64,000 nt of DNA from Cyanobacteria bacterium FACHB-63. Its GTDB lineage: Bacteria; Cyanobacteriota; Cyanobacteriia; Leptolyngbyales; Leptolyngbyaceae. The notes below the pieces were generated by a model that saw nothing but the letters and a program-made list of their open reading frames with translations, ran no database searches and was not told the DNA's origin. Below are positions 1 through 64,000 of the stretch, piece by piece (position 1 is the stretch's first letter; each line of letters starts with the position of its first letter). The position numbers and the translations under genes were made by a program. The stretch spans positions 124,001-188,000 of the forward strand of contig JACJNX010000077.1 of NCBI GenBank assembly GCA_014695255.1, given 5' to 3'.

Positions 1-53
1 GCCGATCGCTCCGCAAAACAAAGAAATCCTTTACTGAAATCGCAGCGCGAATT

Positions 54-1241
54 CTACCAATCCACCTGTGCCCGTTCGTGCAGAACGCGCCCATATACAG
101 CTTCAGTTTGCTGTGCCAGCTTGCTCCAATCAAACCGCCGGACTAAATCTTCATAAGCGTTCTGCACCAACGATCGCGCAAACTCTGGACGCTTCAAGAT
201 TTCCAGAATCCCCCAAGCGATCGACTCTGGGTTACTCACCCAAGTCACAATTCCAGTCCTGCCATGCCGCACCACTTCAGGAAATCCCCCAGCATCGGAA
301 ACCACAACGGGGACTCGCGCTGCAAAGCTTTCGAGCGCCACAATTCCGAAGGGTTCATACAAACTGGGAAAAACCGCACAATCTGCGATCGTCTGAAAGC
401 GATCGAGGTCTTGATCCGGCATAAATCCAGCGAAGAAGCAATATTTCCAAATTCCGAGTTCTTCCGCCTGCTGCTTGAGGTGTTCTGTGCGTCCGCCCCC
501 GATGAAAACGAATTTCACGCGCTGATTCATCTCACGCAGGATCTTCGGAGCCGCCTGAATCAAGCCGGAAACCCCTTTCTCATGCGTCATTCTGCCGACG
601 TAATAGACAATTTTCTCCTGATCGACTGCAAACCGTCGTCGAAACTCCCAATAGTCGAAATTCGGGTCAAGCTGTTTCTTCTCGCGCCGGATGCCATTGT
701 AAACGACATCAATTTTGTCCCACGGTGCCGCGAGTGTCTGCTCAAGCTCCCGTCGCATGAAATTTGTGCAGACAATAATTCGCCACGCTTCGTGAGTTAA
801 CAAGCGCTCCTTTCCGTGAACGTAATGCTGCGTTGGGTTAAAGATCCCCCCATGCCGTCCGTACTCCGTCGCATGAATGGTTGCCACAAGCGGCACTTTA
901 AAATGATGTTTTAACGCGATCGCCGCATCGCCCACTAACCAATCATGGGCGTGAATGGCATCAAAGCCGCCTTCTTCTAGGATTAATTTACCGCCGTGCT
1001 GTCCCATGCTGTCGTTCATAGCAGAGACCCATTGGAAAAAATCCTCATGCTTTGCTACAGCGACTCGATGAACTTGAACTCCCTCCACAATCTCAAAATG
1101 AGGTGCCTGTCCAAACTCCACGGTAATCAATACAATTTGATGCCCCAGTTTCACCAACTCCGGGTAAAGTTCTCCGACATGGCGAGCAATGCCGCCCACG
1201 ATGCGGGGTGGAAATTCCCAAGTCAGCACCAAAATCTTCAT
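54..1241 (-). CDS. Glycosyltransferase family 4 (glycogen synthase-like GT-B)
   Basis: This is a 395-residue GT-B glycosyltransferase that would transfer a sugar from a nucleotide-sugar donor to an unknown acceptor in the cytoplasm. The N-terminus MKILVLTWEFPPR followed by GGIARHV is the usual GT4/GT5 acceptor-side opening. The C-terminal half carries the donor-site E-x7-E motif as EPFGIVALE, then VSDAGGFPEVV. I chose the ATG at 1241 because the family begins there; 21 extra codons upstream (to 1304) are open but do not look like protein. It stands alone facing a 358-base gap. Glycogen/starch synthase and EPS glycosyltransferase remain alternatives. The acceptor cannot be read from sequence. 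Confidence 0.88.
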   Translation of the reverse strand: MKILVLTWEFPPRIVGGIARHVGELYPELVKLGHQIVLITVEFGQAPHFEIVEGVQVHRVAVAKHEDFFQWVSAMNDSMGQHGGKLILEEGGFDAIHAHDWLVGDAAIALKHHFKVPLVATIHATEYGRHGGIFNPTQHYVHGKERLLTHEAWRIIVCTNFMRRELEQTLAAPWDKIDVVYNGIRREKKQLDPNFDYWEFRRRFAVDQEKIVYYVGRMTHEKGVSGLIQAAPKILREMNQRVKFVFIGGGRTEHLKQQAEELGIWKYCFFAGFMPDQDLDRFQTIADCAVFPSLYEPFGIVALESFAARVPVVVSDAGGFPEVVRHGRTGIVTWVSNPESIAWGILEILKRPEFARSLVQNAYEDLVRRFDWSKLAQQTEAVYGRVLHERAQVDW

Positions 1242-1599
1242 CGCTCTTAACGCCCTTTCACCAGCGGTAGGTTTGTATTTGCTTTGAGTTCTTTCCTTCA
1301 CCAACGCCCAAGTGTTAGATATGGAACCTCTTTAGAGATGGAATCCTGATTCTATCAGTCCGTTTTTCAGACATTGATAAAACTTTATGCTAAAAAATAG
1401 ACTCAGTGTGAGATTGTAGACACGATCGTTCCTGAATGAACTGTCGTATTAAAAAACACTAAAGATTCAGCCACAATCCTTTATTTTTGTGCTGCTGCAA
1501 TAAGCTTTGATCAGAGTGTTCCTGAGTACGCAAACTAGGGCAAAATGATGCAGAGGAAATCGATAAACAATCCGCTGCGATGGAGTTGAAAGAGGCGAT
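1242..1599. other. Divergent intergenic region
   Basis: This is about 358 bases between the leftward glycosyltransferase and the rightward ComFB gene. It is AT-rich and presumably holds both promoters. I found no convincing small gene, long inverted repeat or recognisable operator in it. Confidence 0.5.
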
Positions 1600-2145
1600 A
1601 TGAGCATTGAAAAAATCGTTGATCAAGCCCTTCAGGATGGCTATTTGACCCCCGCGATGGAAGCCGAAGTTGGGCGTATCTGCGACACCGCCTCGGAACT
1701 GTCGATCGAAGAATACATGGCGCTGGATAAATTGATGGGAGCGCTACTCACCGGAGAAGTGGTTGCTGTTCCCCGCAAGCAGTTTATTAACGTCATGGAA
1801 GAACTGGTCTTAACGGAGGCGATCGCACGGGTTGCAGAAATTGAAGCGACTAGCGATCGCACCTTAGATTTAGGGGATATTGCCGCTTATGCGCTGAACC
1901 GCTTACCGCCGCTTTACGCCACCACTGAAGAAGGTGCGAACTATCAACGGCAACACGCTAAAGAAGATTTACAAGGAATGATTTCGCAGCGAGTCGGAGA
2001 AGCGATTGCGAAAAATCTTGATAAGCCTGACTTCTTCCCAGAACGTCAGATTCTGGGTAAAAGCTCGAAAGATGAAATCCTTACTCAAGTCGGGAGTCTT
2101 TTGCAGGCATATGCTCCCAGTTTCGAGCCAGAACCGCATCGGTAG
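1600..2145 (+). CDS. ComFB-family protein
   Basis: This is a 181-residue soluble protein of the late-competence ComFB family. The diagnostic stretch is NVMEELVLTEAIARV followed by a block containing DIAAYALNRLPPLYATT and GANYQR. Cyanobacterial ComFB proteins have been reported to bind cyclic dinucleotides (c-di-GMP or c-di-AMP) and to influence cell size, competence and motility; that role is known for the family, not shown here. About 30 residues precede the core domain. It is monocistronic, with a clear rho-independent terminator 16 bases after the stop. Confidence 0.88.
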   Translation: MSIEKIVDQALQDGYLTPAMEAEVGRICDTASELSIEEYMALDKLMGALLTGEVVAVPRKQFINVMEELVLTEAIARVAEIEATSDRTLDLGDIAAYALNRLPPLYATTEEGANYQRQHAKEDLQGMISQRVGEAIAKNLDKPDFFPERQILGKSSKDEILTQVGSLLQAYAPSFEPEPHR

Positions 2146-2161
2146 AACTTTGAACAACTCT

Positions 2162-2187
2162 AAAGGGGCAAGGTGCCCCTTTTTTTG
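2162..2187 (+). terminator. Rho-independent terminator after the ComFB gene
   Basis: A 9-bp stem AAAGGGGCA/TGCCCCTTT closes a 3-base loop and is followed by a run of Ts. It lies between two convergent genes. The T-tract is strong only for the plus-strand gene. Confidence 0.9.
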
Positions 2188-2195
2188 TGCCCTTT

Positions 2196-2663
2196 TTAAC
2201 GAGATTGCAGTCCGAGATAATGAACTATTGGGAAGCCTGCGGCTAAATCCTGCCAGAATCGATCGCGTAATTCCTCTGGATACACAATGACTTGATCTAG
2301 CTCAATTTGCTTAAACCAGCGAAGCTCTGTAATCCAATCAGAATCAGGCGAAGTCGGGGGGAGGTGTTCGAGCGTGAGCGTACCGGAGAAGCGATCGACC
2401 ACGCAGAAGAATTCGCAACTACGAACATCTGATTCACTGTCGTAAAACTCTCGCACATAAGCAATGCGCGACAAACTAGCGGTCAGTCCAGTTTCTTCAA
2501 AGATTTCACGAGCGGCACAGGCAAAAATTGAATCGTCTTCCCGCTCAATGCCGCCACCGGGAGGAATCCAAATCGTGCGTCCAGTTTCGGGGCATTTGTG
2601 AGCCACTAATAGAATCTCATCTCCCTGCACAACTAAACCAGCCGCCCGAATTCGGTGTTTCAT
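2196..2663 (-). CDS. Nudix hydrolase
   Basis: This 155-residue single-domain Nudix protein hydrolyses an unknown nucleoside diphosphate linked to X. The Nudix box runs from Gly38 to Leu60: G-x5-D-x7-REIFEETGL. The metal-binding core REIFEETGL is intact, but the usual first Glu of the box is Asp44. It follows the L,D-transpeptidase gene by only 8 bases on the same strand, so the two are probably co-transcribed. Substrate is not predictable; MTH1/ADP-sugar type and house-cleaning roles are both possible. Confidence 0.88.
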   Translation of the reverse strand: MKHRIRAAGLVVQGDEILLVAHKCPETGRTIWIPPGGGIEREDDSIFACAAREIFEETGLTASLSRIAYVREFYDSESDVRSCEFFCVVDRFSGTLTLEHLPPTSPDSDWITELRWFKQIELDQVIVYPEELRDRFWQDLAAGFPIVHYLGLQSR

Positions 2664-2671
2664 ACAAATAT

Positions 2672-3241
2672 CTAAGGCTTAACGACGATCGGAGTTCCAA
2701 TCTGTACCTGTTTGTAGAGTGCAACAACATCAGCATTTCTCATTCTGAGACAGCCATGCGAAACGGCTTGTCCTAGCAAGGAATAATCTGTCGTTCCATG
2801 AAAACCAATCAGCAGTTTGCCCTGCGACGTGAATCCGATCCAGCGCTTACCAAGCGGATTATCTTTGTGTCCGGGCGCAATCTTCTCACCTGTGATTGGA
2901 TGTTGCCACGCAGGATGCTCGTACATTTGCTGCACTTTAAAGGTGCCTGTCGGAGTTTCCCAGCCCTCTTGCCCGATCGCAATCGAATAAGTTGCGGCTA
3001 ATTTCTTCTGTTGATACAAGCGGACTTTGCGATCGCTCAGATCTACAACTAATTCTCTTTCGATTACGGGAGATGGCTCTGGGGTCGGAGTCCTGAGCGC
3101 TTGAAAATTTGGCAGTTCAAGTTGAGGCATTGAGATTGCCGGAAGCCGCTGCAACTGCAGAAGCGCGATCGTGCAGCCCGTAAGAACGCAAATCGTCATT
3201 AAGGCTCTAGCAAGAGACGAATTTTGAACCTTTGTCGCCAT
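2672..3241 (-). CDS. L,D-transpeptidase (YkuD domain)
   Basis: This 189-residue envelope enzyme would make 3-3 peptidoglycan cross-links or attach proteins to peptidoglycan. Residues 11-30 form an N-terminal membrane anchor or signal sequence, followed by a Pro-rich linker (about 50-60). The catalytic signature is complete: His148 in FHGTT and S161-H-G-C164-LRM with the nucleophile Cys164. The extra LysM or peptidoglycan-binding domain seen in many homologues is absent. It is the first gene of a likely pair with the Nudix gene. Confidence 0.92.
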   Translation of the reverse strand: MATKVQNSSLARALMTICVLTGCTIALLQLQRLPAISMPQLELPNFQALRTPTPEPSPVIERELVVDLSDRKVRLYQQKKLAATYSIAIGQEGWETPTGTFKVQQMYEHPAWQHPITGEKIAPGHKDNPLGKRWIGFTSQGKLLIGFHGTTDYSLLGQAVSHGCLRMRNADVVALYKQVQIGTPIVVKP

Positions 3242-3517
3242 TACTTCTTATTCAAACTGCTGCAATTTTCTTATTTTGCCCGGAACCTCGACTGCAACCC
3301 TTGAATCTCTAGACGCAAGTAGATTCATATCACAGGTATACCACTGTCAAAACGCAACGTAGTTATTACGGTCGTAATTTCACTCATCCGGATAGTTGAT
3401 GAATTTGAGAAACTATAACCACGGTTAGATGAAGCGGCACTTGACAATGGTTCAATTTCCGATTCGGAATCTACAATGCTGGGAGTGTGGTGTTTCGGTT
3501 TAGAGGAGGACGGAGTG

Positions 3518-3664
3518 ATGAAAGAAAAGTTTTTTTTGGCGATCGTAATTACTTTTTCACTAAGCTGCCTGCAAAACTGGTCAATTCCGACTGCGACTCA
3601 AATAAAAGACTCCATGCAGGAGCAAACCTATCACCTCGCTCGCGTTTGGAGTGACCTGCTTTAA
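3518..3664 (+). CDS. Possible small membrane or secreted peptide
   Basis: This is a 48-residue reading frame starting MKEKFFLAIVITFSLSC, with a hydrophobic N-terminal segment and a Cys that could be a lipobox or membrane anchor. A good Shine-Dalgarno (GAGGA) lies about 9 bases before the ATG, the main reason to list it. I recognise no family. It sits alone between the transpeptidase and sigma-factor genes, and could be chance. Confidence 0.33.
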   Translation: MKEKFFLAIVITFSLSCLQNWSIPTATQIKDSMQEQTYHLARVWSDLL

Positions 3665-3813
3665 GCGTATTTCTATTGCAGGAACTCTCCAGTAAGAACG
3701 GGCACGAGATATCCTAGATAAGACCATTCGATCGCGCCTTTAAACTCGAAGGAACTTTTTCAACCCGTGTGCTGTCATCTATAGCGGAACGTCAAACATA
3801 CCGTTATCCGCCC

Positions 3814-4473
3814 ATGAGTCAGTCCCTTCCTGTATCCTGGTCATCGATCGAGCCAAAGGTTCTTCAGAGTCCAGTGCAAGCAGAAAAACTCTCTAATTAC
3901 GATTTAGTGTTGCAGTGTCAGACCGGACATCGCCCAGAGAAAGCCGTGTTTTCGGAACTCATGCGGCGGTATCAGTCTCATGTCGATAAAGTTTTGTATC
4001 ATCTCGCTCCGGATTGGCAAGACCGCGCCGACCTCGCACAAGAAGTCTGGATTCGCGTCTATCGCAACATTACCCGACTGAATGAACCTGTGAAGTTTCG
4101 GGGCTGGCTCAGCCGGATCGCCACGAATCTGTTTTACGATGAGCTTCGCAAACGCAAGCGCAATGCTTCTCCACTCTCACTCGATGCGCCGCTATCGCTC
4201 GATGACGGTGAAATGGATTGGGAAATTGCCTCAGCAACGCCAGGGCCGGATGAAGATTTGACGACGCGGGAATTTTACGATCAGTTGAATGAAGCGATCG
4301 CTGACCTGCCCGAAGTGTTTCGCACGACGATCGTCCTGCGCGAAATCGAAGGAATGGCGTATGAAGAGATCGCTGAACTGACCGGAGTTTCGCTTGGAAC
4401 CGTGAAATCGCGGATTGCAAGAGCGCGTCATCGCCTCCAGTCCCAGCTCCAGCAGTATCTTGACGGACATTAA
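3814..4473 (+). CDS. sigG: ECF RNA polymerase sigma factor, SigG type
   Basis: This group 3/4 (ECF) sigma factor of 219 residues directs RNA polymerase to stress promoters, probably envelope stress. Region 2 contains DLAQEVWIRVYRNI and FRGWLSRIATNLFYDELRKR; region 4 contains LPEVFRTTIVLREIEGM and GVSLGTVKSRIARAR. The acidic linker with SLDDGEMDWEIA is typical of cyanobacterial SigG. The ATG at 3814 gives the MSQSLPVSW start; a GTG at 3769 is an in-frame alternative. The next gene encodes a membrane anti-sigma factor, as in Nostoc SigG/SapG. Confidence 0.92.
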   Translation: MSQSLPVSWSSIEPKVLQSPVQAEKLSNYDLVLQCQTGHRPEKAVFSELMRRYQSHVDKVLYHLAPDWQDRADLAQEVWIRVYRNITRLNEPVKFRGWLSRIATNLFYDELRKRKRNASPLSLDAPLSLDDGEMDWEIASATPGPDEDLTTREFYDQLNEAIADLPEVFRTTIVLREIEGMAYEEIAELTGVSLGTVKSRIARARHRLQSQLQQYLDGH

Positions 4474-4635
4474 GCCCACTAAGCAACGTTACAGCCTTCA
4501 GATTGGCTTTGATATTATGCTTCTAGACGTAACCCAAAATGAGAATTGTGCTTTGAGGAGTGGTTGATTACACTAAGTTTCATATCTTGCAGGCATTCTC
4601 AATTCAATGTCTTACCTCATTGATAGTGACCCTCG

Positions 4636-5151
4636 ATGAACTCCAATTTTGATTCGCTTAATAACGCTATGCAACCTTTGCCTGATTCACAGTTAAACGC
4701 CCGCGACCGCTTTGAGTTACTCAGTGCCTATTTAGATGGGGAAGTGACTGCGAGCGAACGCAAACAGGTTGAAGAATGGTTATCTACCGATGCCTCTGTC
4801 CAACAGCTACACGCTCGATTACTGAAGCTTCGTCAGGCTTTCCGCTCGATGCCTGCTCCAGCGCCGTCTCAACCTGTTGAAACAACGGTGAATCAGGTGC
4901 TGGCAAAAGTCGATCGTCGTCCAAAGCTCCGCTTGGTGTGGGGGGGTGCCGCAATCGCGGCTGCCTTTATGGGTGCAGTTTCGCTGTTTAGCGTGCGCCA
5001 GGCTCAATTTGCCGAAGTGAATCCGCCCCAGCAGCCGACCGTACAAGCACAGCAGCAGCCTGCTTCAGAAGTAACAGACGGAATGATGGTGGCGCTCGAT
5101 CGTCCAGTGGTATCGATCAAAACTGCTGATCCTTCAAAACAACGCAACTAG
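4636..5151 (+). CDS. Anti-sigma factor partner of SigG
   Basis: This is a 171-residue single-pass membrane protein. Residues 24-70 (RFELLSAYLDGEV, then an E-rich helix) form an RseA-like anti-sigma domain without the zinc Cys/His motif. One transmembrane helix (about 100-118, GGAAIAAAFMGAVSLF) follows, then a short Gln/Pro-rich outer tail. Position directly after the ECF sigma gene supports the role: it should hold SigG at the membrane until the outer part is processed. The 162-base gap may contain a separate promoter. A strong terminator follows. Confidence 0.87.
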   Translation: MNSNFDSLNNAMQPLPDSQLNARDRFELLSAYLDGEVTASERKQVEEWLSTDASVQQLHARLLKLRQAFRSMPAPAPSQPVETTVNQVLAKVDRRPKLRLVWGGAAIAAAFMGAVSLFSVRQAQFAEVNPPQQPTVQAQQQPASEVTDGMMVALDRPVVSIKTADPSKQRN

Positions 5152-5172
5152 AAAGATTTGATAAATTTCTTT

Positions 5173-5205
5173 GCTCGTAGTGCGATCACTACGAGCTATT
5201 TTTTT
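5173..5205. terminator. Bidirectional-looking terminator
   Basis: A perfect 10-bp stem GCTCGTAGTG/CACTACGAGC with a 4-base loop is followed by ATTTTTTT. It ends the anti-sigma transcript and overlaps the stop codon of the convergent GGCT-like gene. Confidence 0.9.
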
Positions 5206-5606
5206 GAGTGCCAAATGCCATCGGGAACTGGAATTCCGTTTAGACGATCGATTTGTTCTAGAGTCATGACATACGCCCAAGCTAAACCGATTAAATTGCC
5301 GACGAGACCAAAAACTTCGATTTCCTTGCGTTCGTAATTATTATCTAAGCCGAATAAGGCGATCGTTTCAGGGTCGTGCTGTTCGTAATCGTCAAGGACT
5401 TCTAGAATGGCGCGACCGTTAAAACTGAGAAGATAGCCGTAAGTCGCAGCGTTTCCAGGAACGATCGCGGGATAACCAAGAGGTAAATGATAAAGCGCCG
5501 CGTGAACGATCGCCGGGACTGCGGAAATAACGGAATCTCTACAAAGAAAGTAGCTCGTTTCATCAGGTTTTAACGTGCCATAGACGAATACGTTGATAGA
5601 CTGCAT
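5196..5606 (-). CDS. Gamma-glutamylcyclotransferase-like (AIG2/GGCT) protein
   Basis: This 136-residue protein has the GGCT/AIG2 fold. The signature YGTLKPDE lies at residues 9-16, a substrate loop HLPLGYPAIVPG follows, and the conserved LDDYE is near residue 73. Family members release 5-oxoproline from gamma-glutamyl peptides or amines, but the cellular substrate of this subgroup is unknown. It is probably monocistronic; the divergent cupin gene starts 40 bases from its ATG. Confidence 0.85.
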   Translation of the reverse strand: MQSINVFVYGTLKPDETSYFLCRDSVISAVPAIVHAALYHLPLGYPAIVPGNAATYGYLLSFNGRAILEVLDDYEQHDPETIALFGLDNNYERKEIEVFGLVGNLIGLAWAYVMTLEQIDRLNGIPVPDGIWHSKK

Positions 5607-5645
5607 GGCAACACCAAAGCAATTTTGTTAATTTTATTTGCTCCT

Positions 5646-6134
5646 ATGACTGAATTACCGATTAAGTGCTTAACGCAGCCGTTGATGGACTCGATCGCCG
5701 AGCAAGCCCGCTCTAGTCCGCGCCAGCGCAAGAATCATAACTTTCATGAACATCACGATCGAGTGCAGCGATTTCTGAACGTGCTGCAACCTGGAACTTA
5801 TGTGCGTCCCCATCGCCATGTCCGTCCAGCCGATGCCGATGGATTTGAGTTCTTTTTGGTGCTACAAGGCGCGATCGGGATTTTGATTTTAAACGAATCA
5901 GGCAGCGTAATTCACACCGAAAAAATTAGTGCAACGGGCACAACGCGAGGGGTGGAACTTGGAGAGGGAATGTTTCACACACTGATTGCATTAGAGCCAG
6001 ACACCGTAATGTTTGAATTAAAGGAAGGTCCTTATGTGCCAATGGACGATAAGGACTTTTTGCCGCAATTTCCGTTAGAGAATACGCCTGACGCAAAACA
6101 ATGGATACAAACTTGGCAGGGCTATTTTGCCTAA
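5646..6134 (+). CDS. WbuC-family cupin metalloprotein
   Basis: This 162-residue single cupin starts at ATG 5646 (MTELPIKCL); an upstream in-frame TTG at 5625 is unlikely. The metal ligands are visible: His56 and His58 in RPHRH, Glu68 in FEFFLVLQG and His111 in MFHTLIAL. WbuC proteins are found near O-antigen genes in other bacteria, but the reaction is not settled. No polysaccharide genes adjoin it here, so a general small-molecule role is equally possible. Confidence 0.85.
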   Translation: MTELPIKCLTQPLMDSIAEQARSSPRQRKNHNFHEHHDRVQRFLNVLQPGTYVRPHRHVRPADADGFEFFLVLQGAIGILILNESGSVIHTEKISATGTTRGVELGEGMFHTLIALEPDTVMFELKEGPYVPMDDKDFLPQFPLENTPDAKQWIQTWQGYFA

Positions 6135-6159
6135 TTGCCCTACCAGAACATTGTGAGTG

Positions 6160-6498
6160 TCAAAAACACTGTCCTGCAATTCCAACGGTCTGAACTTCTG
6201 TATCTATGAACTTTGTATGATAGATACTGAGTAACAGATAATTTTTGCGGTAGGTGTGCAGTGAAGTTCCTGAAGCAGTCACAGCGTTTGGTAAGGGCAT
6301 AATCACCGGACAAAACACTCCAGCCACTGAGTTCTGCTCACAAATCTTGTCCTTGAGTTTTTCGGCAGCATAATGACTACAAGCCTCTTGGTCGGGATTT
6401 GTAAGTCCTAATACTGTTAACACTGCTAATCCAGCAGCAATATAAACTCCCCAGGGACGATTGGGAGGCGAAGATTGCGGAACAAAAGTCTGAGCCAT
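6160..6498 (-). CDS. DUF4359 protein with one membrane helix
   Basis: This 112-residue protein has one N-terminal transmembrane helix (about 17-33, GVYIAAGLAVLTVLGLT) followed by NPDQEACSHYAAEKLKDKIC. That pattern, and YLLLSIYHTKFI further on, match the cyanobacterial DUF4359 family, whose function is unknown. Four cysteines lie in the outer domain, so disulfides are possible. It follows the small membrane gene by 25 bases on the same strand and is probably the last gene of the tubulin-like operon. Confidence 0.72.
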   Translation of the reverse strand: MAQTFVPQSSPPNRPWGVYIAAGLAVLTVLGLTNPDQEACSHYAAEKLKDKICEQNSVAGVFCPVIMPLPNAVTASGTSLHTYRKNYLLLSIYHTKFIDTEVQTVGIAGQCF

Positions 6499-6523
6499 GA
6501 TAACAATTCTCCTGAACTAAGGT

Positions 6524-6685
6524 TTAGTGGTGTGAAGAGTTGCGTCGAGACTTTGAACGGCTGCGAGCAGTCGATCGCGGTATCCGGGGAGGCTGGAGTC
6601 TAATTGGAGGTGAATGATGCCAAGCTATTACAAGCCAAAGCGCGATCGCGATTCCTAGACTGAAGCCCAATAGTAAAGCGGTCAT
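6524..6685 (-). CDS. Small membrane protein coupled to the tubulin-like gene
   Basis: This 53-residue protein has a hydrophobic helix (residues 3-22, ALLLGFSLGIAIALWLVIAW) and a very basic Arg/Ser/His-rich tail, so the tail should be cytoplasmic. Its ATG overlaps the stop codon of the 967-residue gene (ATGA at 6682-6685), the classic arrangement for translational coupling and the main support that it is real. A longer in-frame start at 6736 exists but would run inside the upstream gene. No family recognised. It could tether the tubulin-like protein to the membrane (inference). Confidence 0.6.
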   Translation of the reverse strand: MTALLLGFSLGIAIALWLVIAWHHSPPIRLQPPRIPRSTARSRSKSRRNSSHH

Positions 6686-9585
6686 GATTCCTGCACTGCG
6701 ATCGTATTGTTGCGCCACCAATCCAGCCGCTTCCATAGTTCGCGATCGATGTCTTCGCTAAGATAAGCGGCAATCTCTGTTTCGAGTGGATCAAGCGGTG
6801 TAATTGCTTCTTGATGCACAGAGCGCAAGTGATTGAGGCGATCGTAGATTTTTACAGGACAGGCTTGATAGAGACAGTTAAAGTGACTGATCAGATCGAC
6901 TAAGCACTGATAGCCAATCCTGCTACAAAGCAGCTTACGGCTATCTTCTAGAGGGATAGTATGTTGCGCTGCCTTAATAACATAGCGATTGCTTGAATGG
7001 AGTTGAATGCGTCCTAAGATCCAGGCATAAATCACAGCAATTTCAGCTTGCTCGATCGTGGGGTCTTGTCCGGGAAAAGGCAGATACCGCGCTCCAACGA
7101 TCGGATGAAACTTCTCGAAATAAGTTACCTCAGCAATTTGGTGATAGTTCTGAACGGCGATCGGATAGTGCGCCCAATAGCTATAAGGTAATACGGCTCG
7201 ATACTGAAGAAAGATAATCTTATCCGGGTCGCCTGTGTCGATCTCCTGATACCCCCGTTCTCGGCTACTGTACCAATTGAGTAGCTGCGGTACATTTCTT
7301 TGATGAGCTTTATCAATTCCGAGTAAGCGAATCACAAAGGTTCCATGCTCCTGGTCACAGCTTCCTTTTAGTTCAATAAACTCGAATGATTGTCGATCGA
7401 GTTGTTTTAGCACTCTGCCTAACTCTGTCTCTTGGGGAAATCGGTGATAAAGCTCTGTTACAACGTGCAATCCAGAAAGCTGCGGCTGCAAGGTGACTCC
7501 CGCTTCCAGGAGCAATTGAGCTTTGAACTCGATCGGATCAATAAGAAAAGATAGTAATTGAGACTGATCGAGAAGTGGATTGATCAATCGCTCGATCGCA
7601 CAAGCTTCTCCCGCTTTTGGCAAAATGCGCTGATATCCTCGACTTAAGTCTGATTCTGTCTCATGAAGACAGAAACCATTCGGGCATTCAAACTCAGGAC
7701 GATAATGAATGAGGCGCTGTTGATCAAAGGTGAGTTGTGTTCGCAAATCTGCAATCGATCGCTCTGCTTGTTCGATTTGATTGAGCAACTGACTGACAAT
7801 CTGTTGCAGTTGCACCAGAGTTTCAATGCTAGCAAGATGAGCCGCCCTGGAAATCATAGCTGAATAGTATCGATTGAAAGCATTGCTTCGCGCTGAGTTC
7901 CAAGGTTGTAGCTGTGATGCAATCTCCTGCTCGATTTGGGCGCTACGGAATCGATAGAACGGGGCTTGTCGTTTCCGTTCAATTTCCTCTAAACACTCTG
8001 GTACCTGTGCTGCAAACGAATCTAGGCACTCTTGGCATTGATTCACCTCATCATCAAATCGCACAATGTCTTCGACTGCCCCAGTCTGAATGCGATCGAG
8101 CCATTTCAACAATTGCTCTAGAAACTGTCGAGTTGCACAAAGCCCTTTATTTAGCTCTTGAATCCAAGCAGTTATTTTTTGCTCAAGCTGAACTTTACAG
8201 CTTTGCAGCACCGCCGATCGTCGCTCCTCGAAGACCTGATTTAGATCATCATAGGGCTGTAATGCTTGTCGAAAAGCAAGCTGAGTCGCTGTAGTGCCCT
8301 GAGTTAACTGTGCAGTATCGGGAAGTGATTGTAGCGATTGTTCAAGCAGTCCGATCGTTCGCTGTATTGTTAATGGGCAACCCGACGGAGCAATTTCGTC
8401 TAACAGTCGATCGAGCAAGTCCCGTTGTCCCTGCCCTACTAAAAGCCGTTGCTGCACTAGAAACGATAGAACGCTTTCTTCGATCTCAGGAATTGCTAGA
8501 GGATGGAGAAATCGATCAATAAACGCCACCGACAACCGCAGCTTACTGTAAGCTTCCAAGCGATCGCGACCTAGATCAATCGTGGCAAGCCCAATGCTCG
8601 ATGCAAATTTTGGCTCTCCAGCGAGTGTTAGTTCTCGCGATCGAGTTTCAAAATCAACCGATTGAGCCGCGAGTCTTGCACCGATCGAGGTTGTTTCCAG
8701 CGTTAGAATCAGTTCCGAAACCATGCTGATTAGGCTTTCAACCTTTAAGCCTTGGGCATTCGACGCATGATTGGTATCTGAAATCAGAATCGTTTTAACA
8801 GGCTTTGAACGAACTGTTTCTAGCCCTACTTTACCTGCAACTCGTTGACGATGCACATGGTACTCAGTTGCAATTGCAGCGCGATCCTTGAAGACGGCAA
8901 CGGTATTAGCTCGACTATTTTCGATGTCTTTTGCAACAGTGGAACCTCCCGGAATCATCAAAATGCAGGTTAGGTCAATTTCAAGGTTCATGCTTGCAGC
9001 AATCTCTAGCACCAGTTGTTCCAGCAGATGCAGACTACCACTCGCAAAGCCGCCGAAAGTTGAAGCGACTAGAATGACTCGCATCGGCTCATCGCCTCGA
9101 TCGACTGATTGTTCGAGTCGAGCCGCTTGGAATCCTCGTTGCAACCGCTCCTTAATCGCTTCTTGATTCACTTTCACGGCAGCATACCCGTTTGGACGAT
9201 TGCCACCCGCAGCGTTTGCGGCTCCTCTCAAAGCGCGAGTGCTATGAGGATTGAGATTCTCGTAGTGTTCTAACTCAGTATGACCAGAGCGGCGACCGAG
9301 TTCAATAGTTTTTAGCAGGTCTTCATTTGGCAGTTTGCAGTGCAGAAGCTGATCGGGCTGCAAACTGCGAACAGTGTTATGCAGCGGGACGTGACAAGGA
9401 TAAGTATGAGTTGCGTCGATGTCGATCGCTAAGAGTCGAATCTTCTTCAAAAAGGCGCCACGCTGTTTCAATAGAACTGAATTCTGCTGCTGTAGACGAT
9501 CGAGTTCACGCTGAATTCTTCGATAGATGTCGATGCATACGCTTCCCGGTGTGGTTCCAACGGTAAGCACAAGGGTAGATCTCAT
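6682..9585 (-). CDS. Tubulin/FtsZ-like protein (Tubulin_2 family)
   Basis: This is a 967-residue cytoplasmic protein. The N-terminal ~270 residues look like the divergent tubulin/FtsZ GTPase fold: a first loop LVLTVGTTPGS (5-15), an AGGNRPNG segment (126-133) and a glycine-rich loop FGGFASGS (177-184) standing where FtsZ has GGGTGSG. A PGG turn follows at 212. Residues about 430-640 are strongly helical with coiled-coil character; the C-terminal third is globular. FtsZ itself is about 400 residues, so this is not the division protein. It lies between a receptor-like gene and a coupled membrane peptide, divergent from a Ser/Thr kinase. GTP binding and filament formation are inferred. Confidence 0.72.
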   Translation of the reverse strand: MRSTLVLTVGTTPGSVCIDIYRRIQRELDRLQQQNSVLLKQRGAFLKKIRLLAIDIDATHTYPCHVPLHNTVRSLQPDQLLHCKLPNEDLLKTIELGRRSGHTELEHYENLNPHSTRALRGAANAAGGNRPNGYAAVKVNQEAIKERLQRGFQAARLEQSVDRGDEPMRVILVASTFGGFASGSLHLLEQLVLEIAASMNLEIDLTCILMIPGGSTVAKDIENSRANTVAVFKDRAAIATEYHVHRQRVAGKVGLETVRSKPVKTILISDTNHASNAQGLKVESLISMVSELILTLETTSIGARLAAQSVDFETRSRELTLAGEPKFASSIGLATIDLGRDRLEAYSKLRLSVAFIDRFLHPLAIPEIEESVLSFLVQQRLLVGQGQRDLLDRLLDEIAPSGCPLTIQRTIGLLEQSLQSLPDTAQLTQGTTATQLAFRQALQPYDDLNQVFEERRSAVLQSCKVQLEQKITAWIQELNKGLCATRQFLEQLLKWLDRIQTGAVEDIVRFDDEVNQCQECLDSFAAQVPECLEEIERKRQAPFYRFRSAQIEQEIASQLQPWNSARSNAFNRYYSAMISRAAHLASIETLVQLQQIVSQLLNQIEQAERSIADLRTQLTFDQQRLIHYRPEFECPNGFCLHETESDLSRGYQRILPKAGEACAIERLINPLLDQSQLLSFLIDPIEFKAQLLLEAGVTLQPQLSGLHVVTELYHRFPQETELGRVLKQLDRQSFEFIELKGSCDQEHGTFVIRLLGIDKAHQRNVPQLLNWYSSRERGYQEIDTGDPDKIIFLQYRAVLPYSYWAHYPIAVQNYHQIAEVTYFEKFHPIVGARYLPFPGQDPTIEQAEIAVIYAWILGRIQLHSSNRYVIKAAQHTIPLEDSRKLLCSRIGYQCLVDLISHFNCLYQACPVKIYDRLNHLRSVHQEAITPLDPLETEIAAYLSEDIDRELWKRLDWWRNNTIAVQES

Positions 9586-9613
9586 TGATGCTCTCCAAAA
9601 ATTCAGAAGGTAA

Positions 9614-9669
9614 CGGAGAAACTGTACAAATTGATCACAAATCTTGTTACAGTTTGTCCAATTTCTCCG
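9614..9669. other. Two-level inverted repeat upstream of the tubulin-like gene
   Basis: An outer stem CGGAGAAA/TTTCTCCG (8 bp) encloses an inner pairing AACTGTACAA with TTGTTACAGTT (one bulge). It occupies about half of the 104-base gap between the receptor-like gene and the tubulin-like start. It has no T-tract, so an attenuator, mRNA-processing site or operator is more likely than a simple terminator. Confidence 0.6.
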
Positions 9670-9689
9670 AGCGATGATGTATCAAGCAA

Positions 9690-10790
9690 TTACTGTGCAA
9701 AATAAGCCGATGAAGTTTTCCGTGTAGGCAGCTTGCACAATGGCTGAATCCGCCAGCAGATGTGTTGATATTGAATGCGCGAGGGTGTGTATTTATCTAA
9801 CGGCAAACCCTGGGGTGGCACAGAAATCCTGTTGCAGGTTAAAGCTTTCTGCGAGTATGGCATTAGATACAGATTGCCTTGTGAGTTTGTAATCTCAAAA
9901 ATTCGACCTTCGACATTGGGCAGCGATTTCACTACATAGGTGCATTTGAAGTCACCAAAAGAAGCCGGAAACGTAAAAATCTTCTCATCCGCAATCCGTG
10001 TTCCGTCTTTTCCCCCTGCATTACATTCCTCTGTCACCAGCAGGCATTTAACTGTGTCAGTCATTGGGGTTGGCGATACAAGCGATCGGGGAAAAGAAGT
10101 CCGTTTTGGGGGTTTGCGGAAAAGGAGCCAGAGTCCGATCGTGCCAGCTACACAGGCACTGCCAACTAAACTCACTATTGCCCAAGGAAAATTCGACCCG
10201 TTACTGGGTGTCGGAACTGACGGAGTCACAATTGGAATGAGTCCGAGTCTCTTTAAGCCATAACAAAGATCCTGTTGAAGCATTAGGTCTTTTGGACGAT
10301 CGCCGCGATCGAGATTAACAATGCCCTGAGCCTTAGCAATTTGGAAATTACGATCAGTCCACTTGCCTGAACGCTTAGGAGCGGGACGTTCAGGAACCCC
10401 CTGAGTTTGACTTAGAATTGCAAATCCTTCGTCTCTTCTCAGGAGACGATTAGGATAAAACCGTCCATTCTTTTGATCGACGCTCATCCAACCAAGCGCG
10501 ATCGCTTTTTGAATCTGCCCATAATTCGGATGCGCCTTGGAAACATCGGCAACCTTGACGGGCTGAAACTGATTCCAATCAATAGTAGACCCCATAATTT
10601 GAGCCATCATTGAGCGAGTCACCTTACGGTTAGAAGTTTGATTCGAGCAAATGGTTGACTCATTTGGCTCGAAACGAAGAATCGAAAGGTCTTGAGCTTG
10701 AACGGAAGGAACGGAAATACTGAACAATAACGCCGCTACGAATACAAGAGACGTAAGCCTCTGCATTCTAGTGAGTGAGGAGGTATTCAT
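9690..10790 (-). CDS. Single-pass membrane protein with SLH-like outer domain
   Basis: This is a 366-residue protein when started at ATG 10790 (MNTSSLTRMQR); an in-frame ATG at 10835 adds 15 residues before the signal sequence. A signal peptide ends near VQA (about residue 32). The outer part contains an S-layer-homology-like pattern: VADVSKAHPNYG, IQKAIALGW, FYPNRLLRRDE. A transmembrane helix (about 202-225) is followed by FRKPPKR, so the C-terminal ~140 residues should be cytoplasmic. That domain is not recognised; it has several Cys. It is probably first in the operon with the tubulin-like gene and could link cell wall to cytoplasm (inference). Confidence 0.7.
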   Translation of the reverse strand: MNTSSLTRMQRLTSLVFVAALLFSISVPSVQAQDLSILRFEPNESTICSNQTSNRKVTRSMMAQIMGSTIDWNQFQPVKVADVSKAHPNYGQIQKAIALGWMSVDQKNGRFYPNRLLRRDEGFAILSQTQGVPERPAPKRSGKWTDRNFQIAKAQGIVNLDRGDRPKDLMLQQDLCYGLKRLGLIPIVTPSVPTPSNGSNFPWAIVSLVGSACVAGTIGLWLLFRKPPKRTSFPRSLVSPTPMTDTVKCLLVTEECNAGGKDGTRIADEKIFTFPASFGDFKCTYVVKSLPNVEGRIFEITNSQGNLYLMPYSQKALTCNRISVPPQGLPLDKYTPSRIQYQHICWRIQPLCKLPTRKTSSAYFAQ

Positions 10791-10892
10791 GTGACAAAAT
10801 AGAGGTAGGTTTTTCGGCACCCTGAGTTGATTCATTCAACGACTTGGGGTGTTCTTCTTGTTTTAAGACTACGCTAGAAGCAATATATTATC

Positions 10893-10990
10893 CTGTCAAT
10901 ATGTTCAAGACAGATAGACAGAATACAGAATCCCTGAACATTTTGAACAGATAATTAGGCTATCGATGTACAACCCGATCGACAGGAGGG
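10893..10990. promoter_or_regulatory. Divergent promoter region with short repeats
   Basis: The gap between the receptor-like gene and the 1093-residue gene holds an inverted pair CTGTC (10893) / GACAG (10909) and two related segments ending ACAGATA (about 10911 and 10948), plus CTGAACATTTTGAACAG. A strong Shine-Dalgarno AGGAGGG (10984-10990) fixes the start at 10997. No known operator matches. Confidence 0.4.
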
Positions 10991-10996
10991 TTCAAG

Positions 10997-13900
10997 ATGG
11001 CAACTCGATACTCAGGTGATGCTTATCAAAATGATCAAACGCAAGACCAAACACAGTCTGCAACCCGTCGAAGCTCAGCCGATCAAGAGCGAGATAAAGC
11101 AGTCTACGAATACTTACTCAATAGTTTAACTGACTTAGGATTAAAGCGATCGGACACTCAATTTAATGACAAGCCAGTTAAGCCGAATGAAAGCTTGATT
11201 GCAGCGCAATGGGGACAAAAAGACAATCGCATCTTTGTGCGTCGAGTGCTTAGAACTGTCCTTCCAGAACGCTATGAAGGTGAGACGACTGACTATAAGC
11301 TTCCCGCGTTAACCCTGGGTAAGCTAGTTGAAATCTTAGAAAGCATTCAAGAATATTGGGCTAAACAAGACCCGGAGCACTTCAGTAGACAAGTTCCCAA
11401 AATTCTAACTCGTGCTGAAAAGCGAAAAGCCTTATCTAAGTTTTCACAACTCTCGATCGAGGAACGATCGCGGCTCAAGCTTCCCATTCGCCCTAGCGAT
11501 GTTCTCATGAAACAACTGGTCGAGAGCATGACTGATCCGGTACAAGGACTGAGCGACGACGAAGCTATTCGGTTCTATCAGATGACGCAGGATTTCTATC
11601 AATCTGTGCGTAGCGATGTTCGGAGTTTAATAGCTCCGGATAAGAATGCCGATAAAGACCAAGAAAGCCCAGTTCGGCGATTGGTCAAAAAACGGGTTCA
11701 AACATTGGTCAAAGAGCATTTTCGCCAGCGTCCGAATTCAGAGAAGCAGGTGGAAGTGATTGATAAGTTAGTTCGTAAAATTGAAAGAGAGATCAGCCGA
11801 GTCTCATTTCAATGCGGCTTTCGCCAGGTAGAATCGCTGCTGAATAAAGAACAGCATCCCAATAAAGAGCAATCTAAGATTGCAGATAGGTGTCTGCCTC
11901 AATCCTTTGTCGAACATTTGATTCGCTCTCTGTTTGAAAACGAAATTCTGACCGATGAGTTTCCTATCTATATCAAGCACTACACGGTCGAGAAAATCCG
12001 ACCGCTGCCGCTCTATTTCAAAACCAAAGATAAGCTGAGTGGTCTTCTCAACCCGGAGCTATTAGACAGCCTAGAAAATGAGGATGAAGTGAATGGTCTA
12101 GAAAGGCAATTCGCCTACAAAGTCGTTGTTCACTTTTATGTAAAACTGCCAAACCACTACAAACCCCCCTTTCCAAATCCGAACTCTAGTGCTGATAATC
12201 AAATTTCTGAGCAAAGATTTGATTTCTTTGAAGAAGTGAGAGGTGTAGGGAGCTTAATCTCACTCATTACTTCAGCGATCAACTCGGTTCTATTATCGGG
12301 AATACCCGTTTTGCAGGAGAAGAAATATTTTCCGATCGCTCAAGAGCGCTTACGAATCAACGAAGTGATCGGACAGAATGGCTACAATCCCGTTTGGTCA
12401 CAGAATCACGTCAGACTCTGCAAAGAGCCAGATATTAAAGCTGCCATCGACACCCAGAAACCTTATGAACAAGTGGTGCAGGATCTTGAGCTTTCTCATG
12501 GTGAATTTTGTGGATTTGATTTGATTGAAGTCACGGCTAACGCAGCCCTTTATGCTCGATTAAGAGCCATTAAAGAGGCTGGGATTGATGCAGAGCGATA
12601 CATTACTGAGTTATGCAATCGCGTTCTAGAATCACAAGCCCTCAAACAAGCAACATCTTACCTGGAACTCTACCCCTTTTCGCTGAGAGCAATGGAAGCT
12701 CACCTCGATCGCACTGTTTTTTACGCAAATCGATATCGCAGTCGCAATCGACAGTTTGAATTCAAAGAGCAAGAGCCAAAGAAGCCTTGGAGCCTGATCG
12801 CATATGATGCCCATCTTGCGATCGCTCGTGCCTATTTGATGGAAGGACTGTACCGAGTGGGCAAACGCTATCTCGATGTTCTCAAGCCTCATATAGACAA
12901 TGGTTTTCTGTCGGATGCACAGCTTGCAAAATATCAATTATGTCGCTATCGGTACTACAATCTGGCTGATCTAGACGATCGAGACTATTTCCCGGATTCG
13001 GGTCGCTTTGAGGCAGTGCGTCGCGCTTACAATGCACTGGATCAAGCAGAAAGGCATATTCATGACCGACTGAGAAAATATCATGTCCTCGATGAGTTCT
13101 CACAAAGTAACTTCCACCCTTCCTGTTATCTACTATCAAAAATTAATGCTCATCGCGCCAAACTGTACATTTTTGCGTCTGTATCCGTACCGAGTGACGG
13201 TCGCCAGTGGGATAACCTCACTCTACCAATTCGACTGCTAGAGAAGGCACGAATCTATGCGGCTCAGGATGGTGCAACATCAGAATACAGCTATTGGTCT
13301 GCTTACCAGAGTTGGTGCTATCTTATGCTGGCATATCTACGCGATAGTAATCACCCTAGTTCCTCTTCTAAGCTTGCCTTGATCACCTTTCAAGAATGCA
13401 TAGATTGGGCGCGGCGATTGATTGATCATGCGCTGATTTGTTACTCCTCGCTCGGTCAGCAATGCTATCAGACGATCAAAGACAATGGTGGGAGAGTGAC
13501 AGAAGATAAGCGAGACACCAAGACTGGACTGAAATACTATGAGAAGTATGGCAACGTTGAGATACAGATGTTGCCTTTTATCGAAGAAAGTAAAGCTCAG
13601 GATGAAGAAAATGAGCCAAACAAGGATTCACGCATTCTTCGGCTTGATTTATCGTTGCTTAAAATAGAGCGCGAAGTCTGGCTGGGTAATAGAGATATGA
13701 TTCATCTACTGGGCACTCATTCGGCACTGTTGTTGTTTCCAATGGGAATGCTGGAACTCTGCGAGGAGCGAGAGCAGCCTGCACAGCTTAAGGAAAAGGT
13801 GCAAAAGGCGGAAAAGCTATTTACTTATGCTTGGGCAACCGCCAGCGATGGAGTTTTGCCTGAGCTTGAGGGCGATCGCTTGTTTCTCGATCGTAAGCTA

Positions 13901-14278
13901 GAACTTGATGATCCAAGGCTGGATCGAGAAGCGCTAATCCAAGGTTTATATCCACACCGATTAACGCAGTTTGCTGATTTGGGTAAGGTGTTTGCTGCGG
14001 TTTGTAAAGTTCTACTGCTACCGGAGAATCCTGAAGAGGCCGAAACCCAATGGAGGCAAATTTGGTATCTTCTAGATGCTTTGCATTGTGGAGAGCATAG
14101 TGGCTCTGAGACGATTCTAGAGCAGCGGCGCTACAATGGGCACCTTTCGACGCATTTCAAAAACATCCGCAACTATTTTCATCTGTTACAGAACACTCCG
14201 CTTGAGGGCAGTATGATTGAAAGACGGGATCGCATCATCAAGCAAGTATTTCAATACATTCTAGGGCGCAATGAATAA
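10997..14278 (+). CDS. Large helical protein of unknown function (tubulin-like module)
   Basis: This is a 1093-residue cytoplasmic protein without signal peptide or membrane helices; no family recognised. The first ~30 residues are Gln/Asp-rich and disordered. Residues about 30-330 are charged and helical; the middle (about 330-600) looks globular; the C-terminal half has paired helices such as AYLMEGLYRVGKRYLDVLKP that resemble TPR-like solenoids. The start is fixed by AGGAGG 7 bases upstream. The kinase gene begins 15 bases after its stop, so the two form an operon, divergent from the tubulin-like operon. It could be a kinase substrate or a scaffold (inference). Confidence 0.75.
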   Translation: MATRYSGDAYQNDQTQDQTQSATRRSSADQERDKAVYEYLLNSLTDLGLKRSDTQFNDKPVKPNESLIAAQWGQKDNRIFVRRVLRTVLPERYEGETTDYKLPALTLGKLVEILESIQEYWAKQDPEHFSRQVPKILTRAEKRKALSKFSQLSIEERSRLKLPIRPSDVLMKQLVESMTDPVQGLSDDEAIRFYQMTQDFYQSVRSDVRSLIAPDKNADKDQESPVRRLVKKRVQTLVKEHFRQRPNSEKQVEVIDKLVRKIEREISRVSFQCGFRQVESLLNKEQHPNKEQSKIADRCLPQSFVEHLIRSLFENEILTDEFPIYIKHYTVEKIRPLPLYFKTKDKLSGLLNPELLDSLENEDEVNGLERQFAYKVVVHFYVKLPNHYKPPFPNPNSSADNQISEQRFDFFEEVRGVGSLISLITSAINSVLLSGIPVLQEKKYFPIAQERLRINEVIGQNGYNPVWSQNHVRLCKEPDIKAAIDTQKPYEQVVQDLELSHGEFCGFDLIEVTANAALYARLRAIKEAGIDAERYITELCNRVLESQALKQATSYLELYPFSLRAMEAHLDRTVFYANRYRSRNRQFEFKEQEPKKPWSLIAYDAHLAIARAYLMEGLYRVGKRYLDVLKPHIDNGFLSDAQLAKYQLCRYRYYNLADLDDRDYFPDSGRFEAVRRAYNALDQAERHIHDRLRKYHVLDEFSQSNFHPSCYLLSKINAHRAKLYIFASVSVPSDGRQWDNLTLPIRLLEKARIYAAQDGATSEYSYWSAYQSWCYLMLAYLRDSNHPSSSSKLALITFQECIDWARRLIDHALICYSSLGQQCYQTIKDNGGRVTEDKRDTKTGLKYYEKYGNVEIQMLPFIEESKAQDEENEPNKDSRILRLDLSLLKIEREVWLGNRDMIHLLGTHSALLLFPMGMLELCEEREQPAQLKEKVQKAEKLFTYAWATASDGVLPELEGDRLFLDRKLELDDPRLDREALIQGLYPHRLTQFADLGKVFAAVCKVLLLPENPEEAETQWRQIWYLLDALHCGEHSGSETILEQRRYNGHLSTHFKNIRNYFHLLQNTPLEGSMIERRDRIIKQVFQYILGRNE

Positions 14279-14293
14279 GCTATCGATAGTGCA

Positions 14294-15670
14294 ATGGATC
14301 AACTGATTGGAAAAGTTCTACACGATCGCTATCAGATTCAATCGCTGCTAGGTCGTCAGGCTGGGCGCAGAACATTTTTAGCGACTGATTTACAAACCGC
14401 GACATCGGTGGTGATCAAGCTATTATTGTTTGCGCCCGATTTTACCTGGGATGATTTGAAGCTATTTGAGCGGGAGGCAGCCGTTTTACAAGCGATCGAT
14501 CATCCCGCCATTCCTCGATATCTCGATGGCTTTGAGACTGAGACGGGGTTTGCGATTGTTCAAACTTACATCGAAGCTCGATCGCTGCAAAATTGGGTAC
14601 AGTCCGGGCGCACGTTTAGCGAAGCAGAACTAAAAGCGATCGCGAAAGAACTATTAAACATTCTAGACTATCTGCACAGTCGCCAACCTCCGGTCGTGCA
14701 TCGCGATTTGAAGCCGAGTAACATCCTATTGAGCGATCGCACCGGAAATAGTCCCGGACAGGTTTATCTGATTGATTTTGGTTCTGTGCAAACGGCAATT
14801 CAGGCTGGAACACGCACGATCGTTGGAACTTACGGTTATATGCCGCCAGAGCAGTTCGGTGGGCAGACTGTTCCGGCTTCGGATCTTTATGCTTTGGGTG
14901 CAACGCTGATCTATCTTGCAACTGGGCAGCATCCGGATCAGTTACCGCAGCGTGAATTAAGGATTTTGTTTGACGATCGCGTGAATCTCAGTCCTGCCTT
15001 CGTTGACTGGCTGAGATGGTTAACGGAACCCAGTTTAGATTTAAGAGCGCGATCGGCACAGCAAGCCCTACAAGCATTAGAAACATCGCGACAAAGCTTA
15101 GCGATCGCGAAACCGAGTGGAAGCAAAGTTCAAGTCAGGCAGTCTCGACGACAGCTAGAGATTTTAATTCCAGCGCGTGGATTCCATGCAGGATTAATTC
15201 CGCTCATCGGATTTGCAATTGCATGGAATTCGTTTCTAGTGGTGTGGTACAGCGGCGCAATCGCGATTTGGGCTTCTGGAGGATGGGTTATGGCAGCATT
15301 TGCGATCGGTCATCTCGGCGTGGGTCTATGGATGATTTGGCGCATCTTGTTTGATTGCTTTGGCAAAGTTAGATTGCAAATTACTGATTCAAAGATTTCT
15401 CGCAGAATGGAGCTACTAGGAATACATACCTTTTCGACGATCGGCGATCGGCAGGACATCAAACAAATTGAGCTTACCAGTGTTTCGCACAAGTCCGATA
15501 GTGAAGGTGGAACAATTAGGATTCCGCCTCAAATTAACATTTGGGCAGGTACAAAGAAGTTCTCATTGGGAGGTGGAGACAATATTACCGAATATTTAAC
15601 TCCACCGGAATTAGACTGGCTTGTGCAGGTGTTAAGCAAGTGGCTGAATCTCCCAATTACGAAGAACTAA
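14294..15670 (+). CDS. Membrane Ser/Thr protein kinase
   Basis: This is a 458-residue Hanks-type kinase. The kinase domain (13-265) has a glycine loop LGRQAGR, Lys42 in VVIKLL, HRDLKPSN at 136-143, DFG at 161-163 and a GTYGYMPPEQ activation segment end, so it should be active. Two hydrophobic segments follow (about 299-320 and 330-350), then a ~100-residue C-terminal domain of unknown fold. With two helices both ends would be on the same, cytoplasmic side. It is co-transcribed with the 1093-residue gene. The AfsK/PknB type is the nearest general comparison, but no PASTA or TPR sensor is present. Confidence 0.9.
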   Translation: MDQLIGKVLHDRYQIQSLLGRQAGRRTFLATDLQTATSVVIKLLLFAPDFTWDDLKLFEREAAVLQAIDHPAIPRYLDGFETETGFAIVQTYIEARSLQNWVQSGRTFSEAELKAIAKELLNILDYLHSRQPPVVHRDLKPSNILLSDRTGNSPGQVYLIDFGSVQTAIQAGTRTIVGTYGYMPPEQFGGQTVPASDLYALGATLIYLATGQHPDQLPQRELRILFDDRVNLSPAFVDWLRWLTEPSLDLRARSAQQALQALETSRQSLAIAKPSGSKVQVRQSRRQLEILIPARGFHAGLIPLIGFAIAWNSFLVVWYSGAIAIWASGGWVMAAFAIGHLGVGLWMIWRILFDCFGKVRLQITDSKISRRMELLGIHTFSTIGDRQDIKQIELTSVSHKSDSEGGTIRIPPQINIWAGTKKFSLGGGDNITEYLTPPELDWLVQVLSKWLNLPITKN

Positions 15671-15884
15671 TTTCGCTGTCTTTGAGTTGGGTTGCCAGTT
15701 GTCGCACTGTTTCTAACGGATCAATCCCTTCCGGTAACTTATCCGTGCAAATCTGAACAATCCGAGGAAATCCGAGCGCATCGCCGCTTTTGTGTCGTTT
15801 TGCGGCTTGAACTCGATCGAATTCTTGCAATGTATGTTCTTTTAACCAAGCCGTACCCCAAAACCAAGCTTGCTCAAATCGGCT
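15657..15884 (-). pseudogene. C-terminal gene remnant, truncated
   Basis: The minus strand encodes 75 codons of protein-like sequence ending in a TAA that overlaps the kinase stop tail to tail by 14 bases. It reads FEQAWFWGTAWLKEHTLQEF, then KRHKSGDALGFPRIVQIC and LPEGIDPLETV. It has no start codon and is cut by TAG at 15885-15887. A small palindromic element lies just upstream. I do not recognise the parent family. The clean amino-acid composition suggests a recent loss of the 5' part. Confidence 0.5.
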
Positions 15885-15904
15885 CTAGTGCTGGATCAAG
15901 ACTA

Positions 15905-15970
15905 AAAATTAGGGTTAACGTCTCCGAAACGACTGCTAAACAAGCCTTTTCAAAGGTCAACCCTAAAATT
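15905..15970. repeat. MITE-like palindromic element
   Basis: Terminal inverted repeats of 15 bases (12 of 15 matching; core TAGGGTT / AACCCTA) flank a 36-base centre. The element lies directly upstream of the truncated remnant and 17 bases from the stop of the radical SAM gene. It is too short to code. It may instead be a transcription terminator-like hairpin. Confidence 0.4.
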
Positions 15971-15986
15971 AAGCTGTAACGGTGCA

Positions 15987-17567
15987 CTAGCCGACTGCGA
16001 CGGGTTCATCTATCCGGGGAGGATTGAGCGGATCATGTCCGATCTGCTGAGCAATGCGCTCTCTTGCTAAACTACGATATTCAGCAAAATGCTCTCCGGC
16101 TGCACACAATCCAATATAGAGATTCAGCGATCGCGGTCTGCGGCGGATCATTTCCCAGAGTTGCCGCCAGAACTGGACGCGAATGTCTTTTCGACAAATG
16201 CCCTGAAGCCAAATCACCTGCATGATCAATCGGAGTCCCTTTCCGAGTGGGAAATGCAAGCTTTGACGCAGCCGTGGATTCGGAGCAATGTCTAGACAGT
16301 GCTGAAAACAGCGCTTCAGGTAGTTCGTGGGTTCATACAATGTCCAAAGTGTACTGATGTAGTCGTGAGCAATCTCATCGAGCGATCGAGTGGGATGAAA
16401 ATTCATCAAGGTATTTTGATCCCCGACTTCTAGGGCATCTTGGTGACTCCGCCGCAATCGATTCTCTCGCTTGAGTCGCTCCCATAAATCGGTATTGGGA
16501 AGCGCCTGAAGAATCCCTACCATCGGTTGCGGAATTTGGGTTTCTTCCACAAATGCTCGAATGCGATCGCCCGCTCCCGGTCGCTCTCCATCAAATCCCA
16601 GAATAAATCCAGCATAAATTAACAATCCCGCCTGTGTAATCGTGTGACAAGCTTCAATCAAAGGACTACGGGTGTTTTGATATTTACGAGTGGTTTGCAA
16701 ACTATCTTGATCGGGTGTTTCAATCCCCAGAAACACTCCATAAAAGCCGGCTTGCACCATCAAATCTAACAGTTCTGGATCATCAGCCAGATTGACGGAT
16801 GCCTCGGTGACAAAGGTAAAGGGATAATGATGTGACTCCATCCAGGGAATCAGGTCGCGCAAGAATCGTTTAACGTTGCGCTGATTGCCAATAAAGTTGT
16901 CATCCACAATGAATAATGAGCCGCGCCAGCCGAGATCATAAAGAGCTTGAAGTTCTGCGATCGCTTGCTGCGGCTCTTTTGTCCGGGGCTTACGTCCATA
17001 AAGTGTAACGATGTCACAGAATTCGCAGTTAAACGGACAGCCCCGCGAGAACTGAATCGCCATCATCAAATAAGCATCTAAATTGAGTAAATCAAATCGC
17101 GGAATCGGACTCGTAGTGACATCAGGCTTCTCTACACTGCGAAACACTCCTTGTTCTGCTCCGGTTGCAAGAGCATCAATCCACTGTGGAACTGTCAGTT
17201 CTCCTTCATCTAACACAAGATAGTGAGCACCTGAAGCTAAAGCTTCTTCTGGCAGCGAGGTTGGATAAGGCCCCCCCACCGCAACTTTCTTACCGCATTG
17301 CACTGCTTTTTGAATCAAGGTATGAAAATCGGCTTTTTGTGCCAGCATTGCAGACAGAACGACTAAATCACACCAGTTCCAATCGTCTTCGGTTTCGAGT
17401 TGCACATTGCGATCGCGAAACCGCACCTCCCACTCGGCTGGCAGCAATGCCGCCACCGTGAGAATTCCGAGCGGTGGAATAAAAGCTTTGAGTCCTGCCA
17501 TCTGCATAAAGCGATCGTACGACCAAAACGTTTTAGGAAACTTGGGATAAAGCAAAAGCACTTTCAT
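15987..17567 (-). CDS. B12-binding radical SAM protein (DUF4070 type, HpnP-like)
   Basis: This is a 526-residue enzyme. The N-terminal ~140 residues form a cobalamin-binding domain (MKVLLLYPKFPKTFWSYDR; VGGPYPTS). The radical SAM centre has RGCPFNCEFCDI, the C-x3-C-x2-C cluster ligand, followed by YGRKPRTK. The C-terminal part matches DUF4070. Families with this architecture include HpnP, the hopanoid C-2 methylase, and many uncharacterised methylases, so the substrate is open; a lipid is plausible. It stands alone, convergent with the kinase operon. Confidence 0.88.
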   Translation of the reverse strand: MKVLLLYPKFPKTFWSYDRFMQMAGLKAFIPPLGILTVAALLPAEWEVRFRDRNVQLETEDDWNWCDLVVLSAMLAQKADFHTLIQKAVQCGKKVAVGGPYPTSLPEEALASGAHYLVLDEGELTVPQWIDALATGAEQGVFRSVEKPDVTTSPIPRFDLLNLDAYLMMAIQFSRGCPFNCEFCDIVTLYGRKPRTKEPQQAIAELQALYDLGWRGSLFIVDDNFIGNQRNVKRFLRDLIPWMESHHYPFTFVTEASVNLADDPELLDLMVQAGFYGVFLGIETPDQDSLQTTRKYQNTRSPLIEACHTITQAGLLIYAGFILGFDGERPGAGDRIRAFVEETQIPQPMVGILQALPNTDLWERLKRENRLRRSHQDALEVGDQNTLMNFHPTRSLDEIAHDYISTLWTLYEPTNYLKRCFQHCLDIAPNPRLRQSLHFPLGKGLRLIMQVIWLQGICRKDIRVQFWRQLWEMIRRRPRSLNLYIGLCAAGEHFAEYRSLARERIAQQIGHDPLNPPRIDEPVAVG

Positions 17568-17733
17568 AGACCATTCTCAGTAGAGATAAAGGGCAATCGT
17601 GCAGCACATCGTCAAGCGTGGCGATCAAAGGGGATACGCTGCCCTTTGCAGCAAAAGCTAGTAACTCATTCTGGGGTCAGTTCCTGGACAATGTTAAAAA
17701 AGGTTGTAAATTTTAAGATTCACCTCGGATTGC

Positions 17734-18380
17734 TCAGGGGGATGGAAGCACATTCAGCATTTCTAATCGCTCTAACACTTGCGCGATCGCTTCGGTTCTA
17801 CTTTGTACGTCTAGCTTACGATGGATATTTTCTAGATGTTTCCGCACCGCACTCGAATGAATTTCAAGATCATGGGCGATCGCTTGATTGTCTTTGCCGT
17901 GCATCACACACAGTAACACTTGCGCTTCTCGTGCACTCAGCCCCAAAAGGTGCAGGGGCGGTGGCGATACAGTTTGTTCTTCGAGCAACAGCAGATAGCG
18001 TGCTCCAGGTTGATCGATGATCAAGCGAATCATCAGTCTTTTATTTTCTTGCTCAATGTGCAACGGATGAATGGGATGGAGCACGGATGATTTCTGAATT
18101 TGATGCCGCACCCAGGCAGATAGAAGATCCGGGAGCGAGTGGCTCGTATGCGTAAAGTATTCGGGTGTTCTCGCCAATAGCGCCGGGGAATTTGCTCCAT
18201 TTCAGGAGTAAACCCTGGAAAATCAGGCAGAAACGTATACGAAATGGCGCGAGTGTGTAAATTCGTCAAAGCAAACAAGGGAACGTCACTCTCGACTAGC
18301 TGATTCACGATCGTGAGGGTTCTACTGCCAAAGGAATTCAGGTCGTGAAGGGCATGAAGCTCCTGAATCGCCAGCAGCAA
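17734..18380 (-). pseudogene. LuxR-type HTH regulator, frameshifted
   Basis: Two overlapping frames make one broken gene. The upstream part (LLLAIQELHALHDLNSFG, then ISYTFLPDFPGFTPEMEQ) is the N-terminal domain of a cyanobacterial LuxR-family regulator. The downstream frame holds the HTH: LSAREAQVLLCVMHGKDNQ and AVRKHLENIHRKLDVQSRTE. The frame changes near 18155, at EHP. Intact relatives are, from memory, about 350 residues; here only about 215 codons remain, so an internal deletion is also likely. The HTH itself is intact and could still be made from an internal start at 18177 (147 residues). Confidence 0.75.
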
Positions 18381-19115
18381 CTTCTAAGTATCGTGAACCG
18401 TTAAGTTGACAGCCATGTGTCGATCAAGTTGGGGGCGTTACTCTTAATGATTCATAGATGCATTCAATTTTCCACTGAATGTAGCGATTCCTTTGTAAAT
18501 TCCTGGTCAAATGTCGAATTGACCCCGATGATTTCTACGAAGTATAGAAAAGGATAGGCAATCGGGAGCGTGATTCGGGAGATTGCTGCATTCAACGGTT
18601 GGAGCAGAACAATGAGAATACGACATAAACTTGGAATTCACCTTTTACTCACATCGGGCTAAACTGGAACCCGCAAGGACATCCCCCGGCTCTAATCTAC
18701 GGTAGCCTCACTTTGATGTGTATTTCTATCTCATTCAGCAATTCAGAAACCGACCTTCGACCCACCCATCTTTCAGGAACGGTTTCGCACAGTCGAACGA
18801 GTCTTCTCATCCATTTCCTTTCAGCTCTGTGTCGCTGGAACCCTGAATTGTTATGCTTTGAAATCGAAAATCTTGGCAAAAGCGGTAGGAAACCGCTTCC
18901 AATCGATCGTTCTGTTGCTTTGAATGCTCAATTTGACCTTGTAATTCAATATTTCAAATCAACGTCGAAGCAAAACTCGCAACCAGTTGCTCTAGAATCA
19001 AGCGCTCGGAATGGTGAGAACAGCACGAATATGCTTCCCACAGTGTATCCACTGCCGCTTTGCAACCGCCCACTGCCTTTGAATGTGTTGTGCGGCACTG
19101 CTACCTTTTTAGTCT
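18381..19115. other. Gene-poor gap with transposase debris
   Basis: No intact gene is supported here. Several open frames of 60-160 codons exist on both strands but have no family likeness or ribosome site. The only recognisable content is a short IS5-like fragment, listed separately. Confidence 0.5.
18747..18923 (+). mobile_element. IS5-family transposase C-terminal fragment
   Basis: The frame from 18747 reads KPTFDPPIFQERFRTVERVF, which closely resembles the region just before the catalytic Glu of IS5-type transposases (…RFRTIERVFAWE). The likeness fades after this point and continues partly in another frame (LLIHF, ELLCFEIENL), so the fragment is frameshifted. No terminal repeats were found. 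Confidence 0.45.
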
Positions 19116-19973
19116 TTACACCGCTAACCGACGATTGCCATACCATTGACTCAACTCCTGCTCAATCTCTTCAAGGATTGCGATCGCATCCGTAATTGTC
19201 TTTGCATCGACCGTCAGTAAAGCAAACACTGATTCAGCCTGTTGTTGATAATTCCGTGGACACAGCGCAAAGCTATTAGCAACTGCCACCGCGCCCTTCT
19301 CATTCAATAAGTACTCTTCATTGAGTGCAAATAGTACCTGATTCATACAAGCCACGCTGCGGAAACAACACCCTGCTGCATATACAACATCGCCCCGGAC
19401 AACTGCCTTTTTCGCAACGAAGAGTGAAAAACTTATCTCCCAGGCGAACTTATTAATCGTTGCTTGTTTAAGCTGAATCGGGTAGGGTTTTGTTTTAGCC
19501 TTTAAATTGTCTAAAACACTATGCGGATCATGAAGTGACAGACAAATGGCAACTTCACCCATATAAATAGAGGATACAAAACCGTGAGGATGTCCGGGTT
19601 GGTAATCAATCGTGATTTCTCCAGCATAGCAATCATCAATAACACGGCTAACCTGAGCTAGATCACGGTAGAGAAAATCTACAGGTACACCTTCTATCTG
19701 TAACCAACCACCTCCATTGATCCATTTTCCCCATTCACCAATTGGGGTAATTAAATTTGTGCGATGGTTGTCGTCGAGTTCAGAGGCAAGATGATTGAGT
19801 GCTATCAGATCGAGTGGGTTTTCAGGCGAGTAATAGATTCCCAAATCTACATCCGACTTTTGCGTATAGTTGCCTCTTGCCCTTGAACCACCTAGAGCGA
19901 TCGCTGCAACTCCCTGAACTGACTGTAGACGATCGACAACGCAGTGTATGAACTGAGGCAATGGCTGATTCAT
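19116..19973 (-). CDS. Nucleotidyltransferase-fold protein
   Basis: This is a 285-residue protein with an N-terminal polymerase-beta-type nucleotidyltransferase domain: ALGGSRARGNYTQKSDVDLG at about 24-43 provides the GS motif and the D-x-D metal ligands. The C-terminal ~150 residues are helical and include GCCFRSVACMNQVLF, as in DUF4037-like or aminoglycoside-type transferases. Substrate unknown: it may modify a small molecule or a protein. It begins the minus-strand run of small accessory enzymes. There is no toxin-antitoxin partner beside it. Confidence 0.8.
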   Translation of the reverse strand: MNQPLPQFIHCVVDRLQSVQGVAAIALGGSRARGNYTQKSDVDLGIYYSPENPLDLIALNHLASELDDNHRTNLITPIGEWGKWINGGGWLQIEGVPVDFLYRDLAQVSRVIDDCYAGEITIDYQPGHPHGFVSSIYMGEVAICLSLHDPHSVLDNLKAKTKPYPIQLKQATINKFAWEISFSLFVAKKAVVRGDVVYAAGCCFRSVACMNQVLFALNEEYLLNEKGAVAVANSFALCPRNYQQQAESVFALLTVDAKTITDAIAILEEIEQELSQWYGNRRLAV

Positions 19974-20123
19974 ATTGGCTCCTTTTTCACCAGTAGTTCA
20001 AAACAATCTCACATTCGATGTTAATAACAATGGTTCGGATAACTTTTGAACGATTCCACAAGGCGTTAGAACTATTTGCCCATTAGTTGAGTTGATTGTA
20101 GTGGTAATGCTTGATTGTAGTCG

Positions 20124-21449
20124 CTAGTGGAAAACTTGATCACGTGCCCGTGAATAGAGCAAATGTTTGATGACGCGACTCAGGATGAAAGGCTGAAACA
20201 GCACGTTCAAAGGCTTGAGCAGATGCATCACTTCCATCACCGCAATTTGCACCTCTGCTTGCTCGACTACCAGTTTTTGCAACTGATCTGAGTACCAAGT
20301 CATGAAATGACTCACGGCTTTGCTTTGCTTGCCCTCCGTACTGCGGTAGCGATCGTCTTGAGAGATGGATAACGCCCAAGCATCTTGATGTGCTTTCGCA
20401 AGCTGTTTTTGCAGACGGCGGGTCTGCCCGCTCATTCCTATTCTGAAAGGATGCTGCTGAAAGAACTGATTGAGTATGTTTGCTTCGATCGCGGCAACCG
20501 TCATGCCCTGCCCGTAGGTGGGATTGAAGGCACAGGCAGCATGACCCACCACAATAAACTGTTCGGGCTGATGCGGCAGCCGATCATAGCGGCGCAGCCG
20601 ATTCTCGTTACTGTGATAGGTGTAAATGGGCGTGAGCGGTGTTGCGTCCTGGATGGCATCGAACAACGCAGACGATCGGAGGCTGCGGGCAAAGGCTAAA
20701 AAGCCTGCTTCATTAGTTGGGGGATAATCACGATTGCCGCCCGTTAAGCTCACAATCCAGCGATTTCCCTCTATCGGAAAAATAGCTCCGCCTCGCTGAT
20801 CCTGAGGTGGGTCAGGTTGGATAAAGAGCAGTTTCCAATCCACATCGACATTCGATGCAGGCTGATAAATTCGGGCAGTATAGCCGACAAAGGCGTTCAC
20901 TTCGGTTTCTTGAGGTGGCTCATATCCCAGAGTTTGTAATCATTGCGGCGCGTGGGACGCTTTGCCACTGGCATCCACTATCAAATCAGCATGAATTTCT
21001 CTAGTCATTTCGCCGTTGGGATGGGCTGCACTCCGATCAAATTCCACATTGGGGAGCGATCTCAGACGGCGACGAACGTTCCAATCAAGTAAATCTCGAC
21101 TACAGGCAAGAAGGGTCAAGTCCGATCGACTGCGGGCAACCCAACCTACGGAATTAAGAAAGGCAATTTCCTGGGAGCTATCGACTGCGATCGCTCCTTG
21201 AGCCAGCAGTTCTGCTTGCAGTCCCGGAAAAAACTGCTCTAGAATTTGCTGTCCGCGCAGCATGAGGGTGTGGGGAAAGCGGGACTGGGGCAGTCCTTGA
21301 CGGGGGGCAGGCTGGTTGGGATAAAAGTCTCGTTCCAGAATGGTGACGCGATCGAAATGATTCGCCAAAGCTCGACCTGCTAGAAGTCCTGCTAAACTGC
21401 CACCGATGACCAAGGCACGGGTTTTGTCCTGCATGAGAGTAACCTCCAA
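20124..21449 (-). pseudogene. FAD-dependent monooxygenase broken by one nonsense codon
   Basis: A single in-frame coding region of 441 codons is interrupted by TGA at 20940-20942. The first part has the dinucleotide fold IGGSLAGLLAGRAL and ILERD; the second has VVGHAACAFNPTYGQGMTVA, the FAD ribityl motif. The junction reads SHAPQ-TGA-LQTLGYEPP; a Trp at the stop position would restore a continuous protein, so a TGG to TGA change is the simplest explanation. The 258-residue C-terminal piece has an ATG (20900) but lacks the FAD N-terminus. A sequencing error is possible. Confidence 0.85.
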
Positions 21450-21622
21450 AATTCAAGTAGAGACATGAACCGAGTGAGATTTGATCAGGCTGAAGCGCTG
21501 TGTGCCAGTCTTTGAACTACAAAGAGTAATAGCTTAAACGCTCTCTCCCACTATCGCTTGCTCGATCGACTTTAAGGGACTGAATAAATCTGTTCCAACA
21601 CGATTGTTGGGCTGTACTTCTA

Positions 21623-22123
21623 CTACGACTTTTCAAGCCTAAAGAACACTATAGGACTCCCATTCACAATTTTTTCTTCCATCTTCCTCATTCCCAGTCT
21701 TTCCGCTACTTTGTGCGACTCAATGTTTGATTGATCGCAGCTTGCTACAAGATACTCAAAACCAAGTTCATCAAAACAATACTCTAGTATTCTGGTTGCA
21801 GCTTCAGTAGAGTAGCCTTTTTTGAGCGCTTTAGGTAGCAAAGCATAGATCAACTGGGGCTGTTCTTCGTCAAAGAAATACCACAAACCAACAAATCCAA
21901 TGACTTCACTTTCACTATTTATCCTGATAAACCAAAGACCGAATCTTTCTTCTTCAAAATGCTTTATGCTCTGTTTGAGCATTTCTTCAAGCTGTTGTAG
22001 AGAAAAGACTTGATCGTCACACAGGTACTTCCTGACGTAGGAATCAGTAAAAATCATATGGAGTATGCTAAGCTCACTCTCCAAAACCGGTTTCAGAACC
22101 AAATTCTGCGTTTCAAATATCAT
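21623..22123 (-). CDS. GNAT acetyltransferase (RimJ/RimL-like)
   Basis: This is a 166-residue GNAT enzyme starting at MIFETQNLVLKPVLESEL (ATG 22123). The acetyl-CoA region is KALKKGYSTEAATRILEYCF, followed by ASCDQSNIESHKVAERLGM, as in RimJ/RimL-type transferases acting on amino groups. The frame stays open upstream for another 48 codons, but those codons are the tail of a different, broken SRPBCC gene; the junction is about at 22123. Target unknown. Confidence 0.85.
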   Translation of the reverse strand: MIFETQNLVLKPVLESELSILHMIFTDSYVRKYLCDDQVFSLQQLEEMLKQSIKHFEEERFGLWFIRINSESEVIGFVGLWYFFDEEQPQLIYALLPKALKKGYSTEAATRILEYCFDELGFEYLVASCDQSNIESHKVAERLGMRKMEEKIVNGSPIVFFRLEKS

Positions 22124-22501
22124 GTGTAACCAGTATCTGATCCAACCCATTACAGGAATAGGGACATCATAATGAGAAGTCCACGTGATGTTGGTGCCGC
22201 CGTTGGAACTTATAAACTCTAGACATGAACCATAGTGTTGAATCGGCACAGATGCCTCTCTAATCAACTACCCAAATGATGCCGGTCTCGACCATTCCGT
22301 GATCTCCTCAAGATACCGTATCTTCTTACCTACAAGGACTTCTCGAAAACATCCAAGCCCGTTTCGTTCAGGGTTTCCAGAAATGATCACCTGCGCCTGC
22401 CTTCCGGGAAATCGACTGAGAAACGTCTCGTGATCGCTAATAGAATCAAATACGGTATTCAAATCTTTCGCGGTGTGTTGCGTGACTCGAACTTTTGCCA
22501 T
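22124..22501 (-). pseudogene. SRPBCC (START-like) protein, nonsense and truncated
   Basis: Starting at MAKVRVTQHTAKDLNTVFDS, the frame runs through FPGRQAQVIISG and YLEEITEWSRPASFG to a TAG at 22268-22270, and continues in the same frame with IREASVPIQHYG, GGTNITWTSHYDVPIPVMGW. Together this is the helix-grip fold of an SRPBCC polyketide-cyclase/dehydrase-like protein. The C-terminal helix is missing: the frame passes directly into the GNAT gene. So the gene suffered both a nonsense change and a 3' deletion. Confidence 0.75.
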
Positions 22502-22703
22502 CCCTGAAACCTCTCTAAAGTGCGAAATAAATGTAAAGCAATCCGATTTGTGTGAGGAAATAACCGCTGGAACCAATAATTCTGACTTTCAAAGATACTT
22601 TGATTGAAAACTGGGTATCTCTCCAGAGATTGCAAATCTCAAAGCACCACAGTAGCAGCCACCAGTCAGAATCATTGTCATTCTCCTATGTCTCTATGTC
22701 AGT

Positions 22704-22770
22704 GCATAACGGCTCTCACCACCTGCCACAGGCAAGGCTTGCGTATGTTTGCCCCTGCAAACTGTTAGGA
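22704..22770 (-). other. Weak attC-like site
   Basis: On the minus strand a 67-base segment starts TCCTAAC and ends GTTATGC, with inner arms CAGGGGCAA and TTGCCTG that can pair. It overlaps the 3' end of the GNAT gene at 22765, where an integron cassette attC would be. Each 7-base box has one mismatch to the consensus, and no matching site was found after the other genes. Confidence 0.22.
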
Positions 22771-23226
22771 AGTTTGCCGAAGCCGTTTCTTCATATGGTA
22801 AATAACTGTGCCAATGGGTCTATCTTCTAGTACACCATAAACTTCATAACCAAGCTTTTCGTAAAAGCCTTTCGCTTCGACTGTCTTCAGAAATGAGACA
22901 ACTGCGCCATTTTCGATACCGAAAGCCTCTGCTTGATTTATCAAACTTGAACCGAGTCCCTTGCCTCTTTCAGAATCTTCTACCCACAGCGTATCTATCT
23001 CCAACCCGTTCCAGTAACAATTAGCAAGAACTCCTCCAACAAGGTGCCCTGAACGGTTAACAGCCCTCACCATGAATATTTTGTCTTCAGACTGCGGCGG
23101 TAAGTTAGGGATCTTTTGTCGCATAAAGACCTCAAACTGACTTGTAAGTTCGCTCACCTTTTCTTGCGAAGGAGATTCTGATAGTTCAAATTTCACCATT
23201 GAAATAGCCATAGTGGAATCCATCAC
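22765..23226 (-). CDS. GNAT acetyltransferase
   Basis: This 153-residue protein is a GNAT-fold acetyltransferase. The acetyl-CoA loop is DSERGKGLGSSLINQAEAFG, followed by VVSFLKTVEAKGFYEKLGYE, the usual beta-bulge and C-terminal strand order. In-frame ATGs at 23226, 23211 and 23199 all leave the domain whole; no ribosome site decides between them. It belongs to the same-strand run of small enzymes. Substrate cannot be inferred. Confidence 0.85.
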   Translation of the reverse strand: MMDSTMAISMVKFELSESPSQEKVSELTSQFEVFMRQKIPNLPPQSEDKIFMVRAVNRSGHLVGGVLANCYWNGLEIDTLWVEDSERGKGLGSSLINQAEAFGIENGAVVSFLKTVEAKGFYEKLGYEVYGVLEDRPIGTVIYHMKKRLRQTS

Positions 23227-23383
23227 CTGCTGTTAGTAGCTTCTACATCATCGCTGACTTCCCCTTTGCATCTGTCGAACACCGCATTAGCTGATTTTCA
23301 CATTGATGCCTCGCTATTTCTAACTTTATTTCTCCTAGTCGATCGCCCCTATCTACACTGCCACCATCACTTGCTCGATCGGC

Positions 23384-23809
23384 TCACCAGCTTAGAGTAA
23401 GCGGTAGTTCAGGTCGAAAACCCGTCTGTCTTCCTTGCTGTTCTTGATCAAAACCAAGCTCTACAGAATACTCTGCTTCTGTACGAACTTTGACCTGATT
23501 TGTGTTAATCACTGCTTGAAACTCTGGCGAAAGTCTGTTTGCAGCAGGACTGACTAACTCTACACGAGTAATTTCGCGTAACCCTACAGCATGGTCGAGA
23601 GGTTGTGATTTCTCAGCATCAGACAAAGTTTCAGACAAGTAAGGTGGATGATACGCCCAATTGGGAAAGCAACAGTATCCTCTGAATCTGTGGAGCGCAG
23701 ACACAAACCAAACGGATAAGCACCATTGTTGCGATCGCGCCACCGTTCCCAAAGGCGAGTTATCTGATATGTGAGAGAGCATCTTAGGCAATCTCCCATT
23801 ACCGCACAC
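23384..23809 (-). pseudogene. Broken VOC/glyoxalase-like gene
   Basis: Two frames together give a protein of the glyoxalase-3-like VOC type: RLWERWRDRNNGAYPFGLCL in one frame, then WAYHPPYLSETLS and HAVGLREITRVELVSPAANR in the other, with the shift near 23660. The N-terminal part of the domain is missing; the fragment runs into the 3' end of the serine hydrolase gene (11-base overlap). It is probably non-functional. Confidence 0.6.
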
Positions 23810-24845
23810 GCTCTCCCTTCAAGAAGGAATCAATGTCTTTCAACATTGCCCATGCCCCGTGGGTGGTATTGGCAATCACAGTAACCTGCATCTCGTTGAC
23901 GCGATTTACACTCGACACGAACGACACCCCCGCGTCGCAGCCGATAATGTATTCCTCACGGTTGCGACCCTCTTGCTCACGAATCCAGAGTCCGTGACCG
24001 TAATACGTATGCTCACCTTCAGTCTCAGCTTTCACGTAAGGCTGAGCATAGATCTCGACCAGATCTTTCGACAAAATCTGATAGCCCCAGAATGCCTTCC
24101 ACAACGTTGTGATATCGTCCACTGTTGTAAATGCGCCTCCATCGGAAGCCCCGACAATGGGAAGATTGAAGATATTCGTTCGCCAGCCCTCCGCTTCTTC
24201 CACGTAGCCCAGCGCTGACTTCTCAGGCAGTTTGTTCATCGCAAAAAATCCCGAATGATTCATGCCGATCGCTTTGAAGATCGCCTGTTCAACAAAATCC
24301 TGATACCTCATGCCAGTCAATTCTTCAATCACCACTCCCAGAAGGATATAACCGCCATTTGAATAGGAGAAGCGTTCCCCAGGTGCAAATTTCATCGCTT
24401 CATCTGGAAATGTAGCGAGGTAGTCTTTGGGTCCTCTCAAGTCATACCACGGGGTGCTGAGAGTAAAGTTATCAAAGTCCGCTATTTTGTCTTCATCATA
24501 GTAGTCTGGAATACCAGATGTGTGAGTGAGCAAGTGCTGTATGGTAATTTCCTGAGAATAGCGCGGGAAATTGAGAGCGATACAGTCCTTCAGCGGAGTA
24601 GAAAACGAGAGTTTCTGAGCCTCGATGAGTTTACCAATGGCTAAGGCGGTAAAGAATTTGGTTCCCGAAGCGATACCGAAGCGCGTCTCTAGCGAGTTCT
24701 CGATCTGGTTGCTTCGATCGGCATAACCTGCCGCTCTTGCATAAAGCACATGATCCTGTTGGCGAATGGAGATGACCCCTGAAAAAGCCTGTTCCTCGAT
24801 GGAGGTATCCAATGTTTGCTCAAGTTCGGCTTGATTGATAGTCAT
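23799..24845 (-). CDS. Serine hydrolase (class C beta-lactamase/esterase family)
   Basis: This is a 348-residue cytoplasmic protein (no signal peptide) of the beta-lactamase/penicillin-binding fold. The catalytic SxxK is S60-GT-K63, and the second motif is Y161-S-N163; a YGHG segment near residue 278 stands for the third (K/H-x-G) motif. Family members include esterases, D-aminopeptidases and beta-lactamases; the missing signal peptide argues against a periplasmic lactamase. It follows the usual course of this family with an intact length. Confidence 0.88.
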   Translation of the reverse strand: MTINQAELEQTLDTSIEEQAFSGVISIRQQDHVLYARAAGYADRSNQIENSLETRFGIASGTKFFTALAIGKLIEAQKLSFSTPLKDCIALNFPRYSQEITIQHLLTHTSGIPDYYDEDKIADFDNFTLSTPWYDLRGPKDYLATFPDEAMKFAPGERFSYSNGGYILLGVVIEELTGMRYQDFVEQAIFKAIGMNHSGFFAMNKLPEKSALGYVEEAEGWRTNIFNLPIVGASDGGAFTTVDDITTLWKAFWGYQILSKDLVEIYAQPYVKAETEGEHTYYGHGLWIREQEGRNREEYIIGCDAGVSFVSSVNRVNEMQVTVIANTTHGAWAMLKDIDSFLKGERVR

Positions 24846-25001
24846 CTCAGTTACTTCTCAGTGGTGTCATTTTGCCCATTTTTTAAAGATCGATATTCTA
24901 GGAAACAGTTTGATTGCAGGTGGTTTAACGATCGTATTCAGCGGACGCAGAAACTTTTCAGACTTAAGGAACAATTTCTACATCCATGATTCAGACTTCC
25001 T

Positions 25002-25468
25002 TTACTTTCTTGCTACAGCAGATTGTGAAAACTGTTCTATTGTCAATCCGATTTCCTGTCCGTAAGAGAGTTCGAGCATATGACCATCTGGATCGCGCAG
25101 GAACGCCCAATAGCCAAGGGGATGTCCAGAATCTTGAGGCTCTTGCAGTAAAATACCTGCCTGACGTGCCTGCTCACAGAGTATATCCATGACTTTGCGA
25201 CTTTTACAACCGACTCCAAGATGAGCCAGCGGGGACAAGACCGTCTGCACCGAGGCAGCCTGAATCAGAACAATCACAAAGGGGCGTGTATGATTGGCTT
25301 TGCCAAGCTCCGAAGGATCGCATAGCCACACCACTGCCACTCCAGTTGCTGTATCAATGCGACGGTGAACCACTTGCATACCCGCGTATTCAGCATAAAA
25401 CTTGGTACTGCGATCGACATCCGCTACAGGCAGTGCAGCGTCAGTCCAATATCAAGGTTGGAATTCAT
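25002..25468 (-). pseudogene. VOC-family gene with an early frameshift
   Basis: From 25379 downward the frame encodes a complete VOC half: HTRPFVIVLIQA, LAHLGVGCKSRKVMDILC and AFLRDPDGHMLELSYGQE. The N-terminal strand lies upstream in the same frame without a start (WTDAALPVADVDRSTKFYAEY), while the ATG at 25468 gives MNSNLDIG in another frame. A missing ~4 bases between G and W would join them. The VOC metal/substrate module is therefore probably not translated from its native start; an internal ATG at 25379 would omit the first strand. Confidence 0.7.
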
Positions 25469-25527
25469 AATCTTAATGCTCCATTATCAGAGAGTCCTTT
25501 TGTTTGCTATATTTCACTCACATCCTG

Positions 25528-26007
25528 TTATGCAACTGACCCAGGAACCCATCTTAGAAAACACCGATTTCCCTGCTGTTCTGTAATCTCTGCACCTAAA
25601 TGACCGTAAAAACTAAGTCCACGAGTATTTCGAGCATCCGCATTCCAAGCAAGATGGGTGCAGTCATTCTCTTGAGCACTTTGAGCAAGATGCTCCATCA
25701 AGGCTGCTCCTGTACCTTGGCTTCGCCGATCTACATCGACATATAAATCATCCAGCCAAATACTAGGTTGACCGACAAAGGATGAATATCTGAATCCATA
25801 CAGTGCGAAACCGATCTCAATTCCTGACGCTTCTACAAACAAAACATAAGCAAAAGGACTTTCACCAAAGAGCGTGTTGCGTATTTTGTTTTCAGTGGAT
25901 TGCAATACGCCGGAGAATGCGCCAACGTCACGGTCAAATTCTGCCTTCTTTCGAATGAAAGAGAAAATGAGCGAGACATCATTAGGAGTAGCGGATCTAA
26001 CGTTCAT
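25528..26007 (-). CDS. GNAT acetyltransferase (diamine/thialysine-like)
   Basis: This is a 159-residue GNAT enzyme starting MNVRSATPNDVSLIFSFIRK. The segment IWLDDLYVDVDRRSQGTGAA with LMEHLAQSA gives the acetyl-CoA binding region, and NTRGLSFYGHLGAE the C-terminal motif. The order LDDLYV-R-x-x-G-x-G resembles spermidine/thialysine acetyltransferases, but the substrate is uncertain. Same strand as its neighbours with a 78-base gap. Confidence 0.86.
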   Translation of the reverse strand: MNVRSATPNDVSLIFSFIRKKAEFDRDVGAFSGVLQSTENKIRNTLFGESPFAYVLFVEASGIEIGFALYGFRYSSFVGQPSIWLDDLYVDVDRRSQGTGAALMEHLAQSAQENDCTHLAWNADARNTRGLSFYGHLGAEITEQQGNRCFLRWVPGSVA

Positions 26008-26085
26008 TGCTTAATCTACTCTGACTTCAAAGGATTCAAGCCTTGATCTCAAAATCAGCCCCGCGATTGCAGGGAATCAAAACGC

Positions 26086-27009
26086 TCAAAAATTTAGGAT
26101 TGGACCTTTGGGCACAATGCGACTCGGATTAATCTCAGGCATACTCCTGTAGTAGCCTTGCTTAATGTGGTCGAGATTGCACGTCACTTTGAACTCAGGA
26201 CATTGATGAAGTGCCTTGAGATAGTTCCAGAGATTCGGATAGTCCACAATGCGGCGTAAGTTGCATTTGAAGTGACTATAGTAAACCGAGTCAAACCGAT
26301 ACAAAGTTGTAAAGAAGCCAATATCTGCCTCTGTGAGTTGATTTCCGCAGAGATAACGCTGTTGACCTAGAACCGCTTCCCAATGATCTAACTGCTCGAA
26401 AATCTCGGTCACTGCGGCTTCGTAAATGGCTTGAGACGTGGTAAAACCAGCCTGATAAACACGCCGACTGATCGAAGTTGTGATCGCATCGATCGTGTCG
26501 TCAATTTGAGCTTGTAATTCGTGTGGGTAAAAATCAACGTTCTGCGTTGCTAGTCCTGCAAACTCAACATCCAACATGCGGACAATTTCATATGACTCAT
26601 TATTAACGATCGTTTGCCGTTGCCGATCCCACAATACCGGAACCGTGACTCGCCCGGTATAGTTCGGATCTGCCTTTAAATAAATCTCAGACAAATATTG
26701 TGCATGATTCACAAAATCGGCGGCTGTATCCGAGAACGTCCAGCCGCGATCGCTCATCACAGGATCAACAATCGAGACAGAGATCACCTGCTGTAATCCT
26801 TTGAGTTCCCGCATAATCAGCGTACGATGCGCCCACGGACATCCCAAGGCAACATAAAGGTGATAGCGTCCAGTTTCTGCTTTAAATCCACTCGCGCCAT
26901 CCATCGTTACACGGCTCCGAAAGGTCGTCGGCTTTGGATTATATTGACCATTGGGATTGCGTTCTTGCCATTCATCCGTCCATTTCCCTTCAATCAGCAT
27001 TCCTGGCAT
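26086..27009 (-). CDS. Glutathionyl-hydroquinone reductase (Xi-class GST)
   Basis: This is a 307-residue glutathione-dependent enzyme that reduces glutathionyl-hydroquinones. The active-site Cys57 sits in ALGCPWAHRT, the Xi-class signature; NNESYEIVRML and QIDDTIDAITTSISRRVYQAGF complete the thioredoxin-like and helical domains, and the C-terminal LTEADIGFFTTLYRFD segment is typical. Length and motifs are complete. It is consistent with a quinone/xenobiotic detoxification role alongside the GST and VOC genes nearby. Confidence 0.93.
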   Translation of the reverse strand: MPGMLIEGKWTDEWQERNPNGQYNPKPTTFRSRVTMDGASGFKAETGRYHLYVALGCPWAHRTLIMRELKGLQQVISVSIVDPVMSDRGWTFSDTAADFVNHAQYLSEIYLKADPNYTGRVTVPVLWDRQRQTIVNNESYEIVRMLDVEFAGLATQNVDFYPHELQAQIDDTIDAITTSISRRVYQAGFTTSQAIYEAAVTEIFEQLDHWEAVLGQQRYLCGNQLTEADIGFFTTLYRFDSVYYSHFKCNLRRIVDYPNLWNYLKALHQCPEFKVTCNLDHIKQGYYRSMPEINPSRIVPKGPILNF

Positions 27010-27062
27010 GATTCTCTCCTTTTGCTCACTTTCTAACGTCGGATCGTAAAGAACAACATTCT

Positions 27063-27533
27063 CTAAAGCGCTTGCGCTACGGCAAGTAACGATTGGGGTT
27101 CCATAAACGCTAAGTATTGCTCGACCAATTCTGGCGGTAAGAGTTCGATCAGCAATTGGTTTTCCAGCCAGAGTTCAATGATGTCGAAGTAATTGTCCCC
27201 CCGACGACAAAGCGCCATGCGCCACTGTTCTCGATCAGCGATCGCACGAATCTGAGCCATGCTGATGGGAACAGAAATCGCCGTGTGATTTGCGCTGTAG
27301 GGGGCTGCTTCTGAATACTGCTGAAGATCCCCCGGTTCATTCGTTGCCTCACCCGGAAATAGAGCCGTGCCGTAGGGATGAAGCTCGACCATTGTTCCGT
27401 GAGTGTCGAGTGCTAATGCAAGATAGCTACCAGGATGATAGGGGAAGGGAATCGATTGCCCTTGTAGGATTTCTGCTAGCACTTGGCTAACGTGTAAGGG
27501 ATTGTGAACTGCGATCGAAATGTGATGAATCAT
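27063..27533 (-). CDS. VOC-like protein
   Basis: This is a 156-residue protein beginning MIHHISIAVHNPLHVSQVLAE, the opening strand-helix of a vicinal-oxygen-chelate (glyoxalase-like) module, with MVELHPYG later as the metal-ligand strand. The remaining sequence (ANHTAISVPISMAQIRAIADR, then IELWLENQLLIELLPPELVEQY) fits one paired VOC module. Reaction unknown. It lies between two glutathione-related genes on the same strand. Confidence 0.65.
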   Translation of the reverse strand: MIHHISIAVHNPLHVSQVLAEILQGQSIPFPYHPGSYLALALDTHGTMVELHPYGTALFPGEATNEPGDLQQYSEAAPYSANHTAISVPISMAQIRAIADREQWRMALCRRGDNYFDIIELWLENQLLIELLPPELVEQYLAFMEPQSLLAVAQAL

Positions 27534-27565
27534 GATGAATGTACCGAGTGATTAACGTTAAGGAT

Positions 27566-28222
27566 TCAGAGCAGTTGAAGCAACCGCTCATAGTGTTCGA
27601 GATAAAATTTCTGGGGTTTTGCGATCGATCGGACTGACTCGCGACTTGCAACCGTTTCCCGCCATTGGTTGAGACGATCGAGGTGGGTTGGAAACTTAAA
27701 TCCACGAAACTGCTCCAAGACTGCCACCTGTTCAAACCAGGGGTAGTAGGTTAAATCAACAAGACTAACTTCTGCACCTAGCCAATAAGAGCCTTCTGCT
27801 GATAAAGGTTGCAATTCTGTTTCGAGCCATTGCAACGATTTCGTGAGTCCTTTGACAAGCTCTTCTTGTTGTTGAGGGTCTGACGTGAGCAGTAATTTGT
27901 GAGTCGTTGCAAACAATTGATCATCAGCAAAATGAATCCAAAGTCGCGCTTGAGCGCGTCGCATCGGCTCTTTGGGCAAGAGCGGAGGCGTTGGAAAGGT
28001 TTCCTCTAGATATTCGTTGATGATGGCAGATTCCCAAACTCGATGTGTTCCGTGCTTGAGCACAGGCACTTTACCATGAGGAGAAATCTCGCCAAAGTTG
28101 GCAGGCTTGTTACGCAAGTCAATTTCGGTCAGGGTAAACGGGATTTGCTTTTCCATCAAGGTTAAGCGCGATCGGTGAGCATAAGGACATAGCATCGCAC
28201 TATAGAGTTCAATTTGAGTCAT
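27566..28222 (-). CDS. Glutathione S-transferase
   Basis: This is a 218-residue GST beginning MTQIELYSAMLCPYAHRSRL; the N-terminal Cys12-Pro is the glutathione-site residue of omega/beta-like classes. ISPHGKVPVLKHG and VWESAIINEYLEE give the cis-Pro and Glu/Ser glutathione contacts. The C-terminal helical domain has LGAEVSLVDLTYYPWFEQ. ATG 28222 is preferred over 28231 because it starts the first strand exactly. It may be co-transcribed with the cupin gene (21-base gap). Confidence 0.9.
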   Translation of the reverse strand: MTQIELYSAMLCPYAHRSRLTLMEKQIPFTLTEIDLRNKPANFGEISPHGKVPVLKHGTHRVWESAIINEYLEETFPTPPLLPKEPMRRAQARLWIHFADDQLFATTHKLLLTSDPQQQEELVKGLTKSLQWLETELQPLSAEGSYWLGAEVSLVDLTYYPWFEQVAVLEQFRGFKFPTHLDRLNQWRETVASRESVRSIAKPQKFYLEHYERLLQLL

Positions 28223-28243
28223 AGAAAACAACCTCGCTCAAAA

Positions 28244-28657
28244 TCAAGGCTTTTGTACTGTTGGATTGTAGGGAACAGACTGCTCCTGTTCATCTGAATC
28301 GTTACGAGCCGCCAGAACATAGACAGGTTCTGTTGCACTGAGATTTCGAGGCTGATGAGGCACTCCTGGAGGCGTAAAAATGAAATCTCCAGCTTCGCAG
28401 ACTTGGCAGTGCTCAAGGTGTGGTCCATAGCGGAGTTCAACTCGCCCCTTGAGCAGATAGATTGCCGTCTCATGTGGATGACTGTGCGGTTTAGCTACTG
28501 CCCCCGGCGGCATAATCGCCAGAGACATGGCAAGTTCTTTTGCGCCCGTTGTCTTGGAAGAGATCCCCACAAAATTAGAACCGCGCGTTACTGTTTCAGC
28601 ATTAGGGCGAATGATGATCAACTCCGTTGAGGGTTGCGATACTATGGTTTCCATCAT
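28244..28657 (-). CDS. Cupin-domain protein
   Basis: This is a 137-residue single cupin. Metal ligands appear as KPHSHPHETAIYLLKG (motif 1: His, His, Glu) and FTPPGVPHQPRN (motif 2: His). The N-terminus MMETIVSQPS offers two adjacent start codons; AAGGAA lies just upstream of both. Function unknown; possibilities include a dioxygenase-like or sugar-binding cupin. It is probably first of a pair with the GST gene. Confidence 0.85.
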   Translation of the reverse strand: MMETIVSQPSTELIIIRPNAETVTRGSNFVGISSKTTGAKELAMSLAIMPPGAVAKPHSHPHETAIYLLKGRVELRYGPHLEHCQVCEAGDFIFTPPGVPHQPRNLSATEPVYVLAARNDSDEQEQSVPYNPTVQKP

Positions 28658-28723
28658 GGATAAATTCCTTCTTAGTGGTTTGAAGTGGGTTGGTGAACGG
28701 TGATTTTGGATTAGATTGATGCT

Positions 28724-28757
28724 GCGATTAGCGCTTCGCGCAACTCCGTAGGAACCG
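28724..28757. repeat. Interspersed repeat, copy 1 (intergenic)
   Basis: This 34-base element begins GCGATTAGCGC, has a small GCGC-TTC-GCGC palindrome, and ends ACTCCGTAGGAACCG. Two further copies occur in this window at 44258-44290 (inverted) and 45376-45405, both inside coding sequence. Confidence 0.6.
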
Positions 28758-28842
28758 CACGTTCATGGTCGATTCTCCAGCAAATCTAAATCCTGTAGTT
28801 TCATGTTTTGATTCAGCCGCTTGAAGTGTTATCGATTTTGCT

Positions 28843-28882
28843 AAGTGGGGTTAAGCCCTTTCACGATGGATTCACCCCACTT
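28843..28882. other. Hairpin downstream of the LGFP gene
   Basis: A 9-bp stem AAGTGGGGT/ACCCCACTT (loop about 22 bases) lies 14 bases after the LGFP stop codon. A related hairpin at 30188-30226 follows the remnant of a lost tandem copy; one stem pair differs by a compensatory change. It has no T-tract on the minus strand, so it may be an mRNA 3' stabiliser rather than an intrinsic terminator. Confidence 0.55.
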
Positions 28883-28895
28883 ATGCATCAGCCTG

Positions 28896-30116
28896 CTACA
28901 CCTTCCGAACAAAGAAGTACAACCGATAGCGTCCCTCGCTGTCACTGCCTAGATCCCAGGTAAAGTCAAATGCCGGATCACCGCCTTCCTCCTTCTTTGC
29001 CATTCGGATCAAGTAGTCCTGAGTCAGCAATTCAGCGCGTCTCCCTACGTCATCATCCTCCGCTCCTACCAGTTCGCTGAGCTTATTTGACAACAGTTTC
29101 ACCACTTCAGGCGGAACTGAAACACCTCCCGTTTGACTCGCAAGCGCAGCATTTCCCATATCCAGAATCGACTTGAACGCGCCCGAAAAAGCGTGCGGAT
29201 CGCCTTCATCGTTTTCGCGAATCACAACTGCGAGAATCACATCTCGCGCAGTCCCAGAGTAGAGGCGTTTAGCAAAGCGCGTCACTTCCCCTTTATCCAC
29301 ATCTCCAATTACTCCAGTCTCATGAGGCGTTTGAGGCTGCCCAGAAGTAGAAACACCCAAGAACAGATAAGGCTCATCGCTGCCGGATTTCTCACTAGAC
29401 TCATCTAGACATTTGAACCCTGAAAACCACAGTTCGATGTTCACAGGAGTGAGAGTCGTTTTTGTTCCGCCTTCGGGTGTCCAGCGAATTTCTCCCCCTT
29501 CAAAACGACTGTATCGACCTCTGCCATTTGTGCCCTCTGTAACTAGCTCATCCGTCACGGGATACCCTAATCTGCCACGCTCCCAGCCTTGTTCTGCCCA
29601 AGCGCCTCGAATGTAGCCTTTGACAATGTGTGCACCCGTGTTCGGTGTCCAATAAATCGATGCGTTATTTTCAAAGTGGTTAAAGCGCCCAATGCGATCG
29701 GGCGTTTCAGTTTCATCGGTAACCGGAAATCCTAGCTCTCCAACATCCCACTTCTGTTCTCCCCACTTGGCGTAGATCGAACCATAAACAGCAAATGCTT
29801 CTGCCGATTCTGATTTCCAAATGATTGTGCCATTTTGAAAATTGTTGAATCGACCTTTGCCGCTGCCTGCATTTAACTCGTCTGTTGTGGGATAGCCCAG
29901 GGGACTCGTTTCCCAACCCAATGCTGCCCACTTAGTTCGGATCAGTCCATGAATTAGCTGTACGCCTGTTTTTGGGCTCCAGTAGATCGATGCGTTTTGA
30001 TAGTGGCGATAGTGTCCGATTCCGTCTGGGCAAACTTGTTCCGCGATCGTCGGTTGTCCAATCCAAGGATTCGCGCCGATCAATTGATTGTACTTGGTGT
30101 CAATAGCAGAAGCCAT
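28896..30116 (-). CDS. LGFP-repeat protein
   Basis: This is a 406-residue protein with no signal peptide. The N-terminal ~220 residues hold four LGFP-type repeats, with motifs IGQPTIAE, LGYPTTDE, LGFPVTDE and LGYPVTDE, each followed by a G-R/H-x-x-x-F-x-N/G and I-Y/I-W strand. LGFP repeats are best known in mycobacterial and corynebacterial cell-wall proteins. The C-terminal ~180 residues (from LTPVNIELWFSGFKCLDES) are an unrecognised domain, possibly a beta-sandwich. The start follows AGGAGGT-like sequence in the leader. A scar of a second copy lies just upstream. Confidence 0.82.
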   Translation of the reverse strand: MASAIDTKYNQLIGANPWIGQPTIAEQVCPDGIGHYRHYQNASIYWSPKTGVQLIHGLIRTKWAALGWETSPLGYPTTDELNAGSGKGRFNNFQNGTIIWKSESAEAFAVYGSIYAKWGEQKWDVGELGFPVTDETETPDRIGRFNHFENNASIYWTPNTGAHIVKGYIRGAWAEQGWERGRLGYPVTDELVTEGTNGRGRYSRFEGGEIRWTPEGGTKTTLTPVNIELWFSGFKCLDESSEKSGSDEPYLFLGVSTSGQPQTPHETGVIGDVDKGEVTRFAKRLYSGTARDVILAVVIRENDEGDPHAFSGAFKSILDMGNAALASQTGGVSVPPEVVKLLSNKLSELVGAEDDDVGRRAELLTQDYLIRMAKKEEGGDPAFDFTWDLGSDSEGRYRLYFFVRKV

Positions 30117-30133
30117 AACTAACCTCCTGATAG

Positions 30134-30303
30134 GTCATTTGAAGTGTTATCGATTTAGCAATGTCGAACAGTTATGTTCGGTTTACTAAGTGGATTACAA
30201 ACTTCCACGATGGGTTCATTCCACTTATGCATCTGTTTATGTATCTGTTTATGCATCTGTCTGTTACTTAAACCTTCCGAATAAGGAAATACAACCGATT
30301 TAG
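30134..30303 (-). pseudogene. Remnant of a tandem LGFP-gene 3' end
   Basis: This segment repeats, imperfectly, the 3' end of the LGFP gene and its trailer (28811-28926). Minus-strand codons 30268-30303 read LNRLYFLIRKV-stop, against YRLYFFVRKV-stop in the intact gene. The trailer hairpin and the flank GAAGTGTTATCGATTT are also shared. Three 12-base units TTATGCATCTGT (30225-30260) have expanded only in this copy. The rest of the second gene is deleted. Confidence 0.7.
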
Positions 30304-30545
30304 AACGGGCGGAGTTGATCGAGCCAAACACGCGCTTCAGCTTCAGAAGATAAGTAGACGGTGCGATTGCAGACGGGATCATAGGCTAACCACCATTCCC
30401 TGCCCTGGCGATCGCAGTGCTGCCGAATGATGGGTTCTTTGTTACGATTGTCCAGTAGCTTGAGCCAAATTCGGATCAGCCAGAATTGTCGCTGTGTCCC
30501 TCGCAGATCTTTCTGTCTAGCTCGTGCTGTTTGAATCAAAGCCAT
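30300..30545 (-). CDS. Conserved-looking small protein
   Basis: This 81-residue basic protein ends with WWLAYDPVCNRTVYLSSEAE and RVWLDQLRPF. A good Shine-Dalgarno AAGGAGG lies 7 bases before the second of two ATGs, so I start at 30545. I recognise no named family; the aromatic-rich middle and helical C-terminus look like a real folded domain. It lies upstream of the LGFP remnant on the same strand and divergent from the first STAND gene. Confidence 0.6.
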   Translation of the reverse strand: MALIQTARARQKDLRGTQRQFWLIRIWLKLLDNRNKEPIIRQHCDRQGREWWLAYDPVCNRTVYLSSEAEARVWLDQLRPF

Positions 30546-30616
30546 CATTCCACCTCCTTGTTATGCACTTGATGTCAATCAAGGTAGCAAGAGAGAGCTA
30601 GCGTTGTCGTTACAGA

Positions 30617-30754
30617 AAAATTGAGGAATTTTGGCGATCGAAAATTGAGGTTTCAAAGCTAAATAGCACCTCAATTTTGCGCTTTACACATAATTACAAC
30701 AATCACGATCGTTAAGATTTAAGGCAGGGTGCTGACGGATTTAAAAATTGAGGT
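30617..30754. promoter_or_regulatory. Four copies of AAAATTGAGG(T) before a STAND gene
   Basis: Copies lie at 30617-30626, 30641-30651 and 30744-30754 (direct) and at 30668-30678 (inverted). The second and third form a perfect 11-bp inverted repeat AAAATTGAGGT/ACCTCAATTTT with a 16-base loop. The fourth copy lies between a possible GTG start at 30729 and the ATG at 30792, which supports the ATG as the true start. Confidence 0.6.
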
Positions 30755-30791
30755 AGGATCCAGGCAAACCCGACTTACGGTGGCAAATAAA

Positions 30792-33700
30792 ATGGAAGCT
30801 GAGCAGGTGTTAACCCTTGCCAACTCAGTCGCATTTGCTCACAGTGGTAGGCGGCTGAGCGAAGTCGAAGCAGCAATTCTCATGGGGGCTGTGCAACGAC
30901 ACACCTATGAGAAAATTGCGGCTAATTGTGGTTATGCAGAAAGTTATCTCAAGTATGATGTCGGTCCAAAGTTGTGGAAACGACTGGGGCAAGCTCTAGG
31001 CGAAATTGTAAGTAAAACAAATTTTCAAGCTGCTCTAGAACACTATGAGCAACAGTCTTCAATGGTTCAAATTCAGATCCAGTCTGTAGAAGAACCATTA
31101 TCTCCACAAATTGACTGGGGAGAAGGTGTAGATGTATCGAGTTTCTACGGCAGAACTCTAGAACTAGCAACCTTAGCAGAATGGATCGTTACAGATCGGT
31201 GCCGTTTGATTGTGGTCTTAGGCATGGGTGGCATTGGCAAAACGGCACTGTCCGTAAAGGCAACGCATCAAATTTTGACCGCTAGCTGCGAATTTGAATT
31301 TGTGATTTGGCGATCGCTGCGAAACGCGCCGCCTTTGGAAACGCTGCTTGCCGAACTCGTTCCATTTCTCTCAAATCAGCAAGACACCCAAGTCGCTCTC
31401 AGCCGATTCATCGCTCACTTGAGATCGTCCCGCTGCCTGATTATTCTGGACAATTTAGAAACGATTTTGCAGCCAGGCACCTACGTAGGGCAATTTCGAG
31501 CAGGCTATGAACACTATGAAGAATTCTTGCGCTGTGTGAGTGAGTCTGATCATCAAAGTTGCGTACTGCTGACGAGTCGGGAGAAACCTGCAATCGTCGC
31601 TGTCTTTGAAGGGACTGATTTTAAGGTGCGATCGCTGCCGCTAACAGGATCAGAACCTGCTGCCCAGGGGATTTTACAAGCAAAAGGCTTGGTGGGAACG
31701 AAGCAACAGAAACAATTGCTGTGCAATCGCTATGGCAACAGCCCACTGGCGCTAAAAATTGTCGCGACTTCCATTCAAGATTTGTTTGAGGGCAACATTG
31801 CAACGTTTTTAGAAGAAGATACGCTCGTTTTCAATGGCGTTCGTCGCTTACTCGATCAACAGTTTGCGCGACTCTCAGAACTCGAAACAACGATTATGTA
31901 TTGGTTAGCCATCAATCGCGACTGGACGAGTGTGAGCGAACTACACGCTGATATCCTGCCTCAAATCCCTAGGATGCGAATCCTGGAAGCAGTTGAAACC
32001 TTAGTTTGGCGATCGCTCATTGAGAAGCAATCGGGCAGCTACACGCAACAGCCTGTCGTGATGGAATACGTGACAGAACGCTTCGTTGAGCAAATTGCGA
32101 TCGGACTAGCAACACAACAACTATCCTGCTTCAATCACTACGCCCTGATCAAAACAACCGTAAAAGACTATGTTCGAGAAAGCCAGTTTCGATTGATTGT
32201 AGAAGGAGTCGTGAATCAACTTCAACATAGATTGGTTTCTACATCTCTGGAGCAACATCTTCAAGCAATTCTCCAGCAGTTGCACCATGAAGCGCCTCTC
32301 AAGTTAGGCTATGCAAGCGGCAACTTGATCAATCTCTGCGCTCATTTGCAACTCGATCTAGCAGGGTATGATTTTTCAGGACTCACAATTCGGCACGCCT
32401 ATCTGCAAGCGATTTGTCTGCGCCGAGTCAACTTTGCCCACGCCACCTTTGTCCAATCTATTTTTACTCAAGCGTTTGGCAATCTCTTATGTGTCGCAGT
32501 TAGCCCAGACGGTCAGTACATCGCGGCTGGAGATGCTAGCAATCAGATTCGACTCTGGCGAGTCAGTGACGGTCAGTTACTGCTGAATTGTCAGGGACAT
32601 CCTGACTGGGTACGGTCTATCGTTTTCGACGCAGCGGGTAAAATGCTCATCAGCGGCAGTGACGATCAAACGATTCGTTGCTGGGATATCCAATCAGGTG
32701 AGTGTCTCAAGGTTCTCTCTGGTCCCGCAAGCCGCTTTGCCTCTTTAGCACTGAGTGCAGACGATCGAACCCTGGTCAGCAGCGGGGAAGGCGGTATCGT
32801 GCGGCTCTGGAATCTTGAGAGGCGCGAGTGTGTAAAAACGTTTGAGGGGCATACTCAACAAATTTGGTCAGTTGCATTGAGTCCGGATGGACACACGATC
32901 GCAAGTGGCAGCGAAGATCAAACGATCCGGTTGTGGGACATCAGAACTGGGCAATGCTTGCAAGTCCTTGAGGGACATACGAATTGGATACAATCTGTTG
33001 CGTTTAGTCCAGATGGGCAACTGCTTGCTAGTGGGAGTCACGATTGCACCACAAAGCTCTGGGATATCACAACGGGCAACTGTCTCAAAACCTTAGTCGG
33101 ACATACGAATTGGGTGTGGTCTGTAGCATTTAGCCCGGATAGTCAGACCTTGGCGACTGCGAGTGAAGACCAGACAATTCGAGTCTGGCAGGCGAGTACC
33201 GGACAATGCTTGAAAACGCTGGCAGGACATACGAGTCGGATTTGGTCGATTGCCTTTAGTCCACAAGATCACATTCTCGTCAGTGGCAGTGATGACCAAT
33301 CTTTGCGACTTTGGGATATTCATTTAGGACAGTGCCTTAAAACATTGCAAGGGCACACTTACAAGATTTTTTCGGTCGTCTATAGTCCTGATGGAAAACT
33401 ACTAGCAAGTAGTGGTGATGAGCAAATCATCCGACTTTGGCAGGTCGAGACAGGCGATTGCTGCTGTATCTTGGAGAATCATGGTAGTCGGCTGGAGTCG
33501 CTTGCCTTCAGCCCAGATGGTCGTACCCTGTTAAGCGGTGGAGAAGATAAACTGATCCGACTCTGGGACATTCAGACCCGCCACTGCCTCAAAGTCTTTC
33601 AAGGACACTCTAAGCAGGTTTGGACAGTTGATGTCCATCCCAGCGATCGCTGCTTCGCAAGCAGTGGCGAGGATGGCACCATTTGGCTCTGGAACATCGA

Positions 33701-34337
33701 TACAGGACAATGCTTGAAAGTCTTAGAGGGTCATACAAATTGGATCTTAACCATCCGCTTTAGTCCAGATGGACGCTATTTAGCAAGTGCAAGCCATGAT
33801 CAAACCGTAAAGCTTTGGGATGCGAGAACGGGGCAACTTCTGAAGACGCTAAAAGGGCACACCAATGCGGTCTTGGGGGTCGCTTTCAGCGCGGATAGCC
33901 GCAAACTGGTGAGCAGTTCCTTTGATCAACAGGTTAAGCTTTGGGATGTTAGAACTGGAGTATGCCTGAAAACCCTAGTAGGGCACTCAGATTCGATCAT
34001 TCCAGTCACTTTTAATCCTCAGATGCCAATCGTTGCTAGCGGCTCTGTCGATCATCAAATTAGGCTTTGGGACATCGATACAGGTCAATGTCTCAGAATT
34101 CTAGAGGGTCATAGTGGATTTATCTATTCATTAAGTTTCTGTCCAGAGGGTCGAACACTTGCCAGTGGCAGTTGGGACGAGACGATCAAGCTATGGGATG
34201 TGAAGACTGGAGAATGCCTCAGAACTATGAAACCGGATCGTCCTTACGAAGGCATGAACATTACAGGAGTCACAGGCTTAACTAGAGCGCAGCAGGGTTC
34301 TCTCAAGCAGTTGGGTGCGATCGAAACCACAAATTAA
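30792..34337 (+). CDS. STAND ATPase: vMAP-N HTH, NB-ARC, 14 WD40 blades
   Basis: This is a 1181-residue signal-transduction ATPase. Residues 1-85 ([19 protein letters not shown], then [18 protein letters not shown]) match the HTH-like N-terminal domain of vWA-MoxR-associated proteins. An SFYGR linker precedes the NB-ARC ATPase: P-loop [11 protein letters not shown], Walker B CLIILDN. A pentapeptide-like stretch then leads to 14 WD40 blades, enough for two seven-bladed propellers. The end [16 protein letters not shown] is a conserved tail. ATG 30792 matches family starts; GTG 30729 is an alternative. No nuclease or TIR effector is present, so a sensory/regulatory role is more likely than direct killing. 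Confidence 0.88.
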
Positions 34338-34384
34338 GAACTGCATTCAGCAGAAAGAGTTGATTGCGGTGAGTTTCACCTCAT

Positions 34385-35590
34385 TTAATCGCGTCGAATT
34401 TGAAACTCCTGAACTCTTGAACTTTTCAGAACTGTGCGATCGTTGTTGATCGCTTGAACTTGCCACTGGAGCAACTGTTGCGTTTTCTCATTCAACCAAG
34501 AAGGAGCCGTGTAGCTTGTTTGAGTTGGTTTCAGTAAAGCCGACAAGACGACATTGGAATTCTGTTTAATTTCGAGTTTGTATGCAATTGCATTCTCCAC
34601 CGCTTGCCACTCAAATCGAATCGGTTGTTTGGCAGAGAGTTGAGCATTGTGATTGGGCTGTAGAAGCTGTAAGCCCGATGGTTCGGAAGTCACAAAATAG
34701 CGCAAAACAGGTAACGGAAAGCCAGCTACACCGCCAGAATTGACCGTACCAATTCCCGTTTCAGAATTGCCTTCACGATCGTCCGTTGCTTCAATTCGTA
34801 GCAGGATCAGGTTCAATCCTTCGACATTTTTCGGAATCTTTGCCGGATCAGGACCGGGCAGAAAAACTCGACCTGTGGGTGGCACAAAGATGTCAAAGCG
34901 TTGAAGCGTTGTGTACCTACGTTGCAAGGCGCGCTCTTCGATCGGCAAAGACGCTTCGGTGAGCAAATCTCGCTCTGTCGGCAGAGGTTCTCCAGGCCGG
35001 ACAATCTCCCAGCGTCCTTTCAGCCGTCCAGTCCCGTTATAAGCAATATTTGCACCAAAGCGAGGAATCGTTTCTCCGGTTGCAATCGCGGGCACATCCT
35101 GCCCGGATTCAAACTGTAATCGCACCTCTGTTAGTGCCAACGGAACTCTCGCCCCTCCGCCTGCTAATCGACAAGTGACAGCAACAAATTCATCAGGTGC
35201 ACCCGTTGTACTCACAAAGCGACGGACATAGAAAAACTCAGAGGAATTACCACGTAGGGCATCTTGGTAAGCCCGACGAGCCACCGAAGGCGGAATCGTC
35301 ATAATATCAGTAAAGTTATTTCGCCCACTGCGGCGGGAGCGATTGCTCCGGGCAGGAAGTTGCCCAAAGATAGTTCCTGAAACACAAGATTGATCCGGAT
35401 TAATCGCGCCACACCACAACCCTTCTGCGGGAACTTGATTGTTCAAACCAGCAAAAGTTAGAAATACTGTAGTTGCTCCAAAGGTTCTGACATTGACACC
35501 TCTAGGACTGACCGTGACAGCTTGGGCAGCAGACGCGATCGCAAGCTCTCCGACAAGACTCAGCGCGAAAATCCTGAACAATCGTTTCAT
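34385..35590 (-). CDS. Secreted protein of unknown function
   Basis: This is a 401-residue exported protein: signal peptide MKRLFRIFALSLVGELAIAS…AQA (cleavage near 24). The mature part has an N-terminal domain with paired Cys (LWCGAINPDQSCVSG) and a C-terminal ~100 residues (LLQPNHNAQLSAKQPIRFEW, then YKLEI) resembling a fibronectin-III/Big-like repeat. It starts 18 bases after the stop of the beta-barrel gene with an AGGAGG site, so they are co-transcribed. Possibly an outer-membrane partner of that barrel. Confidence 0.75.
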   Translation of the reverse strand: MKRLFRIFALSLVGELAIASAAQAVTVSPRGVNVRTFGATTVFLTFAGLNNQVPAEGLWCGAINPDQSCVSGTIFGQLPARSNRSRRSGRNNFTDIMTIPPSVARRAYQDALRGNSSEFFYVRRFVSTTGAPDEFVAVTCRLAGGGARVPLALTEVRLQFESGQDVPAIATGETIPRFGANIAYNGTGRLKGRWEIVRPGEPLPTERDLLTEASLPIEERALQRRYTTLQRFDIFVPPTGRVFLPGPDPAKIPKNVEGLNLILLRIEATDDREGNSETGIGTVNSGGVAGFPLPVLRYFVTSEPSGLQLLQPNHNAQLSAKQPIRFEWQAVENAIAYKLEIKQNSNVVLSALLKPTQTSYTAPSWLNEKTQQLLQWQVQAINNDRTVLKSSRVQEFQIRRD

Positions 35591-35608
35591 CGGGCACTCC
35601 TCCTTGAT

Positions 35609-37867
35609 TTAGAAACTAAAGCTTAAGCCTGCATTGACGGTTTGAATTGTCGCGTTCGTATCGAGATCAAAGAGGCGATCGCGATTCAAGTTGGATTGTC
35701 TACCGTAACGGATAAAAGCACTGGCAGGCATCGTGCGCCCTAAAACATTGATATTAAACTGCCAAGTGAGAATAGCTTCTAATGTCGTATTGCGACCGAA
35801 TTTCTGATTGAAAGAGTCAAACTCATCGCTGCGATTGTAATTTAATCCTAATGTTAGCTTGGGAAACATCTCCCAGGTAATGCCGATCGTGGGACTACTG
35901 GTAAAGCGCGTAATATCTTCCTCGAAGCTTTTCGCACTGGTAAAGACATAACCAAGATTAAGACTAAATCGAGGATTTGGCTGCCAACCGACTGCAATTT
36001 GATGACTGATCGTTTTGAAATCTGCATTTTCTCGACTCAGTTGGCGGTTGTCTTGAAAGGTGTTAGAGAGTTGGTAGCTTAGATTGAATTGCGACATTGA
36101 CCAGGATACGCCAAACTGTCGAGTGGTTGTGAGTTGATCGGGAATTTCAGTCGGATCAAAGGCAGATAACTCTGGTGTTGGGATGTTGGCTCCAAATTGA
36201 TGTGTTTTTTGAAAGCTATAGGTCAGGGTTGGTAACAAGTTGTTCTGAACATTTAAGACTGTCTGAAGTGGAACATTGATATTGAGTGATGTGTTGCGGG
36301 TGCGGGTTTTAAGAATGGTTGCTAGGTTGGCGAGATTATCTTCGCTTTGGACAGATTGATACTGGATTGTTGCACCTGCGATCGCGGCATTGATCCCGAA
36401 TTGAGTTTGCAGTCGATCTGCTGTCACACTTGTACCGACTGTTCCAAATTGTGGATCAACTCGTTCACGCCGAAAATTGAAGGATAAATCTAAGGTGCGC
36501 GTGGCATCGAGTTGAACGCCTTTGAGCAGGTCATAGCTTGCTTCAACATACCAAGCATTGCGCGTCACTGGTTCCACTTTCACCACGTCAAGTGCATCAA
36601 TCAGTTGAGCATCGTTCGATGGATTCGTAAAGGTACTCCGCACAAATCCGGCATCGGCTTTGAGCCGTCCAGAGGCATCATTCGCGAGCAGTCGAAAGCC
36701 AATGCCGCGACTTTCTTCTGCGTCCACAACTTCACCTGCATTGAAATTGCTGACAGGTTGGCGTAATCCTCGCATCACTGTCGTTTCTAGCCGAACGCCG
36801 CCTGCTTGATTTTGTAAAAGTTGCACGCCGAGGGTTGCGGCTGTCACTGTATTGTTTGAATTGGCAATGCCAAGAATGTTATCGAAACCGACAATGCTTG
36901 TGGTGCTGAGATGAGCGATCGACAAGTCTAAGCGATCGTTGATTCTCAGCTTACTGCTCAATCCGCGAGTACATAAACTATTCAATAGAAATGGATGATT
37001 ACCATAACAAATATGCCCAAGTGAGAACTGTGCCGAACCGACCGTCATATCAATTAAGTAATCGCTCAAATCAATTCGTGGAGCCGCTTCTCCTAGTACT
37101 CCAAATCGGAGCGCTTCTTGCTGAAAGGTACTGCCTGCGAGGTTAATGTTTGTTTGAAGATTGAGATTACCGCGCTGATATTGAGCAGCAATGCCGCCCG
37201 TAAAAGCAATATCTGCAAACGTCGGACGTTCAGATCGCTCCGCACTGCCTGTGCGAGCATCTAACATTTGGGACTTAAAGTTGACACTGAGCTTAGGTGT
37301 AATCGTCAGATCACGAGCCTGGGTTGAAGGTTGACTAGCAGGTGTTTCCGTAGGTCTTGGTGCTGGAGTTTCAGGCTGTGGGGTCGTCGAGGGTGGTTGC
37401 GCTGGGATTGGAGAGGGTGTAGGTTGTGCAGATTCTACTTTAATCGTAAAGGTTGCAAACTCAGTCCAAACATTGCCAGGTTTGATCAGATAGACCGTGA
37501 CCGTATGATTGCCTGGTACGAGCGGAATCAGCGTGGGTTGATAAACAAATTCAACTCCGGTTTGTTGGACTTGTGAAGTGATATCGGTTTGATCGAGAAA
37601 GACGGCAAGCGTTCCTTCGTTCGGGCTAGGAAGTCGATCGAGCTTGAGTCGGATAGCTTCTCCCAAACGAACGTTGCCCAGCGGTTTCGCCTTCGTAATC
37701 GTGGAAGTTTCCTTTTTCTCTGATTGTTGAACAGTTGTTGCGGGGACTGTTAATGATCTAAGCGGAGATGCTTGTGGGGGCTGAGGCTTCGCATGTGCGG
37801 CATCAGGAAAAATGCTCAAACAACTCCAGACCAACAGCCCAATGCTTCCACGCATGAGCCATTGCAT
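35609..37867 (-). CDS. Predicted outer-membrane beta-barrel protein
   Basis: This is a 752-residue protein starting at MQWLMRGSIGLLVWSCLSIF (ATG 37867, with GGAGA upstream); an ATG at 37912 would place 15 residues before the signal. After the signal (…DAAHA) comes a periplasmic beta domain (about 60-170) and a Pro/Thr-rich linker. The last ~500 residues alternate polar and hydrophobic, as amphipathic strands (NLNLQTNINLAG, FSLNLGYVFTSA), and the protein ends in aromatic SFSF, typical of outer-membrane barrels. The substrate or partner is unknown; it is in an operon with the secreted 401-residue protein. Confidence 0.75.
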   Translation of the reverse strand: MQWLMRGSIGLLVWSCLSIFPDAAHAKPQPPQASPLRSLTVPATTVQQSEKKETSTITKAKPLGNVRLGEAIRLKLDRLPSPNEGTLAVFLDQTDITSQVQQTGVEFVYQPTLIPLVPGNHTVTVYLIKPGNVWTEFATFTIKVESAQPTPSPIPAQPPSTTPQPETPAPRPTETPASQPSTQARDLTITPKLSVNFKSQMLDARTGSAERSERPTFADIAFTGGIAAQYQRGNLNLQTNINLAGSTFQQEALRFGVLGEAAPRIDLSDYLIDMTVGSAQFSLGHICYGNHPFLLNSLCTRGLSSKLRINDRLDLSIAHLSTTSIVGFDNILGIANSNNTVTAATLGVQLLQNQAGGVRLETTVMRGLRQPVSNFNAGEVVDAEESRGIGFRLLANDASGRLKADAGFVRSTFTNPSNDAQLIDALDVVKVEPVTRNAWYVEASYDLLKGVQLDATRTLDLSFNFRRERVDPQFGTVGTSVTADRLQTQFGINAAIAGATIQYQSVQSEDNLANLATILKTRTRNTSLNINVPLQTVLNVQNNLLPTLTYSFQKTHQFGANIPTPELSAFDPTEIPDQLTTTRQFGVSWSMSQFNLSYQLSNTFQDNRQLSRENADFKTISHQIAVGWQPNPRFSLNLGYVFTSAKSFEEDITRFTSSPTIGITWEMFPKLTLGLNYNRSDEFDSFNQKFGRNTTLEAILTWQFNINVLGRTMPASAFIRYGRQSNLNRDRLFDLDTNATIQTVNAGLSFSF

Positions 37868-38104
37868 ACGATTCTCCAGATCGTTAGTTAAGATTGATGC
37901 GAGTTGGATCAAATTCAGTTAAATCTGTGAAAGCGCAATTGCTTTACTATTCCGTTCAAAGTTTAATGATTGCAGTGGGTCAAAGGTTGATGGGGGAGCG
38001 CTCACAATGTCTGTAGGTGAAGCTTGTGCAAGATCATCGAGATTGCCACAGCGGGATGCTTTCCACTTTAAGCCTTCGCTGTGGCGATCGCATTTGCATT
38101 GCAC

Positions 38105-38593
38105 CTATTCGATCACGGGTTGTCCGTTCGCTGGCACTGCTGTAACAGTTAAGTTGTAGTTCACTGATCTAGAGACTCCAGCACCACCAGAATCCATGAT
38201 CCGAATGAAGCCATGTTTCGACTTCATGTTTTTGAAATTGACTTCTTCGGTGAATTTGCCCTCTCTAATCGAGATTTTTTTGGTGTCTCCGCCTCCTAAC
38301 TGTCCGTCCTGATTGCTGTCTTGCAAAACTTCTAGATCAATATCGCCATCGACCGTGAGAACAGCCTTAACATCTTGCCCTGGCGAAATTTCAAACCGAA
38401 ATACGTCTTCATCGGTATTGGACGTGATTTGTCCAGAAACTTTGACTGCTACTGACGAAACTCGACCGATACTCTGCGGGGTGCGGGAACTGTTGAACTC
38501 GCGCTCTTGAACGGCTTGAGCAGGTGCAGCGAGAGACAGCGCACCAAAGGTAGAAGCAGCGGTTAAGCCGATTGCAAACAATTGAAACTTCAT
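38105..38593 (-). CDS. Secreted PPC-like beta-sandwich protein
   Basis: This is a 162-residue secreted protein with signal MKFQLFAIGLTAASTFGA…AQA. The mature part resembles a bacterial pre-peptidase C-terminal (PPC) domain: SGQITSNTDEDVFRFEISPG, then DIDLEVLQDSNQDGQ and YNLTVTAV. No protease domain is attached, so it is a stand-alone binding module. The Asp-rich DSNQDGQLGGGD stretch could bind calcium. It shares its leader with the two genes upstream. Confidence 0.72.
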   Translation of the reverse strand: MKFQLFAIGLTAASTFGALSLAAPAQAVQEREFNSSRTPQSIGRVSSVAVKVSGQITSNTDEDVFRFEISPGQDVKAVLTVDGDIDLEVLQDSNQDGQLGGGDTKKISIREGKFTEEVNFKNMKSKHGFIRIMDSGGAGVSRSVNYNLTVTAVPANGQPVIE

Positions 38594-38738
38594 TGAACAA
38601 ACTCCTTACAAGTTAAGTGAATTAAAGCGAGCTAGTTTTGACTCGCGATGTGTTTCTCGTTCCCAAAGCGTTTTTGAGAATCGGGGTCTCTGCCACCTTT
38701 AGTAAAAGGGGCAGAGCGTTCAGGCAAATTCCAAGCGA

Positions 38739-39302
38739 TTACTTTCCAAGACATTCGATTTGCAGTAATCGATTCGCACCTAATCGTGCTCGAATTAAGG
38801 TAGAGCGATTGTCACAGCGCGATCGTTCTGGTGTCCAACCATTCTTTGCTGACGACCCAATTTTTTTGACCGCTCCCAAGCAGTTTTTGACAATCTCACT
38901 GCCTTTTTTACTATCCCTAGTTTTGTCATCTCCAAAAATGATGCCAATGCCATCAACAACACAGATTCCAGCTTTAACGAAGTCAATATCCGGTCGCCAC
39001 GTACCAGGATCAAAAACATTGCCCGTCGTGGAATGACACCACCAACGAATGAAGCCACTTCCGGTCAGACCACCGCCTCCGGTCTGGACTCTAAAAGGTT
39101 TAGACCAAGGCGTTTGTCCGCTTGCATCTCTGGTCAGCAACACGGTTCCAGAAGTGATGGGTTGATCATTGTAAGCAGGAACGATCGCAACTTCTGAGCT
39201 ACAACGATCAGTCATGACTTCTCCGGCGGAAGCAGGCAAGGTTGTTGACAGCATCGAGAAAGTGGTGGCTGCTAAACCAAGCGCAAACAATTGACGTTTC
39301 AT
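38739..39302 (-). CDS. Secreted Cys-containing protein, unknown
   Basis: This is a 187-residue protein with signal MKRQLFALGLAATTFSMLST…ASA and a clear AAGGAG site. The mature part has six cysteines (TDRCSS, WWCHST, GICVVD, VKNCLG, SRCDNR, IECLGK), suggesting disulfides. I recognise no family. The signal peptide nearly matches those of the flanking secreted genes although the mature parts are unrelated. Confidence 0.7.
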   Translation of the reverse strand: MKRQLFALGLAATTFSMLSTTLPASAGEVMTDRCSSEVAIVPAYNDQPITSGTVLLTRDASGQTPWSKPFRVQTGGGGLTGSGFIRWWCHSTTGNVFDPGTWRPDIDFVKAGICVVDGIGIIFGDDKTRDSKKGSEIVKNCLGAVKKIGSSAKNGWTPERSRCDNRSTLIRARLGANRLLQIECLGK

Positions 39303-39429
39303 GTTTTGTAATCTCCTTGAATTCAGTAATACAGTTGTGGGAAAACTAAGGCATCAACAAGTAGCCCAAACTTAATTGAGTAGTTGAGTGCAGCAATTGC
39401 TAGATGAATTGCACGAAAGCCCGTTACTT

Positions 39430-39957
39430 CTAGCGATGAGTAATGCTGAGTCTGATTGTGGCTTTCTTGTCGCCATCACCCAAACCTTCGAGATCGAACA
39501 GTGTGCCGCGATTGCCCACTTTAACGCCGCGCTCATTGATGATGTTGCCAGTTGCTGGCTCGTAGCGTAGATTCAGAACTTTCAGACCCGATAACGGGTT
39601 AATATCGATCGCTTCTTGCGTACTGTCATCGCGATCGTACAGTTCTACTCGCACCGGAACGAGAGCTTTGTCACTCTTACCATCGGTCTGAAGATTAAAG
39701 GAAGCTGCAACCCGATTGTCAGGTGCAGAGATTTGCCCAATTCGCTGGTTCTCTACAAAGACTCTAGTCAGCATATCGGGCTGAGCTTCGAGCGAACTGC
39801 CAGCATCAAAGGCAATTCCATTTGTAGTAGATGCACTATCAACTCGAACTGTAATCGTTTTAGATTGAGCGGTTTGAGCCGAGGCTGAAGATAACAGCGA
39901 AAATGCACTTAGAGCAGAAAGAGTAGCGAAACTAATTGCAAACAGTTGACGTTTCAT
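39430..39957 (-). CDS. Secreted protein, unknown
   Basis: This is a 175-residue protein with signal MKRQLFAISFATLSALSAFS…ASA. The mature part is rich in beta-strands with Asp (VRVELYDRDDSTQEAIDINP) and ends KATIRLSITHR, no cysteines. No family recognised. It is the first of the three leader-sharing secreted genes on this strand, with its own GGAG site. Confidence 0.7.
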   Translation of the reverse strand: MKRQLFAISFATLSALSAFSLLSSASAQTAQSKTITVRVDSASTTNGIAFDAGSSLEAQPDMLTRVFVENQRIGQISAPDNRVAASFNLQTDGKSDKALVPVRVELYDRDDSTQEAIDINPLSGLKVLNLRYEPATGNIINERGVKVGNRGTLFDLEGLGDGDKKATIRLSITHR

Positions 39958-40122
39958 GATTCGTAATCTCCAATGTGTAGTTTTTAGATGATTTTGAGAA
40001 GAATCAAACGATTTACTTCTTGATTACTTTCACGTTGCTATTTTTTGTTTTATGCAATCTCTTCAGTGTTGTATTTTGCATGAAAGTAGCGCAGCCGAAA
40101 GTAATCCACTTCCCGTTAGAAA

Positions 40123-40272
40123 ATGGCTGAAATTGTAAAGCGACAGTTCTGCCATCGTGGCAAGCAATTCGGTGCAATGCTCGATCGAGATTATCAGGGT
40201 CAAAGCACCATAATTGAGAATGCTAAGCAGCTCTCCAGTGAAGGCTTCTGCCTGAACGAGATCAAAGTTTAA
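40123..40272 (+). CDS. Possible 49-residue peptide
   Basis: An ATG-to-TAA frame encodes MAEIVKRQFCHRGKQFGAML followed by a helical tail ending GFCLNEIKV. It is hydrophilic and has no convincing ribosome site. I list it only because the composition is protein-like and the surrounding gap is otherwise empty. Confidence 0.2.
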   Translation: MAEIVKRQFCHRGKQFGAMLDRDYQGQSTIIENAKQLSSEGFCLNEIKV

Positions 40273-40334
40273 GTGGTCATCAGTCGCTCCTAAGCAGTTC
40301 GTTTCTTGTGTCTGAACTTAAGGTAGCGATCGCA

Positions 40335-40352
40335 GCGTTCCAGACCCGTTCC
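40335..40352 (+). promoter_or_regulatory. SARP-box-like direct repeat upstream of STAND gene 2
   Basis: Heptamers GCGTTCC and CCGTTCC are separated by 4 bases (period 11 bp), 116 bases before the ATG at 40469. SARP regulators of actinomycetes bind heptamer direct repeats with this period. The regulated gene itself encodes a SARP-type DNA-binding domain. Confidence 0.55.
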
Positions 40353-40468
40353 CAAATCGTTTTAAATTTTGGACGGTTGCTCAAACGTAGAAACAGCACA
40401 TTTTGTAGCTTTTTTCCCGATTCATCTCCAGTACAATCGGGACAGGTTGTTTCACTGGCTCAAACAAG

Positions 40469-43400
40469 ATGAACGCTCCAACATTGCGGATTAATCTACT
40501 TGGTGGCTTTCGTCTAATTTATGGCAATCGCGCAATTACCAGCGTCACTGCTAAGTCGCTGCAACTGCTGCTGGCATACTTGGTGCTGCACAGCGATCGC
40601 GCTCATAGCCGCAAACAACTCGCTGCAACCTTATTCCCAAGCCTAAGCGAATCGCAAGCCCGTGCCTATTTGCGGCGATCGCTCCATCGTCTGCACCAAG
40701 CGTTTCCTGAAATCGATCGCTTTCTTGCCGCTGATGCCCGTACTCTACGCTGGAAAACAGAATCATCTTATACACTAGATGTTTCAGAACAAGAAGATTC
40801 GCCGCTCGATTTATTGCCTGAGTTTGACGATGCCTGGATTCAGGAGAAGCGCAATCAACTCAGGCATTCTAAACCGCAAAAAGTAGAAAACCAAAGCTTA
40901 AAATTCAAAGTTCAAAACTTGCTCGATTGGGGTGAGGCACCTGATGTCAGCTTATTCTATGGACGGGTTGAAGAAGTCAATATACTTCAGGAATGGGTTG
41001 AGCAAGATCATTGTCGTTTAGTGGCTCTACTTGGAATGGGCGGAATTGGCAAGACTGCTTTAGCCGTAAAAGCTTCACAGGAACTCATGCAGCATTTTAA
41101 CTTGGTGATTTGGCGATCGCTGAGAAATGCTCCACCCTTGGATACGCTGCTTACCGACCTCGTTCCTTTTCTATCTCGCCAGCAAGACACTGACGCGCGG
41201 CTCTCCCGCTTGATTCACTGGCTTAGAGCAGAGCGCTGTCTGATCATTTTGGACAATGTGGAAACGATTTTACAAGGGGGAGAACGAGCCGGACAGTACC
41301 GAGCAGGCTATGAGGACTATGGAGAACTATTTCGATGTCTTGCTGAATCGTCACACCAGAGTTCTGTCATTGTTACGAGCCGAGAAAAGCCTGCGGAAGT
41401 GGGAATGTTTGAGGGCATGGAATTTAAAGTACGATCGCTGCTTTTATCGGGTTCTGCGGAAGCTGCGATCGCAATCTTAAACTCCAAAGGTCTGCTTGGC
41501 ACGCTAGAACAAAAGCAACAACTCTGTCAGCTTTACAGCAACAATCCCTTAGCGCTCAAGCTGATTGCTAGTTCGATTCAAGAGCTGTTTGATGGCGAGA
41601 TTAGCTTATTTTTGGAGCAAAATACAGCGATCTTTCAAACCGTTCGGCATCTACTGGATCAGCAGTTTCAGCGATTGACCGAGTTAGAGCAAACTCTGAT
41701 GTATTGGTTAGCAATCAATCGAGAATGGACAACGATTGGAGAATTAGAAGCCGACTTAGTGCCTTCGGTGTCTCGAATGAAACTATTAGAGACATTAGAA
41801 TCGCTGCGGTGGCGGTCTCTAATCGAAAAACAATCGGGCAAATACACTCAGCAGCCTGTCGTGATGGAGTATGTTAGCGGTCGCTTTGTCGAGCAGATTG
41901 CTTCTGAACTCAAAACCCACAATCTGGCTTTATTCAATCGTTATGCGCTCATCAAAACGACTGTAAAAGACCATATTCGCCAAAGTCAATTTAGATTGAT
42001 TGCAGAGGTAATAGCCGATAAATTGAAAGCTGAATGGAACTATCCTGAAACGATCGCACAGCAGATTCAAACGAGTTTGCAATGTCTACGAGAGAAAAAT
42101 ATTGAAGCAGGTTACGGTGGCGGAAATCTAATTAATCTTTGCTATTCATTAGGAATCGATCTAACAAATTATAATTTTGCTAATTTAAGTATTCGTCATG
42201 CTTGCCTTCAGCAGATTAATTTACACCATGCTAATCTAAGCAATACTCGTTTTACTCAATGTCTATTCAATCAAAACTTTAGTACGATCCTTGCTGTTGC
42301 CTTCAGTCCAAACGATTCGGTTCTGGCAACAGGTGATATTCAGGGGCAACTTTGCTTTTGGAATGTACAGGTTGGACAATCTTTAATGATGCTACAGGGA
42401 CATCTCAGCCGAATTTATGCTGTTGCTTGGCATCCTCATGAGCAGTTGATAGCGAGTGGAGGTGATGATCAGCGAATTAAAATTTGGGATAGTCAAACTG
42501 GGATGTGCCTGAATACGCTAGAAGGACATCGTAGTGCAGTTTGGTCACTTGCTTGGAGTCCGGATGGAAAAATTTTGGCGAGTAGCAGCAATGATCACAC
42601 CATTAAACTCTGGAACCAATCGGACTGTATTCAAACGCTAGAAGGGCATCAAAACCTTGTAGCATCGGTTGCTTGGAGTCCAAGTGGAAAAATTTTGGCA
42701 ACAGGCAGCGATGACCAAACCGTAAAACTTTGGGACGTTGAACGCGGGCACTGTTTGCACACTCTGGAAGTCACCGGAAATCTAGTTCGAGCGATCGCGT
42801 GGAGTCCTAACAATCCGTTTCTTGCGACTAGCGCGAGTCAGGATTTGCTGATTCGGATTTGGGATACTGAAACTGGACGATGTGTGCAAACTCTGGCAGG
42901 ACATTCTCGACAAATGTACTCGCTTGCTTGGAATCCCGACGGAACTGAAGTTGCAAGTGCCAGCGATGACGGAACGGTGAAACTTTGGAATCCGATCAGT
43001 GGGCACTGTCTCAAGACTTTAACTGGGCATGAGAATGGTATTTGGGCGATCGCTTGGAGTCATGATGGTACGCTCTTAGCAAGTGCGAGCCAAGATGAAA
43101 CCATTCGGCTGTGGGAAGCAGAAACCGGTCAGTGCTTTAGAACATTGCAAGGGTATAGTAGCGTGGTTCGATGCGTGAACTGGAGTCCAGATGGTAAACA
43201 GCTTGTAAGCAGTAGTGCAGATAAACTTGTGCGAGTTTGGGATGTTGATACAGGAAAGTGCTTAAAAACGCTCAGAGGACATCAGGGATGGGTTTTTTCG
43301 GCAGTTTGGAGTCCCGACGGTAGGACGATCGCGAGTAGTAGTAGCGATCGTACGGTCAAACTCTGGGATGCTTCAACGGGGTGCTGTCTCAGGACATTGA

Positions 43401-44137
43401 TGGGACATCAATGCTGGATTTGGTCGGTCGCGTACAGTCCAGACGGCGCAATGCTTGCAACCGGGAGCAGCACAAATGATTTAACCGCACGAATATGGAA
43501 TGCCCGAACGGGTGAGTGTTTGCATGTTTTTTCAGGGCATGTAAGCTGGGTTTGGTGTGTCGTTTGGAGTGCAGATAGTAAACGGATTGCGAGTGGTGGC
43601 AATGACCAAACAGTGAAAATTTGGGATGTTAGCACAGGTAAGTGTCTTCAAACACTGCATGATGCTAGTTTGATTGCAATGTCAATTGCTTGGAACCCCC
43701 AGTCTGAGATTATTGCTACCGGTAGTATCGATCGCGCGATCAAGCTATGGGATTTAGAAACCGGGGCGTGTGTTCAGTCTCTGGTGGGTCATCAAAGTTT
43801 AGTTTCTGCAATTGCATGGCATCCAAAAGGTCATTTACTGGTCAGCGGCAGTACTGATTGTGCAATCAAGCTATGGGATTTAGAAACTGGAAAGTGTATT
43901 CAAACCTTGCAAGGGCATCAAGGGCTAATCTGGTCGGTATGCTTCAATCCTGATGGCAATACAATTGTGAGTGGAAGCGAAGATCAAACTATCCGAATTT
44001 GGAACGTTCACACAGGAGAATGCTTGCACGTACTCAGAGGCGATCGTCCTTACGAAGGAATGAATATCAGCGGGGCAATCGGATTAACAGAAGCACAGAA
44101 AGTAACCTTGCGGGCGTTAGGTGCAATCGAGCAATAG
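40469..44137 (+). CDS. STAND ATPase: SARP-type winged helix, NB-ARC, 14 WD40 blades
   Basis: This is a 1222-residue regulator. Residues 5-110 (LRINLLGGFRLIYG, then LLAYLVLHSDRAHSRKQLA and ARAYLRRSLHRLHQAFPEID) form an OmpR/SARP-type winged-helix DNA-binding domain; the bacterial transcriptional activator (BTAD) domain normally following is missing. NB-ARC follows ([18 protein letters not shown]), then a pentapeptide-like segment and 14 WD40 blades, ending GMNISGAIGLTEAQK. Architecture is AfsR-like with WD40 in place of TPR. Expected role: ATP-gated, ligand- or partner-sensing transcription factor. Confidence 0.87.
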   Translation: MNAPTLRINLLGGFRLIYGNRAITSVTAKSLQLLLAYLVLHSDRAHSRKQLAATLFPSLSESQARAYLRRSLHRLHQAFPEIDRFLAADARTLRWKTESSYTLDVSEQEDSPLDLLPEFDDAWIQEKRNQLRHSKPQKVENQSLKFKVQNLLDWGEAPDVSLFYGRVEEVNILQEWVEQDHCRLVALLGMGGIGKTALAVKASQELMQHFNLVIWRSLRNAPPLDTLLTDLVPFLSRQQDTDARLSRLIHWLRAERCLIILDNVETILQGGERAGQYRAGYEDYGELFRCLAESSHQSSVIVTSREKPAEVGMFEGMEFKVRSLLLSGSAEAAIAILNSKGLLGTLEQKQQLCQLYSNNPLALKLIASSIQELFDGEISLFLEQNTAIFQTVRHLLDQQFQRLTELEQTLMYWLAINREWTTIGELEADLVPSVSRMKLLETLESLRWRSLIEKQSGKYTQQPVVMEYVSGRFVEQIASELKTHNLALFNRYALIKTTVKDHIRQSQFRLIAEVIADKLKAEWNYPETIAQQIQTSLQCLREKNIEAGYGGGNLINLCYSLGIDLTNYNFANLSIRHACLQQINLHHANLSNTRFTQCLFNQNFSTILAVAFSPNDSVLATGDIQGQLCFWNVQVGQSLMMLQGHLSRIYAVAWHPHEQLIASGGDDQRIKIWDSQTGMCLNTLEGHRSAVWSLAWSPDGKILASSSNDHTIKLWNQSDCIQTLEGHQNLVASVAWSPSGKILATGSDDQTVKLWDVERGHCLHTLEVTGNLVRAIAWSPNNPFLATSASQDLLIRIWDTETGRCVQTLAGHSRQMYSLAWNPDGTEVASASDDGTVKLWNPISGHCLKTLTGHENGIWAIAWSHDGTLLASASQDETIRLWEAETGQCFRTLQGYSSVVRCVNWSPDGKQLVSSSADKLVRVWDVDTGKCLKTLRGHQGWVFSAVWSPDGRTIASSSSDRTVKLWDASTGCCLRTLMGHQCWIWSVAYSPDGAMLATGSSTNDLTARIWNARTGECLHVFSGHVSWVWCVVWSADSKRIASGGNDQTVKIWDVSTGKCLQTLHDASLIAMSIAWNPQSEIIATGSIDRAIKLWDLETGACVQSLVGHQSLVSAIAWHPKGHLLVSGSTDCAIKLWDLETGKCIQTLQGHQGLIWSVCFNPDGNTIVSGSEDQTIRIWNVHTGECLHVLRGDRPYEGMNISGAIGLTEAQKVTLRALGAIEQ

Positions 44138-44152
44138 AGAATACACGCTTCG

Positions 44153-45019
44153 TCAAACTTTAAGACGACGCGGAATGCCAGTCATTTGAGTCAGAAGTTC
44201 TGAAGCAGAATTTAATAAGTGAGAATTGATGATGGTGTTGTAGTTGGGATGATCTGTGGTTCCTTCGGAGTTGCGCTTTGCGCTAATCGCACTCACAACT
44301 GCTGCCAAGTCCGCATTTCCCTTTCTCGCTCCTAAACCATTCACCGCACATTCAATCTGACGTACACCGACATCAAGGGCTGCAATTGAATTAGTTACTG
44401 CAAGCCCACAATCGTCGTGACAGTGAACTGCGATCGCAGCCTGTTCAATATTGGGAACGCGATGGATGACGCTGCGAATCAATTCAGAAAACTGTTCTGG
44501 TGTTGCTGTACCCAATGTATCAGGAATACTGATAGTCGTCGCGCCGTGATGAATGGCAGTTTCAATCGATCGACATAAAAAATCACGATCGCTTTTCAAC
44601 GCATTAAAGGCGCTCCACTCGACGTCATCGCGATAGTGACGTGCTAGTTGTATGCTTTCAGCAATCTGCGTGAGTGTTTCATGTTCTGATTGATGTACAG
44701 GTGTATAAATATGAATTCTGCCGCGTGTTGCAGGCTTAATCGCCAGCGCGACATCAATAATTTCTTCTGGAATAGAGTTTGCAAGTCCACAGACGGTTGC
44801 TTGCTTGATGCGCTTAGAAACCATAAATAGGGCATCGAAGTCTTTTCGATACGCCCCTGGGTAGCCAACTTCCAGAACATCGACTCGCATTGCTTCGAGC
44901 AGTTCTGCTAATTCTAATTTTTGGGCGATCGTCAAATTAACGCCCGGTGTAAGGTCACCGTCTCTTAAGGTAGTGTCGAAAATTATCACCCTTGAAGATT
45001 CATCTTGCACGTCTATCAT
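44153..45019 (-). CDS. 2-isopropylmalate/homocitrate synthase-like catalytic domain
   Basis: This is a 288-residue HMGL-like TIM barrel. DTTLRDGDLTPGV replaces the usual DTTLRDGEQSPG, and VHCHDDCGLAVTNSIAALD holds the metal His pair; VNGLGARKGNADL is the final loop. True isopropylmalate synthases have about 500 residues with a C-terminal leucine-binding domain, which is absent, so this enzyme would be feedback-insensitive or act on another 2-oxo acid. The C-terminal part contains an in-frame repeat insert (SAISAKRNSEGT). It lies between two SARP-type STAND genes. Confidence 0.8.
   Translation of the reverse strand: MIDVQDESSRVIIFDTTLRDGDLTPGVNLTIAQKLELAELLEAMRVDVLEVGYPGAYRKDFDALFMVSKRIKQATVCGLANSIPEEIIDVALAIKPATRGRIHIYTPVHQSEHETLTQIAESIQLARHYRDDVEWSAFNALKSDRDFLCRSIETAIHHGATTISIPDTLGTATPEQFSELIRSVIHRVPNIEQAAIAVHCHDDCGLAVTNSIAALDVGVRQIECAVNGLGARKGNADLAAVVSAISAKRNSEGTTDHPNYNTIINSHLLNSASELLTQMTGIPRRLKV
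44258..44290 (-). repeat. Interspersed repeat, copy 2 (in coding sequence)
   Basis: On the minus strand this reads GCGATTAGCGCAAAGCGCAA then CTCCGAAGGAACC. It is the same element as at 28724-28757 and adds about ten codons to the synthase-like gene without breaking the frame. Confidence 0.6.
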
Positions 45020-45062
45020 CCCTCTCTACCTATCCTTGTTTCTGTTATGCCGACAAGCATAG

Positions 45063-48000
45063 CTATGCAAGCGTTCCTGAAGCGTTTGGAAATCGTTTAC
45101 TAATCTGTTGCTGCATCATCCGCCGCCGAGGCTCGGAGATTTGGGCGTAGATGAGTTGTTGCACTTCCGCTTGAGTAAAGGCATATCCTACTTCACCTGT
45201 AATTAAATCCGCTGGCTGAATAACTGCTTGTTGCTCTAACTCTTCCATCGTGATCAGTAGAGTCGTGAGCGAACAATTCGTCAATTCGGTTAACAGAGTT
45301 GGGTCAAAACGAGTGCCGAGCATTGCTGCCCAGTTCAATAGTTCTCTCGTCGAAACATTCATTTCTTGGATGCGTTTAGCGCAAAGCGCAACCCCGTAGG
45401 AACCGAGAATTCTGTTGGCTGAATCGTTTTGATCGATCGAGGATAATGCTTGAATCGATCGAGCATCAGTCGCGCCGAGTTTGAGTAATGTTGCGCGCTG
45501 TGCTTCTGTTAATCCTTTTACACCAAAAATGTTAGTTCCTTCATAAGGACGTGTTGCCTGTAGAACTGCCAAGCTTCCACCCGTTTGAGCATTCCACAGT
45601 CGAATCGTTTCATCTTGGCTGCCACTCATGATCATAGAACCATCGGAACTAAAGGCAACTGACCAAGCGAGATTTGTGTGTCCTTCTAGAGTATTTAGGC
45701 ACCGCCCTGTTTTCACATCCCAAAGTTTGACGGTACGATCGCTACTCGCACTCGCTAACCTTGCCCCATCTGGGCTAAAACTCACTGACCAAACTCGACT
45801 ATCATGACCTTCAAGCGTTCTCAAGCAGCAACCTGTCTGAGCGTCCCATAGTTTGATTGTGTGATCTCCGCTGCCGCTGGCGAGTATCTTTCCGGTTGGA
45901 TCAAAAGCAATTGACCAAACCCAGTTTTGATGCCCTTCTAAAGTTTGTAAACAATCCCCGGTCTCTAAATTCCAAAGCTTAATCGTATTATCATAGCTGC
46001 CGCTTGCAAGCTGCTGATCCGAAAAAGCCACAGAGCAAACCCAATTTGTATGTCCAGACAGTGTTTTCAAGCAAACTCCCGTGCGAGTGTTCCACAGTTT
46101 GATCGTTTGATCTTCACTTCCACTTGCGAGGAGTTGCCCCTCTCGACTAAATGCGACTGACCAGATGCGGCTCGTATGCCCTTTTAAGGTCTGTAAACAA
46201 TTTCCAGTTTTCACATCCCAAAGTTTTACGATTTGATCTTCTCCTCCACTTGCTAGCATTGTTCCTTGAACATTAAACGTAACTGCACAGACCGCATTTG
46301 TGTGACCAGATAATGTTCTGACGGTGCAACGCTTTTTAACGTCCCAGAGCTTAATCGTGTGATCATCATGACCACTTGCTAGCAAATCCCCGATCGATGC
46401 CACTGACCCAACCCGATTCACGTAGCCTTGCAAAGTTCTACGGCATTGCCCAGTTGTTACTTGCCAGAGTTTGACGGTGTGATCGCCGCTACCACTTGCT
46501 AATAGTTGACCATCAGAACTGAATGCAACCGAACGCACCCAATTTTGGTGCCCTTGTAGCGTTTGCTGACACGCCCCAGTTTCAACCTGCCAAAGCCGAA
46601 TGGTTCGGTCTTCGCTGCCGCTCGCAAGCAACTGCCCATCGGGACTAAACGCAATCGATCGCACCCAATTCTGATGTCCTTGTAGCGTTTTACAGCATTC
46701 TCCAGTTTGGACTCGCCAAAGCTTGATGGTGCGATCGCTACTACTACTCGCCAACCATTGCCCATCGGAACTAAAGGCAACCGACCAAACTTTCTCAGTG
46801 TGCCCATGCAAAGTTTGGCGACAAGTACCCGTTTTTACGTCCCAAAGCTTTATGGTTTCATCATCGCTCCCGCTTGCCAGCAATGTTCCACTCCTATTAA
46901 AAGCAATCGATCGTACCCAAGCCGTATGATCTTGCAGGGTTTGATAACATTCCCCAGTATTCAAATTCCAAAGTTTAATCGTGCGATCTTCACTCGCGCT
47001 TGCGAGAATTGGTTGATCGGGGTGAAAAGCAACTGACCAAACTTGACACCGATGCCCTTGAAGGGTCTGGAGACATTGCCCAGTTTGAATGTCCCAGAGT
47101 TTGATCGTGCGATCGCTACTTCCACTCGCCAGCGTTTTACTATCCGGGCTGAACGCTACCGACCAAATCCAGTCTGTATGCCCGATACAAGTCTGTAACG
47201 GTTTCCCTTCTGCCACATTCCAAATCTTCACTTCTCCAGTCGCATCTCCGGTCGCTAACAATGAACCATTGGTGCTAAAGGTAACTGCTAGAGGCAAACT
47301 GAGTGTCTCAGTTAACGTAGCCTGAGAGAGATCAGTTTCGCTCAGATCACAGTGATGTAGATTCACATCTCGTAAATCGACTTGCCAAAGCGCCAATCGT
47401 GAAAAATCAGTATTAGTGATGCTTCGAGTGAGATGACGGAGGAGATTAAAAAGATTGCCGCCTGCGTAACTAGGCTGTAGTGGAAGTTGCGTTTGTAATG
47501 TCGTGAATGCCGTTCTGATGTGCTGTTCTACATTGCTCTGGTTGCCAGAACGATTCAATAATTCCTGTAAAATCGGCTGCAAAACTTCCCGGCTTTGAAT
47601 CTCCTGAATATAATCACTACACCGAGCTTTAATTAAAGCATGGCGATGAATTAAGCTAGTCAGATCTGTGAGGCTTCCATTCACAATCTCATTGCAAATC
47701 TGTTCTAGGAAATGTTGAGAGATATATTCCATCACTACAGGTTGCTGAGTATAGCTGCCTGTTTGTTTTTCAATGAGCGATCGCCATCGCAGCGACTCTA
47801 AAGCTTCTAGTAATTCCGCGCGTGAAATCTTGGGGACAATATCTTCCATCAACTCATTAACCGTTGTCCATTCACGATTAATTGCTAACCAGTACATGAC
47901 TGTTTTCTCGATCGCTGTGCATCGCTGGCACTGTTGCTCTAATAGTCGATGAATGTTGTTTAGAATTGTCGTATCTTGTGCGAGAAATGCTGCAATATCG

Positions 48001-49556
48001 CCATCGAACAAATCCTGAATTGAAGTTGCAACAATTTTCAGCGCTAAGGGATTGTAGCCGTAGAATTGCCCTAACTGCTGTTGTTCTTGCTCTGTTCCAA
48101 ATAATCCTTTCGATTGGATCAAGGCGATCGCTGCTTCTGATGAACCGCGTAACAATAGCGATCGAACAGGTAAATCCATACCTTCAAGCATCGCGATTTC
48201 TGTTGGCTTTTCTCGGCTCGTTAGCAATACGCAACTTTGATGCGCGGTTTCTCCAATGGCTCGTAAAAGTTCACCGTATGCCTCATATCCAGCGCGGTAC
48301 TGTCCTGATTGTTGTTCGCCTTGCAAGATCGTTTCTAGATTATCCAAAACGAGCAAACACCGAGCTTCACGAAGCCAATACAGCAATCGCTTCAAAGAGG
48401 GTTCTGTGTCTTGTTGATTCGATAGAAATGAAACAAATTCAGCGAGCAGCGCTTCGAGGGGTGGAGAATTTCTCAGCGATCGCCACATCACAAAGTCAAA
48501 AGAAGAACTTAACTGTTGCGCTAGCTTAACAGACAGCGAGGTTTTCCCAATTCCGCCCATCCCTAAGAGGGTAACGGCTCGACAGCGATCGTGTTTAATC
48601 CATTGTTGCAGGTTCTCTAATTCTTCCGTCCGACCATAGAATAAGCTAACATCAGTCGCCTCGCCCCAATCCGTTTCAGTCGTGGAGACTGTAATTTCTT
48701 CTTTAGGGTGATGTTGAGGCGTTAGAGATTCGTCGGTTTCGTTGAGCAGAGATTCATAAAGATTGCGGGTCGCAGGGCTGGGATCGATTCCAAGTTCGTC
48801 GCATAGAATTGCCATGCAGCGATGATAGGTTTGCAAGGCATTCGCACGATCGCCAATCAACGCATACGATCGCATCAAGTCAAAATAGCCTGCTTCATTC
48901 AGGGGATCAATTCGTAGCAGTTGATGAGCATAGCGAATTGCATTGCTGTAGTCCTGTTGATTTAATAATTGCTGGATCAATCGCGCATAAACCTGAATAC
49001 AAGCTTGTTGCAATCGTTCCTGTTCAGCTTCGATCCATTCGTCATAGCAGTTTGGAAGTAGCTTTCCTTGATAGAGATCTGCTGCTCGTTTGAGGGCTGT
49101 GATATCCGCATTTTCTGCGATCGCGGCTTCAAATTCCATCACATCCAGCACGAACGGCGCGTCGAGTCGCCACTGTAGGGTTTTATTGTCGATCGCAATG
49201 AATTGATCCACGATGGGCAGAACCTGCCGTAACTCGTGAATCACTCGTCGCAGATTTGTGCGGGCTTGTGCATCTGGAGAGTCCGCCCAGAATAAAAATG
49301 CTAAATGCTGCCGGGGCTGTGCCTTGTGTCGATTTAATGCGAGGTAGGCAAGTAGAGATTGAAGCCGATCTGAAATCGCCCCGGTTAAGGATTTGTCTCC
49401 GTAGGATAAATCAAATCCACCAAAAAGCTGAATGCGTAGCACAATCTCCTCCCGAACTTTCGCCAAAACACCAAGGGTAGACAGATCCCTAGCTTCATCT
49501 AAAGGTTTCTTCTTTAAATAGAATTCTGGAATTGCGTTTTTCCTAGCTTTGATCAT
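45063..49556 (-). CDS. AfsR-like STAND ATPase: SARP (wHTH+BTAD), NB-ARC, 14 WD40 blades
   Basis: This 1497-residue protein is the most complete of the three. Residues 40-130 (LRIQLFGGFDLSYGDKSL, then RTNLRRVIHELRQVLPIVDQ) are the SARP winged helix; 140-280 the BTAD helical domain (CYDEWIEAEQERLQQACIQV…, AILCDELGIDPSPATRNLYE). NB-ARC has [11 protein letters not shown] and CLLVLDN. Then come 14 WD40 blades, the GTNIFGVKGLTEAQR tail, and an extra ~130-residue helical end similar to C-termini of LuxR/AfsR-type ATPases. ATG 49556 is the only good start. It probably regulates transcription; its own promoter carries a SARP-box-like repeat. Confidence 0.88.
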   Translation of the reverse strand: MIKARKNAIPEFYLKKKPLDEARDLSTLGVLAKVREEIVLRIQLFGGFDLSYGDKSLTGAISDRLQSLLAYLALNRHKAQPRQHLAFLFWADSPDAQARTNLRRVIHELRQVLPIVDQFIAIDNKTLQWRLDAPFVLDVMEFEAAIAENADITALKRAADLYQGKLLPNCYDEWIEAEQERLQQACIQVYARLIQQLLNQQDYSNAIRYAHQLLRIDPLNEAGYFDLMRSYALIGDRANALQTYHRCMAILCDELGIDPSPATRNLYESLLNETDESLTPQHHPKEEITVSTTETDWGEATDVSLFYGRTEELENLQQWIKHDRCRAVTLLGMGGIGKTSLSVKLAQQLSSSFDFVMWRSLRNSPPLEALLAEFVSFLSNQQDTEPSLKRLLYWLREARCLLVLDNLETILQGEQQSGQYRAGYEAYGELLRAIGETAHQSCVLLTSREKPTEIAMLEGMDLPVRSLLLRGSSEAAIALIQSKGLFGTEQEQQQLGQFYGYNPLALKIVATSIQDLFDGDIAAFLAQDTTILNNIHRLLEQQCQRCTAIEKTVMYWLAINREWTTVNELMEDIVPKISRAELLEALESLRWRSLIEKQTGSYTQQPVVMEYISQHFLEQICNEIVNGSLTDLTSLIHRHALIKARCSDYIQEIQSREVLQPILQELLNRSGNQSNVEQHIRTAFTTLQTQLPLQPSYAGGNLFNLLRHLTRSITNTDFSRLALWQVDLRDVNLHHCDLSETDLSQATLTETLSLPLAVTFSTNGSLLATGDATGEVKIWNVAEGKPLQTCIGHTDWIWSVAFSPDSKTLASGSSDRTIKLWDIQTGQCLQTLQGHRCQVWSVAFHPDQPILASASEDRTIKLWNLNTGECYQTLQDHTAWVRSIAFNRSGTLLASGSDDETIKLWDVKTGTCRQTLHGHTEKVWSVAFSSDGQWLASSSSDRTIKLWRVQTGECCKTLQGHQNWVRSIAFSPDGQLLASGSEDRTIRLWQVETGACQQTLQGHQNWVRSVAFSSDGQLLASGSGDHTVKLWQVTTGQCRRTLQGYVNRVGSVASIGDLLASGHDDHTIKLWDVKKRCTVRTLSGHTNAVCAVTFNVQGTMLASGGEDQIVKLWDVKTGNCLQTLKGHTSRIWSVAFSREGQLLASGSEDQTIKLWNTRTGVCLKTLSGHTNWVCSVAFSDQQLASGSYDNTIKLWNLETGDCLQTLEGHQNWVWSIAFDPTGKILASGSGDHTIKLWDAQTGCCLRTLEGHDSRVWSVSFSPDGARLASASSDRTVKLWDVKTGRCLNTLEGHTNLAWSVAFSSDGSMIMSGSQDETIRLWNAQTGGSLAVLQATRPYEGTNIFGVKGLTEAQRATLLKLGATDARSIQALSSIDQNDSANRILGSYGVALCAKRIQEMNVSTRELLNWAAMLGTRFDPTLLTELTNCSLTTLLITMEELEQQAVIQPADLITGEVGYAFTQAEVQQLIYAQISEPRRRMMQQQISKRFPNASGTLA
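45376..45405 (+). repeat. Interspersed repeat, copy 3 (in coding sequence)
   Basis: The plus strand reads TTAGCGCAAAGCGCAACCCC then GTAGGAACCG, matching 26 of 30 bases of the 28728 copy. It lies in the C-terminal extension of the AfsR-like gene, encoding LGSYGVALCAKR in frame. Confidence 0.6.
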
Positions 49557-49693
49557 ATTTCTTTAATTTTGAACACTAAGTATTCAGGAACTCGCTAGTG
49601 CTGCGTTTAGGTTTCACGTCAAGGATCAGTTGGGTTATGCAGATTAATGATTGTCATACACGTCTGTTTCGTTAAAGCGGTGATGTCGGATCG

Positions 49694-49711
49694 GGAACGA
49701 TTTAGGAACGA
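49694..49711 (-). promoter_or_regulatory. SARP-box-like direct repeat upstream of STAND gene 3
   Basis: On the coding (minus) strand the heptamer TCGTTCC occurs twice with a 4-base spacer (TAAA), 137 bases before the ATG at 49556. Spacing, sequence and orientation match the site before STAND gene 2. It also lies 58 bases before the divergent gene at 49770. Confidence 0.58.
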
Positions 49712-49769
49712 TCGCTTTACTACTGTGAAATCAAAGCCAAAAAGAGTTTTACTTGCGAGGAATCCAATC

Positions 49770-50042
49770 ATGAAATGTCAGGCTTACTCCCTCAATCTTC
49801 TAACTGCATTCCGCCGCCGACTCGAAGCAGTTGAAATTCGGAATTCAGAAATGGCAAAGCTAGTGTGCAAGCTCATCCCGTCACATTGCCCATTTGAGAG
49901 AACAATTACCCTCTTTGGCAGGGCTGTTCACATTCCTCCGCTCTGCAAACTGAATCCTCTGTATGATCAGCTTGTTGAACTCCGATTCAAAGCGCTCACC
50001 TATTTAGCTGATCGATCTGAATCAACGGTACATTACATCTAA
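49770..50042 (+). CDS. Mo-dependent nitrogenase C-terminal-like protein
   Basis: This is a 90-residue protein starting MKCQAYSLNLLTAFRRRLEA (ATG 49770; the frame is open further upstream but unlike the family). AKLVCKLIPSHCPFER and GRAVHIPPLCKLNPLYDQLV match the small cyanobacterial Mo-nitro_C family, named for likeness to a nitrogenase-associated segment. Such proteins are common in non-fixing cyanobacteria too, so it is not evidence of nitrogen fixation. The conserved Cys pair may bind metal. Confidence 0.78.
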   Translation: MKCQAYSLNLLTAFRRRLEAVEIRNSEMAKLVCKLIPSHCPFERTITLFGRAVHIPPLCKLNPLYDQLVELRFKALTYLADRSESTVHYI

Positions 50043-50055
50043 TGAGGACATTGTT

Positions 50056-50097
50056 ATGTCTGATTTTTATGATCAACTTGCGCCGTTCTACCACCTC
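50056..50097 (+). pseudogene. N-terminal stub of a SAM methyltransferase
   Basis: An ATG 13 bases after the previous gene begins MSDFYDQLAPFYHL, the typical opening of class I SAM-dependent methyltransferases. The likeness stops there because the sequence runs into the 3' end of the convergent phytochelatin-synthase-like gene. It is a breakpoint left by an insertion or deletion. Confidence 0.5.
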
Positions 50098-50816
50098 CGA
50101 GCTATCAGATACCCACGCGATCGCCGAGTGGTAGAATCGGTTGTCTTCATGGCTTGCCACAGGTCTGAGACCGATACCCAAACCGAGGGATATTTGTAAC
50201 TTGATACATCTGCAATTAATATTCGATCGCTCGGTTCATGATACGCCGCGATCGGAGAAATATGCCCTCCGCCTTCTTGTCCTAACGCGGCTCGATCGTA
50301 GTTTACGATGACGTAATCATTAGCATTGCTGAGATTCGCTCTTACCTGCACTCGAAATTGCTCTAAAGATGTGTCCGAGGCAAATTGTGTTTTCACTCGC
50401 ACAGAATGATTTTGTAGCAGCATTGCTAGCTGTTCGAGTGACATTCCGAGAAATGCGATCATATACGGTGAACGAATCCGTTGTGCTGCCGGAGTAAAAA
50501 AGCTGTCCTGAGTGAGCGGAGGAGATGAAGTTTTGAGCGCATTCACAACCATTACAGCACTGGCAACACCACAATACGCCCGAAGCTTCTGAGTTTGAAA
50601 CCGCTCAAACAGTGACGCATAATCCTGCTTGGCACGACTTTGAGCGAGAAGCTGTTGACCCTTTGCGGAATCTAGGGCAATCAGCTTGCTTGGGACTAAG
50701 CGCCGATCGATAGCAGACGGAGTGAGCAGGTAAACACTGATACCCGTTGCACCCATTCCCAAAATCGATGCAGTAATGATTCCTAACTGGATTGCTAGAT
50801 TACGTTTCGACTTCAT
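50088..50816 (-). CDS. Phytochelatin synthase-like cysteine peptidase
   Basis: This 242-residue protein (ATG 50816) starts with a membrane anchor or signal segment (LAIQLGIITASILGMGATGI). The papain-like triad of the phytochelatin synthase N-terminal domain is present: Cys82 in RAYCGVASA, His185 in GGHISP and Asp203 in IADVSSYKYP. Cyanobacterial homologues hydrolyse glutathione to gamma-Glu-Cys rather than making phytochelatin; the same is likely here, in the periplasm. An in-frame ATG at 50909 would bury the signal, so I prefer the shorter form. Confidence 0.88.
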   Translation of the reverse strand: MKSKRNLAIQLGIITASILGMGATGISVYLLTPSAIDRRLVPSKLIALDSAKGQQLLAQSRAKQDYASLFERFQTQKLRAYCGVASAVMVVNALKTSSPPLTQDSFFTPAAQRIRSPYMIAFLGMSLEQLAMLLQNHSVRVKTQFASDTSLEQFRVQVRANLSNANDYVIVNYDRAALGQEGGGHISPIAAYHEPSDRILIADVSSYKYPSVWVSVSDLWQAMKTTDSTTRRSRGYLIARRW

Positions 50817-50935
50817 GAAAAGACTCGATCGTTGTTTTATCTTTTCAAGCGTGCTGGATTCCGGGTGCGCTTTCAAGCTCGTTGCAGCATCGATACTTAT
50901 TTTCACCAAGGAATAGTCTGGCTTGTATGCTTAGA

Positions 50936-52120
50936 TTAACGCTCTCGCACAACTGCAAGCAATCGCCACTGCTGCAAATACAACACTGCAATCAGTGCAA
51001 TTCCAATCAAAACAAGTCCGCTATAATTGACACCCGACCAGCCCCAATCATTCAATAATCGCCCTGAGAGAAACGTAGAAAGCGCAACAAAACTAAGCAT
51101 GAGAAAATCGTGGGCTGCCTGAACTTTTGCTCGTTCTGCTGGTAAATACGCTTTTGTGAGCAGCGTGGTGGAACCAATGAACATAAAATTCCAACCGATC
51201 CCCAGCAGCAGTAGTGCTCCGAAGAAGTGAGGTGCATTTGTTCCTGCTAGATTAATCGCAATGCACAGACCATTGAGGAGAATACCAACCAGAATGATCG
51301 TTAGTACACCAAAGCGAGCAATCAAATACCCCGTAAACAGCGATGGAGTAAACATCCCCAGCACGTGCCATTGAATAACTGATGCAGCGGTGTGGAAAGG
51401 ATGATGAACGGCAGTCATCGCCAATGGGGTTGCTGTCATCAACAGCGCCATCACCCCATAACCCATCATGCTGCCTAACACCGCAACAATGAACACGGGT
51501 TGTTGCATGATTGTTCCTAACCCACGTCCTTGATCTGAGTGTGTTTGCTGTGTCAATGGGGGCAGATCAACTAGGTTTAGCAGAAGCAAGGTGATGATTT
51601 GCAGCAGAGCGATCGCGACCAATCCCCCAGCAAACGTAGTCGGTAGCCAATCTTTTGCCCAGATTGCAAGCTGCGGCCCAACCAACGCCGCTAAGATGCC
51701 CCCTGAAATCACAAAAGAAATCGCACGAGAGCGAAATGCTTCGCTTGCCGAATCTGCGGCTGCAAAACGGTAATAGCCCACAAACCCGTTGAACACCCCA
51801 TAAAGCAAGGTGGCAACATTGAACAGAAGGAAACTGTTTGCCAGAACAGCATAAATGCCTAAGCTTGCACCACTCAATCCTACGAATACTCCAATCATGA
51901 AGCCGAGCTTACGTCCCCACCGCTTGAGAATCAGGGCTGCGGGAATCGTAGTTAGCATCGTTGCAAGTTGTAAAATGGCGAGAGGGAGCGTGGCGAGTGA
52001 TTTATCGGGGGTTAAGGTTGCACCAATGAGTGCCGCAATGGTAAACAGAACAATACTACCTGTCATCGCAAGTGCCTGACAGAGCGCGAGCAGAAGGACA
52101 ACCTTTTTTTCTTGGTTCAT
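50936..52120 (-). CDS. Major facilitator superfamily transporter
   Basis: This is a 394-residue protein with about 12 hydrophobic helices. The MFS loop 2-3 motif appears as LKRWGRKLGFMIG, and a half-way repeat is seen at helix 7. Substrate unknown; the family includes drug and metabolite exporters. It is monocistronic on the minus strand. A triple heptamer repeat lies about 95 bases upstream of its start. Confidence 0.88.
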   Translation of the reverse strand: MNQEKKVVLLLALCQALAMTGSIVLFTIAALIGATLTPDKSLATLPLAILQLATMLTTIPAALILKRWGRKLGFMIGVFVGLSGASLGIYAVLANSFLLFNVATLLYGVFNGFVGYYRFAAADSASEAFRSRAISFVISGGILAALVGPQLAIWAKDWLPTTFAGGLVAIALLQIITLLLLNLVDLPPLTQQTHSDQGRGLGTIMQQPVFIVAVLGSMMGYGVMALLMTATPLAMTAVHHPFHTAASVIQWHVLGMFTPSLFTGYLIARFGVLTIILVGILLNGLCIAINLAGTNAPHFFGALLLLGIGWNFMFIGSTTLLTKAYLPAERAKVQAAHDFLMLSFVALSTFLSGRLLNDWGWSGVNYSGLVLIGIALIAVLYLQQWRLLAVVRER

Positions 52121-52195
52121 GGAGAAATTACCCTAAGAGCATTAAAACTGCAACACCTGAGTCGGCGAACTTTTCTAACTCTAACTTCAGTGAAC

Positions 52196-52420
52196 CTAAG
52201 ATAGCGAAAGTAGCGTCCTAGAAGCGTTCCAAAAATGTTCCAGCCTATCAATCAGATGTCGCCATGCTCCCCCGCTTCTTGCGATGTATCGCGGGCCATT
52301 GAACACTTCACGTAGACTGTGTTCGCGTTGCGGAGCATCTTCGGTCATTAAGGTTAAGTATGGAGCGACAAATGCCCATTCTTCATCGCTCACAGCACTT
52401 GGATGAAGCTTTCTACTCAT
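52196..52420 (-). mobile_element. IS5-family transposase N-terminal fragment
   Basis: This 74-codon frame begins MSRKLHPSAVSDEEWAFVAP followed by LTLMTEDAPQREHSLREVFN, the N-terminal domain of IS5-type transposases. The match ends after GGAWRHL; the catalytic DDE part is missing. It is a dead fragment near the boundary of the PKS cluster. Confidence 0.85.
52213..52241 (+). promoter_or_regulatory. Triple heptamer with 11-bp period
   Basis: GCGTCCT, GCGTTCC and ATGTTCC occur in a row, each separated by 4 bases. The pattern is the same as in the SARP-box-like sites at 40335 and 49694, but it lies inside the transposase fragment, so it may be coincidence. On the plus strand its orientation faces the PKS cluster. 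Confidence 0.35.
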
Positions 52421-52822
52421 CCTCCCAGTCTAAAAAAGTGCATAGCACCCTCTAGACGTTCTAGGAAGATATTGTCACAAAGGTAGAATAATCGTACTGA
52501 TTCTACTCTGTTCACGATCGCTGACCCATGTACTCTCGTCATCGATTCCCGTCTGATGTGGGATTACTGCGTTTAATCTTGAACATTACGACGGAGAGAG
52601 CAGCCACCGAGAGTTAATGGTGACGATCGCAGTAAATTTTACTTGGCAATCGATCGCGGAGTTTTCTACACAATTTATGACTGAATGCAGCGATCGGAAT
52701 GGAAGGAACTGTACTTGGTTGAGCCGTAGTAGCCGGCTTATTCTAATCATTAAGCACAGAGAAAACGAACTGAGTTCTGTTCTAGAGTATGTGACTTTCT
52801 CAAGTGCTTTGCTACGAATTGA
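52421..52822. other. Region upstream of the PKS cluster
   Basis: These 402 bases hold no recognised gene. A 69-codon frame (52617-52826) overlaps the next start by ATGA, but it has no family likeness and no ribosome site. The promoter of the plus-strand cluster should be here. Confidence 0.4.
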
Positions 52823-53086
52823 ATGATTGACACGACTGCACCTTTTCGTTCCTTCAATCCTCTCTCAATCCCCTCAAACACTATGACAGCTCCCTCTTCA
52901 AGCCATCGGAAAATCTACAACGATATTACGCAAATCCAAGTCCAGCTAGATGCAACACTGCAAAGCATGTTAGAGCAGGCAGGCAGCAGAATTCACATCG
53001 ATCGACAAACAGAACTCAAACAAAACATTGAAAGCACAAATCAGCGATTAGAAAAACTCAAAGCGCAATACATTTGCCCAGTCTAA
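52823..53086 (+). CDS. Small coiled-coil protein, PKS cluster
   Basis: This 87-residue protein is mainly one long charged helix (KIYNDITQIQVQLDATLQSM, then KQNIESTNQRLEKLKAQY), probably a coiled coil. ATG 52883 (MTAPSSSHRK) is an equally good start giving 67 residues. No family recognised. It precedes the desaturase gene by 45 bases and is likely its first operon partner. Confidence 0.55.
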   Translation: MIDTTAPFRSFNPLSIPSNTMTAPSSSHRKIYNDITQIQVQLDATLQSMLEQAGSRIHIDRQTELKQNIESTNQRLEKLKAQYICPV

Positions 53087-53131
53087 AACAGCAGAACCAC
53101 TCACAGAAATTACAAGGAGCAATGAGACCCC

Positions 53132-54658
53132 ATGAGCAGCGAAACACAAACGCTTGAACGACAACTCCAGACCGAGAAAAATGCTTTTCAAGGTGAAGAG
53201 CATGAACTTCCCAAACGCCCTCCTAAAGCAATGGCTTCTCCTGAATACACCAGTAACAATATGCCCAATGTCTGGGTGTACAACGGCGAAGCTTACGACC
53301 TCACAGATTTCATGAAGAAGCATCCTGGCGGCGAATTCTTCATTGGGCGCATGAAGAATCGAGACATTACCACTGTTGTTAATATCTTTCACCGCAACCC
53401 TGCAAAGGTGAAGAAGATGCTTCAGAAATACGCTTTGGAACGAAAAGCAACGCCCGAAGACTTGCACCCAAAATACAATGCACCGCCTTTTCTCTTCCGT
53501 GATACCTTTGATGGTCGCAGAGACACTCCTCAGTTTGATTTCGAGACCAAAGAGCAACTCCTCGATCGCATTAGAACTCGATTGAATACGAAAGAAATGC
53601 AAGCAAAGGTCGATCGCATGGATTTCCTCTTTGATGCAGTGACCATTACTCTAGTTCTTCTCTACATCTTGGTACAAGCGCTTCGACTCACAGTGGCACA
53701 ATTCATGCCGATTTATCTCTTTGCGCCATTGATGGTGATGCTCAGAATCTCTCTTTCAGGTGCAGGACATTACTACAATCACCGCCCACAAGTTCGATTC
53801 AATAAGTTCTTCGCTCATGTGTTTGACATTAACTATGTTCCGATGTCCTTTGTTGTGATTGATGGTCATTCTTTGATGCATCATCCCTACACCCAAAGCG
53901 AAGTTGATGTCAAAACCAATGTATTCACGGCAATGATGGAACTACCTCGTTATTACCGAGTTCCACTTCATACCGTCCACAAGCTTGCTCATGTATTAAC
54001 AGGGATGTTGGTTCGGACAGTCGAGATTTCATACTATGCCGTTCGATTTGGGGTACACAACTTCTATGGCACTTGGCAACGCGGACTACCGCACTACATC
54101 GGCATGATCTTTATGCGAGTGTTGCTACTCGGTGAGCTAGTTCTCTTTGCCCTTCGTGGAGATTTCGTTGCTTGGTTCGTACAGTTTGTTCTCACAACTT
54201 GGATTAGTACGTTCATGATTGTGGCAAGTCACGATTTTGAAGTCGAAGATTCAGCCAACACGGAACAGATTGAGCAACAAGATTGGGCAGTATTCCAAAT
54301 CAACAATTCCTACGACTTGACGATGATTGGCAACAAATATATTGATTGCTTCTTATCAGCAGGTTTGAGTCCTCACCGAGTTCATCACGTCTTACCCTAT
54401 CAACGCAGTGGGTTCGCCAACATTCTGAGTGAAAACATTGTTCGAGAAGAAGCCGCAAAGTTTGGCGTTCCTTGGTTAGCTCCTAAAAATTTCTTCCTCG
54501 ATCGCTTACCGCTTCTGGTTAATCACTACTTGCTAGAGCGATCGCGCATGGCAGATGAGAAAAGCTTTGGGCTGTTGACAGAGCATTTCCACCCCCAAGC
54601 GTTAAAGACTTCGTTCGACTACATTCTCAAAGGTTTCGCTGGCATTGGTTCTATCTAA
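53132..54658 (+). CDS. Cytochrome b5-fused fatty-acid desaturase/hydroxylase
   Basis: This is a 508-residue membrane enzyme. The N-terminal cytochrome b5 domain has HPGG at 64-67 and a second haem His87 in IFHRN. Two hydrophobic blocks and three His boxes follow: H213-YYN-H217, H246-SLM-H250-H251 and H415-RV-H418-H419. This is the front-end/sphingolipid desaturase layout, but the third box is HxxHH rather than QxxHH, so the exact reaction (desaturation or hydroxylation) is open. AAGGAG lies upstream. Directly followed by the type III PKS, so it may tailor the acyl starter or product. Confidence 0.88.
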   Translation: MSSETQTLERQLQTEKNAFQGEEHELPKRPPKAMASPEYTSNNMPNVWVYNGEAYDLTDFMKKHPGGEFFIGRMKNRDITTVVNIFHRNPAKVKKMLQKYALERKATPEDLHPKYNAPPFLFRDTFDGRRDTPQFDFETKEQLLDRIRTRLNTKEMQAKVDRMDFLFDAVTITLVLLYILVQALRLTVAQFMPIYLFAPLMVMLRISLSGAGHYYNHRPQVRFNKFFAHVFDINYVPMSFVVIDGHSLMHHPYTQSEVDVKTNVFTAMMELPRYYRVPLHTVHKLAHVLTGMLVRTVEISYYAVRFGVHNFYGTWQRGLPHYIGMIFMRVLLLGELVLFALRGDFVAWFVQFVLTTWISTFMIVASHDFEVEDSANTEQIEQQDWAVFQINNSYDLTMIGNKYIDCFLSAGLSPHRVHHVLPYQRSGFANILSENIVREEAAKFGVPWLAPKNFFLDRLPLLVNHYLLERSRMADEKSFGLLTEHFHPQALKTSFDYILKGFAGIGSI

Positions 54659-54687
54659 TTTCACACACCCTATTGGAGCAATACATC

Positions 54688-55884
54688 ATGACGACCATGA
54701 TTCCTCTCAAACAATCCCTCTCGCAGTCTGCGGTCATTAAAGCTCAACCTTACTTCAGCAATTCTAAATCGATTCTTGCAACGATCGAGAGCATTGCAAC
54801 TGGAACACCTGAACACTGTATTTCTCAAGTTGATGCTGCTCGGACTGTTGCCCAAATGCCGAATCTGGTAAAAAACCAAAGCCGCATCGAAACGCTGTAC
54901 CAAAACACGCGCATCAACACCCGTCACCTGGCTCTCAATTTGTTATCCGAGGATGCGCTGACCATTACTCAAAGCAGTGCGATTCAAGATCGAATGCAGA
55001 TGTATCAATCGTATGCGATTCCTCTAGCTGAGAGAGTTGTCAAGCAAGCCCTAGAATCTGCTACCGCAAAATCAACTTTCGGTTGTCCAGAACTGCTCAA
55101 AGATTCGATTCGTCAGATTGTCTTTGTGTCTAGTACAGGGTTTGTTGCTCCAGGCGTTGATACGGAAGTGATTAAGCGGCTTGGGCTGAGACGGGATATT
55201 TCCCGCGTTACGGTGAATTTTATGGGCTGTGCGGCAGCAATGAATGGCTTAAGAGTAGCGAGCGATCATGTGCGATCGCATCCTACCCATCGATCTCTAG
55301 TGATTTGCTTGGAGCTGAGTTCAGTCAATGCGGTTTTTGAAGATGACATCAATGATGTGATTATTCATAGTATTTTCGGGGATGGTTGTGCGGCAGTGGT
55401 TGTGGGAGCTTGCGAAGAAGGGCAAGCTTTAGCCCAAGGAAGAATTGTTATTCGAGATTATCTGAGTCAGTTGATTGCTGATACAGAAGATGGAATTACT
55501 CTCGGCGTGCAGGACAATGGCATCACTTGTAAGCTATCCCGCCAACTGCCGGACTACATTGAAGCGGGAGTTAATCCAGTGATTGAGAGCTTTCTGAAGC
55601 AAAATGGATTGACCAAAGAGCAGATTGATTTGTGGGCAATTCATCCGGGTGGGACTCGAATTGTGGAGCGATCGCAGCGTTCTCTCGGTCTAAGTGATGA
55701 TCAGGTTGCCTATAGCTGGGAGATTCTGAGTGAATACGGAAATATGCTGAGTGCTTCAATCTTATTTGTACTAGAGAGAATGCTATCGAAACAGGAATCT
55801 TCAGGTGAAAGATTACTGACTGGACTGGCTTTTTCATTTTCGCCTGGAGTTGGAATTGAAGGCATCTTGTTTCAAAAACTTTAG
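54688..55884 (+). CDS. Type III polyketide synthase (chalcone/stilbene synthase-like)
   Basis: This is a 398-residue homodimeric condensing enzyme. The catalytic triad is complete: Cys181 in NFMGCAAAMNGL, His319 in AIHPGGTRIVE and Asn352 in EYGNMLSAS. The C-terminal FSPGVGIEG takes the place of GFGPG. Bacterial relatives make alkylresorcinols, alkylpyrones or phloroglucinols from acyl-CoA and malonyl-CoA. ATG 54688 is preferred over TTG 54673. The gene is 29 bases after the desaturase, suggesting long-chain acyl starters (inference). Confidence 0.92.
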   Translation: MTTMIPLKQSLSQSAVIKAQPYFSNSKSILATIESIATGTPEHCISQVDAARTVAQMPNLVKNQSRIETLYQNTRINTRHLALNLLSEDALTITQSSAIQDRMQMYQSYAIPLAERVVKQALESATAKSTFGCPELLKDSIRQIVFVSSTGFVAPGVDTEVIKRLGLRRDISRVTVNFMGCAAAMNGLRVASDHVRSHPTHRSLVICLELSSVNAVFEDDINDVIIHSIFGDGCAAVVVGACEEGQALAQGRIVIRDYLSQLIADTEDGITLGVQDNGITCKLSRQLPDYIEAGVNPVIESFLKQNGLTKEQIDLWAIHPGGTRIVERSQRSLGLSDDQVAYSWEILSEYGNMLSASILFVLERMLSKQESSGERLLTGLAFSFSPGVGIEGILFQKL

Positions 55885-56009
55885 GGCGTACTTAAAGGCT
55901 TCTCACTACATCTCTATATTCAGGGCGGACATGAAGAAGCCGAAGGGTGTTAAACACGCTCTAGTATTGCAATCTATTCAAGACCAAATCATTCTATGAG
56001 GACACAAGC

Positions 56010-57725
56010 ATGAGATTCATTCGATTCCTGTTAGAAATTTCGTGGCGGAGTATCGTGATTGCTGCGAGTGTGGGGTTTGTTAGTGGCTGCGGTAATTCAT
56101 TGTTGATTGCACTTGTTAATCGTTCAATTCATGAATCTTCTGTGCCAAATGCGCTTCTCTATTTTGCTGGATTAGCAATCTTTACTTTACTCACAAGCGT
56201 TACCTCACAATTCATGCTGATTCATTTGGCACAGGGAGCCATCTATGAACTGCGATTAAAGCTCAGCCGCAATATTCTCTCTGCTCCATTGCAACATTTA
56301 GAACAATTGGGTGAGAGTCGATTGTTGATGACTTTAACCGATGATATTCGAGTTCTATCTCATGCCGTATCTGTTATTCCTAATCTGTTTATTGATCTCG
56401 CGACAGTCGTAGGTTGTTTGGTTTATTTAGCCTGGCTATCAAGTACAATCTTTGCTTTAACGGTTGGAATTAGCGCGATCGCAATCTGGGGAGTTCAGAC
56501 CAAAGTAAATCAAGCCCGATCGCTGTTCACCGTTGCACGAGACGAAGAAGATCATCTGCTTCAACATTTTCAAACGATTACTCACGGAACCAAAGAACTC
56601 AAACTTCATCGAGCGAGACGAGAAGATTTCATCTCAAAGAACGTACAAAGTAGTGCTTCTAAACTGCGGCAGAAAAATAGCAAAGCGATGAAAAGCTTTG
56701 CGGTTGCTAATGGATTAGGACAATCCTCTCAATTCTTCACAATGGGTTTTGTTCTGTTTGTTCTCCCGCTGTTCCTGCATGTTCCCCTGCCGATGCTTTC
56801 AACCTACGTTCTAACCAGTACATTCATTTCGATGCCGATGCAGAGTTTGTTAAATCGCCTTCCTGATGTCATGCGCGGCAATGTGGCTCTGCGAAAAATC
56901 GAGCGACTGCGGCTCTCACTCACCAGTCAGCTAGAACATGAATCGATGCCCACTTTCAAAGTCAACTCTCACTGCCAAATTGAACTCGATCAAGTCACTT
57001 ACCTTTATCAACCAGAGCATGAAGAAGCAGAACCTCAGTTGCATCATCCAAGAGGGGAGCGACCAATCAGCAATCGACCAGTCACGCCTCCCCCAATGAT
57101 TGAAGAAAGAGGGTTTTTCTTGGGAGCTATTACACTATCCTTCAAACCTGGAGAAGTAACTTATATTGTCGGTGGTAATGGAAGCGGTAAATCAACCTTA
57201 GCAAAATTGATTGCAGGTTTATACACACCCAACGACGGCGCGATCTATCTAAATGGAGTTCGGATTACAGATCACAATCGCGAATGGTATCGGCAACATT
57301 TCTCGGCTATTTTCTCTGATTTTCATCTGTTCGATAGCTGTCTAGGATTTAACCGTCCTAACCTTGACGAAGAAATTGAAATGTACTTGCAACAGTTACG
57401 CCTCGATCATAAGGTACAAGTCAAAAATGGTATTCTCTCGACAACTCGCCTTTCTCAAGGACAGCGCAAACGGTTAGCACTTCTGACCGCTTATCTTGAA
57501 GACCGACCGATTTACCTGTTTGATGAATGGGCATCGGATCAAGAACCGCTCTTTCGAGAACTGTTCTACAAAGAAATTTTGGTCAAACTAAAGCAGCAAG
57601 GTAAGACTGTGATTGTTATCACTCACGACGATCGCTATTTCCATCTCGCAGACCACATTGTTAAGCTCGACTACGGCAAGATTGAGTTAGATGAAAAGCC
57701 GCTCTCTATCGGTCACAAAGCTTAA
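56010..57725 (+). CDS. Cyclic-peptide-type ABC exporter (SyrD/PvdE-like)
   Basis: This is a 571-residue half-transporter. The N-terminal ~300 residues have about six membrane helices. The ATPase has Walker A GGNGSGKST, signature LSQGQRKRL and Walker B IYLFDEWASDQEP, the DEWASDQ form typical of the cyclic-peptide/pyoverdine exporter family. A Pro-rich insert (RPISNRPVTPPPMIEE) lies before the ATPase core. It follows the PKS by 125 bases and probably exports the pathway product; no NRPS is in the window, so a peptide substrate is not supported. Confidence 0.9.
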   Translation: MRFIRFLLEISWRSIVIAASVGFVSGCGNSLLIALVNRSIHESSVPNALLYFAGLAIFTLLTSVTSQFMLIHLAQGAIYELRLKLSRNILSAPLQHLEQLGESRLLMTLTDDIRVLSHAVSVIPNLFIDLATVVGCLVYLAWLSSTIFALTVGISAIAIWGVQTKVNQARSLFTVARDEEDHLLQHFQTITHGTKELKLHRARREDFISKNVQSSASKLRQKNSKAMKSFAVANGLGQSSQFFTMGFVLFVLPLFLHVPLPMLSTYVLTSTFISMPMQSLLNRLPDVMRGNVALRKIERLRLSLTSQLEHESMPTFKVNSHCQIELDQVTYLYQPEHEEAEPQLHHPRGERPISNRPVTPPPMIEERGFFLGAITLSFKPGEVTYIVGGNGSGKSTLAKLIAGLYTPNDGAIYLNGVRITDHNREWYRQHFSAIFSDFHLFDSCLGFNRPNLDEEIEMYLQQLRLDHKVQVKNGILSTTRLSQGQRKRLALLTAYLEDRPIYLFDEWASDQEPLFRELFYKEILVKLKQQGKTVIVITHDDRYFHLADHIVKLDYGKIELDEKPLSIGHKA

Positions 57726-57752
57726 TCTGAAGCCAGCAAAGTTTCAGATTAA
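57722..57752 (+). other. Intercistronic hairpin
   Basis: A perfect 10-bp stem TTAATCTGAA/TTCAGATTAA with an 11-base loop overlaps the ABC-exporter stop codon. It lacks a T-tract. It may stabilise or process mRNA between the exporter and the next gene. Confidence 0.6.
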
Positions 57753-57788
57753 ATAAGGAATGATGCAGCATTTGGAGAATTCCCACCT

Positions 57789-60700
57789 GTGCTTTCCGTA
57801 ACTCGATTTCTCTTGCAAAGCAAATCTTGTCAGCTCGCAAGTCATTTGATTGGTTTGAGTTGTTTCTGGATGAGTTCTCTCAATGTCGCTGTTGCTCAAT
57901 CGATTGTTCCGGATCCAACCCTGCCGCCCAACGAGCGATCGCAAGTCTTGCCTATCTTTCCCTCTGAAGATCTGATCACAGGCGGTGCAACTCGCGGCAG
58001 CAATTTATTCCACAGTTTCCGACAGTTCAGCATTGAAGCAGGGAAGGGTGTTTACTTCCTTGATCCTGGAAAGATTCAGAATATCTTTAGCCGAGTCACA
58101 GGTAATACTCGTTCTGAGATTTTTGGGACATTGGGCGCGATTCAAATCGTTAACGGTAATTTTGCACCTACTAACGCAAATCTGTTTTTGATCAATCCCA
58201 ACGGAATTATTTTTGGTGCAGGAGCGCGGCTGAACTTAGCTGGCTCCTTTGCTGCAACTACGGCATCAGGAATTCAATTCGGCGACCAAGGTAGCTTTAG
58301 TGCCATTAATCCGATTGCTCCAGGTCTTTTAACGGTCAATCCTTCTGCCTTTTTATTTAACCAGATTGCAGCACAGCCGATCGTTGTACGATCGCTCAAT
58401 CCAGATTTCACAAAACCCGAAGATCTAGCCATCCTGGGAGTTAATCCAAATAGAAGCTTGCTGCTAGTTGGCGGAGATGTACGTTTAGAAGCAGGATTGC
58501 TCAGTGCGAACGGTGGTCGCCTTGAATTAGGAGGATTGGCAGGCTCAGGAGCGATCGAACTCTCTACAGATAATGCTCGTTTGAGTCTGAATTTCTCGCC
58601 TGATAGTTCACGATCCAATGTTGCGTTTACTCAAGCTGCGGGTGCAGATGTAACGGGGCAAGATGGAACAATCTCAATTCAAGCTGGTAGTCTCGATGTT
58701 CTTGATGGGAGTGTTCTTTCTGCGGGTATCAATAGCGGAACTGATCCCGCAGCGCAAGCAGGAGATATTCGCATCAATACAACTGGAACAACCACGATCG
58801 CGGGTTCTGGGGCTGTCCGCTTTGCGACTGGAACACTCCTGACCCGGAATTCCAATGTCTTGAACACAGTAGGGGCTGGAAGCACCGGAAATAGTGGCAA
58901 TGTTTTTATTCAAGCGAGATCAGTTAAGATTCAAGATTCTGCTCTAGCTGGAACGAGTGTGACTGGAATTGGAAATGCAGGAGATTTGTTGATTCAGGCG
59001 AACGATCTGGTTCTTGTTGACAATGCGTTTCTTAACACAGGTGTGTTAGGTGATGGACAGGGAAAGAGTGGCAATTTGAACATTGTGGGACAAACTTTGA
59101 CCTTGAACAATCGCGCTCTGATCTCAGCGAGTTCATTGGGGCAAGGGGAAGCCGGAAATGTTCTGCTACAAGCGACGGGCGCAATTTCGGCAAAAGACTC
59201 GACTGTCGCTGCCACGTTTTCTGGAGAAAGAGGAAAAGGAGGTAATGTTAGTATAGAGGCTGGCTCTTTGCTATTGGATAATGCTCGATTTAACACAGGC
59301 ACCTTTGGACGCGGAGACGCAGGAAGTATTGCAATTCGCACACGCGATGCAACGTCTCTGACGAATGGTAGCCAAATCAGTTCTAGTGTCATCGCTTTCC
59401 CACAGTTTGGATTTGTTGGAATTGGAAATAGTGGAGCAATTCAAATCGATGCGGCTGCACTTTCTCTGAGTGGGGATTCTACCATCTCAACGCTGACCTT
59501 TGGTGTTGGGAATGCAGGCAGCATTAAGATTCGAGCCAGTGATGCAGTTCGGATTGACAACAGTAGTATTTTTAGCGATGTGGGTTTAGGTGCGATCGGT
59601 CGGGGTGGCGATACTCAAATCCAAGCACAGTCTGTCTCGTTGTTGAATCGCTCGCGATTAACAACTGGAACACTAGGGCGGGGAGATGCAGGTCATCTCT
59701 TGGTGCAAGCCAAGGATTCTATTCAAATCAGTGGCGAAAGTCTGGTTTTGAGTGCTGTGCAAGGGAGTGGAATCGGCAAAGCAGGCGATGTATTGCTTCA
59801 AGCCCGATCGCTGTCACTTTCCGATAGTGCTAGATTAGTCACTGGAACTTTTGGACGAGGTGATGCAGGCAATCTCTCTGTGCAAGCAGAAGACTCGATT
59901 CAGTTGAGTGGTGATAGTTTAATCTCTAGCTCCGTGCAGGCAGGTGGAATCGGCAAAGGCGGGGATGTCACAATTCAAACGCGATCGCTCTCTCTAACAG
60001 AAGGCTCACAAATTCAATCGGCAATTTTTCGCTCACTTGGTGGTCTACCTCCTGGGCAAGGACAAGGTGGAACAGTGCGAGTCAATGCTTCGGATTCTAT
60101 TCAGCTATCAGGGACCAATGTAGAAGGTTCTCCGAGTGCGTTGACTACTACTGCTGAAGTCGGTACTCAGGGACGAGCAGGCGAGCTGTATGTCACAACC
60201 CCAGATTTGCAAATTCGCGATCGTGCCAGTATTGGTGCTGAAACCCGCAATGCTGATCCAGGTGGAAAAATTGTCATGCAAGTCGGCAACTTGACGATCG
60301 CGAATGGTGGACGAGTGCAAACCAGCGCGACGAATTCGGGTAATGCAGGCACAATCGATGTCCAGGCAGATTCGGTGCAACTTCAGAACGGAATCATTTC
60401 AGCCGATTCGGTTCAATCTGGCGGTGGAAGCATTGCCTTAAATGCACGGGGTGTTCGACTCCGAGATCGATCTCTCATCAACACAAATGTTGCTCAAGGT
60501 GCGAGTGGTGGCGGTGACATTAGCATTAACGCCAATACTTTCTTAGCATTAGAGGATAGTGATATTTTGGCGAATGCGAACCAAGGTCGCGGCGGCAATA
60601 TTACTATTCGTTCAACGGCTTTTATTGCTGATTTTTTCTCAAGCAATCGACCAAATTCAGCCCGTTACACCGGAGATTTGACCCAGTTTCGAGGAAACGA

Positions 60701-61055
60701 TCGGGTTGATATTTCTGCATCTTCTGCGTTGGGAATTAGTGGGACAGTCACACTCCCAGATTTTAGTTTTCTGCAAGACAATCTGACACAGCTACCACAA
60801 GCGTTAATCGATCCAACTACCTTGCTAGCTGATAGTTGTATTGTTCGGAATCGTCAGGCGGGTAACTTTATCATCACAGGTTCAGGCGGATTGGCAGCAC
60901 GTCCAGGAGATACGGCGATCGCATCGTTCTCAACAGGTGAAGTTCGCGCCCTTCAGTCAGAACCACACAAACAGAGCCGTGAACGCATTGTTGAACCTCA
61001 AAGAATTTATCGTCTATCCAATGGTCAACTAATCTTGAGTCGAGATTGCCCGTAG
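57789..61055 (+). CDS. TPS-domain haemagglutinin-like exoprotein
   Basis: This is a 1088-residue exoprotein. GTG 57789 starts a signal (MLSVTRFLLQS … SSLNVAVAQS). Residues 38-160 are the two-partner-secretion domain: FPSEDLITGGATRGSNLFHS and LFLINPNGIIFGAGARLNL. The rest is a long right-handed beta-helix with filamentous-haemagglutinin-like repeats (GDAGNLSVQAEDSIQLSG and relatives). A TpsB transporter (FhaC-like) is not in the window. It follows the exporter on the same strand and may or may not share its transcript; an adhesion or surface role is typical. Confidence 0.87.
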   Translation: MLSVTRFLLQSKSCQLASHLIGLSCFWMSSLNVAVAQSIVPDPTLPPNERSQVLPIFPSEDLITGGATRGSNLFHSFRQFSIEAGKGVYFLDPGKIQNIFSRVTGNTRSEIFGTLGAIQIVNGNFAPTNANLFLINPNGIIFGAGARLNLAGSFAATTASGIQFGDQGSFSAINPIAPGLLTVNPSAFLFNQIAAQPIVVRSLNPDFTKPEDLAILGVNPNRSLLLVGGDVRLEAGLLSANGGRLELGGLAGSGAIELSTDNARLSLNFSPDSSRSNVAFTQAAGADVTGQDGTISIQAGSLDVLDGSVLSAGINSGTDPAAQAGDIRINTTGTTTIAGSGAVRFATGTLLTRNSNVLNTVGAGSTGNSGNVFIQARSVKIQDSALAGTSVTGIGNAGDLLIQANDLVLVDNAFLNTGVLGDGQGKSGNLNIVGQTLTLNNRALISASSLGQGEAGNVLLQATGAISAKDSTVAATFSGERGKGGNVSIEAGSLLLDNARFNTGTFGRGDAGSIAIRTRDATSLTNGSQISSSVIAFPQFGFVGIGNSGAIQIDAAALSLSGDSTISTLTFGVGNAGSIKIRASDAVRIDNSSIFSDVGLGAIGRGGDTQIQAQSVSLLNRSRLTTGTLGRGDAGHLLVQAKDSIQISGESLVLSAVQGSGIGKAGDVLLQARSLSLSDSARLVTGTFGRGDAGNLSVQAEDSIQLSGDSLISSSVQAGGIGKGGDVTIQTRSLSLTEGSQIQSAIFRSLGGLPPGQGQGGTVRVNASDSIQLSGTNVEGSPSALTTTAEVGTQGRAGELYVTTPDLQIRDRASIGAETRNADPGGKIVMQVGNLTIANGGRVQTSATNSGNAGTIDVQADSVQLQNGIISADSVQSGGGSIALNARGVRLRDRSLINTNVAQGASGGGDISINANTFLALEDSDILANANQGRGGNITIRSTAFIADFFSSNRPNSARYTGDLTQFRGNDRVDISASSALGISGTVTLPDFSFLQDNLTQLPQALIDPTTLLADSCIVRNRQAGNFIITGSGGLAARPGDTAIASFSTGEVRALQSEPHKQSRERIVEPQRIYRLSNGQLILSRDCP

Positions 61056-61133
61056 GTTTATCAATGAGATCTTTGGAGTGAGTGTTTAAAGCAATCTGAA
61101 CGAAACCACTTCGCTTGTCACTAAATTCGTCTG

Positions 61134-62441
61134 TCAAGTTCCAGCAACAATGCCCTGACATTTACCCATCCCAATTTTGATATAGCCTTCCTCCTCACAA
61201 TAACCCTGAAGCGTAATTTCATCTCCTTCTACTAAAAACGATCGCACTTCTCCACTCGGTAACACGATCGGCTGTGTTCCTCGTTGCGTCAGTTCTAGCA
61301 AGCAGCCTTGAGTCCCTGCCTCATTGCCTGAAATCGTTCCGCTAGCAAATAAATCCCCAGGGCGAAGATTGCAGCCATTACTAGCATGATGAGTTAGCAT
61401 TTGTGCCACTGTCCAATACATCTGTTGGAATTTGCTCTGGCTTAGGCGCAAAGGTGCTATTTTCTCTTGACGCATTCGTGCAGAAGCCAACATTACTTCT
61501 AGCCTGATGTGAATACCTCCTGTACTTTGATTTGTAGAGGACATGAGATAGGGCAAAATGGGTGGATCATCGATCGACCTTACAAATGCAGAACCTCGAA
61601 ATGGGGCAAGGGCTTCCATCGTCACGATCCAAGGAGAGATCGTAGTGGCAAAGCTTTTTGATAGAAAAGGGCCAAGGGGCTGATATTCCCAAGCTTGAAT
61701 GTCGCGTGCCGACCAATCATTCACGAGGCATAAACCGAATAGGTGATCTTCTGCTTGATCGATCGAGATTGTGTCTCCTAATTCATTCCCCCTTCCCACA
61801 AAGCAACCAACTTCAAGCTCATAGTCCAACATTTGAGAAGGGGCAAACGTAGGAGTTGAGCTGTTTGCTTGTTTCTGCTGACCATAGGGACGTTTGATAG
61901 AAGTGCCAGTCGGAACAATTGATGATGCCCGCCCGTGATAAGCGATCGGGACATGTTTATAATTTGGCAATAGAGGATTGTCGGGACGAAATAGCCTACC
62001 AACATTGGTTGCGTGGAAAATAGAGGCGTAGAAATCTGTATAGTCACCGATCGTTGCAGGTAAAAGCAATTGTGCGTCTGACATCGAAACAAGGATTCTG
62101 CTATCGGGGGATTGTCCGGCACGAAGTAATTGGCTGAGATGATGGCGCAAGCGTAACGAAGCTGTTTTTCCCAGCGCCATCAATGAGTTTAAAGTCGAAG
62201 CACAGCAGGCAGCTTTCAAAGCGTCTGGTAGTTCCTCAAGTAGCCCAAGCTTCTGACAAGCTATTAGATCGAGAATTTGATCGCCGATCGCAACACCAAT
62301 ATGAGGGGTGTCAGAACGACCTCGCTCTTGAAATACTCCAAAAGGGAGATTCTGAATTGGAAAATCAGTGTCAGCTTGATTTGCGGAGTTAACCCAACTT
62401 CGCAAATTTGGATCGTGAGTGAAATCAATCGCGCAGGTCAT
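61134..62441 (-). CDS. fahA: Fumarylacetoacetase
   Basis: This is a 435-residue enzyme that splits 4-fumarylacetoacetate into fumarate and acetoacetate, last step of tyrosine breakdown. The N-terminal domain (NLPFGVFQERGRSDTPHIGV) and the C-terminal catalytic domain with DYTDFYASIFHATNVGRLFR, YHGRASSIVPTGT, LDYELEVGCFVG and NDWSARDIQAWEYQPLGPF match the family; length is standard. Its ATG overlaps the stop of the upstream gene by 4 bases (ATGA), so they are coupled. Confidence 0.95.
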   Translation of the reverse strand: MTCAIDFTHDPNLRSWVNSANQADTDFPIQNLPFGVFQERGRSDTPHIGVAIGDQILDLIACQKLGLLEELPDALKAACCASTLNSLMALGKTASLRLRHHLSQLLRAGQSPDSRILVSMSDAQLLLPATIGDYTDFYASIFHATNVGRLFRPDNPLLPNYKHVPIAYHGRASSIVPTGTSIKRPYGQQKQANSSTPTFAPSQMLDYELEVGCFVGRGNELGDTISIDQAEDHLFGLCLVNDWSARDIQAWEYQPLGPFLSKSFATTISPWIVTMEALAPFRGSAFVRSIDDPPILPYLMSSTNQSTGGIHIRLEVMLASARMRQEKIAPLRLSQSKFQQMYWTVAQMLTHHASNGCNLRPGDLFASGTISGNEAGTQGCLLELTQRGTQPIVLPSGEVRSFLVEGDEITLQGYCEEEGYIKIGMGKCQGIVAGT

Positions 62442-63325
62442 AAAAGTTTCAAATCGTAAAGATCATGGATGGGTTCTTCAAAGGAACAAGAACCGAACGA
62501 TCGAAAGAATTGCTGTCGGGAATGCTCGATCGTCGATATTGAAAGGGAGCGCTCATGCCAACCTATTTCGATATCGCTCAGTTGAAATGAATCGATCGAC
62601 GACTCCTCAAGAATTGCCACAACTTCATTCAGTGGGATGGCTTGTTGATAGGCAAAGGCTGAAGCGATCGCAACATTCAAAAAACCGTGCATTGTTGTAG
62701 AAGTTTCGTTCAAGGCATCAGTTAAGCAATGACCTCGTAAGGCATGATGTAATCCAGCCGTTGCCTTGAAGGGAATTCGAGCTTTCGCTAAGGACACAAT
62801 GCGTTGTCCCAGTTGCGTACTATCAGGAAACGCATTGCTAGTGATACCGCCTGTTCGCAACTTTGCGCCTGCTCCGATTTGGGGCAGAATATCCAGGTAT
62901 GGTTCTAAGTCAACATTAAACGGAATTTCAAAAAAAGTGTCTACTTCAGCGGGTATTTCTAGCCTGATTGACTGAATCTCGACAGGCAGGAGTGGGGCGA
63001 CTTCTAAGGCGCTAATCCGAATAGAAGGCTTATGGTCTCTTTTAGTTGCTTGATATATTTGCTCTAATTCCGATCGCCAGTTTCTAGACAAAATCACGCT
63101 TAATGACCAGGGCTGAGATGAAGCGGCATCTTCAGAGGGCAGAAGCTTGATGAATTCTGGAAGGCGAGTAGCAGGCAAAACGAAGCGATCGAGCATCCAG
63201 CAATGTGGAGAAGCGTGAGCGCGATCGTAAATATTTATTGCTTCAGGTAGGCTTAGCTGTGCTGGAGGAAAGATTCCCGCATAGTCTACAATCCGTGCAA
63301 GAAGTTGTTTGAGCGATGTTAACAC
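62438..63325 (-). CDS. Unknown protein coupled to fumarylacetoacetase
   Basis: This 295-residue cytoplasmic protein has no recognised domain. A likely functional core is LRTGGITSNAFPDSTQLGQR then IPFKATAGLHHALRGH, where conserved-looking Gly, Lys and His residues suggest an enzyme active site, perhaps in a TIM-barrel-like fold. The ATGA overlap with fahA makes a role in aromatic amino-acid breakdown likely, for instance isomerisation of an intermediate; that is inference. Confidence 0.75.
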   Translation of the reverse strand: MLTSLKQLLARIVDYAGIFPPAQLSLPEAINIYDRAHASPHCWMLDRFVLPATRLPEFIKLLPSEDAASSQPWSLSVILSRNWRSELEQIYQATKRDHKPSIRISALEVAPLLPVEIQSIRLEIPAEVDTFFEIPFNVDLEPYLDILPQIGAGAKLRTGGITSNAFPDSTQLGQRIVSLAKARIPFKATAGLHHALRGHCLTDALNETSTTMHGFLNVAIASAFAYQQAIPLNEVVAILEESSIDSFQLSDIEIGWHERSLSISTIEHSRQQFFRSFGSCSFEEPIHDLYDLKLL

Positions 63326-63622
63326 TCGGCTGCACCTCCTTTAATGAACAATCTGTGCAGGAGATTTGATTTATGTCTTAAGCACCCTCTTAAATCTATC
63401 CTTATGATTAGTAACTCCGAAAAGTTAAATCTATAATTTAATTATGGCTTCTCAGATTGGTTTAGTAACACTAATCTTGAGAAGCCTTAGGAATCCACAA
63501 CCTAAACACCGCTTCAAACCCGCTTGGTAGCTGCAATTAGATTCACAAGTTTTTCAACTTCTTCTTTAGAGTTGCTAGCTACTTTAGGCGTTACTATCTT
63601 TCCTCTGTTCAGGAGGAGCCTA
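63326..63622. promoter_or_regulatory. Divergent region between fahA and hppD operons, with hairpin
   Basis: This 297-base spacer contains a near-perfect inverted repeat at 63446-63486, arms GGCTTCTCAGATT and AATCTTGAGAAGCC (13 pairs, one bulge), preceded by an AT-rich block. A strong Shine-Dalgarno AGGAGG lies at 63611. The repeat may be an operator shared by both transcripts. Confidence 0.5.
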
Positions 63623-64000
63623 ATGGCTGAGTTATTTCCCATTTTATGTTTTGATCACCTTGAGTTCCATGTTGGCAACGCAAGGCAAGCAGCAAGTTTT
63701 TATGAAACTTTCTTCAAATTCACAAACACAGCGTATCGAGGCTTAGAAACAGGGAGTCGCAAAGTTGCTTCGTATGTCATGCAGCAAGGCGCAATTCGAT
63801 TAGTTCTGAGTACAGCGCTTAATTCTGATCATCCGATTGCTCAGAGTGTACTGAAGCATGGCGATCATGTCGCTGTGATTGCAGTGCAAGTGCCTAATGT
63901 AGCAGAGGCTTATCAACAAGTGACTGCGCGAGGGGCGATCGCTGCGATGCCGCCGACTGTTGCAGAAGATGAAACGGGAATTCTACAATATGCAGCGATT
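63623..64000 (+). CDS. hppD: 4-Hydroxyphenylpyruvate dioxygenase, 5' part
   Basis: This gene continues beyond the window; 126 codons are visible. The start MAELFPILCFDHLEFHVGNA with ASFYETFFKFTNTAYRGLET is the first VOC domain of HPPD, which converts 4-hydroxyphenylpyruvate to homogentisate. AGGAGG 6 bases before the ATG fixes the start. In cyanobacteria homogentisate feeds tocopherol synthesis, but the divergent fahA suggests full breakdown as well. The metal ligands in the second domain lie outside the window. Confidence 0.93.
   Translation, partial: MAELFPILCFDHLEFHVGNARQAASFYETFFKFTNTAYRGLETGSRKVASYVMQQGAIRLVLSTALNSDHPIAQSVLKHGDHVAVIAVQVPNVAEAYQQVTARGAIAAMPPTVAEDETGILQYAAI

Follow-up and report, generated by a model that had tools for sequence, protein, structure and literature searches.

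Six genes in two divergent units lie between positions 6160 and 15670 of the window, the whole 64,000-nucleotide stretch of DNA analysed here. The reverse-strand unit encodes, in order of transcription, a 381-residue SLH-like envelope protein (9690–10835), a 967-residue divergent protein of Tubulin_2/FtsZl1 type (6682–9585), a 53-residue single-TM peptide with a basic tail (6524–6685) and a 112-residue DUF4359 protein (6160–6498). On the forward strand, across an intergenic region of 161 bases (10836–10996), lie the genes for a 1093-residue protein predicted to form a TPR superhelix (10997–14278) and a 458-residue Ser/Thr protein kinase (14294–15670). The open reading frames named in the original prediction were all present where it had placed them, with the kinase gene starting 15 bases past the stop of the 1093-residue gene as claimed, and the proposed ATGA coupling can be read from the sequence, as the ATG of the 53-residue peptide overlaps the stop codon of the tubulin gene. 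The peptide may also be read in an alternative frame of 70 residues from an upstream ATG, and its TM segment was located by a hydrophobicity scan of this longer frame. The DUF4359 gene, which lies inside the same range, had gone unnamed. No Rfam match reached the gathering threshold between 5500 and 17000, promoter-like and terminator-like sites scored under their shuffle means, and the palindrome CTATCGATAG 5' of the kinase gene was discarded as a signal, its frequency being no higher than expected by chance.

The tubulin-like nature proposed for the 967-residue protein was borne out by the Pfam model PF13809 (Tubulin_2), which matched residues 9–356 with 55.3 bits (cut-off 27; E 8.5e-15), and the protein reads as a tubulin-like N-domain (residues 1–360) followed by a probably helical remainder with coiled coil. 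We know of no demonstrated function of FtsZl1 proteins. The canonical glycine-rich GTP signature of GGTGSG type is absent from this protein, the T4 loop at residue 178 reading GGFASG in its place, and the T1 loop is altered too. Among 40 compared cyanobacterial Tubulin_2 loci, the T4 signature was GGTGSG in 31 and GGTGAS in seven (38/40 together); the other two were L069, a fragment that carries GGTGSG outside the position filter, and L070, which gave no match. The protein is therefore treated as a divergent homologue and is not classed as a canonical FtsZl1 GTPase, and the changes in its two glycine-rich GTP loops make dynamic polymerisation doubtful.

An HMM built from 23 canonical full-length proteins aligned to residues 329–770 (40.6 bits in a one-sequence search, part of which may represent coiled-coil likeness) and gave no alignment to the N-domain or to residues 770–967, while HMMs of the 910-residue and 500-residue groups scored 0.3 and 5.5 bits against the protein. 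The single-sequence structural model was of low confidence (pLDDT 40.8, pTM 0.45); its top VIA-align rows were gamma-tubulin (Z 10.0; 4.2 A, 182 aligned), tubulin (9.6), CetZ (9.3) and FtsZ (9.2), with an unrelated reductase level with them (9.1), and a Foldseek search with it returned no match at E<=0.001. Relatives of the protein were found in its own genome only in a phylum sample of 386 genomes, and in three of 42 genomes of the order, its own included. We discounted the sole match in genome G017 and one of three in the congener G020, which lie in the coiled-coil range with 24–25% identity (E 1.2e-4 and 5.5e-4), as products of coiled-coil likeness. Short exact peptide patterns, which detect close relatives only, confirmed none in genome_contigs or viral_contigs, and no relatives were found in plasmids or phage records.

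The envelope protein had been described as having an SLH-like outer domain, one TM helix and a cytoplasmic domain, and this layout was supported, with the SLH match itself (PF00395, 16.5 bits) falling under the Pfam cut-off of 20.8. Residues 12–196 share 30% identity (E 6.3e-9) with a probable three-repeat SLH protein, read from a frame of another cyanobacterium; given the sub-threshold score and this relation to SLH-type frames we use the label SLH-like. The hydrophobicity scan gave segments at residues 24–42, read as a signal peptide, and 220–238, and supports an arrangement in which the SLH-like part is outside, residues 220–238 cross the membrane and a tail of about 240–381 is cytoplasmic. 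Comparison of this protein with ten neighbour families by hhalign gave no match. By eye the tail bears a tempting likeness to that of the canonical TM protein found before other cyanobacterial tubulins, but homology between the two found no support, with −0.6 bits versus 4.1 for the best of 2000 shuffles. The DUF4359 protein was identified by PF14271 (37.9 bits, cut-off 27), carries a hydrophobic segment at residues 15–33 near its N-terminus and scores lower than the other DUF4359 copy of the window's genome (G000), which has two.

The AF2 model of the 1093-residue protein (pLDDT 71.8, pTM 0.71) predicts a helical N-terminal part, an alpha/beta region at about 320–535 and a TPR superhelix at about 540–1090. 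VIA-align placed it near NprR (Z 18.2; 5.6 A, 293 aligned) and Rap (Z 18.1; 4.4 A, 279 aligned), although helical repeats score high Z readily; the likeness to these TPR-containing peptide sensors is one of superhelical fold only, and the N-terminal parts differ. A TPR model was absent among the Pfam families listed for the 1093 family, Foldseek gave no match at E<=0.001, a PDB sequence search with the family profile gave none at E<=1, and hhalign of the profile against six neighbour families found no match. A weak lead towards a LeuA-dimer-like fold was obtained for the alpha/beta region from Foldseek rows (E 0.02–0.2) and from a profile comparison of 29 rows, one of them in the wrong frame (L144_+0), which scored 21.2 versus 18.5 for the best of 60 column shuffles; LeuA_dimer (PF08502) was not among the 22 Pfam families matched at E<=1 by any of 20 family members.

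The 1093 family was found at 21 loci and is spread more broadly than the tubulin-like protein, with five of 386 genomes in the phylum sample (its own included), one plasmid and no confirmed member in viral_contigs. Every long copy (20/20) has a divergently oriented gene upstream, and this neighbour is exchangeable. An FTP-type gene, half of a split M4 protease, adjoins the family at 13 of 21 loci, and the M4 protease is next in 11. A DUF4359 gene also stands in the divergent operon of the Stenomitos copy (locus L123), and the pairing seen in the window therefore recurs in part. It is conceivable, if somewhat unlikely, that this family acts as the constant TPR sensor of an undescribed modular cyanobacterial system, divergent from an exchangeable output that would be a split protease (an inhibitor-like protein of FTP type together with a signal-less M4 protease that carries a zinc-binding motif) in many lineages, a membrane set in others and a wall-anchored pseudo-GTPase tubulin scaffold in the lineage of the window.

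The kinase assignment is firm (PF00069, 124.8 bits, cut-off 31.7, E 5.3e-36), with an N-terminal kinase domain, apparent K, HRD and DFG motifs, and a C-terminal domain after the hydrophobic stretch from residue 299. Of the two TM helices originally assigned to it, the hydrophobicity scan recovered one (299–317), and the second is a visual reading. Homologues at E<=1e-60 are present in 40 of 41 genomes of the taxonomic family, its own included, and the closest full-length homologues outside the cassette (in G018 and G019) have other genes as neighbours. A homologue lay near Tubulin_2 genes in five of 40 stretches, each at most about 19 kb long, and in two of 21 loci of the 1093 family, frequencies that we take as background. 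The kinase was accordingly ruled out as a conserved partner, and its PADLOC matches to PD-T4-6 models were attributed to generic kinase likeness.

Comparison with two congeners delimited the block. The window and G020 share about 92% DNA identity as far as the kinase stop at 15668 and none past it, with the block at the same place in G020 and partly deleted there; in G023, positions 52–6130 of the window were matched (79%), after which 18 kb of compared DNA held no block sequence. Positions 6131–15668 behave as one bounded cassette in two genomes, decaying in one of them. Values of dN/dS between the window and G020 ranged from 0.10 to 0.36 across six comparable stretches from five of the six genes: 0.24 for DUF4359, 0.36 for the TM peptide (52 codons), 0.19 and 0.11 for two parts of the tubulin gene, 0.12 for residues 684–1093 of the TPR protein and 0.10 for the kinase, which is intact in G020. 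The SLH gene has no counterpart there and falls outside this comparison. With dS of 0.13–0.31 in the block versus 0.27–0.28 in three flanking genes, these ratios show purifying selection on five of the six genes. The original prediction had treated the lack of a conserved four-gene neighbourhood in other genomes as grounds for rejecting a single system, and this is largely the situation found, since the set is whole in the window's genome only and broken in one congener. Its interpretation is supported as to the tubulin-superfamily protein, the SLH-like envelope protein and a bounded block in two genomes, but not as to conservation of the set; the cluster is confined to a small cyanobacterial group, in which one species has it complete and a sister species is already losing it.

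According to Makarova and Koonin (2010; PMC2875224), the FtsZl1 relatives of tubulin have a predicted role in membrane remodelling, and most operons of the family carry a vWA protein. As in the systems described there, the block combines a probable tubulin/FtsZ-like N-domain with an apparently coiled-coil and helical C-terminal part and nearby membrane proteins, and Ser/Thr kinases accompany them in some genomes; the SLH-like TM protein, the GGFASG loop, the TPR protein and DUF4359 set it apart. No vWA, GTPase or OmpA match was found in the block (for vWA and GTPase, by Pfam at E<=1 across all six products). In the commonest cyanobacterial FtsZl1 operon (10/40 loci: L080, L081, L082, L085, L088, L089, L091, L096, L100 and L101) a single-TM protein of ~360–390 residues likewise comes immediately ahead of the tubulin, and the membrane proteins encoded downstream are ZorA- and ZorB-like, whereas the block has SLH, TM peptide and DUF4359. 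The first protein of that operon looks possibly vWA-like outside, and a Pfam scan of one such protein gave no match. The literature matches listed for FtsZ/tubulin with ZorA/ZorB, FtsZ-like with MotA and M4 protease with TPR contained no paper on such a gene set.

According to Kaur et al. (2020; PMC7159879), tubulins are also a component of the GAP1-N2 conflict systems, whose modules are typically acquired in inactive form. The block shares with these a tubulin-like protein with a probably helical or coiled-coil C-terminal part and membrane and wall-facing proteins, and differs in giving no GAP1, GTPase, FNIII or vWA match. A conflict or defence cassette of that kind, with a membrane-associated tubulin-type effector restrained by the TPR sensor and readily lost when unneeded, would account for the patchy presence, the decay in G020 and the exchangeable operons adjoining the 1093 family. 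We nevertheless consider it improbable, as GTPase, MoxR, vWA and nuclease matches were lacking in the six products, PADLOC on four products returned kinase models alone for the kinase and, for the tubulin, one weak LmuB match (E 0.074) that falls in its coiled-coil range, no phage record matched the tubulin protein, and four products had no PHROGs family at E<=0.01. That the tubulin-like protein is a functionless, degenerating remnant is very improbable: its altered T1 and T4 loops and the broken gene in the sister genome would fit such decay, but the 967-codon frame is intact and the selection test, which covered two parts of the gene outside the N-domain with the changed loops (G020 lacks that domain), disfavours it.

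A quite plausible alternative, still short of even odds, is that two unrelated units occupy one locus with a common intergenic region and no common function. One would be a membrane operon of SLH and tubulin genes, the other a gene of the 1093 family, which elsewhere usually pairs with a signal-less M4 protease, and the kinase would be an ordinary third gene. The 20 long family copies from named genomes adjoin other genes, often of FTP type, the window's kind of tubulin or SLH protein is missing from their neighbour clusters, and the kinase, a common gene, has no cassette genes beside it in G018 and G019. The block nonetheless forms a single bounded unit in two genomes, and the DUF4359 gene at the Stenomitos locus repeats part of the pairing elsewhere.

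Our preferred reading, to which we assign a probability of about 0.4, is that positions 6131–15668 form a lineage-restricted cassette for an envelope-anchored scaffold with the divergent FtsZl1 (Tubulin_2) protein at its core; the reading as one system, a lineage-restricted variant of FtsZl1 membrane systems, is partly supported. The SLH-like protein would grip the wall on the outer side of the membrane and bind the tubulin-like protein on the inner side by its cytoplasmic tail, with the TM peptide and the DUF4359 protein as additional membrane attachments. The tubulin-like protein may assemble or cluster at the membrane; given the changes in both GTP loops, its GTP turnover would probably be weak or absent. 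The divergently made TPR protein could act as a cytosolic sensor or adaptor deciding when the scaffold engages, and the kinase made with it might modify one part; the outcome could be membrane remodelling or containment. The Tubulin_2 score, the block boundaries, the dN/dS values, the gene-order parallel in 10/40 FtsZl1 loci and the TPR fold near NprR/Rap argue for this scaffold cassette, and the rarity of the whole set, the irregular presence of the kinase, the lack of tail homology, the altered loops, the canonical HMM missing the N-domain and the weak structural model argue against it. The cassette represents a new form of a poorly understood cytoskeleton-like system of bacteria. Being a compact FtsZl1 version that lacks vWA and GTPase and has a partner for binding the wall and a changed GTP loop, it could reveal the essential part of that system and show whether a tubulin fold can form a membrane scaffold when no GTP is turned over. 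The 1093 family offers an extra handle, being a protein without an assigned family that adjoins a split M4 protease in many cyanobacteria.

The block at 6131–15668, in a genome of 7.2 Mb, comprises six genes in two divergent units that share one 161-base intergenic region. The minus-strand unit encodes, in transcription order, an envelope protein with a putative SLH-like outer part (9690..10835), a tubulin-like protein (6682..9585), a 53-residue TM peptide (6524..6685) and a DUF4359 protein (6160..6498), and the ATGA coupling proposed in the original prediction was confirmed in the sequence, where the peptide start overlaps the tubulin stop. On the plus strand, the gene of a 1093-residue protein (10997..14278) starts from the shared region and is followed by a kinase gene (14294..15670).

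The 967-residue protein previously called tubulin-like was indeed matched by the Pfam model Tubulin_2 (PF13809) over residues 9–356 (E 8.5e-15, score twice the cut-off). This family corresponds to FtsZl1 of Makarova and Koonin (excerpt of PMC2875224), and the Pfam model represents their FtsZ-like sequences (excerpt of PMC9871819). Tubulin_2 matches were present in 75 of 386 genomes drawn from the phylum, where strong matches (>300 bits) lay mostly in open frames of about 1050–1170 residues and the window protein scored 58.5 bits; as a query against the same 386 genomes, this protein retrieved its own genome only. Its signature loop, GGFASG at residue 178 (context VILVASTFGGFASGS), is altered relative to the matching-context loops of the 40 loci compared, which read GGTGSG in 31 and GGTGAS in 7, the remaining two being a fragment (L069) showing GGTGSG in a separate comparison and a locus without a match (L070). 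The first loop is altered to VGTTPGS, GxGG[TS]G being found in 36 of the 40 others, and GTP binding of the usual type is doubtful because both loops are changed. An HMM built from 23 canonical full-length proteins aligned with residues 329–770 only. The single-sequence structure model was poor (pLDDT 40.8); Foldseek with this model gave no match at E ≤0.001, and its top VIA-align rows were gamma-tubulin, tubulin, CetZ and FtsZ (Z 9.2–10.0), tied with an unrelated enzyme (Z 9.1).

As in canonical cyanobacterial FtsZl1 operons, one membrane-protein gene precedes the tubulin gene of the window's operon and another follows it, but no homology between the two kinds of operon was detected outside the tubulin. 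Clustering identified a set of single-TM protein, tubulin, ZorA-like and ZorB-like proteins in 10 of 40 FtsZl1 loci, and we read the single-TM protein as vWA-like. In these ten loci (L080, L081, L082, L085, L088, L089, L091, L096, L100 and L101) a stator-like pair, ZorA/MotA-like and ZorB/MotB-like, adjoins the tubulin relative; PADLOC gave best E-values of 1.8e-11 and 4.5e-16 for the ZorA-like protein of two loci and 1.5e-6 for the ZorB-like protein of one. Two other arrangements were observed. Loci L072–L078 encode Tubulin_2 proteins of about 500 aa, preceded in six of the seven by a four-TM protein and followed by a protein of about 700–1110 aa, which in the one member scanned (L074) showed a weak, sub-cut-off MreB/FtsA (actin-type) likeness. 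In L063–L068, Tubulin_2 proteins of about 910–926 aa are flanked on one side by a protein of about 610 aa, which has vWA in the single member scanned (L068), and on the other by a protein of about 920–1030 aa with TM segments.

The envelope protein has hydrophobic segments at residues 24–42 and 220–238, and the Pfam SLH model scored below its cut-off (16.5 vs 20.8 bits). Residues 12–196 had matches at E ≤0.001 in 24 of 373 genomes including its own (best non-self E 6.3e-9), and the four matching frames inspected were read as SLH-repeat proteins. For the 1093 protein, no Pfam family exceeded its cut-off, and no match was obtained in NCBIfam or PADLOC at E ≤1 or in PHROGs at E ≤0.01. Its AlphaFold2 model (20-sequence input; pLDDT 71.8, pTM 0.71) predicted a TPR-like superhelix at residues ~540–1090, with NprR (Z 18.2) and Rap (Z 18.1) as matches. 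Residues ~320–535, a placement that is our own reading (Foldseek printed no aligned range), may resemble the LeuA regulatory domain (Foldseek LeuA rows, prob 0.96–1.00, E 0.02 or worse); the LeuA profile comparison with the family barely exceeded 60 shuffles.

The same locus occurs in the congener G020, with flank and cassette DNA about 92% identical to the window. There the tubulin gene lacks residues 1–478 and is broken up by intervening ORFs, read as a transposase; no SLH gene is present, and most of the part encoding residues 1–683 is gone from the 1093 gene. Similarity to the window extends to the stop codon of the kinase (15668), and the 18.6 kb of G020 fetched beyond it did not match the window. 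A second congener, G023, is collinear with window 52–6130 (79%) and then diverges; in the 18 kb fetched from it, neither the DNA of the block nor any of its five larger products found a match. Between the window and G020, dN/dS outside the SLH gene and tubulin N-domain was 0.10 for the kinase, 0.12 for the 1093 part, 0.19 and 0.11 for two tubulin parts (with one in-frame stop), 0.24 for DUF4359 and 0.36 for the TM peptide (52 codons), and dS was 0.13–0.31 in cassette genes vs 0.27–0.28 in three flanking genes. With these low dN/dS values and dS near that of the flanking genes, the cassette most likely predates the window/G020 split and was under selection until its recent break in G020.

A divergent FtsZl1-type protein is part of a small, putatively wall-anchored operon, which in one lineage has been joined to the gene of a predicted TPR protein. 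In the reading that we judge most likely (probability about 0.4), the cassette makes a scaffold at the membrane that the TPR protein switches. The main rival, in which the genes are unrelated neighbours, is only slightly less likely: kinase homologues at E ≤1e-60 occur in 40 of 41 family genomes, some kinase homologue lies in 5 of 40 Tubulin_2 stretches and in 2 of 21 1093 loci, the near-orthologues of comparison genomes G018 and G019 adjoin other genes, and the commonest partner of the TPR-protein gene elsewhere is a split protease. The cassette parts are of known kinds and their combination is new; the 1093 family is a more novel lead than this combination.

That family comprises 21 loci, all cyanobacterial by their record titles and one a fragment (L136), and counts among them are not independent events because the genomes are related. 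By manual count of mechanically called ORFs, in all 20 non-fragment loci the first ORF of 120 aa or more upstream of the 1093 gene runs in the opposite direction, with shorter plus-strand ORFs (84–116 aa) in between in L119, L127 and L132. This neighbour belongs to an FTP-type cluster in 13 of the 21 loci (small ORFs intervene in L132), followed by an M4-protease cluster gene in 11 of the 13, the contig ending there in L129 and L133. The one FTP-type protein scanned with Pfam scored 26.6 bits (cut-off 21), and the two M4 proteins scanned scored 111.8 and 28.3 bits with Peptidase_M4_C (cut-off 24.4); other members were assigned by clustering. The M4 proteins appear to us to carry an HExxH motif without a signal peptide, and this split, apparently signal-less metalloprotease with a separate FTP-type protein lies divergent from the 1093-family gene in L116–L119, L121, L122, L125, L127, L128, L131 and L132. 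Two TM proteins are the partners in L124, L126 and L130, and a TM protein on a Pseudanabaena plasmid (L062), in which we discern a vWA-like DxSxS motif and Pfam found no vWA match. The partner in Stenomitos (L123) is a DUF4359 operon. Of the 40 family genomes, 38 carry DUF4359, usually in one copy, but G020 and the window's own genome (G000) each have two. In a further fetched locus, L138, whose stretch holds no 1093 gene, and in L123, a protein of about 410 aa directly precedes a divergent DUF4359 gene (L138 7193–8749; L123 5972–7650).
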